From IMG/VR virus record IMGVR_UViG_3300042484_001867, positions 1-39,159 of that record: 39,159 nucleotides of DNA. The stretch is one strand, 5' to 3'. Both the position numbers and the translations under genes were made by a program. The notes below the pieces were generated by a model. The model was not told the origin of the DNA and did not search any database. It worked only from the letters and a program-made list of their open reading frames with translations. Within the stretch, counting starts at the first letter, position 1, and each line of letters starts with the position of its first letter. The DNA is from a virus. Positions 1 through 39,159 of this stretch are shown in pieces.

Positions 1-267
1 GCCGCTGGTTCTGATGGACTTGATAATCGTGCTTTGCAAATTATAAATGAATACAACGTAACGGCACAGGTAACTAAAGGATTCGGCAGTTCTGGTGCTG
101 GCGGAGGAAGTGGAAATGCTACTGGTACAGTTGCAGGTGGCAACGGCGGTAGAGGTGGCAATTACGGACAAGGTGGCGGAGGCGGTGGAGCTTCTACTAA
201 CGGAGTTAACAGCGGCGCTGGTGGTGTTGGCGGCGATGGTTTGGTAGTTGTGGTGGAGTATTACTAA
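1..267 (+). CDS. Glycine-rich tail protein, C-terminal fragment (5' end outside window)
   Basis: The reading frame is open from base 1 and ends in TAA at 265-267. The product is dominated by Gly, Ser, Asn and Ala with GGxGG runs, and it ends in a short hydrophobic strand followed by EYY. That is the usual ending of glycine-rich domains found at the tips of phage tail fibres. The start of what looks like the same gene is at the far end of the window (38889 onward), so this is probably its C-terminal part. It likely forms a polyglycine-helix receptor-binding tip. The family is recognised from composition and ending, not by a search. Confidence 0.75.
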   Translation, partial: AAGSDGLDNRALQIINEYNVTAQVTKGFGSSGAGGGSGNATGTVAGGNGGRGGNYGQGGGGGGASTNGVNSGAGGVGGDGLVVVVEYY

Positions 268-268
268 A

Positions 269-442
269 ATGCCGTACTACGCAGTTTTTTACCAAGGCAA
301 GTGTGTTGCCAAGTTCGTATGGGATGGCGTGTCGGAATACTCATGCCCATTTCTCTATGACATGATAGTGCCTGATCCTGACAATCAGATTCCTGTCCAC
401 AATGGTGACGAGCCGGTATACCCATCTGAGGATCAACCGTGA
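269..442 (+). CDS. Small hypothetical protein downstream of glycine-rich tail gene
   Basis: The product is 57 residues, beginning MPYYAVFYQGK. The ATG at 269 follows the previous stop by one base and has GGAG at 254-257. An upstream in-frame ATG at 248 lies inside the preceding gene and has no better ribosome site. The protein is aromatic and acidic (YDMIVPDPDNQIPV), with no signal peptide or membrane segment. It sits in a tightly packed series of tail-tip genes and its stop overlaps the next GTG start (GTGA). It may be a fibre-associated or assembly protein. No family recognised. Confidence 0.6.
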   Translation: MPYYAVFYQGKCVAKFVWDGVSEYSCPFLYDMIVPDPDNQIPVHNGDEPVYPSEDQP

Positions 443-600
443 GCTTCTTAACCATTCTAAAGCCCTCTACGGCAGCCCCGGCTACAAAGCTATGGATCAA
501 GGTTTCGGGGGTATGGAAAGAGGTGACGCCATACATCAAGGTGTCGGGGGTGTGGAAAACAGCTAGTCCGAAGATTAAGGTATCTGGAACGTGGAGGTAG
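439..600 (+). CDS. 53-residue tail-associated protein built of three KVSGVWK repeats
   Basis: The GTG start at 439 overlaps the TGA of the upstream gene (GTGA), and the stop is TAG at 598-600. The product is almost entirely three copies of an 11-15-residue unit: WIKVSGVWKEVTP, YIKVSGVWKTASP and KIKVSGTWR. The same KVSGVWK unit occurs in tail and fibre proteins of other phages, usually as tandem repeats, so a small structural or adhesive role at the tail tip is likely. It follows the glycine-rich tip gene and precedes another small structural candidate. The short length and GTG start make it easy to miss. Confidence 0.65.
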   Translation: MSFLTILKPSTAAPATKLWIKVSGVWKEVTPYIKVSGVWKTASPKIKVSGTWR

Positions 601-603
601 GGT

Positions 604-984
604 ATGCCTAGTACAAGCATCGCAGCAACCGGCTCGGTTGAGAATATGGGGGCTAACTATCAAAGCGTCTTTTTGGCCGACGCAGGGCTCAACTCTCTGG
701 CGAGTGGTGGATCAACTAGCAGCCTTGTCTACACAGCCCCGTCCGGCTCGTCTGGCGCAAAGGTGCTTGTTGTCCTCGGAGAGATCGACATGGCGGCCTC
801 TGGCACTTTGAGCATTGACGACGGCACTAGCTCGTACGACATGGCAGTAGACCCAGGAAACGGAGCAAGGCGAATAGAGTTTGAAAGCATCCCGTCTAGC
901 GTACTTTCCAGCTTCGTGATTACCAATTCGCTCGGCGTATCCTTGGCTAGTTCTGGGAACTCGGTCGCAATCCAGCCCCTTTAG
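604..984 (+). CDS. Putative virion-associated protein (126 aa)
   Basis: The ATG at 604 lies three bases after the previous stop, with GGAGGTAGGGT as ribosome site. The product is rich in Ser, Thr, Gly and Ala with alternating hydrophobic residues (AKVLVVLGEIDM, SSFVITNSLG), suggesting an all-beta fold. Length and composition resemble the 135-residue protein at 32049 and the 144-residue protein at 38458, which also look like small beta-rich virion proteins. It has no signal peptide or helix. A decoration or fibre-accessory role is inferred from context; no family is claimed. Confidence 0.6.
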   Translation: MPSTSIAATGSVENMGANYQSVFLADAGLNSLASGGSTSSLVYTAPSGSSGAKVLVVLGEIDMAASGTLSIDDGTSSYDMAVDPGNGARRIEFESIPSSVLSSFVITNSLGVSLASSGNSVAIQPL

Positions 985-1026
985 TGGCCCTTACATCCCA
1001 CGCCATAGCTCCCTTAGGATTGACGT

Positions 1027-1236
1027 ATGGTCAAATCCCACGATTACAAGCAGCTCATGGAGTCCCTCAACCGGATATTCGACGTATTGCCGGATATGGA
1101 GGATGACGAGAAGGAGAGTGAGGGTAAGACCCGCTCTATCACCATCGTGACTATGGGCAAGGGTAAGGGGTTAAAGATTCCTAAGGCTGGCAAGAAGCAG
1201 GTTAAAGACGAGGAGCTTGAAGAAGATGCAGAATAA
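1027..1236 (+). CDS. Small charged hypothetical protein (69 aa)
   Basis: The gene starts at ATG 1027 after a 42-bp spacer and overlaps the next gene by 11 bp. The product has an acidic middle (MEDDEKESEG), a Lys/Gly-rich stretch (GKGKGLKIPKAGKKQ) and an acidic tail (DEELEEDAE). It heads the run of internal-virion-type genes that ends at 10714 and could be an assembly or scaffolding accessory. No family recognised. Confidence 0.55.
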   Translation: MVKSHDYKQLMESLNRIFDVLPDMEDDEKESEGKTRSITIVTMGKGKGLKIPKAGKKQVKDEELEEDAE

Positions 1237-1843
1237 GGGTGGGCAGGTAAGTATTGCTATTCCTAAGGCTAAGAAGCCTGTTAAGTACGAGCGGGTATCC
1301 CCTGGTGTGTATCGTGGCTCCAATGGGGATCTGAAGCGGTCGGCTTTTAATCCTACGCAGTCTCAAGGCATTGCGTCGCAGATAATCAAAGGCGCTACCC
1401 CTAAGCCTGGAGGCCCTGTATCGAACGGAACGCCCAAAGAGGCTATCGACGCAGCGACGAAGGGCATTGAGGCCGGTCTCGGTGGTGGCTCTGCTAAGCC
1501 CCGTTTCATGCCTGGTAAGGGCTCGCTCAAAGACTTGTTTGACGATGCAACTCAAAAGCCCACTCCCGCTGGAACTGGCGTCCCAGACGACCTGCTCAAG
1601 ACCCTCCGCGATGTGCTCGGCGGCATGGGTGATGGCCGTGACCGTAGGGATATGTTCAATCCTTTAGTGGGCGCTGGTAACATACGCCCCGCCCCTCGTC
1701 CGAACATGAGGGACATTGATCCTGGCTTTGCGGTTGATCCGGCTGACCTTCCAGGGTCGCTGTACGACCTGGTTCGCACCAGAGAGACCCCTCAAATCCC
1801 TCGCGCTTCAGGCTCTATCGCCGACATGCTTAGGAGGCGGTAA
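1226..1843 (+). CDS. Putative internal virion protein with YxxVSPGxYR motif
   Basis: The product is 205 residues. I chose ATG 1226 because GGAG at 1212-1215 is 10 bp upstream; an in-frame TTG at 1217 is too close to that site. The N-terminus carries a Lys-rich segment and the motif YERVSPGVYRGSNG, which recurs in the protein encoded at 3688. The rest is Gly/Pro-rich and probably partly disordered. The stop overlaps the next start (TAATG), so the genes are coupled. The position in a block of long, low-homology genes between tail and lysis genes of a podovirus suggests an internal or ejection protein. Confidence 0.6.
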   Translation: MQNKGGQVSIAIPKAKKPVKYERVSPGVYRGSNGDLKRSAFNPTQSQGIASQIIKGATPKPGGPVSNGTPKEAIDAATKGIEAGLGGGSAKPRFMPGKGSLKDLFDDATQKPTPAGTGVPDDLLKTLRDVLGGMGDGRDRRDMFNPLVGAGNIRPAPRPNMRDIDPGFAVDPADLPGSLYDLVRTRETPQIPRASGSIADMLRRR

Positions 1844-2499
1844 TGAGCTGGTTTAGCGACGCATGGGATTGGGTTGGAAGTCAGTTCGGCTCTAGCGGGG
1901 GTCACGTTGATGATGGTGGCCCAGGAGCATGGGGCGGTGGTGGCTCGTCTAGCGGTGGAACCTGGCTCGATAGAAACTGGGGGACCATTTCTAAGATAGC
2001 TGACGGTGGCCGAAAGATTTACAACCTATGGGACGCTAACGACGCTAGGCAAGACACTCGCGGCGACCTTGCCAACATCTACGCTCGGATGCAGCAAGAG
2101 GATGCAGCCTATCAGCAGCAAGTAGCAGCGTATCGCCAACAGCAAGCGGCAGGGGCAGCGGCAGCACGACGGAAGAACGATGCGGCTCAGCGTAAGGCAG
2201 CAGCCAAGGCGATGAAGCAGCAGAAGAAGGCTTACGAGCAGATGATAGCTATGTATCAGCCCTATGCTGATGCGGCTAAGTCCATCACTCCGAACATGGC
2301 CAAGAACTACAATCAGTTCCTCGATACGACTGCGCTCTTGAATCAGTACCTTGCTCCGAGTGTCATGAAGAACATGCAAGCTCCGATGCAATCGACTTAT
2401 GAGCGCCCAGTATCTCAGGCTATGAGTTCAATCCCTGTCCCTCAGGCTGAAGCTATCTCGTTCCCTACACTCGAAGAGGCTCTAAAGAGGGGCAAGTAA
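1843..2499 (+). CDS. Putative internal virion protein, coiled-coil (218 aa)
   Basis: The ATG overlaps the previous stop and is preceded by a perfect AGGAGG at 1832-1837. The N-terminus is Trp/Gly/Ser-rich (MSWFSDAWDWVG). Residues of about 70-150 form a strongly helical segment rich in Ala, Gln and Lys (AAYQQQVAAYRQQQAAG, AAAKAMKQQKKAYEQ), typical of a long coiled coil. Alternating aromatic N-terminus and Ala/Gln helices are common in podovirus proteins that leave the capsid with DNA. No family can be named from sequence alone. Confidence 0.65.
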   Translation: MSWFSDAWDWVGSQFGSSGGHVDDGGPGAWGGGGSSSGGTWLDRNWGTISKIADGGRKIYNLWDANDARQDTRGDLANIYARMQQEDAAYQQQVAAYRQQQAAGAAAARRKNDAAQRKAAAKAMKQQKKAYEQMIAMYQPYADAAKSITPNMAKNYNQFLDTTALLNQYLAPSVMKNMQAPMQSTYERPVSQAMSSIPVPQAEAISFPTLEEALKRGK

Positions 2500-3684
2500 G
2501 TGCAGCAAAACTTCTCCAACCTCAATCCTCGGCAGCGCGAGATGTTCAAGCTCATGCTGTTACAGATGATTATGCAGCAGCAAAGGGGTGGGGGAGCGCC
2601 GCAAGCGCCTAAGGCATCGCAGGTAGATGAGATAATCAACTACGTCAAGAAAGCCAAGGGAGCCTATGAGGACGGCAAGAACCTCTACTCCTTGGGGGAG
2701 AGTGTCTATAATTACTTCGCCGGGCCAGCCTATAGCCAAGCGTCACAGGCCGCATGGAATCAGGCGGCAGGACAGGCCAGCCAGCAAGCATGGAACGCTG
2801 GGGCAGATGTCGCTACAAACGCCTCGCAGGGGGTAGGGAGCGCAGCGGGAGACGCTGGAAGCTCGTCAGCAAGTGGCCCTTCTTCTATGGATGGTAGCTA
2901 TGCGGCGGCCGTATTCTCAGCCCTAAACTCGGGGCGTCGCTTCATGGGCACCTCCAGGGATGAGCAGAAGGCTTATGAGGCAAGCATGGCAGTGCCTCGC
3001 GCGCTAGCCGCTTACTATACCTTCGGTGGAAGCGAGATGCTAGAAGGCTTTGCTCGCAAGCAGTGGGGCGGCACCATGAAGAAATTCGATAAGCTGGCCT
3101 CAAACCCACTGGTGAATCCAATCATGGGAGCTAGCAAGCTCTGGACTAGCGACAAGTGGAAAACGGAAGGGAATCGGCTCAAGGGGCTTATCGAAAAGGG
3201 GATAGAAATCCCAGAGCAGTTCCGAGCTGCCATGAATCAGACCAGGGGCCGCAAAAAGAGCGAGCTTATCAACCCATACCTCCCTCAAGACTTCAAAGGA
3301 GAAACCCCTCAGTACGGCTGGGTGAACAACAAGTTCGCCAACTCCCGCAACGAGTCCGACCTCACCGCTAGAGACATCTGGGGCTACTCGACCTTCTTTG
3401 AGAAGTTCGGCAACGACTGGCTCGGGAAGATGAACGAGAAGCAGCGAGAAGCTATCGCCAATAAAGCCCTTCAGCGTGGGGCGGTGCGAGAGCATCACGG
3501 CACTGTAGACATTAACTGGACCCCAGAGCTTGAGGCTGACATCGCGGCTATCCGTGGGCCTAACATGATACCTAAGGCGCAGCCAGGGAAGCCGCAACCG
3601 ACTCAACCTCAAACCCCTCCGACTACTCAGCCCGTACAGGCTGCGAATGTAAACCGCAAAGGAATCTTAGGACGGCTTAGATAG
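2500..3684 (+). CDS. Putative internal virion/ejection protein (394 aa)
   Basis: A GTG start directly follows the upstream TAA (TAAGTG), with a GAGGGG ribosome site. The N-terminus is helical and Met/Gln-rich (MLLQMIMQQQRGG). Residues of about 75-140 are Ala/Ser/Gln-rich, the middle is basic and helical, and the C-terminus is Pro/Gln/Thr-rich and probably disordered (QPQTPPTTQPV). It has no signal peptide or clear enzyme motif. The neighbours on both sides have the same general make-up, consistent with a set of co-packaged ejection proteins. Confidence is good that it is coding, low for exact role. Confidence 0.65.
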   Translation: MQQNFSNLNPRQREMFKLMLLQMIMQQQRGGGAPQAPKASQVDEIINYVKKAKGAYEDGKNLYSLGESVYNYFAGPAYSQASQAAWNQAAGQASQQAWNAGADVATNASQGVGSAAGDAGSSSASGPSSMDGSYAAAVFSALNSGRRFMGTSRDEQKAYEASMAVPRALAAYYTFGGSEMLEGFARKQWGGTMKKFDKLASNPLVNPIMGASKLWTSDKWKTEGNRLKGLIEKGIEIPEQFRAAMNQTRGRKKSELINPYLPQDFKGETPQYGWVNNKFANSRNESDLTARDIWGYSTFFEKFGNDWLGKMNEKQREAIANKALQRGAVREHHGTVDINWTPELEADIAAIRGPNMIPKAQPGKPQPTQPQTPPTTQPVQAANVNRKGILGRLR

Positions 3685-3687
3685 ATT

Positions 3688-4872
3688 ATGGCAACACCAA
3701 ACGGCTACCGATATGTATCCCCTGGGCTCTACCGCTCACCGACTGGGCAGACTATTAGACGTAGCCAGATCCCTCAGACGAAGCCAACTAACGCCCCTGG
3801 CACCACGCCAACCGCTCCGACCGCTCCGACCTACAGCACCAGCTTCCAGAAGTATGGTAACGGTAACTACCGAACCTCGACGGGAAGGATCATCGGCGGC
3901 AACATAATCGACAACTACACCAAGAAGTTCAACAACGCCGCGACCCGCTTTGCTTCCATGAAGCGAGAGGATGCCGGGTATAACCAGCTTGCTAACAGCC
4001 TCAAGAACTTGGGCACTCGCTACGGGTTCGACTACAACAAGGTACTTGGCAAAGGCTGGACGCCATACACGGCCCCAGCTCCCGCAGCACCAGCAGCCCC
4101 AGCACCGACAACACCAGTAGAATCAGCACCACCACCAGCAGCGCCGACTATGCCAGACCCAACATTCCAATATCAGCAATCTCCCATGACCGCAGCTCTC
4201 CTTGGAGCGATGAAGAATGGGCTTAACACTATGCAAGCCTATGAGCCTAAGTTCTACGAGGGCTCACCGCTCTATCAGTTCCAGAAGCAGCAAGGCTCTA
4301 AGGACCTTGAGAAGCTGATGGCAGCACGAGGGCTCACGGGCTCAGGCGCTGAGATTCAGGCTAACAGTGACTTCTTGAGCAAGCTCGGAGCAGACGAGTC
4401 GGAGAAGGCTAGACAGTACGCAGAGCAAGCAGCTAATAGACAGCAGCAGTCAATGCAGTTCCTTGCTAACTTCGATAAGGAGGAGCGAGATTCCCAGCTT
4501 GCTCAGTGGAACAAGAACACTGACCGACAGATGAGTATGCAGGAGTTCGACTCCAACAGAGCTGACCGGCGTAATGAGTTAGCTACCCAATTCCTCACTA
4601 ACATCCTTGGGCTTCAAGCTCAGAATCCTATCTCGACCCAAGCTCTCTCGGGGCTCAACGACCAGACGGCGCTCAGCAAGGCGCTCGCTCAAATGATGGG
4701 CAGCTTTACTGCTAATAACTACGCTCGTAGCTATGGTGGTGGAGGAGGAACTCCTCCGGTAGCTCCAACCTACGGCAACGCTGAGATCATGAAAACGATG
4801 ATGGACTACGGCAACCGAGCAGGTAACAACGATCTCCTCGATGGAATCTTCAGAATGTTCTCAGGGAAATAG
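3688..4872 (+). CDS. Putative internal virion/ejection protein with repeated YR/G motif (394 aa)
   Basis: The N-terminus contains YRYVSPGLYRSPTGQTIRRS, closely matching the motif in the gene at 1226, and a degenerate second copy, KYGNGNYRTSTGRIIGG, about 45 residues later. Residues of about 130-155 are a Pro/Ala linker. The C-terminal half is helical and Gln/Asn-rich (ARQYAEQAANRQQQSM), with a short Gly run (YGGGGGTPP). Composition and location suit a minor virion protein that unfolds and is ejected with the DNA. The next gene starts three bases after the stop. Confidence 0.65.
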   Translation: MATPNGYRYVSPGLYRSPTGQTIRRSQIPQTKPTNAPGTTPTAPTAPTYSTSFQKYGNGNYRTSTGRIIGGNIIDNYTKKFNNAATRFASMKREDAGYNQLANSLKNLGTRYGFDYNKVLGKGWTPYTAPAPAAPAAPAPTTPVESAPPPAAPTMPDPTFQYQQSPMTAALLGAMKNGLNTMQAYEPKFYEGSPLYQFQKQQGSKDLEKLMAARGLTGSGAEIQANSDFLSKLGADESEKARQYAEQAANRQQQSMQFLANFDKEERDSQLAQWNKNTDRQMSMQEFDSNRADRRNELATQFLTNILGLQAQNPISTQALSGLNDQTALSKALAQMMGSFTANNYARSYGGGGGTPPVAPTYGNAEIMKTMMDYGNRAGNNDLLDGIFRMFSGK

Positions 4873-4874
4873 TC

Positions 4875-5756
4875 ATGGCATCACGAACAAGTATCTATAC
4901 TAATGCGCTCAAGCTCCCAGACTGGGTAATGGGTGGGGAGTTCGGGGATATCTCGACGATCATGAACAATCGGGATAGGCAGTATGAGACCGTGGCGCAA
5001 GCGGAGCAGCAGACTGAAAAGAATCAGTACGACCTTGAGGCTAAGCAGCGCGAGGAGCGTATGCGCGAAATCCTCAATGACCGGATGGGCAATTCTAGGC
5101 CAGCAACTATTCGCGATGCGTATCAGCAGATGGCTGATGCTGCGTATGAAGCTGGCGACCCTGAGTCAGCACTAGAGTATGAAGCAAAGAGAGAGGCTTA
5201 CGACCAGGCACAGCTCGCTAAGAAGAGAGCGGAGTTCTCTGGAGCTATTGGGATTGCAGATAACGCCGGATACGACCGAGTGAACGAACTTTACCCTGGG
5301 GTCCTTACGGCTGATGACTACAATCGCAATCAGCGACGGGCGCGAGCATCAACCGAAAAGACATATCCGATGTACAACACGGAGACAAAGAAGATCGACC
5401 CGGCGGTTCCGTACAGCGAAGCGATGAAGAGGCAGGAATCAGGTAAGTGGATATTTACCAAAGACCCATCGTTCAATGACGGTGGATTGAATCTGAATAT
5501 GGGGGCTCCTGAAGAAAGCTCAAGCGGCGGGGGACTGTTTGGGGGCCTTTTCGGCGGGAAGCCGGGGCAAGCTCCTTCTGAGAAGCAGAAGCAGACCGTG
5601 GAGGGATTGGCTGAGTCCACACCTGGCAAGGGCGCTGAAAAGACAGTCGGTGCAAAGGCCCCTCCTCAAAGCTCTGCCCCGCCTCGACCGCCGCGACCTG
5701 GCATGAAGTGGCAGCAGAATAAAAAGACAGGCGAGTATAGAGAGGTTCCGGCGTGA
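4875..5756 (+). CDS. Putative internal virion protein (293 aa)
   Basis: The ATG at 4875 has AGGGAAA upstream. The first 130 residues are highly charged and helical (EREERMREILNDRMG-like composition), followed by a more compact central part and a Gly/Pro-rich C-terminal tail (PRPPRPGMKWQQNKKTG). The stop overlaps the GTG start of the giant downstream gene (GTGA), implying translational coupling. It may be a partner or chaperone of that protein. No family recognised. Confidence 0.6.
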   Translation: MASRTSIYTNALKLPDWVMGGEFGDISTIMNNRDRQYETVAQAEQQTEKNQYDLEAKQREERMREILNDRMGNSRPATIRDAYQQMADAAYEAGDPESALEYEAKREAYDQAQLAKKRAEFSGAIGIADNAGYDRVNELYPGVLTADDYNRNQRRARASTEKTYPMYNTETKKIDPAVPYSEAMKRQESGKWIFTKDPSFNDGGLNLNMGAPEESSSGGGLFGGLFGGKPGQAPSEKQKQTVEGLAESTPGKGAEKTVGAKAPPQSSAPPRPPRPGMKWQQNKKTGEYREVPA

Positions 5757-8700
5757 GTGATTGGGAGGATGTTCCTAGCGGGGAGTGGGAGGACGTTTCC
5801 AGTAACCAGTGGGAAGATGTTCCGGCAGATCCGGCACCGCAAGAGTCGGATGACGGCTGGCTGGACTATCTTGGCTCTCTTTCTTCCGCGCTGCCTAAGA
5901 AGATTCTTTCGGGGATACTAGACGCAGAGGCCGGGCTTGCAGCGTCAGCAGCAGACCGAAAGAGGAACTACACTGAGGATTTCTATCAAGCCCCTGACGT
6001 TCCGCTATCGGCAGACCCTCTTACAATGGCTCGCATGGGCTTCATCCCTGAGCCTAGCCGTCCAGCGGAGGACAGGGCTGTTGTTTCATCTGCCAGAGCT
6101 ACTGCAAAGGATCTATCTGAAAGTGTAGATCGAGACCTTGGGCTAGACCCCAACGGGCTCCCAAAGCGAGCATTGGACATTACCGGGCAGTTAGCTCCGG
6201 CTGTTGGTGCGTCCGTATTGAGCCCTTACCTGATGCCATTCATGATTGGCGGTCAGACATACGCGCAGAAGTATAACGCCCTAGACCAGATGGTTGACGA
6301 GAGTGGCCAGCCTCTCCTTACGCCAGAGCAGAAGTCACTCGATGCGGGGCTAAGTGGTGGGCTGGGGGCAGTAGCTTCCCTTGCTCCAATGTCGGTGTTA
6401 GGGACAAGTCAAGGCCCCTTCCTTTCTCGGATGGCGCAGGAGTACCTGAAGCAAGCCGCAGTCAATGGCGTAATCAATCCGGTTCAGACGGTTGGTGAGG
6501 CGGTAATTGATAGCCAGGTGGCCGGAATCCCAACATCTCCGCAAGAGCTTGCAGACCGTGTGGGCACCTCCGTAGGAGACGCATGGTTGATGGCAGCTCC
6601 GTTTGCTCTTGCCGGTGCTACCGGCGCCAGAAGGCCACAGGCTCCTGCTCCAAAGACAGACGCCGACTTTAATCAGACATACATCGAAGGGCCGTATACA
6701 CGTATCGGACCGCGAAGCGTTATCGATCAAGAGCGACCACGCAGCGTTCTATGGGATAGAAGCTATCTCTCCGAGCGCCCAATGCAGACTGAGATTCCTC
6801 TCGCCGATGGCCCTGCCCCTGCTATTGGTGATATTGTCCCAGTTCAAGACCCGTCAATCGTTGGACCGGAGGAGGGATTCTCAGCCCTTGATCCGTTGGC
6901 TCAAGCTGTTGACGCGCCCCCCGTCGAAGGAGCCCCGTCGCAAGCGCCCCAAGCGCCAGAGGGGTTCTCAGTCCTTGATCCGCTGAGCAAGGCGGCAGAT
7001 GATACCGTTCCAGTAGAGGCCCTGCCAGTTCCTCCTGAGCCAGTGTCAGGCTTTAGATCGTTTGATGCGCTCAAGGCTCAAGAGCCGACTAGAACGGAGC
7101 CGGTCAAGGCTTCCACAGAGGAGGCCGCATTTGCCGACTCTCCCGCTACGACAGTTCAAAAGGCATCCCAGGGCGATGCAAGGCCAGCGCCTCAGGCAGA
7201 AGAGCTCCCGCAAGCCGCGGTGCCAGAGCAAGCGCCTCAAACAGATTCTAGTCCAGCCGTAGACCTGAATACCGTTGAAGTTCCCGTTGCGTCTCTTCAG
7301 TTATCAAGAGATGTGCCTCAGTTTAAGAGAGGCGCTAACGCAAGAGGCGTAGTTGAGCCACTACAAGGTAAGTATGATAGACGATCGACTCCTCCGATTG
7401 CTGTTTGGCGACGGAAGGATGGAAGGCTTGAGGTAATTTCGGGTCGCCATCGGCTCGATCTCGCACAACGGACCGGCGAAGAGACTATCCCCGCACAGAT
7501 ATACGACGAGTCGGCAGGATTTACCGTTAATGACGCAGTTACCCTGGATGCTGAGATAAACATTCGTGACCAGAGCGCCAAAGTCTATGACATGGCGAAC
7601 TACTATCGTCGAATCAAAATCGATCCGGCGGAAGCAGAGAAGCGTGGGATGCTTTCCCGCGAAGATCAGCGCATGGGATACGACATTGGAAACAATGCTA
7701 CCGATGAGACTTTCAAGCTCTACGAGAACGAGAAGCTAAATGATAGGCAAGCGGCCCTTATTGCCAGGACTGCGCCAGGAGATGCGACTCTTCAATCCAC
7801 TGGGGCAAAGGCCGCACTAAAAGGAGAGCCGCTAGACTACATTCGCGCAAGAATGAGAGTCGCCACTAAAGCGGATAGAGTTCCTGAGCTTGAGCAGACT
7901 GAGCTATTCAAGGGAATGGAGTCCGTTGCGCGAGTTGAGAGACTTCAGGATGCTGAGGCTAACGTAATTGTGCGCGAGCAGCGCGCCCTCAGTGAACGCA
8001 TCAATACAATCAGGGGGGCGGCTAGACGCCCAGAGATAGCCAGACAGGAAGGGCTGCCTCCTGACGACCCCGTTGCGCTTGCCCAACGTGTAAAGGATCT
8101 TGAGCTGCAAAGGGCCAAGCTCAACGACATCCATCTCTATCCAGAGCTGCACTCTCAAGTAACCGAGCAAGCTATTAGGGACCTTAATGGCGGCGCTCCT
8201 GAAGCGGATGCAGTATCTCGCTCTATCCAGGCTAAGACGGGGAATCTTGAGTTTAGTCCCGAGCGAGCAAACTTTGATCCGTTCTGGTTCATCAATATCT
8301 TCCGTCGCGCCGACAATCCTCTTGAGCATGACGGGCTCTCTGACTCAAACAAGGCTTATGGCAGGGGCTTAAAGGCTTTCTGGAACAACCGGCTTCAGTT
8401 CATGACCACTACCCTTGCGAAGATGCCTCAGGCCAAGAGGTATATCGAAGCATGGTGGGGGCAGCCGCAGTTTGAGAGTGCAGTTGTCCACGACTTATCC
8501 CTCTCCTTGAAGCCCTACACCGAGGGCATCACTAAGGCAGAGAGGCAGACGGTCGATAACTACCTCGCATGGGCGCGAGTGAAGGGCAAAGATGGCTATC
8601 GCATCTCCAGACTCGCCGCTGAGAGAGCGGGGCTGACTAGCGCACAGGCTGAGGCAGCGGTAGCGGCTAACAAAACCATGAATGACTCGCTTAATATCCT

Positions 8701-10714
8701 TGAGCGGCGCGCAATAGAGTCGGCGCATCACGACCACTGGGAGAGATTGCAGAATATAAGCTCAGACGAAGGGAGGGGACGAGCGCAAGCTGACCTAGAT
8801 GAGCAGATTAAAGAGATTTCGCAGCGTTTCAACGATATGCGCGGCTACAATTACGTTCCGTTCTCCCGATTCGGGAACTCATACGTGAAAGTAGTTAGTC
8901 CAGACGGCGAAACTCTCTTCCGAGCGGAGTACGAGAAGAACGACGGTAACTTGCAGCGTGGAAAGGCTCACCTTAGACAGCTCACGAGAGATCCAAACAA
9001 TCCTTTGTATGGTGGCATCGTCCTCTCGGGCGACAACCCCCCTCCAAAGCTGAGAAAGAGTGATGGCGTACCAGCAGACCTCATCGACCTGATGCACTCT
9101 CCGCAAGATGGCACTCCGATCAGAGGTTTCCCTAAGCATCTTCAGAACGCTGCGCTTATTCCCGGCCAATCCGCTGATATGGGCCGCAACATGTCAGAGT
9201 ACATACTCGGACTTGCCAAGATGGTGTCAATGCAGAAGGCAGACCAGACCGCTAAGCGAGCGATGGTCGAAGATATGCACCCGATTGACGACCGCAACCT
9301 CCAAAGGAAGCTCGTTGAGTGGTCCAGCACCTTCACCGATCAAAAGAACTGGAAGTCGGTTCATGATCTATTCAACCTTGGATACATCTGGGGTAACGTA
9401 AGGGTCCCGTTCTCGGACCTTATTGGTCGAGCGACGCTCCAGTACCCGCTTCTTGGGAAGTATGCCGGGCCGATCAAATCTCAGGCGATTGCGCTCAAGG
9501 GCCTAGCCAAGGAAGCGGCATGGTGGGTCAATCCGAAGGCTGTTGGTGCCGATCTTTCAAGCGCGATAGAGGATGCTCAGCGCAGGGGCATTATCCCAAC
9601 GTCTACCCATCGAAAGATGGCTAGGATGGCGCAGGGAGAGAAGTCTCTCATCGGGAAGAGTCTGTCTACGGCGTATGACGCTGGTTTCAAGTTCAAGGAA
9701 CTGACAGAAGCCTCAAGCCGTGTAGGTGCTTTTATATGGGGATGGGAAGCGTTCCCAACATGGGCGAAGGGACAGGGCAAGGGCACTAAGATGACTCGCC
9801 AAGAGTTTGCGGAGCAGTTTGTTCGCGAAGGTCAGGCGGTCCCAACTCAACTTGAGCTACCCCCGAACGCAATCTTCAAGTCAGAGCTTGGGCGGCTCTC
9901 GACGAAGTTCAGAATGTTCCAGGTGAAGATAGCAAAGACCTTACTAGAGAACGCTGGGAGCCCTGGATTCGTCACTAACTTCGCGCTCGCCACTCTTCTT
10001 GCCACTGGCGTTAAGGGGCTGCCTGGGTATAGAGACTTTGCGAACCTTGTCTACGATCCAGAGAAGGATCTTCGTGCGGCTGGGGCTCGGACTGCCGTAA
10101 TGAACGGATTGCTCTCAGAGAAGATGGGCGTAGACCTTTCGGGTACCGCTGGATTCGGAGAGATTGTCCCAAGTAGCGGCGATGCGATGTCGCGATTCAT
10201 TCTCGGTGTAGGCGGCGCTCCGTTTCAGCAAGTCGGGAAGTCAATAGACGAGTTCAAGAAGGGGCACCCGCTCAAGGGGGCAGCGTCTCTTCCGTTCATG
10301 CCAGGCTACGTAAAGGAGAGTTTCAACGTGGCTGACTGGGCCAGCCGTGGCGTTACCTCAGGCGATGGAACTACGCTTATCCCTAAAGACCAGGTTACTC
10401 CTGGCATGGCGTTTCGCAAGTTCCTTGGATGGAATCCTATCGAGGTAGCAAACAAGCAGACTATGTATCGAATGATACGCACCGATGCTAAGTCTAACCC
10501 TGACGCGACTATCATGAACAAGAGAATTGGCGAAGCTCGCGCCGCCGGAGATATTGAAGAGGCGAACAAGCTGATTCAGTTAGCCAATCAAGAGGGCATC
10601 AAGCTAAGCAAGCGGTCCATCGAGACGGCAGAGGATAAGGCCAGAGGTCAAATCACTGGCATCCCGAAGGATATGGCCGCTGAAGCTCGTCGTATTATGG
10701 GCTTGTTCGACTAG
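5753..10714 (+). CDS. Giant polyvalent-type injected protein with ParB-like domain (1653 aa)
   Basis: The largest gene, starting with GTG that overlaps the upstream stop. The N-terminus has three WEDV repeats (residues about 4-24). Residues of about 30-300 are helical with hydrophobic patches and 350-500 are a Pro/Ala/Glu-rich linker. Residues of about 503-620 resemble a ParB-type nuclease domain, with the G-R-H-R box at 564-567 inside ISGRHRLDLAQRTG. A long helical middle follows, and residues of about 1380-1653 end in a pattern (RKFLGW ... EARAAGDIEEANKL) that I recall from C-terminal 'large polyvalent protein associated' domains. Polyvalent proteins enter the host with phage DNA and counter host defence or prime replication. 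Its place as last gene of the ejection block fits. The ParB call is firm, the C-terminal domain call tentative. Confidence 0.75.
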   Translation: MSDWEDVPSGEWEDVSSNQWEDVPADPAPQESDDGWLDYLGSLSSALPKKILSGILDAEAGLAASAADRKRNYTEDFYQAPDVPLSADPLTMARMGFIPEPSRPAEDRAVVSSARATAKDLSESVDRDLGLDPNGLPKRALDITGQLAPAVGASVLSPYLMPFMIGGQTYAQKYNALDQMVDESGQPLLTPEQKSLDAGLSGGLGAVASLAPMSVLGTSQGPFLSRMAQEYLKQAAVNGVINPVQTVGEAVIDSQVAGIPTSPQELADRVGTSVGDAWLMAAPFALAGATGARRPQAPAPKTDADFNQTYIEGPYTRIGPRSVIDQERPRSVLWDRSYLSERPMQTEIPLADGPAPAIGDIVPVQDPSIVGPEEGFSALDPLAQAVDAPPVEGAPSQAPQAPEGFSVLDPLSKAADDTVPVEALPVPPEPVSGFRSFDALKAQEPTRTEPVKASTEEAAFADSPATTVQKASQGDARPAPQAEELPQAAVPEQAPQTDSSPAVDLNTVEVPVASLQLSRDVPQFKRGANARGVVEPLQGKYDRRSTPPIAVWRRKDGRLEVISGRHRLDLAQRTGEETIPAQIYDESAGFTVNDAVTLDAEINIRDQSAKVYDMANYYRRIKIDPAEAEKRGMLSREDQRMGYDIGNNATDETFKLYENEKLNDRQAALIARTAPGDATLQSTGAKAALKGEPLDYIRARMRVATKADRVPELEQTELFKGMESVARVERLQDAEANVIVREQRALSERINTIRGAARRPEIARQEGLPPDDPVALAQRVKDLELQRAKLNDIHLYPELHSQVTEQAIRDLNGGAPEADAVSRSIQAKTGNLEFSPERANFDPFWFINIFRRADNPLEHDGLSDSNKAYGRGLKAFWNNRLQFMTTTLAKMPQAKRYIEAWWGQPQFESAVVHDLSLSLKPYTEGITKAERQTVDNYLAWARVKGKDGYRISRLAAERAGLTSAQAEAAVAANKTMNDSLNILERRAIESAHHDHWERLQNISSDEGRGRAQADLDEQIKEISQRFNDMRGYNYVPFSRFGNSYVKVVSPDGETLFRAEYEKNDGNLQRGKAHLRQLTRDPNNPLYGGIVLSGDNPPPKLRKSDGVPADLIDLMHSPQDGTPIRGFPKHLQNAALIPGQSADMGRNMSEYILGLAKMVSMQKADQTAKRAMVEDMHPIDDRNLQRKLVEWSSTFTDQKNWKSVHDLFNLGYIWGNVRVPFSDLIGRATLQYPLLGKYAGPIKSQAIALKGLAKEAAWWVNPKAVGADLSSAIEDAQRRGIIPTSTHRKMARMAQGEKSLIGKSLSTAYDAGFKFKELTEASSRVGAFIWGWEAFPTWAKGQGKGTKMTRQEFAEQFVREGQAVPTQLELPPNAIFKSELGRLSTKFRMFQVKIAKTLLENAGSPGFVTNFALATLLATGVKGLPGYRDFANLVYDPEKDLRAAGARTAVMNGLLSEKMGVDLSGTAGFGEIVPSSGDAMSRFILGVGGAPFQQVGKSIDEFKKGHPLKGAASLPFMPGYVKESFNVADWASRGVTSGDGTTLIPKDQVTPGMAFRKFLGWNPIEVANKQTMYRMIRTDAKSNPDATIMNKRIGEARAAGDIEEANKLIQLANQEGIKLSKRSIETAEDKARGQITGIPKDMAAEARRIMGLFD

Positions 10715-11004
10715 GGGAGGCTTTCGAGCCATCTGCGTCTCTCCCGCTTTTTGCGCTCCTCGCGGTCCTCAGAGTCTCGCCAATACTGGTCCTGCCTCAT
10801 GTTATACATCTCATCGGCCATCTGCTGTTGGGCTTGGACCTCTTTGCGCTGGAGATCCAGCATCTCCTCGCGCTGTTGGTAGGCAAGATCTCGAGCGGCC
10901 TCTCTTTCCACGGCGGCCTGGTACTCTTCATAGGATTCGTACTGGGCATGAGCCACCACCGGCACCGCCACCAATACCGCCACCATCGCAATAAACACTC
11001 TCAT
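10711..11004 (-). CDS. Exported small coiled-coil protein (moron-like, 97 aa)
   Basis: The gene is oriented against its neighbours on both sides. The start at 11004 has AAGGAG seven bases upstream. The first 20 residues form a clear Sec signal (MRVFIAMVAVLVAVPVVAHA, cleavage likely before QYES). The mature part is a highly charged Gln/Glu/Arg helix (REEMLDLQRKEVQAQQQMAD) ending RRRWLESLP. It overlaps the stop of the giant gene by four bases. Isolation, reversed orientation and export suggest a lysogeny-expressed moron acting in the periplasm; the precise function is unknown. Confidence 0.7.
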   Translation of the reverse strand: MRVFIAMVAVLVAVPVVAHAQYESYEEYQAAVEREAARDLAYQQREEMLDLQRKEVQAQQQMADEMYNMRQDQYWRDSEDREERKKRERRRWLESLP

Positions 11005-11070
11005 ATAGTCTCCTTATAGGCTGCTAGTCCTACCCTCAGGCTACACTTACATGCCCCCTGAAAGCGACAA

Positions 11071-11099
11071 TAAAATAACCCTTAGGACCGCTCTAAGGG
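11071..11099 (-). terminator. Minus-strand intrinsic terminator; hairpin also covers lysis-gene ribosome site
   Basis: The arms CCCTTAG (11079-11085) and CTAAGGG (11093-11099) are a perfect 7-bp inverted repeat. On the minus strand the hairpin is followed by TTATTTTA, as in a rho-independent terminator. It would stop leftward transcription from the replication operon before the moron gene. On the plus strand the right arm contains the AAGGG that serves as ribosome site for the gene at 11112. Confidence 0.65.
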
Positions 11100-11111
11100 A
11101 ACACGCATGTA

Positions 11112-11402
11112 ATGGACAAGCTCAACGGACACTACGACCTTCACCACTTCAAGGACGCTCAAGAGCAACGGTTTGAGAGCTTAGAGTCAGTGTTAAAGCA
11201 AGGGTTCCAGGGTGTTACCGCTGAGCTAAAAGCCCTACGCGAGCAGGGCTATATCCCGGTATCGGTTGTAGAGAAAATGACCGAGCAACAAAAGAACCTG
11301 ATTCACCCAGTGGTACGCCTCCTCTGTACCGCCCTGGTCCTAGTCCTCCTCTGGTTCACTGGCCTTAAAGCCGCACTCCCCCACATCTTCAACGTACAAT
11401 GA
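11112..11402 (+). CDS. Membrane protein of lysis cassette, candidate holin or antiholin (96 aa)
   Basis: The N-terminal two-thirds is soluble and helical, with heptad-like spacing (FESLESVLKQGFQGVTAELKALRE). One membrane helix lies near the C-terminus (LLCTALVLVLLWFTGLKAAL), followed by a short tail. Its stop overlaps the start of the transglycosylase (ATGA), placing it in the lysis operon. It could be a holin, an antiholin or an i-spanin-like tether in reverse topology. The AAGGGA ribosome site lies in the right arm of the hairpin at 11079-11099. Confidence 0.65.
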   Translation: MDKLNGHYDLHHFKDAQEQRFESLESVLKQGFQGVTAELKALREQGYIPVSVVEKMTEQQKNLIHPVVRLLCTALVLVLLWFTGLKAALPHIFNVQ

Positions 11403-11872
11403 GCATAGCCCCCCTTATCATTGAGGCATCTACCCAGACCGGCGTTTCCCCAATGCTCCTTGCCGCTGTTATCCACCAAGAGTCAGCCGGGAACCCTTAC
11501 GCTATCCGGTATGAGCCAGCGTTCTTCAAGCGGTACGTGGAAGATAAGACCCGAAAGACCATGCTTGGCTATGTCCCCACCCGTTGCTCCTTTGAGACGG
11601 AAGCTAGGCTGAGAGCGCACTCGTTCGGCCTCATGCAGATAATGGGGCAGGTCCTCCGAGAGAGAGGATTCAAGGCTGAGTTTCTGACAGAAGCAATCGA
11701 CCCAAAGACTAACCTTAAATGGGGCTCTGAGTTCCTTCAGACGCTCCTCCTCAAGCACCAAGACACTGAAGCCGCGCTCTTGCGGTGGAACGGAGGAGGA
11801 AACAAAGCGTATGGGAAAGAAGTCCTGGGCCATATTGATTCTGGCCGTTGTCACTACCTGCTCTCAAGCTAG
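11399..11872 (+). CDS. Lytic transglycosylase (SLT-type), phage endolysin or virion muralytic enzyme
   Basis: The product is 157 residues. The SLT fold is visible: helix VSPMLLAAVIHQESAGNP with catalytic Glu at about residue 28, then SFGLMQIM (about 75-82), then the C-terminal ALLRWNGGGNKAYGKEV motif. These enzymes cleave the MurNAc-GlcNAc bond of peptidoglycan without hydrolysis. It has no signal peptide, so holin-type release or the neighbouring membrane proteins would be needed if it is the endolysin. The ATG overlaps the upstream stop. Size is normal for a minimal SLT domain. Confidence 0.85.
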   Translation: MSIAPLIIEASTQTGVSPMLLAAVIHQESAGNPYAIRYEPAFFKRYVEDKTRKTMLGYVPTRCSFETEARLRAHSFGLMQIMGQVLRERGFKAEFLTEAIDPKTNLKWGSEFLQTLLLKHQDTEAALLRWNGGGNKAYGKEVLGHIDSGRCHYLLSS

Positions 11873-12626
11873 TGCGGCTCCGGCTCTTAGCTACCTTGGG
11901 ATGTGCCATAAGACCTGGCCGTGTGAGCGGTCGCTCTCTGCCTTTAAGGGGCAGGGGACCATCCGAACAGGGTGGCTAGAGCACGCATTCGCTGAAGATT
12001 GCAGGTGCGCTGACAGGCTCTTAAACGACCCCAGGCCGAAAGAGGTTCGGGTCCATATCGCAAACGGTCCATGCCTTAGAAATCGTCGCTGCGGCCCGTA
12101 TGAAGTCTTTAGCGGGGAGACTATAGCCTCTGCCAACAGGAAGGTGAAGCGAGGGGATAAGAAGATCCTCGATAAGTTCATCGCGGTAGCCAAGAAGCTG
12201 GCTGAGAGGCTAGCCCAAAGCAAGGGGGGGCTTACATGCTACGTTTCCCCGATGCTGGAATCAGACTTAGATGAAGAAGCAAGAACAATCCTTCACAACC
12301 TTACACGCAGCGTACTCCCTGGCTGTACTCTCGTCGATAATCCTCATCGCCGTCCTTGCCTACCGAACACTATCTGCGAAAGCCACGGTGCCACGCCAAG
12401 AGTTAATAGCCCGTGTATAGCTGACATGGATGGGGCTCCTATTGAGGAGGCGTCGGGGATGAAGTTCCTTCGGGCAACAAGACGATGCGACCTGAGCTTC
12501 CTATGGGGGCTAGGGCTTAACTGCAATACGGCGCTTAGTCAGAAGTTCATCGACCCAAGAAAGCGTAACTGCGACAGGCCCAAGAAGTATTACGAGAATC
12601 TGGCTAGGTATTTAGGCAGAGTATAA
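11811..12626 (+). CDS. Secreted cysteine-rich protein of lysis cassette (271 aa)
   Basis: The gene starts inside the transglycosylase gene (62-bp overlap) at ATG 11811, with a strong GGAGGAGG site upstream. It begins with a Sec signal (KKSWAILILAVVTTCSQASA). The mature part has about a dozen cysteines spread in pairs (CHKTWPC, CRC, GPCLRNRRC, LNC, RNC), pointing to disulphide bonding in the periplasm. No spanin lipobox or membrane anchor is present beyond the signal. It may help breach the envelope or act on the cell surface. I do not recognise a family. Confidence 0.7.
   Translation: MGKKSWAILILAVVTTCSQASAAPALSYLGMCHKTWPCERSLSAFKGQGTIRTGWLEHAFAEDCRCADRLLNDPRPKEVRVHIANGPCLRNRRCGPYEVFSGETIASANRKVKRGDKKILDKFIAVAKKLAERLAQSKGGLTCYVSPMLESDLDEEARTILHNLTRSVLPGCTLVDNPHRRPCLPNTICESHGATPRVNSPCIADMDGAPIEEASGMKFLRATRRCDLSFLWGLGLNCNTALSQKFIDPRKRNCDRPKKYYENLARYLGRV
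12271..12420 (+). CDS. Possible embedded membrane peptide (49 aa) inside the secreted-protein gene
   Basis: In the +1 frame of the gene at 11811, ATG 12271 opens 49 codons. The product has a basic start (MKKQEQSF), one clear membrane helix (AYSLAVLSSIILIAVLAYRTL, split here for length as AYSLAVLSSIIL and IAVLAYRTL) and a short basic tail. Nested small membrane genes are known in phage lysis cassettes (embedded spanins, antiholins). The ribosome site is weak (only GGAA about 13 bp upstream), so this stays a candidate. Confidence 0.3.
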   Translation: MKKQEQSFTTLHAAYSLAVLSSIILIAVLAYRTLSAKATVPRQELIARV

Positions 12627-12640
12627 CAGGAGACAATAAT

Positions 12641-12814
12641 ATGTTTGAGTCAAAGGGTATCAAGCGAACACTCGCTAGCATCCTCGCAGTAGTAGCGGCA
12701 GCATCGCCGTTCATTCCAGTCCTTATGCCGTTTCAGCCAGTCCTCGTGGAGCTAGCTGGTGCGCTTGGAGCAGTAGGCTTGGGCCATGCCGCTCTCAAGA
12801 AGGTTCTGAAGTAG
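12641..12814 (+). CDS. Two-helix mini membrane protein, holin candidate (57 aa)
   Basis: AGGAG lies ten bases before ATG 12641. The product MFESKGIKRTL... contains hydrophobic segments SILAVVAAASPFIPVLM and LVELAGALGAVGLGHAAL separated by a short turn, then a basic end (KKVLK). Small size, a helical hairpin and position as last gene of the lysis cassette fit a class II-like holin or a pinholin. Its last 20 bp overlap the convergent nuclease gene. It is short enough to be skipped by default gene callers. Confidence 0.65.
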   Translation: MFESKGIKRTLASILAVVAAASPFIPVLMPFQPVLVELAGALGAVGLGHAALKKVLK

Positions 12815-13124
12815 GCTTAACAGCTAGCTTAATCCAGTCCTCAAGGAAGAGGGTGGCAAGCCAGGGCTTTCCGTTCTTGCGGTGAATAACCACCGGAGTC
12901 TTGTCCTTACCGTCCCTTACCGCTTGGCTGATAGCGTCGTGGATGTTTAAGGCCTGAACTCTCTTACACTCGATGTGATAAGAGGACAGTTCCTCGCACA
13001 CTACGTCGCTATCGCCGTTAGCCCCACAGAATTGCTGACCCCTTCGGGCGGTTAGCCCTAGCTCCTTTAGCCTGTTGGCTAGTTCGCGCTCTCCGGCTGC
13101 GCCTTTGGCTCTGCTATTGACCAT
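12795..13124 (-). CDS. PD-(D/E)XK nuclease, Holliday-junction-resolvase-like (109 aa)
   Basis: The fold is that of small archaeal Hjc/VRR-type nucleases: KGAAGERELANRL with Glu at 12, GANGDSDVV with Asp at 38-40, then IECKRV giving the E-x-K pair (52, 54), and a final strand PVVIHRKNGKPWLATL. These four features are the metal-binding active site. The likely job is resolving branched recombination or replication intermediates before packaging. It is the last gene of the leftward replication operon; its start overlaps the upstream stop. Confidence 0.8.
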   Translation of the reverse strand: MVNSRAKGAAGERELANRLKELGLTARRGQQFCGANGDSDVVCEELSSYHIECKRVQALNIHDAISQAVRDGKDKTPVVIHRKNGKPWLATLFLEDWIKLAVKPTSEPS

Positions 13125-13378
13125 TAGTTGACCCTTACCATTTTGTCGATTGCAGTCTGAAGGTCACGCACTAATCGCTTGGCCATTTCAGGCGTCATCA
13201 TGACTGTAGCTGCAAAGTTGTCTAGCTCCTTGAACGCAATCCCAAGATGCTCTCCATACTGCAAGGTAAAGAAGCCAACGGCATCCATTGGAGGAAGAAC
13301 CTCATCTTTGGGCAGGTTGAAAGCCTTGGCGACTACATCCCTGACCGGCTCCATTAGCTTCTCGCGCTCTTCACTCAT
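13124..13378 (-). CDS. Hypothetical protein in replication operon (84 aa)
   Basis: The product MSEEREKLMEP... is a mixed helical small protein with a central FFTLQYGEHLGIAFKELDNF segment and a helical end. It has no motif I can name. It is coupled by short overlaps to the gene on each side, which supports real translation. Confidence 0.6.
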   Translation of the reverse strand: MSEEREKLMEPVRDVVAKAFNLPKDEVLPPMDAVGFFTLQYGEHLGIAFKELDNFAATVMMTPEMAKRLVRDLQTAIDKMVRVN

Positions 13379-13614
13379 ACCTGATCCTTCAGCGCCTTAA
13401 TCTTAGCCGTATCAATCCGTATAACCAGCTCTCTCCCGAATCTCTCAACGCTAAGGTGCTCAAATATCTCAATGGCTATGTTTGCCATGAGCTTGTCGAT
13501 CTCTGCGCTTAGCTTGTCGATTGCTTGTCTACGAACATCGCTAGTAATGGAGTCAATCTTATGGTCCAAGACTGCCTTGATTGCACTACCGAATGATTCT
13601 ATCTGGTTGTTCAT
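13375..13614 (-). CDS. Helical hypothetical protein (79 aa)
   Basis: I chose ATG 13614 (MNNQIESFGS), because GGAGGAAG lies just upstream. A longer in-frame start at 13683 would add a cysteine-rich stretch that overlaps the end of the DUF551 gene and looks like frame shadow. The protein is predicted mostly helical (AIDKLSAEIDKLMANIAIEIFEHL), perhaps a coiled-coil oligomer. Function unknown. Confidence 0.55.
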   Translation of the reverse strand: MNNQIESFGSAIKAVLDHKIDSITSDVRRQAIDKLSAEIDKLMANIAIEIFEHLSVERFGRELVIRIDTAKIKALKDQV

Positions 13615-13901
13615 ACTTCCTCCTTCGGCGGCTGGGGTAGGGGCATCCAGTGGGTGACACCCGCACTGGGGACATCTGTCCACTCCATGCTAAACCATTC
13701 ATATCCAGGTTTGCGACATTCTAAATCGTAGAACCCGATGTTGTGGCCATACGACCTATGAAGAAACAGCACTCCCTTGCGACGCTCCGGCAACCTATCC
13801 TTCACCGAGATCCACTGAGGCGCTGCGGCCTGGTAGCCAGCGAGGAAGGCACTTGTACCCAGCGTGGAATTCATCGTTAGTGTGCGCCGACTCGTAGGCA
13901 T
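13611..13901 (-). CDS. DUF551-family protein (96 aa)
   Basis: The core WISVKDRLPE, a central strand (GHNIGFYDLE) and the end VTHWMPLPQPPKEEV define the DUF551 family, common in the early regions of tailed phages and prophages. The fold is small and beta-rich, of unknown function. Upstream of AFLAGYQAAAPQW the frame loses resemblance to the family, while an N-terminus of family type (MTNKTPEELAHEYA) is found in another frame from 13938, so the gene may be frameshifted near its start. Confidence 0.75.
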   Translation of the reverse strand: MPTSRRTLTMNSTLGTSAFLAGYQAAAPQWISVKDRLPERRKGVLFLHRSYGHNIGFYDLECRKPGYEWFSMEWTDVPSAGVTHWMPLPQPPKEEV

Positions 13902-13938
13902 ATTCGTGTGCTAATTCTTCAGGTGTTTTGTTTGTCAT
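13795..13938 (-). other. Overlapping ORF that may be the displaced N-terminus of the DUF551 gene (47 codons)
   Basis: From ATG 13938 the frame reads MTNKTPEELAHEYAYESAHT..., which resembles the N-termini usually fused to AFLAGYQAA-WISVKDRLPE proteins. It runs out of frame into CLPRWLPG and stops at 13795, while the family continuation is in the neighbouring frame. It may be a genuine frameshift, a sequencing indel, or an independent peptide. Confidence 0.35.
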
Positions 13939-13943
13939 ATCGA

Positions 13944-14684
13944 TTAAGCTACTAACTCCCTCCATGCTGCCTTAACCACTCCTGGTACTTGTCCATTTCC
14001 AAGGGCTTTAAGTCTGTTGCTCCTAGCGGCCACCCCATCAGCCACTCGACCCACGTTGGGTTCAGTCTCCCACCACCCGCCGCCTCCGCTATTGCTTCGG
14101 GGAGATTGCACCCCCCAATCCTGGCTCGAGCCGCTGCCGCTGCGTGAGGCTGAATCGACCCCTTGTAATCTGCCGCTCTTGGAGTGGGCCATAATCCACA
14201 GACGTTCCCTTTTATGCGGGGCTCCCATTCCTTGCGCTGATATACAAGCCCACTCCGCATCGTACCCGCTCTCGGCCAGGTCTTTAAGGATCGTCCCGAA
14301 GTAGCCATGCCGGCCGGTGAGGCCGGGGACGTTCTCCAAAAGACACCATTCAGGCTGCACTTTTCTAATGACATCAATGGTGGCTGGCCACATGTTTCGC
14401 TCGTCGGCTGCCCCTTTTCGTAGTCCTGCGAGAGAGAATGGCTGACAAGGGAATCCCGCTGTAACGACATCAACCAATCCTCGATACTTTGAGGCGTGGG
14501 ATATGGCGAATAAGCGGAGATCGGTGAACACCGGAGCAGGGTCAAAGGCTCCATCCCTAATCCTGGCGGCGATGACTTGCTGACAGTAGTCGTCGTATTC
14601 AACATATCCAACCGTTCTCCATCCTAACAACTTGGTGCCGTATACGCCGCCACCTGCTCCCGTAAACAAGGACAGCTCTCTCAT
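13944..14684 (-). CDS. dcm: DNA cytosine-5 methyltransferase (246 aa)
   Basis: The canonical order of C5-methylase motifs is present: I (SLFTGAGGG), IV with catalytic Cys at about 80 (GFPCQPFSLAG), VI (LLENVPGL), VIII (GAPHKRERLWIMA) and IX-X (RLKALGNGQVP). The region between VIII and IX is only about 50 residues of low complexity, so a conventional target-recognition domain is missing, as in several compact phage enzymes. I start at ATG 14684, which overlaps the upstream TGA, rather than the TTG at 14696. It probably methylates phage DNA against host restriction. Most of its length carries a second long frame (13952-14611). Confidence 0.88.
   Translation of the reverse strand: MRELSLFTGAGGGVYGTKLLGWRTVGYVEYDDYCQQVIAARIRDGAFDPAPVFTDLRLFAISHASKYRGLVDVVTAGFPCQPFSLAGLRKGAADERNMWPATIDVIRKVQPEWCLLENVPGLTGRHGYFGTILKDLAESGYDAEWACISAQGMGAPHKRERLWIMAHSKSGRLQGVDSASRSGSGSSQDWGVQSPRSNSGGGGWWETEPNVGRVADGVAARSNRLKALGNGQVPGVVKAAWRELVA
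13952..14611 (-). CDS. Overprinted +1-frame protein inside dcm, LNPxWVEWLMG family (up to 219 aa)
   Basis: Same strand as dcm, shifted by one base. The frame encodes TWPRAGTMRSGLVY, GLWPTPRAADYKG and the ending GRLNPTWVEWLMGWPLGATDL, KPLEMDKYQEWLRQHG. I recognise these blocks from phage proteins annotated as hypothetical or as methylase fragments and usually found beside dcm genes. Here they lie exactly over methylase motifs VI-X: EPRIKGNVCGLWPTP is the shifted reading of GAPHKRERLWIMAHS. The first in-frame start is TTG 14611; the true start may be internal (MSLQRDSL). No convincing ribosome site is seen. Either it is translated or it is a constraint shadow of dcm. Confidence 0.5.
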   Translation of the reverse strand: MDMLNTTTTVSKSSPPGLGMEPLTLLRCSPISAYSPYPTPQSIEDWLMSLQRDSLVSHSLSQDYEKGQPTSETCGQPPLMSLEKCSLNGVFWRTSPASPAGMATSGRSLKTWPRAGTMRSGLVYQRKEWEPRIKGNVCGLWPTPRAADYKGSIQPHAAAAARARIGGCNLPEAIAEAAGGGRLNPTWVEWLMGWPLGATDLKPLEMDKYQEWLRQHGGS

Positions 14685-14938
14685 AACTCCGGCCAATCCG
14701 CATAAAACATTACTCCCCCGTGGTCCCAGTCCAGCACCTCTACGGCTACTACGTTCGGGAGCGCGGCTATCTTCTTTGCAAGGTCGGCAGGGGTATCGTC
14801 CTCATTAGCTCTAGCCACTGATTCAATGTCAGTGAAGCGCCCTGGTGTGTGGTCGTAATCATCCGGCTCATCCCGCCATACCCTGATCGTGTATCGCGAG
14901 AGGCTTATCCGTATCACCGACTCAATCCATCCGTTCAT
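14681..14938 (-). CDS. Hypothetical protein upstream of dcm (85 aa)
   Basis: The product begins MNGWIESVIRISLSRYTIRV and ends in an acidic aromatic stretch (DHGGVMFYADWPEL). A mixed alpha/beta pattern is likely. Its TGA overlaps the dcm ATG, so the two are probably translated together. No family recognised. Confidence 0.6.
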   Translation of the reverse strand: MNGWIESVIRISLSRYTIRVWRDEPDDYDHTPGRFTDIESVARANEDDTPADLAKKIAALPNVVAVEVLDWDHGGVMFYADWPEL

Positions 14939-15008
14939 AGTCGCTCCATAAACAGCCTAGACAAAACCCAAGGAGCAACGCTCCCCAGCCAACAAAGACA
15001 CAAGTCAT
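14922..15008 (-). CDS. 28-residue membrane micropeptide
   Basis: The ATG at 15008 overlaps the stop of the upstream gene (ATGA), and the stop overlaps the next gene by 17 bp. The product is MTCVFVGWGALLLGFCLGCL followed by a polar tail (WSDYERMD), that is, one short hydrophobic helix with three cysteines. The coupling and clean hydrophobic design suggest a real micropeptide, though no independent ribosome site is strong. Confidence 0.45.
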   Translation of the reverse strand: MTCVFVGWGALLLGFCLGCLWSDYERMD

Positions 15009-15247
15009 ATAGAATCCCGAACTCTTCGTAATTCATTGAGGTAATTCTTCGCCCGATGTGCATCGGTAGGTTTCACACACTTGATAGCGAACAGTACGAA
15101 CTTGTGTTTGTGCTTGTACCAAAGCTCAACCCGTTGCTCGTAAGCATCTGCGCTCTCACGCTCACCTCGGTCCCTTGGTCCACGCTTCATCTGTTCAAGT
15201 GTGTACTCGATAGCAGATAGAATCCGTCCGTAATGTTCGCTCGTCAT
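15005..15247 (-). CDS. Basic hypothetical protein (80 aa)
   Basis: The product is rich in Arg, Lys, His and Glu (KRGPRDRGERE, WYKHKHKFVLF, AHRAKNYLNELRRVRD), predicted helical and possibly nucleic-acid binding. The neighbours are recombination genes. No motif specific enough to name. Confidence 0.6.
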   Translation of the reverse strand: MTSEHYGRILSAIEYTLEQMKRGPRDRGERESADAYEQRVELWYKHKHKFVLFAIKCVKPTDAHRAKNYLNELRRVRDSI

Positions 15248-15427
15248 TTACTTAACCCTCTTAATCTTGTCGTCGTTCTTAATCCCCTCAATCTTTGCCG
15301 AGAGGTTGTCCATGTCACGCAAGATACGAGTCAGGTCTTGGTGTCGTCGCCAATCTTTGACTGCATTAAGCATGTGGTAAGTGCCCCAGAAGCAAAGTGG
15401 GAAAGCGATCATTGTTTGCCAGTCCAT
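15248..15427 (-). CDS. Small protein with hydrophobic N-terminus and coiled coil (59 aa)
   Basis: ATG 15427 (MDWQTMIAFPLCFWGTYHML) is preceded by AAGGGA. A longer in-frame start at 15550 would add a basic leader that looks like upstream non-coding sequence. A single amphipathic or membrane helix is followed by DLTRILRDMDNLSAKIEGI, a coiled coil, and a basic end. It may be membrane-associated. Confidence 0.5.
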   Translation of the reverse strand: MDWQTMIAFPLCFWGTYHMLNAVKDWRRHQDLTRILRDMDNLSAKIEGIKNDDKIKRVK

Positions 15428-15567
15428 AAGTGTCCCTTCAAAAGAACCGCTGGTCTTACAAGTGACCTCAAAGGGGCGGTAAACTCCTCGTGTTAATGTG
15501 GTACTGCCAAAAAGTAGGGGTGATCTATCGACCTTCAAGGGTGCCCCCACACCCCGACCACTGGCGA

Positions 15568-15792
15568 CTAACTTCCAGCGGAGCGTTTCTCAAGCACTGC
15601 GTTCAAATCTTTAGTCGCGCTAGACTGAGGGCGGGTTAGTGCAATCGTTGACGCCATGACAGCCTTGCGAGCTGCCGCAAGAACGTCGCCGAACTTATCC
15701 CCCTCATCCACTACCATCGTGACTCCGATGGTTTCTGTTTCGTAATTCCCGAGATTAAACTTCCTCTCGTACACCACCTCTTTGAGCTTCAT
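15568..15792 (-). CDS. Conserved small phage protein, FNLGNYE type (74 aa)
   Basis: The product begins MKLKEVVYERKFNLGNYETETIGVTMVVDEG. Small proteins with an ERKFNLGNYE strand followed by a second beta strand are widespread in phages, often near SSB or RecE-type genes. Their role is not established. Here it sits immediately downstream of the SSB-like gene, in the same operon. Confidence 0.6.
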   Translation of the reverse strand: MKLKEVVYERKFNLGNYETETIGVTMVVDEGDKFGDVLAAARKAVMASTIALTRPQSSATKDLNAVLEKRSAGS

Positions 15793-15800
15793 GTCCCCTC

Positions 15801-16265
15801 CTAGAAAGGAATCTGGTCGTCAGAGAAAGCGAACGTCACATCCTCAGTCGGTTGAACTGGGGGAGGGGCCTTCTTCTCCTTCACTGGTACCGCTGATTGG
15901 ATGTTGTTGTAGCCGTTGCTCTGGGTGACAACGAGGTTCCACTCCTTGCCGACAAGCCCACGAACGAACGCCCACATCTTCTCGCTCGACCCTTGGATCT
16001 CAGGGGTGAAGGTGCTACCGCAGCACGCCTTGAGGTACTTCACGATCCAGCTAGTGTCAGCGAGTGACGGATTGAAGAACGCCGTGATCTCAGTCTCCTC
16101 AGATGGGATACCGTAGACGAAAAGGATCTTGGTCTTTTTCTCCTGCGTTTTCTTATCCGTTACCTGCACCGTCTTAACGTCAGTCAAGACACCGTGGTAA
16201 ATACCTGCGTCGATTACCTTGCGCTCCTTGCGAGAGCGGCTCACTCCATTAAAGGGATTGTCCAT
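15801..16265 (-). CDS. ssb: Single-stranded-DNA-binding protein-like (154 aa)
   Basis: I start at ATG 16265 (MDNPFNGVSRS), which has GGAGGAAA directly upstream; an earlier in-frame codon gives a non-family leader. Beta strands rich in basic and aromatic residues (KILFVYGIPSEETEITAFF, KEWNLVVTQSNGYNNIQS) suit an OB fold. The C-terminus is acidic and ends DVTFAFSDDQIPF, the signature SSB tail that docks partner proteins. It lies just after a RecE-like exonuclease and likely coats the single strands that enzyme makes. Confidence 0.75.
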   Translation of the reverse strand: MDNPFNGVSRSRKERKVIDAGIYHGVLTDVKTVQVTDKKTQEKKTKILFVYGIPSEETEITAFFNPSLADTSWIVKYLKACCGSTFTPEIQGSSEKMWAFVRGLVGKEWNLVVTQSNGYNNIQSAVPVKEKKAPPPVQPTEDVTFAFSDDQIPF

Positions 16266-17067
16266 AAGTTTCCTCCATCGTGTTAGTCGCATAGTCGGGT
16301 ATCGAAATGTCCTCGATACCTTGTGTATATCCAGGCCATGAGTCGGTGCGCTTGCACTCGGCATATAGTCGGAGCAGTCGGTCGTTCTCTTGTCTGGATA
16401 GCTGTATTGTTTTGTCGTCGAGGCGATATAAGGCAACGCAATATGGTCGGTCCTTTTCCACCGCTACGAACACAAAGTGTTTTGCGTCTTCGCCGTTAGC
16501 TCTTAACGCCTCTAGGTAGTAAGCCGCTTGCAAGTGATACCCGTAGGCGAATAGCTTGCGGGGGAACCCTGAAGGAGATGCGTCCTGCGTGGTCTTAACG
16601 TCGATAACGATTCCCAACTCTGGGTTGTATGCATCAACACGAGCCTTGCATTTGATTCCCGTCTCTTCGTGAGTCCAGTCGAGAGTCACCTCAGTCATGG
16701 CTCCATCAAGCAGGTAGTTTGCGTGTGGGTTGCTTCTCACGCTGGTCGCTACATCGAGCGCCATGTTGAAGTCATCCGGTTTGAGGATGGTCTTGCCGGG
16801 GTTCTGAGATACTAGCTCTGCGTACGCCTCGCGGCCCTTAGTAGTACGACGGTCGATCTCAGGGAGACACAAGAACTCATCGTTGAATTTGAACGCCTCT
16901 AGTATCGCCGTGTGGATAGCTCGACCAATTTTTAGGGCGTCGGTATCAGGGCGCGCGTAATCTAGTGCATGCTTAAACTTAAACGGCACCTTCATGAGCT
17001 TCAGCATTGAGCTGTTCATGCCCTCAAGGTTGCGGTAGTCCTCAAACGAAACATCTTTCCTTAGCAT
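16249..17067 (-). CDS. RecE-like exodeoxyribonuclease VIII (PD-(D/E)XK, 272 aa)
   Basis: Conserved blocks in order: MNSSMLKLM near the N-terminus, KIGRAIHTAIL with His about 52, CKARVDAY with Asp about 145, IVIDVKTTQDASPSGF with Asp 156 and Lys 158, and the helix YGYHLQAAYYLEAL. This matches the RecE/DUF3799 nuclease family, 5'-3' double-strand exonucleases used in single-strand-annealing recombination. The downstream SSB-like gene overlaps its end. No Rad52/RecT-type annealing protein is obvious in the window. Confidence 0.85.
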   Translation of the reverse strand: MLRKDVSFEDYRNLEGMNSSMLKLMKVPFKFKHALDYARPDTDALKIGRAIHTAILEAFKFNDEFLCLPEIDRRTTKGREAYAELVSQNPGKTILKPDDFNMALDVATSVRSNPHANYLLDGAMTEVTLDWTHEETGIKCKARVDAYNPELGIVIDVKTTQDASPSGFPRKLFAYGYHLQAAYYLEALRANGEDAKHFVFVAVEKDRPYCVALYRLDDKTIQLSRQENDRLLRLYAECKRTDSWPGYTQGIEDISIPDYATNTMEETYGQSL

Positions 17068-17477
17068 ATCTCACACCACGGACAGTTAGGCGTTTTCAAT
17101 TCGGTATCCTCAGGCGCATGAACCGGGCCACACGTCGCGCAAGTAACTAGCTTGGTGAAGCGGGGAGGGACGATGCTCTGTTCGCACATCAGCTTCTCAC
17201 CCAGCCGCTCAACCAACACCGCTCGCTGCTCATCGGGGATGTCTAGCTTCAGCTCCTCAACCTCAGCGGTGATAATGTTCCGGGCCATATCGGTAGCCAC
17301 CTCCCACGCCTCTGCGCGTCGTCGCTTCCCTGCATCAATCAACTTCTTCATGCTTGCGCCCTTGAACCCTTCGACCCGAGCCCGTAACCAGAGGCCATCC
17401 TCTGACTCTTTGAACTCACGCCACTCCTCAGCCGTCATCACCCCAGAGAGGTGGTTAAATACCTCTAGTGCATCCAT
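17061..17477 (-). CDS. Zinc-ribbon protein of recombination operon (138 aa)
   Basis: I start at ATG 17477 (MDALEVFNHL), with GGAGGAG 10 bp upstream; the longer frame to 17537 runs into the preceding gene. The first 100 residues are helical and charged. The C-terminus holds CATCGPVH and NCPWCEIC, a four-cysteine zinc ribbon. It lies immediately upstream of the RecE-like gene (7-bp overlap), so a DNA- or partner-binding accessory role is plausible. Confidence 0.65.
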   Translation of the reverse strand: MDALEVFNHLSGVMTAEEWREFKESEDGLWLRARVEGFKGASMKKLIDAGKRRRAEAWEVATDMARNIITAEVEELKLDIPDEQRAVLVERLGEKLMCEQSIVPPRFTKLVTCATCGPVHAPEDTELKTPNCPWCEIC

Positions 17478-17701
17478 TGAACTGGCTCCTCCTCGCGCTG
17501 AAGTCTCTTCTCTGACTGGTCCACCATGATCTCGCACTGGCGGCGGGTACCTACGAACACCACTACCCAGTCGAACATATCGTTAGGCTTGTGCCAGAAG
17601 CGTCGAGCGTTTGCGGTCACTGCACTTGCAAGCTCCTGAATATGGAAAGCCTTCTGGCTCTGTGAAAATTCAACTACCCAATCCTTTCTCTTAATCTTCA
17701 T
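17465..17701 (-). CDS. Hypothetical protein (78 aa)
   Basis: GGAGGT precedes ATG 17701. The product has a basic N-terminus (MKIKRKDWVVEF) and a central hydrophobic strand (FDWVVVFVGTRRQCEIMV). Its end overlaps the next start by 13 bp and its start overlaps the ATPase stop. No family recognised; operon context suggests DNA metabolism. Confidence 0.6.
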   Translation of the reverse strand: MKIKRKDWVVEFSQSQKAFHIQELASAVTANARRFWHKPNDMFDWVVVFVGTRRQCEIMVDQSEKRLQREEEPVQWMH

Positions 17702-18602
17702 GACCTACCTCCCACTTGTCCCAGGCGTACTGCACTTCTCGGTAACTGAGTCCCAACTGTTTCGCGACATCGCGCCGTGTCAGCCCCTCGTCCTTCATCT
17801 GTTGAATGGTCCGGTGCTGCGTATCTTCCAGCGGTCGCCAGCTCCAACGACTCACACCGTCGTCACCTTCCAGGTACTCAACGTGCAGGGGTAGGGCGTC
17901 GCACTTCTTAACGTCTCGGGTCTTGCGGTAGTGAAGCTCGAACTCTGTCCCTCTCACTGGTCGCATGACGGCAGGGGCGCGAAGCTCAATGCTGGTGTCC
18001 AGCCAGTTCTCTTTGATAGAGGTCCCGAGCTGTAAGCCTGACTTGCCAGTGTGGTGGACCATGATGACCGTTCGGCCCGTGTCCCGGAGGGCAAAGAGCC
18101 AGGGGATTATGCGCTCCCACTGACGCACATCATTGTCGCGACCATCTATGGGGAAGATTGAGGAGAGCAGGTTATCAATGACGATGACCTCCGCATCCTT
18201 AATCTGTTGGTTGTACTTCTTCTGGTCCTTAGGGTCAGAGATGTTCCAAAGTCTCCCCCCGCAGTGGTCCTTTGAGAGCACCCGGAAGTAGTCGCCGCGA
18301 GGAGAGAAGGGGGCCTCAGCCTGAATCATCTTCAGCCGCTTCTTCATCGTACTAATGCCCAGCTCGCCGTCTATGTAGAGCACCTTCGATGGGCGGTGGC
18401 AGGTATGGTTGAGGAACTTCCCACCCGTTGAGATAGTCCACACCAGTTTCATAACCTTGTGGGTCTTGCCTAACCCTGTCGGGGCGACAACCATCACTAG
18501 GTTGTGGGTACAGATAGCCGGTCCCCATAGCTGGTTGGGTTCAACCGTCTCGGTGTCGAGTATCTGGTTCAGGTTCTGAGATAGGTCTGGGAGCTGGTTC
18601 AT
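17691..18602 (-). CDS. RecA-fold replication ATPase/helicase (RepA/AAA_25-like, 303 aa)
   Basis: Walker A APTGLGKT lies at 40-47, Walker B VIVIDNLL at 139-146, and a sensor segment VIMVHHTGKSG at about 179-189, as in hexameric RepA/GP4-like helicases. The C-terminus carries a helix-turn-helix (LTRRDVAKQLGLSYREVQYAW). It is likely the replicative helicase or helicase loader. Its ATG overlaps the upstream stop (ATGA), tying it to the gene at 18599. Confidence 0.8.
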   Translation of the reverse strand: MNQLPDLSQNLNQILDTETVEPNQLWGPAICTHNLVMVVAPTGLGKTHKVMKLVWTISTGGKFLNHTCHRPSKVLYIDGELGISTMKKRLKMIQAEAPFSPRGDYFRVLSKDHCGGRLWNISDPKDQKKYNQQIKDAEVIVIDNLLSSIFPIDGRDNDVRQWERIIPWLFALRDTGRTVIMVHHTGKSGLQLGTSIKENWLDTSIELRAPAVMRPVRGTEFELHYRKTRDVKKCDALPLHVEYLEGDDGVSRWSWRPLEDTQHRTIQQMKDEGLTRRDVAKQLGLSYREVQYAWDKWEVGHED

Positions 18603-18925
18603 CGACGAGCCCCCTGCTGGTTGGCCCGGTCAATAACCCAGGGCTTATAGTACCCAGCGCCATGCTGCGGATGCTCGGCGAACTCATAGCCGTCCGACAC
18701 CTTCATCCGGTGCCAGTTCATGAGCGTCTTGTAGTGACACTTGTATTTCTTCCAGCGGCTCGGCCACTGTTCGGCGTAGTCCTCAGCCCTCTCGCAGAGA
18801 TGAAAGGCACACGCCTCACCTAGCTTCTCAAGGAACTGAGCCCACTGTTGGGCGGTCATTCGGATAGCGCCCGGCTCCTCAGGGAAGGGAACGCTTATCT
18901 TCTCTAGGGTATCTTTCTCGGTCAT
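18599..18925 (-). CDS. Replication-associated protein upstream of ATPase (108 aa)
   Basis: First gene of the leftward operon, with AAGGA eight bases before ATG 18925. The C-terminal half (WKKYKCHYKTLMNWHRMKV) resembles the ends of phage replication-initiation proteins, which contain a conserved KY..HY.T..NW pattern. An acidic start and helical Cys/Glu segment precede it. It is probably a helicase partner or primosome component. The family assignment rests on a short motif. Confidence 0.6.
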   Translation of the reverse strand: MTEKDTLEKISVPFPEEPGAIRMTAQQWAQFLEKLGEACAFHLCERAEDYAEQWPSRWKKYKCHYKTLMNWHRMKVSDGYEFAEHPQHGAGYYKPWVIDRANQQGARR

Positions 18926-18959
18926 TTGCTAGTCCTTTGTAGGGAGCTAGCAGTTCCTA

Positions 18960-18981
18960 ATTATAGGACGGTAAGTGACCG
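18960..18981 (-). promoter_or_regulatory. Promoter for replication operon: perfect -10 with adjacent inverted repeat
   Basis: The minus strand reads TATAAT at 18965-18960, about 35 bp before the first start codon. Immediately upstream of it is the inverted repeat CGGT-CACTT-ACCG (18981-18969). No good -35 hexamer lies at 16-18 bp. This suggests an activated promoter whose activator or repressor binds the inverted repeat. Confidence 0.5.
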
Positions 18982-19000
18982 AAACCTGGGATATTAATCC

Positions 19001-19035
19001 AAAAATGTCCCGATAAGTAAAGCTATCGCTGGGAC
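19001..19035 (-). terminator. Intrinsic terminator downstream of integrase
   Basis: On the minus strand GTCCC (19035-19031) and GGGAC (19011-19007) pair, with inner GAT/ATC, and the hairpin is followed by ATTTTTGG. It lies between the end of the integrase gene and the promoter of the replication operon, so it separates the two units. The rest of 18936-19203 shows short hairpins (CCCC-AATTAA-GGGG near 19090) but no gene; an attP site is expected nearby but cannot be identified. Confidence 0.6.
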
Positions 19036-19203
19036 GCTGGACGAATACTGGTATTTGCGGTCGCTGCTTGTCCGAAAATTATTTCCACCCCAATTAAGGG
19101 GGAAGAAACTGACTGCTAGCTACACGTTAAAACAGATACAGCCTTAACGAGGATGACCTTATCAGATCTTACGATTCGCACAACCCATTATTTTGCTATG
19201 GGC

Positions 19204-20217
19204 CTAGTCGTATGAAAGTTTTTTAGATGGAGATTCTTCAATCTCAAATCGCCGCCGATCGTAGCGTTCCACCATGGCAACACTGGCGTGGCGTGATAGC
19301 TCCTGCACCTCGCGGTGATTCATTCCCTGCTTGAGTAGCTGGGTGATAGCTGTCACACGGGCGCAGTGAGGGGAGTAGTCAGGGTTTAGCTTGAAGCGAG
19401 CAAGGTATTCTTTGAATAGACGGTAGACGAACTTCTCTCCCATCGGTTCCTCTCTTCGATGAAGGTAACGAACGAACAGGAGATCCCGATCCCCCTTACC
19501 CTCGTGGATGCGCCGCTCTTTGAACGCTAGTATCTCCTCGGCCACCCAGTCAGGTAGCGCCACCTTCTGTATGTTCTGGCTCTTGGTCTTGCGGAGTCTC
19601 AGGTAGGTGCTTCCCTTGTTCGTGTTGATGACGTCCGATAACGTTACATCGACTAACTCAGAACGACGGAGCGCGGCACCGAACATGAGGTGAAAGATGG
19701 CCCGGTCTCTGTAGTGTTCAGGGTCGAGAGGGGAGAAGGTCAGAAACTTCTTTACCTCGTGCGGCTCCATCCCCTCGTTGCGTCGCCTCTCCCCGCTTTT
19801 GAATCGCTTCATCTCCAGGCATACAGCGTGGAAAGGGTTACTCTCCACTAGCCCGTGAGCGATGAGCGCATCGTAAGAAGCCTTCAGCACCCCCGCCTTG
19901 TGCTTAACTGTCGCCATGCTGACACACCCGTCGGGGCTGGCATCGCTCGCTCTCCCTTGCTGGGCTGGCCGCTGTCGGCAATCGTTGATGAACGCTTGAG
20001 CATCCTTGTGGCTGGCCTTCTTCCAGAGCTTCCCGCTTGCGGTCTTGGTGAGGGATTGCCCTAAGAAAAGTGACCACTCCTCAGCGATACGGAGGTACAC
20101 GCGCCTTGTATTTTCAGGCCTTATCTCTAGCCAAAGATTCAGCGCGATTAGAACATCGCTCGCAGACTCAACGACTTCAGCTTCTTGCGGTGCGCGCAGG
20201 TGGATTATCTTGGCCAT
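19204..20217 (-). CDS. int: Tyrosine recombinase, phage integrase (337 aa)
   Basis: I start at ATG 20217 (MAKIIHLRAP); an upstream in-frame TTG has no better site. An N-terminal SAM-like DNA-binding part (residues 20-130) is followed by the catalytic domain with Arg in GAALRRSEL (about 184), His-x-x-Arg in SPHCARVTA (284/287), His in LSRHAS (310) and nucleophile Tyr in VERYDRR (about 319). The full R-H-R-H-Y set predicts an active enzyme. It shows the phage can integrate. It is transcribed leftward and ends about 170 bp before a terminator. Confidence 0.9.
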   Translation of the reverse strand: MAKIIHLRAPQEAEVVESASDVLIALNLWLEIRPENTRRVYLRIAEEWSLFLGQSLTKTASGKLWKKASHKDAQAFINDCRQRPAQQGRASDASPDGCVSMATVKHKAGVLKASYDALIAHGLVESNPFHAVCLEMKRFKSGERRRNEGMEPHEVKKFLTFSPLDPEHYRDRAIFHLMFGAALRRSELVDVTLSDVINTNKGSTYLRLRKTKSQNIQKVALPDWVAEEILAFKERRIHEGKGDRDLLFVRYLHRREEPMGEKFVYRLFKEYLARFKLNPDYSPHCARVTAITQLLKQGMNHREVQELSRHASVAMVERYDRRRFEIEESPSKKLSYD

Positions 20218-20296
20218 AAATATTGCCCTATATACAGCCAAGGCGTAACATTATGGTTACACCTTAGGGTGTCCTTTCGATTGCTAGTCGGTAGGT

Positions 20297-20334
20297 GGGG
20301 GGTAGGACCAAAAGTCCCGCCCCCCTTTCTTTTT
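20297..20334 (+). terminator. Plus-strand intrinsic terminator upstream of int
   Basis: GGGGGG (20297-20302) pairs with CCCCCC (20320-20325), with inner GGAC/GTCC and a CAAAA loop, followed by TTTCTTTTT. Only the plus orientation has the T-tract, yet all annotated genes here are on the minus strand. It would block rightward transcription entering the early operon antisense. Confidence 0.7.
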
Positions 20335-20381
20335 GTGGCGACCTATCTCACCACTCGACCTGTATCACTATGTGACACACG

Positions 20382-20636
20382 TCATGGACGGCTGACCCTT
20401 TTACTAGGTTTGGCCACGATGTCCATCCCCGGATTATCCGCCACTAAATCAGCCATGTACTCAGCCATCGCGCTTGTAGCCCCTATTGCGTACTCACAAC
20501 GATAACCAGCGGTGGTACAGGTCAGAGTGAATAGGAACTTCTGCGCTCCTAACATCAAGAGTAGGAACGTGATCGGAATCCCCACTAACGCAGCGGTTTG
20601 GTAGTACCAGCGAAAAAAAGTTTTCATGCTTGTCAT
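20382..20636 (-). CDS. Small membrane protein next to int (84 aa)
   Basis: AAGGAGG lies eight bases before ATG 20636. One membrane helix (TAALVGIPITFLLLMLGAQ) is followed by a segment with two cysteines (LTCTTAGYRC) and a polar C-terminus ending KPSKRVSRP. It is adjacent to a lipoprotein gene. Membrane protein plus lipoprotein beside an integrase may be a lysogenic-conversion or superinfection-exclusion pair; this is inference. Confidence 0.6.
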   Translation of the reverse strand: MTSMKTFFRWYYQTAALVGIPITFLLLMLGAQKFLFTLTCTTAGYRCEYAIGATSAMAEYMADLVADNPGMDIVAKPSKRVSRP

Positions 20637-20648
20637 GTATAGTCCTCC

Positions 20649-20930
20649 TTATTTTGTCGCTGCCGATCCTTGGGTTAGTCGCTGCCAGAAGCCAACACGC
20701 TGCACCCTTGCCTGTTCCTGCTCGTGCCTTGCTTCCCAGTATGCTGAGTTTCCGTTTGCGTCTTGCGTCTTGGCGTTAGTCACCATGCCATTGATTGAAT
20801 CGTGGTAAGCCCTGATAGCTTCCTCGTTTCCGATCATGACGAACGTGTCAGAGGAGGGGAGTAGCACCCCGCACCCAGTCGCTCCCGATCCTAAGGTTAG
20901 AAAAGTAACCGCTAAAATTATCCGTCTCAT
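20649..20930 (-). CDS. Probable lipoprotein (93 aa)
   Basis: An N-terminal signal (MRRIILAVTFLTLGSG) runs into ATGC, a usable though imperfect lipobox with Cys about 20. The mature part starts GVLLPSSDTF and becomes a charged helix (YWEARHEQEQARVQRVGFW). It has a GGAAG ribosome site. It probably resides in the outer or inner membrane of the lysogen. Copies of a dispersed 22-nt repeat lie at both ends of the gene. Confidence 0.6.
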   Translation of the reverse strand: MRRIILAVTFLTLGSGATGCGVLLPSSDTFVMIGNEEAIRAYHDSINGMVTNAKTQDANGNSAYWEARHEQEQARVQRVGFWQRLTQGSAATK

Positions 20931-21024
20931 ATCTTCCTATTCATAAACGCTAGTCAGTTAAGTCGAGCAAACTGCACTCGATACAGCGCCCCCGATCCTC
21001 GGTGACGCTGGCGCGAATGTTCTG

Positions 21025-21333
21025 CTAGAACTGGGGCTCGTGCTTTCCGATCAGTTTCCACAAGACCCGGCGCACATCAGGAGCCGCGACCCCTTCGGTA
21101 CATCGCGCTTCCATCCACCGCCCGAGAGTCACGACGTACACCCGATAGGTATCTTTCACCTTGCGAATGACTACGATCCCTTCGGTCGTCACGTCATTCA
21201 TCAGGTTGAAGATGAGCCCATCCGATAACGCCTCCACCCTTGCGGCCCGTAGCTTGCTGAGTCCTGAGTCGCTGCCGATCAAGTCTATAATCTCTTGCGC
21301 GACCGCTGTTGGGTCGTCCTTTCTCCTTGTCAT
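21025..21333 (-). CDS. Hypothetical early protein (102 aa)
   Basis: GGAG precedes ATG 21333 by about 10 bp, and the motif ACTAGCAA fills the gap. The N-terminal half is helical (VAQEIIDLIGSDSGLSKL). A beta hairpin (GIVVIRKVKDTYRVYVVTL) and a basic helical end follow. It looks like a compact alpha/beta protein. No family recognised. Confidence 0.6.
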   Translation of the reverse strand: MTRRKDDPTAVAQEIIDLIGSDSGLSKLRAARVEALSDGLIFNLMNDVTTEGIVVIRKVKDTYRVYVVTLGRWMEARCTEGVAAPDVRRVLWKLIGKHEPQF

Positions 21334-21403
21334 CTTGCTAGTCTCCAGTTGCGGGTAAACATCACCCGAGGGAGGACCCCTAACGAGCGGCCCTCCATCC
21401 GGT

Positions 21404-21586
21404 CTAGTGTACTCGCGGCGACATGATCCCCTTCAGTACCAGGTCCATCCCCTCGCGGGTGAGCTTGTCGCGCTCCTCCTCGGAGAGGTCGGGGTGCATC
21501 TCGTAAACAGCTAGGGCCATCCGATCCCAGATACGCATGAGGCGTTCTAGTGCTTGCGCGAAGTCGTCCTTCTTGGTCGTGTCCAT
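21404..21586 (-). CDS. Small helical early protein (60 aa)
   Basis: ATG 21586 has AAGGAGG nine bases upstream. The product MDTTKKDDFAQALERLMRIW... is amphipathic and helical throughout. A competing longer frame (21330-21602) lacks a ribosome site and has the composition of a shadow, so this frame is preferred. Function unknown. Confidence 0.6.
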   Translation of the reverse strand: MDTTKKDDFAQALERLMRIWDRMALAVYEMHPDLSEEERDKLTREGMDLVLKGIMSPRVH

Positions 21587-21644
21587 CGTGTCCTCCTTTC
21601 ATTGGTTAAATTGCAGGGGGCTAGGGTCGCCCCCGATCGTGGGG

Positions 21645-22097
21645 TTAGTTCGTGCGGTAGATGTAGAACTCGCCTACCTCGTTCTCCTCGCCGTCATAGC
21701 GAGAGATGAAGTGACCACGCCCATCCGCTGAGATAGCGTCAGAGATGAAGTGATCCATGTCCTTAATGAGGGCCTCAATGATAGGGTTCGCCGACTCGCA
21801 CAGCTCGCCCTGCATCTTCTGAAGGGACTTCACGCACTCATCCGACCAGCCGTTAGTGCTATGAGAGGCGATGAACTCAGCGCGGAAAGCCCAAAGGGAC
21901 TCCCGAATCTCTTGCTCGGCTTTCTCATCGGCCTCGTCGTCAGTGAGTACCAGATACTCCCCCCCGCAAGCCTCGAAAGCGTTGTCGTCGTAGCGAGATT
22001 CTGACACCTCATCGATCTCACACCCAAGGTGCTTAGCGAGAGCGGCGATCCGTTGCTCGGTTGTGGTGTCGGTGCTAGGTTGTGCGGAACTATTCAT
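21645..22097 (-). CDS. Conserved phage/plasmid accessory protein (150 aa)
   Basis: I start at ATG 22097 (MNSSAQPSTD), with GGAGG directly upstream. Blocks GGEYLVLTDDEADEKAEQ, ESLWAFRAEFI, DMDHFISDAISADGRGHF and FYIYRTN are familiar from proteins shared by phages and plasmids of many proteobacteria. Their function is not established. Very acidic; possibly a DNA mimic or anti-restriction type protein, but that is only inference from charge. Confidence 0.65.
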   Translation of the reverse strand: MNSSAQPSTDTTTEQRIAALAKHLGCEIDEVSESRYDDNAFEACGGEYLVLTDDEADEKAEQEIRESLWAFRAEFIASHSTNGWSDECVKSLQKMQGELCESANPIIEALIKDMDHFISDAISADGRGHFISRYDGEENEVGEFYIYRTN

Positions 22098-22130
22098 GAT
22101 ACCTCCCAATAGGTATTGTGGTTAGACGTG

Positions 22131-22173
22131 CCCTTGCCTGGTGTTACAGCACCTTGCAGGGGTTTTACTTTTC
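22131..22173 (+). terminator. Plus-strand intrinsic terminator in early region
   Basis: CCCTTGC (22131-22137) pairs with GCAGGGG (22156-22162), nested around GGTG/CACC, and is followed by TTTTACTTTT. It points against the direction of all genes here, like the one at 20297. Confidence 0.65.
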
Positions 22174-22239
22174 GGGTTACTCACCCAGTGACCACCCCGC
22201 GCAGGGATGGTCGAGCGTGAGTCGCTTCCGATCCTAGGG

Positions 22240-22359
22240 TTACTTCCCCCAGATCCAATCTGCAACGGTATCAACGGCTATCGAGAACATCCCCAGCCAG
22301 GTACCCCAGAACAGGCCGTTGATCGCGTAGTCGAGATAAAGGGCTTGTGTTGGTGTCAT
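22240..22359 (-). CDS. 39-residue membrane protein
   Basis: GGAGG lies eight bases before ATG 22359, inside the end of the upstream gene. The product MTPTQALYLDYAINGLFWGT continues into WLGMFSIAVDTVADWIWGK: an aromatic, hydrophobic helix pair or single long helix. The stop codon is part of a dispersed repeat. It is a credible small gene because of the perfect ribosome site. Confidence 0.55.
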   Translation of the reverse strand: MTPTQALYLDYAINGLFWGTWLGMFSIAVDTVADWIWGK

Positions 22360-22361
22360 GG

Positions 22362-22577
22362 TTAGGCCTCCCGAACGATAAACGTGAACGTGAGACAATC
22401 AGCCCCCTGGGACCAAAGGAACTCGGGCTCCTCAGAACAGTCAAGGCAAGCGCCCAGCCCTTTGCGAGAGAGAAACCGTTCGATCTCCTCTTGCTCCTTA
22501 TCAAACAATCCGCTTGCGTCTCCGTTGATCAAGTAACTCGCCCAGTACATCGGGAGCTTGTATTCCTCAGTTTTCAT
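22362..22577 (-). CDS. Small conserved accessory protein, YWASxLINGD type (71 aa)
   Basis: AAGGGGAC precedes ATG 22577. The segment LPMYWASYLINGDASGL and the later Cys-x-x-Cys region (GACLDCSEEPEFLW) followed by CLTFTFIV match a small protein type seen in many plasmids and phages, often near homologues of the gene at 21645. Function unknown. Confidence 0.6.
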   Translation of the reverse strand: MKTEEYKLPMYWASYLINGDASGLFDKEQEEIERFLSRKGLGACLDCSEEPEFLWSQGADCLTFTFIVREA

Positions 22578-22669
22578 AGTGTCCCCTTGTTAGTTAGTCG
22601 TTTTGCTAGTCGGTACCCTCACAACGTGAAGGCCCTATCGCGTACCCCCTTGGAGGTACGCTGTAGGTG

Positions 22670-22999
22670 CTAGCTGTTTAGCTCGTTGATAGCCTTGCGT
22701 GCGGCACTGTAAAGCGTCGTCGAGATGCGTTCCCAGTATTCATCAGCTTTCGCCCTGATATGGTTAGCATCGAACGCCGCTCGTGCACGTATATCCGCGC
22801 TTTCCTCTTTAGCCTTGGCGATGATCTCGTCGGCCTTCTTTCGAGCGTTGTCTAGGGTCGAGACGCTTGGTTCAATGTCGGATTGAATCATTGATTCAAC
22901 CTCAGCCGCGACAGATTGAAGCCAGCCAGCCAGGTAGCTGTTAGCCCCTAAGCGGTCGATGGTTTCATGAAGGATTGCGATCTCTTGTTGCTTTGTCAT
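22670..22999 (-). CDS. Coiled-coil early protein (109 aa)
   Basis: I start at ATG 22999 (MTKQQEIAIL), with GGAG ten bases upstream; the longer frame to 23041 overlaps the previous gene. The central helix (NARKKADEIIAKAKEESADI) is a classic Lys/Glu/Ala coiled coil. No membrane segment. It may oligomerise; function unknown. Confidence 0.6.
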   Translation of the reverse strand: MTKQQEIAILHETIDRLGANSYLAGWLQSVAAEVESMIQSDIEPSVSTLDNARKKADEIIAKAKEESADIRARAAFDANHIRAKADEYWERISTTLYSAARKAINELNS

Positions 23000-23016
23000 G
23001 GTGGTAGTCTCCGTTG

Positions 23017-23202
23017 CTAGTCGATAATCGTTGCGATCCACTCGGTGCCCTGGAATATATCCACACCTGCCGCCGTCTCCCCGAGTCGCCGATAGTAGGC
23101 GCGCATCTCTCGGATTGCGTCCTCAAGGGTTTCAAACTCAGCCGGTTCGCCGTGCCAGGTTTCGATGACGTTGCCGCCGTTGTCTGCCGTGAATGGGGTC
23201 AT
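23017..23202 (-). CDS. First gene of leftward early operon (61 aa)
   Basis: GGAG lies nine bases before ATG 23202. The product MTPFTADNGGNVIETWHGEPAE... has beta strands followed by a helix (LEDAIREMRAYYRRLG) and a final strand (EWIATIID). Immediate-early position next to the control region suggests it is expressed first on infection. No family recognised. Confidence 0.6.
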   Translation of the reverse strand: MTPFTADNGGNVIETWHGEPAEFETLEDAIREMRAYYRRLGETAAGVDIFQGTEWIATIID

Positions 23203-23347
23203 GTTGTCTCCGTTGTCGGTGCTAGTCAGTGATAGTCAACATTCATTGCCTATGATTCGCAGTATTCGGTCAAAGATGCATGATAGTCAACCGGCTTTTA
23301 CGTCAATATCGGTTTACGTTGCGCGAGTTATGACGTAAGCTAGAGTG
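23203..23347. promoter_or_regulatory. Divergent control region with operator-like repeats
   Basis: It lies between the leftward early operon and the rightward HTH gene. It contains two direct copies of TGATAGTCAAC (23230-23240, 23281-23291); three TTACGT-type units, two direct (TTACGTCA 23298-23305, TTACGTTG 23314-23321) and one inverted (TGACGTAA 23331-23338), spaced about 16 bp; and an 18-bp sequence (23261-23278) repeated at 25698. A leftward promoter TTGACT-18 bp-AATACT is formed by the second TGATAGTCAA copy and the 18-mer. Confidence 0.6.
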
Positions 23348-23575
23348 ATGACAGTGAAAACCGTTATAAAAAAAATTTTACAAACAACGGGCTGGAGTCA
23401 GTACAGACTAGCCAAGGAAGCCGGGATCTCACGTCAGATGGTGAGCAAGTGGTGCTCGAAAGGTGGTGAGTCAATTCGCCTTGACCAACTGACAGCGATC
23501 AAGCGCGCGAGCGGAATCACGTGGAAGGCACTCGGTGAGTTGATCGAGGAGCAGGTTGACAGCGACAGTGACTAG
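23348..23575 (+). CDS. Cro/CI-type HTH regulator (75 aa)
   Basis: I start at ATG 23348 (an adjacent GTG is three bases upstream). The HTH is WSQYRLAKEAGISRQMVSKW (about 19-38). The protein ends with an acidic tail (EEQVDSDSD) and has no peptidase or dimerisation domain, so it is closer in size to Cro than to CI. It faces the control region with its operator-like repeats and probably sets the lytic/lysogenic balance. Confidence 0.75.
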   Translation: MTVKTVIKKILQTTGWSQYRLAKEAGISRQMVSKWCSKGGESIRLDQLTAIKRASGITWKALGELIEEQVDSDSD

Positions 23576-23591
23576 GCTCCACGCTGATTGA

Positions 23592-24059
23592 ATGACAGAC
23601 AGCATTGAAGGCGTAGTGCTCACGCCGATGAAGAAGAAGGCAGGACGACCCAAGGGCGTAAAGAGGGCAGCGTCAAAGCTCACGCAAGGGGAGCTTGCAA
23701 CGGTCGTCCTAGACTATGCGAGAGGGATGCAACAGGGCGAGATAGCCCGAAAGATGGGTGTGAGTGATTCCGCCGTTTCCCTCATTCTCGATAAATTCAA
23801 GCCAGCGTTCGCTGAGTTGCACAATGTTGAGGAATATCGCAAGGCTAAAGCGGACATCTTGGATAGTGTGCAATTGCAGACTCTCAAATCCATGTCCGAC
23901 CCGGAGAAGCAAGCTAGCGCGAACCTCGGGCACCTTGCGAACGCATTCGATGTACTCAACAAACATGCACGCCTCGAGCGCGGATTGAGCACGCAGAATG
24001 TCGCCACGCAGTCAGTAAGCATCACGCTTACCCCCGGCGAATACAGCGAACCGACCTAG
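23592..24059 (+). CDS. HTH DNA-binding protein, possible small terminase (155 aa)
   Basis: A basic N-terminus (MKKKAGRPKGVKRAASK) leads into an HTH (YARGMQQGEIARKMGVSDSA). A long helical segment (VEEYRKAKADILDSV) follows, then LNKHARLERGLSTQN near the C-terminus. This make-up is seen in phage HTH proteins annotated as regulators or small terminase subunits. It is followed by iteron-like repeats and the large terminase lies 2 kb downstream, which favours the terminase reading; a regulator is the alternative. Confidence 0.6.
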   Translation: MTDSIEGVVLTPMKKKAGRPKGVKRAASKLTQGELATVVLDYARGMQQGEIARKMGVSDSAVSLILDKFKPAFAELHNVEEYRKAKADILDSVQLQTLKSMSDPEKQASANLGHLANAFDVLNKHARLERGLSTQNVATQSVSITLTPGEYSEPT

Positions 24060-24061
24060 GC

Positions 24062-24096
24062 GATAATTACAATTATCAGACAAAAGGGTTTAACCC
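24062..24096. promoter_or_regulatory. Two palindromes after the HTH gene
   Basis: GATAATT-AC-AATTATC (24062-24077) and GGGTT-T-AACCC (24086-24096) lie directly after the stop of the HTH gene. The first is AT-rich with 7-bp arms and resembles a dimeric protein site. Neither is followed by a T-tract, so they are not terminators. Confidence 0.4.
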
Positions 24097-24190
24097 CCTG
24101 GAATCGTTGTGCCCCCTTGCAGGGTATTCACGTTCCCATGCCTATACACCAGGCCGACACCATACCCATGCCCGTGTTCTCCCCCATTGT

Positions 24191-24273
24191 GTAGGTGAGT
24201 AGGTGCGCCGGTGATATGTAGGTGAGCAGGTGGCCAGGCAGGTACCAGGGTGGGGGGGAGTGGGGGCCGGGGG
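24191..24273 (+). repeat. Two 15-bp iterons followed by a G-quadruplex motif
   Basis: GTAGGTGAGTAGGTG (24191-24205) and GTAGGTGAGCAGGTG (24218-24232) differ at one base. They are followed by G3-T-G7-AGT-G5-CC-G5 at 24248-24273, four G-tracts with short loops, a strong quadruplex candidate. Position between HTH and terminase genes suggests a packaging or replication signal. The remainder of 24097-24330 shows no gene. Confidence 0.55.
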
Positions 24274-24330
24274 CTTTGTCACTCATCCTCTCTAGTTAAT
24301 TAAGACCCATCCGTGGTTGCGCTCTATTTT

Positions 24331-24807
24331 CTAAGGGCGCTTCTTCACCCCTCTCACCCACACCCCAGGCTCATGTGGCTCGCCCAGTTCCTCCCTCAGT
24401 CGCTTCACCGCAGTGTTTACCTTCCACCCCACCCATTTCCCTCGGCGCGTTTTGTTAGGAACACCGCGAGCGTTAAACATCTGGGCGATGGCCTTGAAGT
24501 GTATCCCCATGTCATGCAGCGCCTTAGCGACGTATTGCCAGTATCTCTCTTGCGGGTTGTCCACGATGCGCTTGTCGGCATCTGCCATTTTGCCATAGGG
24601 GAGTTGTCCTCCGACGCGATAGCCCTGGGCTCGTCTAGCGTGGAGCTTAGCTTTGATTAAGTCTCTGACTGCCCAGTAGCCATTCTCCCCGTGGGCCTTA
24701 GGGTGGCAGTAGTCGCAGAGTGGAACGGTGCGTGTGCCGCCAAGGGATTGGGGAATGACGTGGTGGTTATGGGTCGCGGGTTTCTTGCACTCAAAGCATC
24801 TCGCCAT
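24331..24807 (-). CDS. HNH endonuclease with recombinase-like DNA-binding half (158 aa)
   Basis: The N-terminus is an HNH/zinc motif: CFEC at 4-7, THNHHVIPQSLGG with His 15/16, then LCDYC and KAHG. The C-terminal half (VAKALHDMGIHFKAIAQMFN, ARGVPN, WVGWKVNTAVKRL) resembles the domain of serine recombinases that reads DNA next to the catalytic part. HNH proteins near phage terminases can be required for packaging cleavage or can be free-standing homing enzymes. It is oriented against the neighbouring coding genes and lies downstream of the structured RNA on the same strand. Confidence 0.75.
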   Translation of the reverse strand: MARCFECKKPATHNHHVIPQSLGGTRTVPLCDYCHPKAHGENGYWAVRDLIKAKLHARRAQGYRVGGQLPYGKMADADKRIVDNPQERYWQYVAKALHDMGIHFKAIAQMFNARGVPNKTRRGKWVGWKVNTAVKRLREELGEPHEPGVWVRGVKKRP

Positions 24808-24885
24808 GAGGAGAGAGTTTACAGTGGGTGAGGGGAATGGCGGTAAGGGAATCGAGTCTTTTTATCGAGCCAGTGTTTTAGCTGA

Positions 24886-25032
24886 TCAGATTACAGGGGG
24901 TATAGGGAATAAATAGTGCGACACCTGTTGTTTGCATCTACGCCACTCTCGGCCAATGGCAATCGCGAATTTGTCTGGATGTCGCTTGCACCACTTCCTG
25001 AATTTGATTCGCTTCCGTCTTGGACTCGTCAT
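24886..25032 (-). CDS. Possible small basic protein (48 aa)
   Basis: From ATG 25032 the frame reads MTSPRRKRIKFRKWCKRHPD, then KFAIAIGREWRRCKQQ and a hydrophobic end. Strongly basic, with paired Trp and Cys, it could bind nucleic acid. It lies between the structured RNA and the HNH gene on the same strand. No clear ribosome site, so coding is uncertain. Confidence 0.3.
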   Translation of the reverse strand: MTSPRRKRIKFRKWCKRHPDKFAIAIGREWRRCKQQVSHYLFPIPPVI

Positions 25033-25075
25033 TGAGGTACCGTTTGATCTGATCAGATTCCAGCGACTCTCTATG

Positions 25076-25140
25076 CCTACTCTCTGCTCTTCTTCTACTT
25101 CTAGCTACTTCTCTACTCTACTCTAGCTAGATCTCTACCA
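25076..25140 (-). repeat. Polypurine tract (minus strand) of TAGAG/AAGTAG units
   Basis: The plus strand is almost pure CT with repeated CTCTA, CTACTTCT and CTAGCTA units; the minus strand is correspondingly AG-rich. It separates the structured RNA/hairpin region from the small basic ORF. No coding potential is visible. Confidence 0.5.
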
Positions 25141-25184
25141 GACGCATCATCTCTTGGGCTCTAGGGGTGTCCATCTAGGAAAGT

Positions 25185-25236
25185 GCATAGTTTGGGATCA
25201 CCGTTCTCAGCGTGGAGAACAGTGAGCAAACTATGC
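25185..25236. other. Long imperfect hairpin
   Basis: GCATAGTTTG (25185-25194) pairs with CAAACTATGC (25227-25236), and inside it TCAC-c-GTTCTC pairs with GAGAAC-a-GTGA around an AGCGTG loop. About 20 bp of stem is formed in total. It lies just past the T-tract of the minus-strand RNA terminator and has no T-tract of its own on either strand. Confidence 0.6.
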
Positions 25237-25238
25237 AG

Positions 25239-25275
25239 AAAAAACGCTCCATCTGAGGTTTCTACGATGTCGAGC
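25239..25275 (-). terminator. Intrinsic terminator of structured RNA
   Basis: On the minus strand GCTC-ga-CATC (25275-25266) pairs with GATG-GAGC (25253-25246), then G and six T (25244-25239). The stem has a two-base bulge and a 12-nt loop, so strength is moderate. Confidence 0.5.
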
Positions 25276-25690
25276 CTTCTTGCGAAGGTAGGTCGGTTAG
25301 AGTCCTTACCCGTTTAGTCTCTGTCTGGTCGCCCTAGTCCTAGCCTCTGGGAGAACTAATGTTTCAAGTCTCTGGCCGCTTCTAAGCCTTTCGCCTTAGG
25401 AGCTGTCTACCCGTTACCGGATAGACTCAGGGGGGTTCACTAACTCAAGTATCCTGCGCTACATCGCCAACACAGGTACTTCGTGGGTCGCCAAAAAAGT
25501 TAAAGCGTTGCCATGAGTGGTTCGTCACCAGTCACCCTGGACCTTACGGTATCCAGGCACTCGCTGTAGTAGTTGGGAGCTAACCTCATTGACTACCCGC
25601 CATGAGGATCAAAGCTAAGGCGATTCTACTTCAGCACTAAAATCCCCGTCCACTAAAAACATCACTTTCTTTGCCGGTACTTTTGCCGGT
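25239..25690 (-). ncRNA. Large structured non-coding RNA (about 450 nt), GOLLD/ROOL-like in character
   Basis: No convincing ORF, but four stable hairpins on the minus strand all close with GNRA tetraloops: GTAA (25536-25557), GTAA on a 9-bp stem (25405-25426), GAAA (25382-25399) and GCAA (25275-25288). On the plus strand the loops would be unremarkable, which fixes the strand. A nested long-range helix joins GGTAG-7 nt-GGTTAG (25597-25580) with CTAACC-3 nt-CTACC (25300-25287), closing a 311-nt domain. A T-tract terminator ends it and an 18-bp promoter-proximal element precedes it. Large ornate RNAs of unknown role (GOLLD, ROOL) are known in phages; class membership is not shown. The 5' end is estimated. 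Confidence 0.65.
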
Positions 25691-25697
25691 GCTTGGT

Positions 25698-25715
25698 AGT
25701 ATTCGGTCAAAGATG
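25698..25715 (-). promoter_or_regulatory. Second copy of 18-bp element; promoter-proximal site for structured RNA
   Basis: AGTATTCGGTCAAAGATG is identical to 23261-23278. On the minus strand it supplies the -10-like AATACT used in both places. The -35 here is weak (TTCGGT at 18 bp), unlike TTGACT at the early operon. On the plus strand its last three bases are the start codon of the gene at 25713. Just downstream on the minus side two TTTGCCGGT copies lie at 25670 and 25682. Confidence 0.5.
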
Positions 25716-26042
25716 AAATACACCGAAGGGCAAGTGTCGATAGAGCAGATGTTTCCGATTCTTTCTGGGGAGTGGGACAGGAAGCAGCCGGAGTTAAAGC
25801 TCTGGGCGGTTTGTTTGTCTCAGGCGATAGCGGGTGCCGTTGGGCTGATACGGTGCAACGACCTCAAATACTGGTACCGGGACGACCGCTATTGGTTATT
25901 CCGCGACAAGAGGAACTGCCCTGGTAGCTGCCAGTGGATCTGCGATGTGCTGGAGATTGACAGGAAGGAGCTACTTACCTTCGTATGGAAGAATAGGCAT
26001 GTGTTGAGGAAGAGTCCTTACCGCCTTCGGAGTCTTAATTGA
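25713..26042 (+). CDS. Conserved protein preceding large terminase (109 aa)
   Basis: I start at ATG 25713 (MKYTEGQVSIEQMF); the in-frame extension to 25671 lies in the regulatory repeats. The protein is Trp-rich, with CPGSCQWICDVLEIDRKELL and WKNRHVLRKSPYRLR, suggesting a helical DNA-binding fold. The stop overlaps the TTG start of the large terminase. Candidate roles are terminase partner or small terminase; the HTH protein at 23592 is the rival for that role. Confidence 0.6.
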   Translation: MKYTEGQVSIEQMFPILSGEWDRKQPELKLWAVCLSQAIAGAVGLIRCNDLKYWYRDDRYWLFRDKRNCPGSCQWICDVLEIDRKELLTFVWKNRHVLRKSPYRLRSLN

Positions 26043-27664
26043 GCGACGAGCAGAAACCTGACCTTGAGATAGACGGCATCAAGTGGACCCGGATACCTGG
26101 TGTGAAGTATGGCCACGACTTCTGCCGCTATCTGGCTGACGCTCAAAAGGTCGGGATGACCAATGAGGCGGCGTTAGCTGAGATGTTCAAGGCTAACCTT
26201 TGGTTCCTAGTCTACTTCGGGATGCGCGTTTCTATCGCCAATAACCCCTGGTGGATTGAGCGGTGTAGAGAGATTCAGAACGGACCACGCTCCCATACCC
26301 TTGACCTCTGGGCGAGAGAACATGGAAAGAGCAGCCTTATTACCACCGCTAAGACCATTCAGGACATTCTGATTAACCCTGAGGAGCGAGTGGGGATCTT
26401 CTCATTCTCCCGTCCTGCGGCCTTGGCCTTCCTCCGGTCCATCAAGTCTATCTTTGAGAACTCAGCTCTCCTGAAGGCTTGCTTCCCCAACATCCTCTAC
26501 GCTGACCCCCGGAGTGAAGCTGAGAAGTGGTCGGAGACTGACGGGCTTATCGTGAAGCGCAAGGGCTTCTATAAAGAGGCGACGGTGGAGGCTTGGGGGT
26601 TGGTTGAGGGTAGCCCGGTCGGTAAGCACTTTAGTCTTCGAGTCTATGACGACATTGAGGTGCCCGACTTGGTGAACAGCCCTGAGATGATGGAAAAGCT
26701 AAAAGACGCTTTCGACATGTCTCAGAACCTCGGAACCATCGACGGTGCCCACCGGGTTATCGGGACGACGTATCACCATGAGGGATTGCTCAATACCCTT
26801 CGGCACAAGAAGACCAACGACGGTCGGCTTATCTATACCTCTCGTGTTCGACCTGCGACGGTAGACGGCACACCTAACGGGGTGAGTGCTTACTTGCCTG
26901 AGGAGCGGTTAGCGGAGCTAAGGGTGAACCGGCAGATGTTTTACTCTCAGCAGCTATTGGACCCAACGCCTCAGGGTACTCAGAAACTAGACCCATCCCT
27001 CTTGGTTGAGTGCTCACCGGCTGACCTGCCTAAGAACCTGTTCAAGTTCATGACGGTTGACCCTGCGGGAGAGCGCAAGAGCGACAAGCGCCAGGGGGAT
27101 AGCTGGGCCTTGATAGTCTGCGGGATTGAGCCGTTTCGAGATGACGTTGGAGCGAGCAGGGTATTCATCCTCGACATGATGGTTGAGCCGATGACTGAGG
27201 CTGAAGCCTTGGACAATGTTGTGCGTATGTATCTCCGTAACGGGATGATTCGGCAGCTTGGCATTGAGAAGGTCGGTATTAGTACCGCTGAAATCCATAT
27301 TGCGAAGCACTTACATGCCCGTGGCAAAGCCATTAGTGTTGAAAATGGAGGGTTGGTAGTTCTTAGACCCGCCGGAAGAAATAAGAAGACGCGCATTGAG
27401 GCCGCATTACAGTGGCCTTTGTTACACGGAAAGCTGCATTTGTGCACGTCAGTTCCATCAGCCTATCGAGAAAGACTCAAGTTGGAGATGCAACGTCATC
27501 CGTTTTTTCATGATGATTCGCTGGATGCGTTGGCCTACCAGTATGATCTCTTCCGTGATTTTCGATTCGGCAAGGTTGTTACCCCAGAGCAGCAGAGCGA
27601 GTGGGATAAAGCATTTGAGGCTCAGTCTCGCAAAGGCAAACCTAACTCCTGGCTATACGTATGA
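26039..27664 (+). CDS. terL: Terminase large subunit (541 aa)
   Basis: A TTG start overlapping the previous TGA, with GGAG six bases upstream. The ATPase domain has a Walker A-like WAREHGKSSL (91-100) and Walker B RVYDDIE with the acid pair about 203-204. The nuclease domain has MTVDPAG (Asp about 341), LGIEKVG and HDDSLDALAYQ (about 491-500). It pumps DNA into the prohead through the portal encoded next and cuts it. The stop overlaps the portal ATG (ATGA). Confidence 0.88.
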   Translation: MSDEQKPDLEIDGIKWTRIPGVKYGHDFCRYLADAQKVGMTNEAALAEMFKANLWFLVYFGMRVSIANNPWWIERCREIQNGPRSHTLDLWAREHGKSSLITTAKTIQDILINPEERVGIFSFSRPAALAFLRSIKSIFENSALLKACFPNILYADPRSEAEKWSETDGLIVKRKGFYKEATVEAWGLVEGSPVGKHFSLRVYDDIEVPDLVNSPEMMEKLKDAFDMSQNLGTIDGAHRVIGTTYHHEGLLNTLRHKKTNDGRLIYTSRVRPATVDGTPNGVSAYLPEERLAELRVNRQMFYSQQLLDPTPQGTQKLDPSLLVECSPADLPKNLFKFMTVDPAGERKSDKRQGDSWALIVCGIEPFRDDVGASRVFILDMMVEPMTEAEALDNVVRMYLRNGMIRQLGIEKVGISTAEIHIAKHLHARGKAISVENGGLVVLRPAGRNKKTRIEAALQWPLLHGKLHLCTSVPSAYRERLKLEMQRHPFFHDDSLDALAYQYDLFRDFRFGKVVTPEQQSEWDKAFEAQSRKGKPNSWLYV

Positions 27665-29826
27665 AGTCGCTTAAAAAGCTCTCTAGGTTCGGCATGGGGC
27701 GAGCAGCCCACCACCATATCGTTTACATCAACGAGGAGACTGGCCTTGGCCTTTGTTCCACTGATGCTGGGCATACCCACGAGATAGTGTTTCAACCACC
27801 AACGGAGCCTCAGCTTGATGAGATGGGGAACGAGATAGCCCCAGGCGCACCTGGACAGTGGATGGTCGCCCCGGCCTTGGATGGCCATACCCACGCAATC
27901 GAAGAGTACGTAGTTCGGGCAAGCAAAAAAAAAGAAGATGATGCTCAGGTTCTTGCAGAAGTACAGGAACTCTTTAAGACAGGGAGGGAGCTTGAAAGGG
28001 ACAGCCTCAAGTCCGCGCAGGAAGCGGAAGACATGTATGCTGGTAAGCATTGGGACGAGAGTGAGAAGAGCCGTCTCGAAAGCCTTAGCCGAGCTGCGGT
28101 CACGATTAACAAGATAGAGAAGAACGTCGATCAGATTACTGGTATGCAACGCGCCGAGCGAACGGACATTCGCTATGTGCCGCAGGAAGGGGGTGATCAA
28201 AAAGTCGCGGACCTGTTGAACGTCGCTACTAAGCATATCTTAAACCGTTGCTTCTTCACCCGAGAGGAGAGCCTAGCGTTTGAGGATGCGGTCATCACTG
28301 GCCGAGGGTTGCTCAACGTGTATGTGAAGTTCGATAACGACCTCCGAGGGGAGATCGTTGTAGAGAAGTTCCCTTACCTCGATGTGGTGTTTGGGCCGCA
28401 TGAGAAGATAGACCTTTCGGATTGCGAGTACCTGATTAAGCACCGCTGGCTTAGCCGCGCTAAGGTTGAGCAGCTCTGGCCCGATAAGGCAGAAGATATT
28501 CAGAAAGACTTTGCCGATTACGTTGTAGACCCTAAGTCGAGCGTTCAATACGCCTACGACAACTACTCGCATGGCCAACCAATCCAGACGGTAGGAGAGG
28601 ACCCCCTCGTTAATATCTCCCGCAAGGAGTACCGAGTCCTTGAGTGCTGGCGAAAGATGTACGAGAAGGCTTCCGTTGCAGCAAATGCAGCAGAGGATTT
28701 CTACTTCAACGCGTACGGCTGGGAGGCTAAAGACCTCCGGGCTATCCGCACTATCCCTGGCTTCTACCTGGTAGAGCAGAACATCACCAAGATCCGAGTC
28801 ACTAAGGTGGCTGGCGGGGTGGTGTTGTCTGATGAGAGCCCTGCCGACCTTCCGGCTGATGACTTCTTCGTTCTCCCGATTTACGCCAAGAAGCGTGGCT
28901 ATAAGTTCTGGGGCAAGGTTGAGTCGAGCAAAGATGCTCAGATGTATATCAACAAGAACTACTCAGCGGCCTTAGACGTTATCAACAAGGTAGCGGCTTA
29001 CGGCTGGTTCATTGATAGCTCTACGTTCCCTGACAACGAGAAAGAGAAGTTCAAGAAGATTAGCACAAGCCCTGGATGGGTTATTGAGCTGAACGACGTT
29101 ACCCGGCCACCTTCCCGTGTCGATGGCGTTAAGTTCCCTGGTGAGCTGATTCAGATGATGCAGGTTGGAGAGCAGCAGGTTCTCGACCAGATGAACGTTA
29201 TCATCAACCCTAACGGCGCGAACGAGTCGGGCAATCTCTTTGCTCAACGCCGCAACCAGAAGCTCATGGGTAGCGAGTACCTGTTTGATAACCTTGCCTT
29301 TGCTAAGCAGAAGCTCGGGCGTCTCTTGGTTAAGCTCATTCAGCGGTACTACACCCCTGACAGAATCCTGCGCATCGTTCGTAACGCTAACTCGAAAGCC
29401 CCTGTAGACGTAGCAGGACAGCCGCTCGATGAGTTCTCCGATGAGGACATTCTCACTTTGCTCAACACGGCAGAGCTTGAGTACTACGACGTAGAGGTAA
29501 CTGAATCCAACTGGTCGCCGTCGATGAGACTCAGCACGTTCATGCTCCTTAGCGAGATGGCACAAGCTGGTCAACCGATACCGCCTGAAGCTCTCCTTGA
29601 GTTCGCCGACATGCCTGACAGCACGAAGCAGAAGCTCATGGAAATGCTGAGCCAGCAGGGACAAGCGCAAGCGAGCGCAGAACAAGCGAAGGCTGATGCT
29701 GAGATCCAAAAGACTCTCATCGCGCAGGGGCAGATTCCCCCTGAAGTAGCACAAAGATTTCTCCAAGCACCGCAACAACAAGATTTACCCCCGAATGAGG
29801 CCAATCAAGGTCCGGGGATAATGTAG
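27661..29826 (+). CDS. Portal protein, P22-like (721 aa)
   Basis: Size, position after terL and content match podovirus P22-type portals: AAVTINKIEKNVDQITGMQ with ERTDIRYVPQEGG, then DAVITGRGLLNVYVKF and FPYLDVVFGP, a central LPIYAKKRGYKFWGKVESSKD and a helical C-terminus rich in Gln/Pro/Ala. Before this core is an extra N-terminal segment (residues about 15-85) with two copies of GHTHxI. The dodecameric ring forms the DNA entry vertex. Translation is coupled to terL. Confidence 0.85.
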   Translation: MKSLKKLSRFGMGRAAHHHIVYINEETGLGLCSTDAGHTHEIVFQPPTEPQLDEMGNEIAPGAPGQWMVAPALDGHTHAIEEYVVRASKKKEDDAQVLAEVQELFKTGRELERDSLKSAQEAEDMYAGKHWDESEKSRLESLSRAAVTINKIEKNVDQITGMQRAERTDIRYVPQEGGDQKVADLLNVATKHILNRCFFTREESLAFEDAVITGRGLLNVYVKFDNDLRGEIVVEKFPYLDVVFGPHEKIDLSDCEYLIKHRWLSRAKVEQLWPDKAEDIQKDFADYVVDPKSSVQYAYDNYSHGQPIQTVGEDPLVNISRKEYRVLECWRKMYEKASVAANAAEDFYFNAYGWEAKDLRAIRTIPGFYLVEQNITKIRVTKVAGGVVLSDESPADLPADDFFVLPIYAKKRGYKFWGKVESSKDAQMYINKNYSAALDVINKVAAYGWFIDSSTFPDNEKEKFKKISTSPGWVIELNDVTRPPSRVDGVKFPGELIQMMQVGEQQVLDQMNVIINPNGANESGNLFAQRRNQKLMGSEYLFDNLAFAKQKLGRLLVKLIQRYYTPDRILRIVRNANSKAPVDVAGQPLDEFSDEDILTLLNTAELEYYDVEVTESNWSPSMRLSTFMLLSEMAQAGQPIPPEALLEFADMPDSTKQKLMEMLSQQGQAQASAEQAKADAEIQKTLIAQGQIPPEVAQRFLQAPQQQDLPPNEANQGPGIM

Positions 29827-29834
29827 GGTGATGG

Positions 29835-30719
29835 ATGGAAAGTAGTGACGTAACCACAGCAGAAGATACTCAAGAGGGAACGAGTCCTGAGTACGTGGAC
29901 CTGCCGGATGCGACTGATGAAGATATTTCTGCGTTCCTTGAGAACTCAGAGCGGTCAGATTCAGTAGCGCCAGTAGCTCCGCAGCAAACGGACCCCGCGC
30001 AACAACAAACTAAAGCTGAGCCTCCGCAGGAAGAGCCAGAGGTCGAGCAGGAGACAGTCTCCAAGCAAGACTTTGAAGCTATGAAGCGGAAGCTCGAAGG
30101 ACAGGAACTCCTAATTAAGCGTCGTACAAGCGAGATAGGGGAGATTAAGAGACAGCTTCAGCAGTTCATACAGAACACCGCTCAGAACCTCGACGAAAAG
30201 TTCTACGAGTCACCGACTCAAGCCTTGCAACAAGCGAGACAACTTGAGATGGCTCAACAGAAACTCAAAGAGGCAGAAGCGGAGGAGCAGTCCCTTACGA
30301 ACGCGCATCAGGCGCAAGTTCTATTAGCACATCACGTTGGCGGGGATATTGATATTGAGGCTATCGGAGAGTCTTTGCGCTCTGACGGTATGCCACCGGA
30401 GTTCGTTGAGCAGTTTCAGCGAAACCCATATCAGGCCGCGCTTCCCGAAACACTAATTCAACTTGCCAAAAGAGCAACCGCTGAGAAGCAGGTCCGGCAA
30501 ATGCAGGAAGCCTTACAGCAGCTTGTTCCCTACACACAGAAGCTCTTGGAGGAGCGCAAGCAACTCCCACAGCACGTGTTGAAGAATGTAAGTTCAGCTC
30601 TCCGTCAGGCACCCCAGGTAACTGGTTCTGCGGGTGGTACTGGACAGCTAGGTGGAAACCGAGCTGTTGATCCGTCTTTGATGAGCGATGCAGAGTTAGC
30701 GGAGTTCCTGAAAAGTTAA
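29835..30719 (+). CDS. Scaffolding protein (294 aa)
   Basis: The N-terminal 60 residues are acidic and Pro/Gln/Ala-rich, probably disordered. A long coiled coil follows (FEAMKRKLEGQELLIKRR, EIGEIKRQLQQF, LEMAQQKLKEAEAEEQ), and the C-terminus is short (DAELAEFLKS). Acidic start, coiled-coil middle and location between portal and capsid genes are typical of podovirus scaffolds that guide prohead assembly and then leave. Confidence 0.75.
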   Translation: MESSDVTTAEDTQEGTSPEYVDLPDATDEDISAFLENSERSDSVAPVAPQQTDPAQQQTKAEPPQEEPEVEQETVSKQDFEAMKRKLEGQELLIKRRTSEIGEIKRQLQQFIQNTAQNLDEKFYESPTQALQQARQLEMAQQKLKEAEAEEQSLTNAHQAQVLLAHHVGGDIDIEAIGESLRSDGMPPEFVEQFQRNPYQAALPETLIQLAKRATAEKQVRQMQEALQQLVPYTQKLLEERKQLPQHVLKNVSSALRQAPQVTGSAGGTGQLGGNRAVDPSLMSDAELAEFLKS

Positions 30720-30739
30720 TACTTTTTAGGGATTGAACA

Positions 30740-31690
30740 ATGTCAAAAACGTCGTTCAGCACTTCTGATGCCTTAACCAAGAAGGCATGGGAAGAGAAAT
30801 TATTTCGCGACTCTGTAAAGGAGTCTTATTTTAGCAAGTTCGTTAGCTCAGGCGCGGACTCAATCGTAACCGAGAAAACCCAGCTCTCCAAGGATAAGGG
30901 CGACGAGGTAACGATTGGTATTCGCATGAAGCTCAGTGGCGCTGGTGTTACTGAAGGACAGGTTCTTGAGGGGAATGAGGAAAAGCTCAGCACCTACTCG
31001 ATGAAGCTGGCCCTCAAACAGTATCGACATGCGGTTCGTGATGACGGATTTTTAAGCCGCAAGCGAGCTATGTTCGATATTTCGGCTGAGTCTGAGGCTG
31101 CACTGAAAGACTGGATGTCAGAGAAGGTTGACCAACTTCATTTCGACGAACTCGGAATTGGCGCTGGCTCGACTGCAAACCCATCGAAGATCTTCTACAA
31201 GACCTCCGCTGGAACACTTGCAACTGGCACCGCTGCAACCGCTAAGTCCGCTCTTACGGCGGCTGATTCTAAGCTCACGCTTAACATGATCAGCTTCCTC
31301 AAGACTTGGGCTTTGACTGGTGGCAATCGGTCGTACATTCCAATTCGTCCAGTGAAGGTAGAGGGCAAGCCTTACTTTGTGCTTCTTACTCACCCTGATG
31401 CCGTTTACGACCTCCGAGCTAGCTCAGAGTTCCAACAGGCTATGCGTGAAGCCGAAGTCAGGGGTAAGACCAACCCTCTTTTCGAAAATTCAACGGCAGT
31501 GTGGGATGGCGTGATCGTGCATGTGCATGAGAACGCGGCTGTAGCTACTGACGCTGGAGCAGGGTCGAACGTACCGTGGGTTAAGTCTGTTCTCCTTGGC
31601 GCACAAGCTCTTTGCTGGGCTTGGGGTAAGCGTCCTGAGGTGGTTCAGAAGACCTTCGATTATGACAATGAGGAAGGGTACGCAATCGGT
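30740..31690 (+). CDS. Major capsid protein, N4 gp56 family, exon 1 (317 aa of 347)
   Basis: The HK97-fold coat protein of the N4 gp56 family: an N-terminal arm (TKKAWEEKLFRDSVKESYFSK split as TKKAWEEKL and FRDSVKESYFSKF), KGDEVTIGIRMKLSG, EEKLSTYSMKLALKQYRHAV, then HPDAVYDL and GAQALCWAWGKRPEVVQKTF. The family normally ends with a segment like GVKKSVFNSLDYG, absent if this frame is read through to the TAG at 31712-31714. That segment is found at 31941-32033 after a group I intron. I place the 5' splice site after GGT (31690), so the frame continues AIG|MVAGVKK. Confidence 0.85.
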
Positions 31691-31940
31691 AGCTACATGC
31701 CGCTCGCCGCTTAGTCGGGAGAAAAACTGGGGAAAATCGGTGAACCCTGAAATGGGAATACCGAGGTAAGCGAGGGAAGTAACGAACCCCCGCCACCGTA
31801 ACGCGTAGGAGATGAAACCGGAAACGGAATATAAGCTCCCAAGAGTCCCCGGCAGTCGAAAGGCTGAAAATGTACGCTGAACTTACTGGAATACAACGGT
31901 AAGAAGCAGAGGATAAAAAGCCCCTGCGGTAACAAAATTG
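31691..31940 (+). ncRNA. Self-splicing group I intron (IA-type) in the major capsid gene
   Basis: Length 250 nt, no ORF. P1: exon CGGU (31687-31690) with GCCG (31699-31702), closing U-G. P10: exon-2 AUG with CAU 31696-31698. P2: 31703-31721. P3: CUGGGG 31727-31732/CCCCGG 31847-31852. P4: UCGGU 31737-31741/ACCGA 31760-31764. P5: CCC/GGG. P6: GGU/ACC plus GCGaGGG/CCCcCGC. P7: GCGUA 31803-31807/UACGC 31873-31877. P7.1/7.2: 31808-31839 with GAAA loop. P8: CAGUC-GAAA-GGCUG 31853-31866. J8/7: AAAAUG. P9 hairpins: 31882-31927. The exon ends in U and the intron in G. P7.1/7.2 between P7 and P3 is the hallmark of subgroup IA, the usual phage type. Confidence 0.85.
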
Positions 31941-32033
31941 ATGGTTGCTGGCGTTAAGAAGTCTGTATTCAACTCGCTTGATTACGGCTCACTTGGCGTT
32001 TACCTCTCTCGTACTAATGTTTCTGGAAGCTAA
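31941..32033 (+). CDS. Major capsid protein exon 2 (30 aa)
   Basis: Reads MVAGVKKSVFNSLDYGSLGV and on to YLSRTNVSGS, stop TAA 32031-32033. This is the C-terminal beta segment expected of N4 gp56-type coat proteins. Standing alone it would be a 30-codon ORF with no ribosome site. Joined to exon 1 it gives a 347-residue protein of normal length for the family. Confidence 0.8.
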   Translation: MVAGVKKSVFNSLDYGSLGVYLSRTNVSGS

Positions 32034-32048
32034 TAGGAGGATACAGAC

Positions 32049-32456
32049 ATGGCTACTTTTGAAAGTTCTAAGGCTGTTTCCACTGTTCAGGCTCGTGGAG
32101 GCATCGACATCACCAGCGTAACGGCTGAGTTCTCTATCCCAACCGGCTTCGCTACTAGCGACGTGGTTAGGATGGTGAAGGTTCCTAAGGACGCTACGAT
32201 CCAAGAAGTAATTCTTAGCTCGTCGGCTGGCGTAGGCGCTACAGCTAACCTTTCGCTTGGTGACTCTGGCAGTTCGGCTCGGTACATCGCCTCGACAGCG
32301 TTCACGTCTTCGACGTTGGCGCGACTTGGCGCTCATGCTGGGCATGGCTACAAGTTCACGGCTGATAGCACGATTGATATTGCGGCTGTTTCAATCGCTA
32401 CCCCGACAGTGGGTACGGTTGTTCGGTTGACGGTTATCTACACGCTTCAGGCGTAG
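32049..32456 (+). CDS. Putative head decoration or minor virion protein (135 aa)
   Basis: AGGAGG lies ten bases before ATG 32049, directly after the capsid gene. The protein is Ser/Thr/Ala/Val-rich, beta-type (TIQEVILSSSAGVGATANLS, TVVRLTVIYTLQA), soluble and without signal. A strong ribosome site and location before a terminator suggest high expression, as expected of a decoration protein. No family recognised with certainty. Confidence 0.65.
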   Translation: MATFESSKAVSTVQARGGIDITSVTAEFSIPTGFATSDVVRMVKVPKDATIQEVILSSSAGVGATANLSLGDSGSSARYIASTAFTSSTLARLGAHAGHGYKFTADSTIDIAAVSIATPTVGTVVRLTVIYTLQA

Positions 32457-32465
32457 GTTCTTTTC

Positions 32466-32506
32466 GGGGAGGGCTGCCGGTAAGGGGCTCTCCCCCTTTT
32501 ATTCTT
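32466..32506 (+). terminator. Intrinsic terminator after capsid genes
   Basis: GGGGAGGGC (32466-32474) pairs with GCTCTCCCC (32487-32495, one G-T pair), a 9-bp stem with a 12-nt loop followed by CTTTTATTCTT. It partly separates the highly expressed capsid genes from the tail genes. Confidence 0.75.
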
Positions 32507-32514
32507 GAGGGCGC

Positions 32515-33192
32515 ATGGCTGCATCTGACTACGACTTCAACGTAACCCGTAACGAGATCATCGAACGGGCATATCGCATTATCGGTAAGGGCTCTATGGA
32601 GGAGCCGGTATCTGCTCCGATGTATAGCCAAGCTATCGTCGCCCTTAACTCCATGATTAAGAGCTGGCAGAGTAAGCACGTCTTTCTCTGGACCTTGAAG
32701 GAGTTCTCTCAGACCCTCACGGCGGGACAGGCTAGCTACTCGCTTGCTTCTCTCGACCCAGCCATCTACGCCATTGACCGGGCTTACATCCGTATCGACA
32801 ACATCGACACCCCGGTTGACGTGGCAAGCTATCGCCAGTACCTCGATGTTCCTGACAAGACGAGCACCGGGGACCCAACGATTGTGGCTCTCGATGGTCA
32901 GCTTACCCCAACGATGTATGTATGGCCGGTCCCTCAACAGACTAGGACCTTGCGTTATACGGGCATCGTAAAGCTCAAGGACTTTGACACGGCGGCTGGC
33001 AACGCTGACTTCCCGGTGCGCTACCTTGAGGCTATTACATTCGGCCTTGCCCACAAGCTATCGTTTGAGTACGGCCTTCCAGTCCAGTTCCAGCGGGAGC
33101 TTGAGCGTCAATACCAGGCAGAGTTCGGAGAGGCCAAGAGCGGCGAGCGAGAGCGCGCTGAGTACGAATTTTGCGATGGAGCGTGTAAGTAA
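32515..33192 (+). CDS. P22 gp4-like head-completion/tail adaptor protein (225 aa)
   Basis: The first segment (RNEIIERAYRIIGKG, ALNSMIKSWQSKHVFLWTL) is the helical core, followed by beta strands (GQLTPTMYVWPVPQQTRTL, LRYTGIVKLKDF) and a final helix (LEAITFGLAHKLSFEYG). This is the pattern of P22 gp4-type adaptors, which extend the portal after packaging. The stop overlaps the next start (TAATG). Confidence 0.7.
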   Translation: MAASDYDFNVTRNEIIERAYRIIGKGSMEEPVSAPMYSQAIVALNSMIKSWQSKHVFLWTLKEFSQTLTAGQASYSLASLDPAIYAIDRAYIRIDNIDTPVDVASYRQYLDVPDKTSTGDPTIVALDGQLTPTMYVWPVPQQTRTLRYTGIVKLKDFDTAAGNADFPVRYLEAITFGLAHKLSFEYGLPVQFQRELERQYQAEFGEAKSGERERAEYEFCDGACK

Positions 33193-35588
33193 TGGCAACC
33201 GCGGTACAGGTAGAGTCGATCTGGAATGGCCTCACGGATAACAGCGGAGAGCCTTTAGCATCCGGCAAGGTTTATACCTACTACGCAGGTACCTCGACCC
33301 CTGTTGCGCTCTTTACGGCTAGCGACAAAAGCACCTCAGCGACTAACCCTCTCATCCTCGATGGTAACGGCAAGGCTCAAGTCTGGGCTGATGGCCGCTA
33401 TAAGTTCGTGGTTAAGAGCGCCGCTGATGTAACTCTCTACACCCTAGACAACTTGCTCTATGGATTCGATGACTCGACGGTTCTCTGGGGCGGTCAGTCT
33501 ACTGGGTCAGCGAATACTCAGACGGTGAGCGTTCCTGCTACTGTGGGCGTGTATTCTAACGGGCAGCGCGTTAGCTTTATCGCGGGATACACCAACACTG
33601 GCCCTGTTACCTTGCAGCTTAACTCCCTTTCCGCTGTCAGCGTGGTCAAGGGGCCTAACGCCGTGTCCCTTCAGGCTGGTGACATTGTAGCAGGGCAGCT
33701 CGTTGATTGCGTCTATGAGGCGTACAGCGGCACTGGGCGTTTCCGCTTAGAGAACTATCCGACCCTTGCCGATGTTCAGCGTTCGCGGTTCCAGGTCGCA
33801 ACCAACGTATCGGCCAACTCCGCTACTGTTACCGCTGACCTTACTCCTGCTCTTACTTCGTATGAGGCTGGGCTTGCAGTTCGCTTAAAGATAGTCACGA
33901 CCTCCTCTGGTCCCGTTACCCTTAACCTTAACGGCCTTGGGGCTAAGACGGTTCAGTTCAATAACGCAGCCCTCGTCGCTGGTGAGCTTCAGGCTAATAA
34001 CTGGCACGAGTTTGTTTATGACGGGACTCAGTTCCAGCTTTTGAATCCTTACGAGGTAGCTATCCCTCGATGGGCTGGCACTACTACAGGAACCTCAACG
34101 GCGTATGCAATTAGTCCGTCTCCCGCGATTACAGCTTATGCGGCTGGTCAACGATTCTCGTTTATTGCTCATGCAGCTAACGGGGCGGCCCCGACTCTTG
34201 CGGTTAGTGGCCTTGCTGCTACGGCTATTCAGTACGAAGGCACTGCTCTTGTAAGCGGGGAGATAGCCTTGAGTGGTGAGCATGAGGTCATGTACGACGG
34301 TACGGCCTTTCAGCTTCTTAATCCTTCTACTACAGCTAGCTCGGGCCTTGTTCCGGTGCGGGTATCGCAGATTCAGGACAGCGCCGTTATTTATGGTGGC
34401 ACTTCGACCGGCTCAGCTAACGCTCAAGCGATTAGCCTCTCTCCCGACATAACTGCTTATACGGTTGGACAGCGATTCATCTTCAAGGCTGGTTATACTA
34501 ACACTGGCGCGACTACTCTTGCGGTCGATAGCATCACTCCTGCCGTAGCCATTCAGCGATTTGGCGTAGCTCTTGTCGGTGGAGAGATCCAGCTTAATGA
34601 CATGGTGGAGGTTGTCTATAATGGGACGGCCTTCCAGCTTGAGAACTCTACCCCTGCGCCGTTGTTTGTGGACCGGACTAATAATCGCGTAGGAATTGGC
34701 AAAACTTCTATAGCTGAAGCTTTGGATATATCCGGAAATGTTAAAATAAGCGCCCCGCTAACAGACGCAACGCAGAAAATAGGTAGACTTATTGGCGCAC
34801 CGTATACCAATGCTAATGGTGATTGGTTGGCCGCTGACATTCGTGGTTCATCGGGATCTAATGAGCTTGTATTTGGTGGTGGTAGTGCAGTTTATAAATG
34901 TGCCACAGGAATATCATTTATAACAGCAGCCAATACCACGACCACAAGTGGCACTGAACGAGCGCGGATACTCTCCTCAGGCGAGGTTTTAATTGGCACA
35001 GCGACATCTGCAAATGCTGTTTTTAGGTTGCAGATTGGAGATCAGACTGGGCAAAAAGGCGTAGTCATTCAAGGTGGAAGTGCAAGCACAAGCGATGGAA
35101 GCGTCTTAAATTTTAATAATGGCACCGCAGTCAGTGGGCAAATCGGGAACTATTCCGCCTTACAAGGTGGAGCCTACGATGGACGATTCACTATCAAAAA
35201 TAGCGGATCGGCTTTCTGTCTTTTAGGGCTTACCGCAGCGGTTGGTACTCACTTCATGAAGTGGAACAACGTATCTGGTGCGTGGACTTTCGATACTTCA
35301 TCAGCTCGATACAAAGACAACATAGCTAATAGCTCGTATGGCTTGGCGGAAGTTATTGCGATGCGTCCAGTTACTTTTACATACAAAGCTGAGCCAGATC
35401 GCCACGACGTCGGCTTTATCGCTGAGGAGATGCTTGAGGTCGTTCCCGAGGTTGTTGCAAAGAATTTAGAAGGGGAGCCCGATGCAATCAGCTACGATCG
35501 TCTCACCTCGGTCCTTTGCAAAGCCATTCAAGAACTCAACGCCAAAGTCGAATCCCTTGAATCCCGCATAGCAGCACTAGAGGCATAG
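33192..35588 (+). CDS. Tail fibre/spike with C-terminal S74 self-cleaving chaperone domain (798 aa)
   Basis: The N-terminal 90 residues (SGKVYTYYAGTSTPVALFT, WADGRYKFVV) form a virion-binding head. Four beta repeats of about 85-95 residues follow (each with a GxSTGSAN-like start, a YxxGQR strand and a YDGTAFQLLNP end). A distinct distal section (about 500-690) precedes the S74 intramolecular chaperone (SSARYKDNIANS, HDVGFIAEEMLEVVPEVV) and a terminal coiled coil (IQELNAKVESLESRIAALEA). The Ser about 703 and following Lys are the auto-cleavage residues of the family. The trimer would recognise the host; the tip is released after folding. The distal section is more AT-rich than its surroundings. 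Confidence 0.82.
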   Translation: MATAVQVESIWNGLTDNSGEPLASGKVYTYYAGTSTPVALFTASDKSTSATNPLILDGNGKAQVWADGRYKFVVKSAADVTLYTLDNLLYGFDDSTVLWGGQSTGSANTQTVSVPATVGVYSNGQRVSFIAGYTNTGPVTLQLNSLSAVSVVKGPNAVSLQAGDIVAGQLVDCVYEAYSGTGRFRLENYPTLADVQRSRFQVATNVSANSATVTADLTPALTSYEAGLAVRLKIVTTSSGPVTLNLNGLGAKTVQFNNAALVAGELQANNWHEFVYDGTQFQLLNPYEVAIPRWAGTTTGTSTAYAISPSPAITAYAAGQRFSFIAHAANGAAPTLAVSGLAATAIQYEGTALVSGEIALSGEHEVMYDGTAFQLLNPSTTASSGLVPVRVSQIQDSAVIYGGTSTGSANAQAISLSPDITAYTVGQRFIFKAGYTNTGATTLAVDSITPAVAIQRFGVALVGGEIQLNDMVEVVYNGTAFQLENSTPAPLFVDRTNNRVGIGKTSIAEALDISGNVKISAPLTDATQKIGRLIGAPYTNANGDWLAADIRGSSGSNELVFGGGSAVYKCATGISFITAANTTTTSGTERARILSSGEVLIGTATSANAVFRLQIGDQTGQKGVVIQGGSASTSDGSVLNFNNGTAVSGQIGNYSALQGGAYDGRFTIKNSGSAFCLLGLTAAVGTHFMKWNNVSGAWTFDTSSARYKDNIANSSYGLAEVIAMRPVTFTYKAEPDRHDVGFIAEEMLEVVPEVVAKNLEGEPDAISYDRLTSVLCKAIQELNAKVESLESRIAALEA

Positions 35589-35591
35589 CAG

Positions 35592-37013
35592 ATGCCAACA
35601 GTCCAGATACCCATATTCCAACCGATACATAAGGGGGTGGACGGCATTGAGCTGAACGAGGAGAACTTTGCGGTTCTCGACGGATACCGAACGCTCAAGG
35701 GTGGAACGACTGGACGACCTGGCTCTCAGGCTACCTTCACCGCAAGCGGCGCTTCCGGCTTCGGCATTGACTCGATGTTCTACTGGGCAGAGAAGGACTG
35801 CATCATGGCGGTGGGAGCGGGGGAGCTGTTACAGGCTACCTACGTTTCAAATACTCCGGTAGTAACTGCACTCACTGGCGGCACTCCGCTTCTCAATCAG
35901 AACGTCCCTACCTCAATGTGCGTGGATGGCACTAATGTGTATGCCTGTAACGGTGGGCGTATTGTTACCTCGACAGTAGGTGGCACTCCGGCATACATCA
36001 CCGACATTGATTCTCCTACTAATGCCACGCACGTAGACTTTCTTGATGGCTATATCATCGCTATCGGCACTGGGAACACTTGGTACTGGTCGGATGTGAA
36101 CACAGGCTCAAGCTGGAACGCTCTCAACTTCGCCTCGACTGCCGGAAGTCCTGACACTCTCAAATCCCTCAAGGTATTCAACCGCGAGATATACCTCTTC
36201 GGCCAACGCTCTATTGAAATCTGGGAGAACGATGGGACTGCTCCTTTTTCTCGTATTCCTGGCGGCTTCATTCAAAGTGGTTGCTCTGCGCCTTATGCGG
36301 TAATCGCTGATGAGAACTCTCTCTACTGGCTGGATGAGAACCGTCGATTGGTTCGCTTCGCTGGTAAGACTGTAGAGCGGCTGAGCACTAGGTTCGACCG
36401 GGAGCTTCAATCCCTTTCAAGCGTGGCTGATGCTAGAGCGTTCAAGATTGAGATAGACGGCTATGTGTTCTTTGTATTCACGTTCAAGGAAGCTAACCGC
36501 ACGTTAGTCTACAACCAGACGACTGATGACTGGTGTGAGTGGGGCCGCTGGATTTACACCGATGCTGAGTACGAGCGATGGATTGCTAACTGTTATTGCT
36601 ACGCTGAGAAGTGGGGGCTTCACCTCATTGGCCGTAGGGATACGCTTGTCATGTCGCAGCTTGGGAAGGAGTTCGTTAAGGACGATGCCGATGTAGTTCG
36701 CATTGAGCGAGTGACTGGGCATATCGACTTTGGGACTGGCAAGACAAAGCAGCTCAACGAGATTCGCTTCAGAGCTAGAAGAGGAGAGGGGCTATCGACT
36801 GGCACTCCTAAGCTCATGCTGCGCTACAAGATTGATAATCGCAGGTGGTCAAACATCAAGGAGTTTTCCCTTGGCAACATTGGAGAGTATGACCTAATCC
36901 TGCGCGACTTCAGGCGGGAGATATTCCGAACGATACAGTTTGAGTTCACTGCGACCGATGCGGTTACGTATGTGTTCTCTCAGGCTGAGGCTGACATAGA
37001 GGTGCTTCGATGA
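35592..37013 (+). CDS. P22 gp10-like packaged-DNA stabilisation protein (473 aa)
   Basis: Starts MPTVQIPIFQ and contains the beta-propeller blades typical of P22 gp10: GIDSMFYWAEKDCIMAVG, HVDFLDGYIIAIG, WYWSDVNTGSSWNAL, SLKVFNREIYLFGQRSIEIW and LYWLDENRRLVRF. It plugs the portal/adaptor channel after packaging and carries the fibre/needle. Six to seven repeating YW/W-D segments support the propeller fold. The stop overlaps the next ATG. Confidence 0.8.
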   Translation: MPTVQIPIFQPIHKGVDGIELNEENFAVLDGYRTLKGGTTGRPGSQATFTASGASGFGIDSMFYWAEKDCIMAVGAGELLQATYVSNTPVVTALTGGTPLLNQNVPTSMCVDGTNVYACNGGRIVTSTVGGTPAYITDIDSPTNATHVDFLDGYIIAIGTGNTWYWSDVNTGSSWNALNFASTAGSPDTLKSLKVFNREIYLFGQRSIEIWENDGTAPFSRIPGGFIQSGCSAPYAVIADENSLYWLDENRRLVRFAGKTVERLSTRFDRELQSLSSVADARAFKIEIDGYVFFVFTFKEANRTLVYNQTTDDWCEWGRWIYTDAEYERWIANCYCYAEKWGLHLIGRRDTLVMSQLGKEFVKDDADVVRIERVTGHIDFGTGKTKQLNEIRFRARRGEGLSTGTPKLMLRYKIDNRRWSNIKEFSLGNIGEYDLILRDFRREIFRTIQFEFTATDAVTYVFSQAEADIEVLR

Positions 37014-37441
37014 CCACTCGGCGGCCCCCAAGGGAGTCAGTAGACTCTTTCCAAGACCGGAAGTGGAAGGAGCAGGTATGGAAGGACTCTGCTAGAGCGA
37101 CTGGTCCTCAAGGCTTGATGGGTCCTCCGGGGCCTCAAGGTCCTACTGGGCCTACTGGCGCGACTGGAGCTACTGGTCCTCAAGGCCCTCAAGGTCCTGC
37201 GACTGTAACGGTAGGGACTACGACCACTGTAAGCAGCGGCACCCCTGCATCCGTTACGAATGGCGGCACCTCTACTGATGTGGTGCTCAATTTTGTTATT
37301 CCTGAGGGGCAAGCCGGTACGTCTGCCTCCCTTGGTTCGATTGTGACGTATACAAACGCAGCCGCAAATGGATTGACGGCAACGGCTAATATGTATGCGG
37401 GTGTTCTGATAGATAATAGTGGGGAGGTGGTTTCAGTCTAG
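37010..37441 (+). CDS. Collagen-like tail protein (143 aa)
   Basis: A basic, Trp-containing anchor (DSFQDRKWKEQVWKDS) is followed by about eleven Gly-x-y triplets (GPQGLMGPPGPQ, GPTGPTGATGATGPQ) and a beta-rich C-terminus (TVTVGTTTTVSSG). Collagen-like triple helices make short rigid trimeric stalks in phage fibres. The DNA of the triplet region is a repetitive GGTCCT/ACTGG tract. Confidence 0.75.
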   Translation: MTTRRPPRESVDSFQDRKWKEQVWKDSARATGPQGLMGPPGPQGPTGPTGATGATGPQGPQGPATVTVGTTTTVSSGTPASVTNGGTSTDVVLNFVIPEGQAGTSASLGSIVTYTNAAANGLTATANMYAGVLIDNSGEVVSV

Positions 37442-37443
37442 CT

Positions 37444-38442
37444 ATGGCATTTCATAAAAACCTTACTGGCTCTGATATTCATGTTCCGTATGCTTTCTCG
37501 TATGCCGATTATGCTGCGAGAGCGGCGGCCACTGGGTTCACGAGCCTAGACGTAGGCAAGTTCGCGCGACAGGTTGATAGCAATACGATCTGGATGCTTA
37601 CTAATCATTCGCCTGTTTCATGGACGCAGATTGGTGCGGCTGCCGGTGGAATCTCGGATGGTGATAAGGGGGACATAACCGTTACCTCATCTGGCGCTGC
37701 GTGGACAATCGACCCTCAGGCTGTAACGTACTCTAAGATTCAGGACGTCAGTGGGACGGATAAGATTCTTGGGCGGTCGTCAGCTGGCGCAGGGGTGATT
37801 GAGGAGGTAGCTTGCACTACGGCAGGACGGGCACTCCTTGATGATGCAGACGCAGCCGCTCAAAGGGCTACGCTCGGACTTGGGAATGTTGACAACACTT
37901 CGGACGCAAGCAAGCCAGTAAGTACGTTACAAGCATCGGCAGACGCAGCGGTTCAGGCTTACGCAATCCAAAGGGCTAACCACACTGGCACTCAATCGGC
38001 AGCGACGATAACAGGCTTAGCAGCCATAGCGACAAGTGGATCGGGCTCGGACATAACCTCTGGAACGGTGGGGGCGGCTCGACTTGGATCTGGAACAGCA
38101 AATAGCTCTACTTATCTTCGGGGCGATGGTACGTGGGCAACTCCGTCAACTGGTGGAATCTCAGATGGCGACAAGGGGGACATTACCGTAAGCGGATCGG
38201 GCGCTACGTGGACCATCGACAACCAGGCTGTAACGTATGCGAAGATTCAGAACGTAACCACTAATCGGTTATTGGGTCGCGCAACTGCGGGGGCGGGAGT
38301 CGCTGAGGAGGTGACGCTTGGGTCTAACCTCGTGTTCTCGGGGACTCAGTTAAACACCTCAGGATTACAAAAGACTATCACTTCAGGTACGGCAGCCCCG
38401 AGCGGCGGCAGTGATGGAGATATTTACCTACAGTACGTGTAA
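37444..38442 (+). CDS. Tail fibre/appendage protein with internal duplication (332 aa)
   Basis: The N-terminal part (FHKNLTGSDIHVPYAFSY, FARQVDSNTIWMLTNHSP) resembles the virion-proximal end of fibres. Two copies of a block follow, GGISDGDKGDITV to GAGVxEEV: residues about 70-125 and 235-290. Between them lie LGLGNVDNTSDASKP and HTGTQSAATITGL, common in phage fibres. The end GSDGDIYLQYV is also usual for such proteins. It is probably a trimeric side fibre. Confidence 0.7.
   Translation: MAFHKNLTGSDIHVPYAFSYADYAARAAATGFTSLDVGKFARQVDSNTIWMLTNHSPVSWTQIGAAAGGISDGDKGDITVTSSGAAWTIDPQAVTYSKIQDVSGTDKILGRSSAGAGVIEEVACTTAGRALLDDADAAAQRATLGLGNVDNTSDASKPVSTLQASADAAVQAYAIQRANHTGTQSAATITGLAAIATSGSGSDITSGTVGAARLGSGTANSSTYLRGDGTWATPSTGGISDGDKGDITVSGSGATWTIDNQAVTYAKIQNVTTNRLLGRATAGAGVAEEVTLGSNLVFSGTQLNTSGLQKTITSGTAAPSGGSDGDIYLQYV
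37650..38310 (+). repeat. Imperfect direct repeat inside fibre gene
   Basis: The two copies are 37650-37815 and 38152-38317, starting GGTGGAATCTC. They encode near-identical DGDKGDITV-type blocks and have diverged mainly at third codon positions, so selection keeps the protein sequence. Confidence 0.6.
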
Positions 38443-38457
38443 AAGCAGGAGAACGTC

Positions 38458-38892
38458 ATGGCTGATAACGTTGGATATACCCCAGGCTCAGGAGCTACGG
38501 TTGCCGCAGATGATATAGGTAGCGTTCTGTATCAGAGAATTAAGATTATTCATGGTGCGGATGGAGCTAATGACGGTGATGTATCTGCTGCGAATCCGTT
38601 GCCAGCATCGGTGCCAGGAGCATCATCGGCGGTCATCACTAGCGTAACAACAGCGGCCACCGGCTCAAGCTATACAGCGTTCGCTTCGCAAGCATGTAAC
38701 TGCTTGGACATCGTGAACACCTCATCGGTTGCTATTGAGTACAGACGTGGTGGTGCTGGTAGCACAATGACAATTCTTAGCGGCTCGTCTCGGCTTGTGG
38801 TCGGAATTACTAACGCTAACGAAATTGATGTCAGGCGAGTAGACCAAAGCAATACGCAGATAACCATTCCTGCCGAGGCTATCGTTATATGA
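38458..38892 (+). CDS. Virion-associated protein, YTPGSGATVAAD type (144 aa)
   Basis: Begins MADNVGYTPGSGATVAADDI and then VLYQRIKIIHGADGANDGDV, a pattern shared by small structural proteins of many tailed phages. The second half is beta-rich (SAVITSVTTAATGSSYTAF, TMTILSGSSRLVVGI). It lies between a side fibre and the glycine-rich tip gene, whose ATG overlaps its stop (ATGA). Confidence 0.7.
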   Translation: MADNVGYTPGSGATVAADDIGSVLYQRIKIIHGADGANDGDVSAANPLPASVPGASSAVITSVTTAATGSSYTAFASQACNCLDIVNTSSVAIEYRRGGAGSTMTILSGSSRLVVGITNANEIDVRRVDQSNTQITIPAEAIVI

Positions 38893-39159
38893 CGGGAACC
38901 TTAACGAGGCTACCTGGTGGTGGTCAGCAAATCATTCGTGAATACACGGCTGGAACTACTTGGACTAAACAGCCTGGGCTTAAATACGTTTATATAGTTG
39001 CCATTGGCGCTGGTGGTGGTGGCGGCGGCGGCGGTCGTTACGCTTCTACTAGCGCCAGACTTGGCGGTGGTGGTGGTGGTGGTGGTGCTACCGCATCTAG
39101 ATACATATCGGCAACAGCGCTAGGCGCAACTGAAACAGTTACAGTAGGAGCTGGTGGTA
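38889..39159 (+). CDS. Glycine-rich tail protein, N-terminal fragment (3' end outside window)
   Basis: Starts at ATG 38889 overlapping the previous stop. The first 50 residues (TWTKQPGLKYVYIVAIGAGG) give way to Gly runs separated by RYASTSARL and ATASRYISATALGATETVTV. This is the standard front part of glycine-rich tail proteins, in which the strand xETVTVGAGG leads into the glycine lattice. The rest is expected at the other end of the window (1-267). Confidence 0.75.
   Translation, partial: MTGTLTRLPGGGQQIIREYTAGTTWTKQPGLKYVYIVAIGAGGGGGGGGRYASTSARLGGGGGGGGATASRYISATALGATETVTVGAGG

Follow-up and report, generated by a model that had tools for sequence, protein, structure and literature searches.

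The window, the whole stretch of DNA analysed here, comprises the 39,159 bases of one IMG/VR virus record, from an uncultured phage. Comparison with related contigs indicates that it carries a real, conserved structured RNA, designated type A, on the minus strand from about 25617 down to 25174, sited between a minus-strand HNH gene (24331-24807) and plus-strand terminase genes (from 25713) (Table 1). The terminase large subunit was recognized by family match; the small ORF in front of it matched no family. Analysis of the HNH protein revealed weak HNH_5/HNH matches and a weak C-terminal match of serine-recombinase type (PF07508, E 0.064). No ORF of at least 60 aa was found within 25174-25617, in agreement with a preliminary description of this DNA, which had stated that no protein is encoded. 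Elsewhere, the window holds a temperate-type gene set at 12795-20241 on the minus strand (a RusA-like resolvase, a C5 DNA methylase, an exonuclease VIII-like protein, an AAA ATPase and a tyrosine integrase), and, on the plus strand, a tail-type protein with a Peptidase_S74 intramolecular chaperone end (33192-35588) and a 1653-aa ORF with no convincing domain match (5753-10714).

Table 1. Features of the RNA slot and its surroundings. Positions are those of the window unless a contig is named.
Feature	Position	Strand	Remarks
HNH protein, 158 aa	24331-24807	-	3' of the RNA, same strand
Stretch replaced by the type B block in the nearest relative, L004	24897-25636		alignment gap; type B at L004 903-1309
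Type A structured noncoding RNA	25174-25617	-	about 444 nt, best-estimate limits; conserved block in nine distinct sequences
Helix P11	25175-25343	-	CUAGGA 25343-25338 with UCCUAG 25180-25175; pairs nearly invariant
Hairpin P14	25185-25236	-	beyond the supposed terminator; conserved and compensated in all relatives
Hairpin plus T6, formerly read as terminator	25239-25275	-	not conserved
Hairpin P13	25275-25288	-	GCAA loop 25283-25280; GNRA in 9/9 (GCAA, GCGA, GAAA)
Hairpin P10	25351-25372	-	around conserved UUGAAACA loop; stem sequence varies, hairpin kept in most
Hairpin P9	25382-25399	-	GAAA loop 25392-25389; GNRA or GNRA-like loop in relatives
Hairpin P8	25406-25425	-	GUAA loop 25417-25414; UUAG(G/U)U loop instead in six relatives
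Hairpin P7	25447-25481	-	13 pairs; both-side changes in six pairs
Hairpin P5	25513-25535	-	all pairs kept; U-A/A-U and U-A/C-G exchanges
Hairpin P4	25536-25557	-	GUAA loop 25547-25544, invariant in 9/9; stem covaries
Helix P2	25584-25607	-	CCUCAU/AUGAGG, inside P1; six positions, each paired in 9/9 and each with two or three types of pair
Promoter-like element	25623-25652	-	-35 TGGACG 25652-25647, 18-nt spacer, -10 TAGAAT 25628-25623
Small ORF in terminase small subunit position	25713-26042	+	assigned by position only; divergent from the RNA
Terminase large subunit	26039-27664	+	PHROG 38, E 8.6e-41
Type B RNA, about 400 nt	L004 903-1309, L007 3191-3600, L009 926-1243, L011 3130-3447	-	same slot as type A
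Type C noncoding block, several hundred nt	L036/L012 1-720, equivalent places in L013 and L014	minus (fold)	before the terminase gene
Three tRNA genes (Met, Ile, Ser)	L037 2284-2598, L039 3527-3841	-	same slot, more distant relatives

Limits, strand and relatives of the type A RNA

The preliminary description had placed the RNA at 25239-25690. A structured RNA was indeed found there, but both limits required correction. The promoter-like element was present as reported, and a -10-like hexamer was kept at the equivalent place in relatives while the flanking sequence diverged. Because this hexamer maintains its distance to helix P1 despite the differing surroundings, the most likely start of the RNA is near 25617; the limit given earlier for this end, 25690, falls upstream of the promoter. 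At the other end, the transcript had been thought to stop at a terminator (stem 25275-25246, T6 at 25244-25239). This reading was abandoned, since only about half of the relatives can form the stem, the T6 occurs only in the three closest sequences, and the conserved RNA continues past it, via hairpin P14 and the UCCUAG strand of P11, to approximately 25174. This position, the end of the conserved block, was taken as the 3' limit. A consensus scan of 24300-26100 detected no minus-strand terminator. Between the corrected limits, the RNA reached a lower minimum free energy than shuffled sequences (z -3.61, 0/100 shuffles as good), whereas the fold within the former limits was only modestly better than shuffles (z -1.72). 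Strand was assigned from the aligned relatives: read as the minus strand, 80 G-U cells were counted versus 13 A-C cells, and the GNRA loops make sense only in this direction; the RNA strand is therefore minus.

Two further observations concern the flanks. A 33-bp element occurs at 23246-23278 and again at 25683-25715 with 85% identity (TTGCC..TG.TT.G.AGTATTCGGTCAAAGATG); each copy ends in a plus-strand ATG, and the element is possibly a shared promoter/start element. Beyond the 3' end of the RNA, positions 25060-25130 are of low complexity and rich in CTCTACT, hence in purines when read on the RNA strand; several relatives have similar sequence.

Relatives were IMG/VR contigs, gathered by terminase, HNH and motif searches. 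Type A was identified in nine distinct sequences, all from one phage clade and 72-100% identical (the window, L005, L006, L008, L010, L021, L024, L034 and L045); L022 is practically the same as L021 and was not counted separately. The RNA always stood before terminase genes, including in homologues found by motif scan alone. A DNA search of 50,697 cultured phages gave no match to type A or to the type B RNA described below; by TerL and capsid, the cultured relatives are distant (best approximately 30% and 32.5% identity, respectively). Two type A models, R1 and R2, were used to test other sequences. A single hit in the genome-contig scan, L026 (a Clostridium MAG), shared only the 18-nt search word and was discarded as chance, as were 24 new stretches from a looser motif scan, none of which was convincing against the RNA models. 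Weak plus-strand hits of R2 proved to be hairpin P14 read backwards.

Secondary structure and covariation

Covariation was scored on a plain MAFFT alignment of the nine sequences that had not been fitted to any structure; P8 was left out of the formal counts because its loop varies in size between sequences and aligns poorly. In the 5' domain (25617-25446), 97.2% of cells were paired and changes on both sides were observed in 21 of 48 pairs, compared with a mean of 9 in shuffles (0/500 reached 21). When the partner was slid by 1-3 columns, 1-3 double-change pairs were left. The 3' domain showed 93.7% of cells paired and 8 double-change pairs, versus 0-1 in slid controls. We regard covariation as the decisive comparative evidence for an RNA structure. 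Had the helices been broken by ordinary mutations in the relatives, the preliminary description would have counted this against an RNA; the main helices were intact. Its central proposal, that the minus strand specifies a large structured RNA rich in GNRA loops, was upheld by the nine distinct homologues, the covariation, the conserved promoter and the G-U/A-C bias, and its suggestion of a new class of about 450 nt agrees with the homologues and with the double-change pairs in both domains. The comparative data thus support the assignment of type A to such a class.

The individual helices are listed in Table 1. P1 pairs 25616-25613 with 25581-25578 and encloses P2, whose loop GUAGU could form a pseudoknot with ACUAC at 25573-25569; this potential pairing is invariant. 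All four GNRA hairpins reported earlier were present on the minus strand, in P4, P8, P9 and P13, and the P13 stem varied in sequence and length while its GNRA loop was retained in all nine sequences. Of a helix said to close a 311-nt domain, the outer half (CUAC/GUAG) was broken in relatives; the inner half (CGAG/CUCG) pairs in 8-9 of the nine and hardly varies, so it is unproven. P11 may close the 3' domain, although the evidence is suggestive only. A scan revealed no loop-loop covariation pointing to kissing contacts or oligomers, and no covarying extra helices outside the annotated stems.

Unrelated RNAs in the same slot

On the HNH side and on the terminase side, the contig L004 aligns with the window (24301-24896 and from 25637 onward, respectively), but not between. 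L004 is the nearest phage by terminase, with 92% TerL protein identity, yet its slot holds an unrelated RNA of approximately 400 nt, type B, which was also found in three other contigs. Type B had double changes in 25 of 124 pairs compared with 2-6 in slid controls (three sequences only). Its single-sequence fold was no better than shuffles (z -0.58), and the case for type B therefore rests on covariation among three sequences. No Rfam match was obtained for it. Types A, B and a further block, C, were not merged into one family, as B and C match neither type A model.

The TerL tree placed the window (type A) as sister to L004 (type B) with support of 95/97, and grouped L045 (A) with L009 and L011 (B) with support of 99/95. 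These placements imply at least two switches between A and B. A promoter similar to that of type A lies 5' of the type B RNA in L009, and the upstream flanks of L045 and L009 are 86% alike over approximately 94 nt, as far as the -10 region, beyond which the two diverge. By this alignment, the promoter-bearing upstream flank is common to types A and B. The RNAs were also more alike than their neighbours. The window and L005 are identical at 442 of 443 RNA positions, compared with 85.5% identity for terL DNA and 78.9% for HNH DNA; L004 and L007 share 90.6% of the type B RNA versus 71.2% of terL DNA. Greater likeness of the RNA than of the adjoining terL indicates exchange of the RNA as a cassette. 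Strong constraint alone is insufficient to account for the near-identity with L005, because the window and L006 are only 89% identical in the RNA; recent transfer or conversion appears the simpler reading.

Other contents of the slot were identified in further relatives. On the minus strand, the type C block gave a much more stable fold than its shuffles (z -5.4, 20 shuffles; one variant only), and in two more distant relatives the slot contains three tRNA genes; the region around these looks further tRNA-like. A 33-bp direct repeat at 24864-24896 and 25031-25063 contains the palindrome CTGATCAG, and sites resembling it border the slot in relatives of both type A and type B. Tentatively, we suggest that one promoter slot before the terminase genes of a phage clade may be dedicated to the swapping of large folded RNAs unrelated to one another; these would be interchangeable for one task, probably as RNA-only assemblies or counter-defence RNAs, and would spread between phages as cassettes. 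The exchange was observed for A and B and is likely for C, with tRNA genes in distant kin.

Function, alternatives and comparison with known phage RNAs

Secondary structure, strand, promoter-like element, lack of a coding frame, lack of a known family and exchange of the whole body with an unrelated RNA can all be read from the aligned sequences. On this basis, type A is probably a compactly folded noncoding RNA gene of approximately 440 nt, with its own promoter, which represents a new family among the large ornate phage RNAs and acts in trans. Transcription would proceed leftward from this promoter in the divergent gap before the terminase genes, and the product would be a stable, trans-acting RNA machine or scaffold. 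Docking of its GNRA loops into helices would produce a single tertiary fold, like that of GOLLD and ROOL, and the RNA may be homo-oligomeric. It would serve phage growth, and other folded RNAs in the same slot could replace it. An RNA scaffold or oligomer is the mechanism we favour by analogy; the trans role and an RNA-only assembly are likewise proposed from likeness to known RNAs.

The main alternative is that type A is the structured 5' leader of the HNH mRNA and controls that gene in cis, as an attenuator, antiterminator or translation control. Every type A contig has an HNH gene downstream of the RNA on the same strand, a relative lies downstream in three of the four type B contigs, and in the window no terminator is seen between the RNA and the HNH gene. 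However, the intervening gap is poorly conserved (approximately 130 to 560 nt), no HNH gene was detectable near type B in L007 or near the noncoding block of L012-L014, and close HNH genes follow A or B alike, so that a leader would be swapped without its gene. We consider a leader unlikely. The HNH gene could instead form a homing or mobile module with the RNA, as a ribozyme intron or an RNA-guided nuclease, the RNA being part of the mobility machinery. The proximity of an HNH gene to a GNRA-rich RNA and the exchange of the locus between phages fit this explanation, but there was no HEARO match and no interrupted gene, and the 158-aa protein comprises an HNH part and a weak recombinase-like part with no RuvC or RRXRR hit. 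In the comparison of the window with L005, RNA at 99.8% versus HNH DNA at 78.9% identity shows that RNA and HNH gene had not travelled as a pair in that case. Both a ribozyme intron and an RNA-guided nuclease are thus unlikely, and we give such a module the smallest chance of the explanations considered. Two specific candidates of this kind were rejected. A group I intron, considered for GAGACUAAACGGG, gave no Intron_gpI match in any record (control genomes were positive) and the position is intergenic; an IscB-type nuclease (RRXRR, RuvC, HNH) was dismissed because the adjoining protein has only weak HNH_5/HNH and Recombinase matches.

All homologues found lie immediately in front of the terminase genes, a position that would suit a packaging RNA acting with the adjacent terminase, like the phi29 pRNA, which binds the connector and is required for packaging. 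The 92%-identical TerL of L004 adjoins an unrelated RNA, which makes a specific contact between RNA and motor unlikely, and no pRNA family match was obtained; as closely related terminases accompany unrelated RNAs, packaging is the less likely role and has a very slim chance. Arms-race loci typically show non-homologous replacement, and the rapid replacement of one RNA by another, unrelated one behind a single promoter would be explained if type A were a counter-defence or phage-competition RNA (a decoy, an inhibitor of host defence, or an agent of superinfection exclusion). Direct support for this was not found, and homing driven by HNH, or drift, could also cause the exchange; we rate it as improbable, though a little less so than packaging. 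A trans-acting structured RNA remains our preferred interpretation of type A.

Comparison with known families was made using Rfam. Nothing reached the gathering score in the window, and only chance-level matches were seen at E<=10 in the region. The preliminary description had left room for membership of GOLLD or ROOL, and this did not hold: the GOLLD model (RF02032) gave no match at E<=10 in any record, whether window or whole relative contig, and ROOL (RF03087) gave none in the same set, with 14 control genomes also silent, so that the ROOL negative rests mainly on cmscan at E<=10. GOLLD and ROOL occur in phages, often near tRNA islands, and form RNA-only cages of unknown purpose; GOLLD forms a 14-mer cage, and ROOL a nanocage held by conserved kissing loops (PMC12286853). 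Like GOLLD, type A is a phage RNA that is large, ornate and noncoding, has no known purpose and occupies a type of locus where tRNA genes can also occur; with ROOL it shares large size, a multi-hairpin fold and the lack of a known purpose. It differs from GOLLD in length, many GOLLD RNAs exceeding 800 nt compared with about 440 here; ROOL env-120 has 659 nt (PMC12286853). No tRNA was found in the window or in the tested type A contigs. Vibriophage ICP1 produces an abundant ORF-less transcript of approximately 800 nt beside its lysis cluster (PMC7567579). Like type A, this phage transcript is large and noncoding and comes from a gap devoid of genes with no tRNAs nearby, although its host phage and its place differ, and the two are set side by side by description rather than by sequence. 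Omega RNAs of HEARO/IscB are also structured RNAs 5' of a same-strand HNH gene. In type A, however, the promoter abuts the first helix and no guide-like variable end was seen; the RNA region gave no HEARO match at E<=10. The packaging RNA of phi29, which is smaller than type A, is a phage RNA near packaging genes, but it has no family match here and the RNA type does not follow terminase kinship.

No earlier description of the type A RNA was found in the open-access papers searched. Its length of several hundred nucleotides, its many covarying helices, the lack of an ORF and its phage genome are those of a large ornate phage RNA. At approximately 440 nt type A is short, and covariation settles a large part of its secondary structure, which makes it well suited to structural study. 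Natural A/B swaps between close phages offer a ready comparison, in which what stays constant would tell the purpose of such RNAs. Beside GOLLD and ROOL, types A and B would add two further unrelated families, from one small-genome phage clade, at one locus and with a shared promoter flank. Taken together, these sequence comparisons place type A as a new family within the known kind of large ornate phage RNAs, with a promoter slot shared by unrelated RNAs as its added feature.
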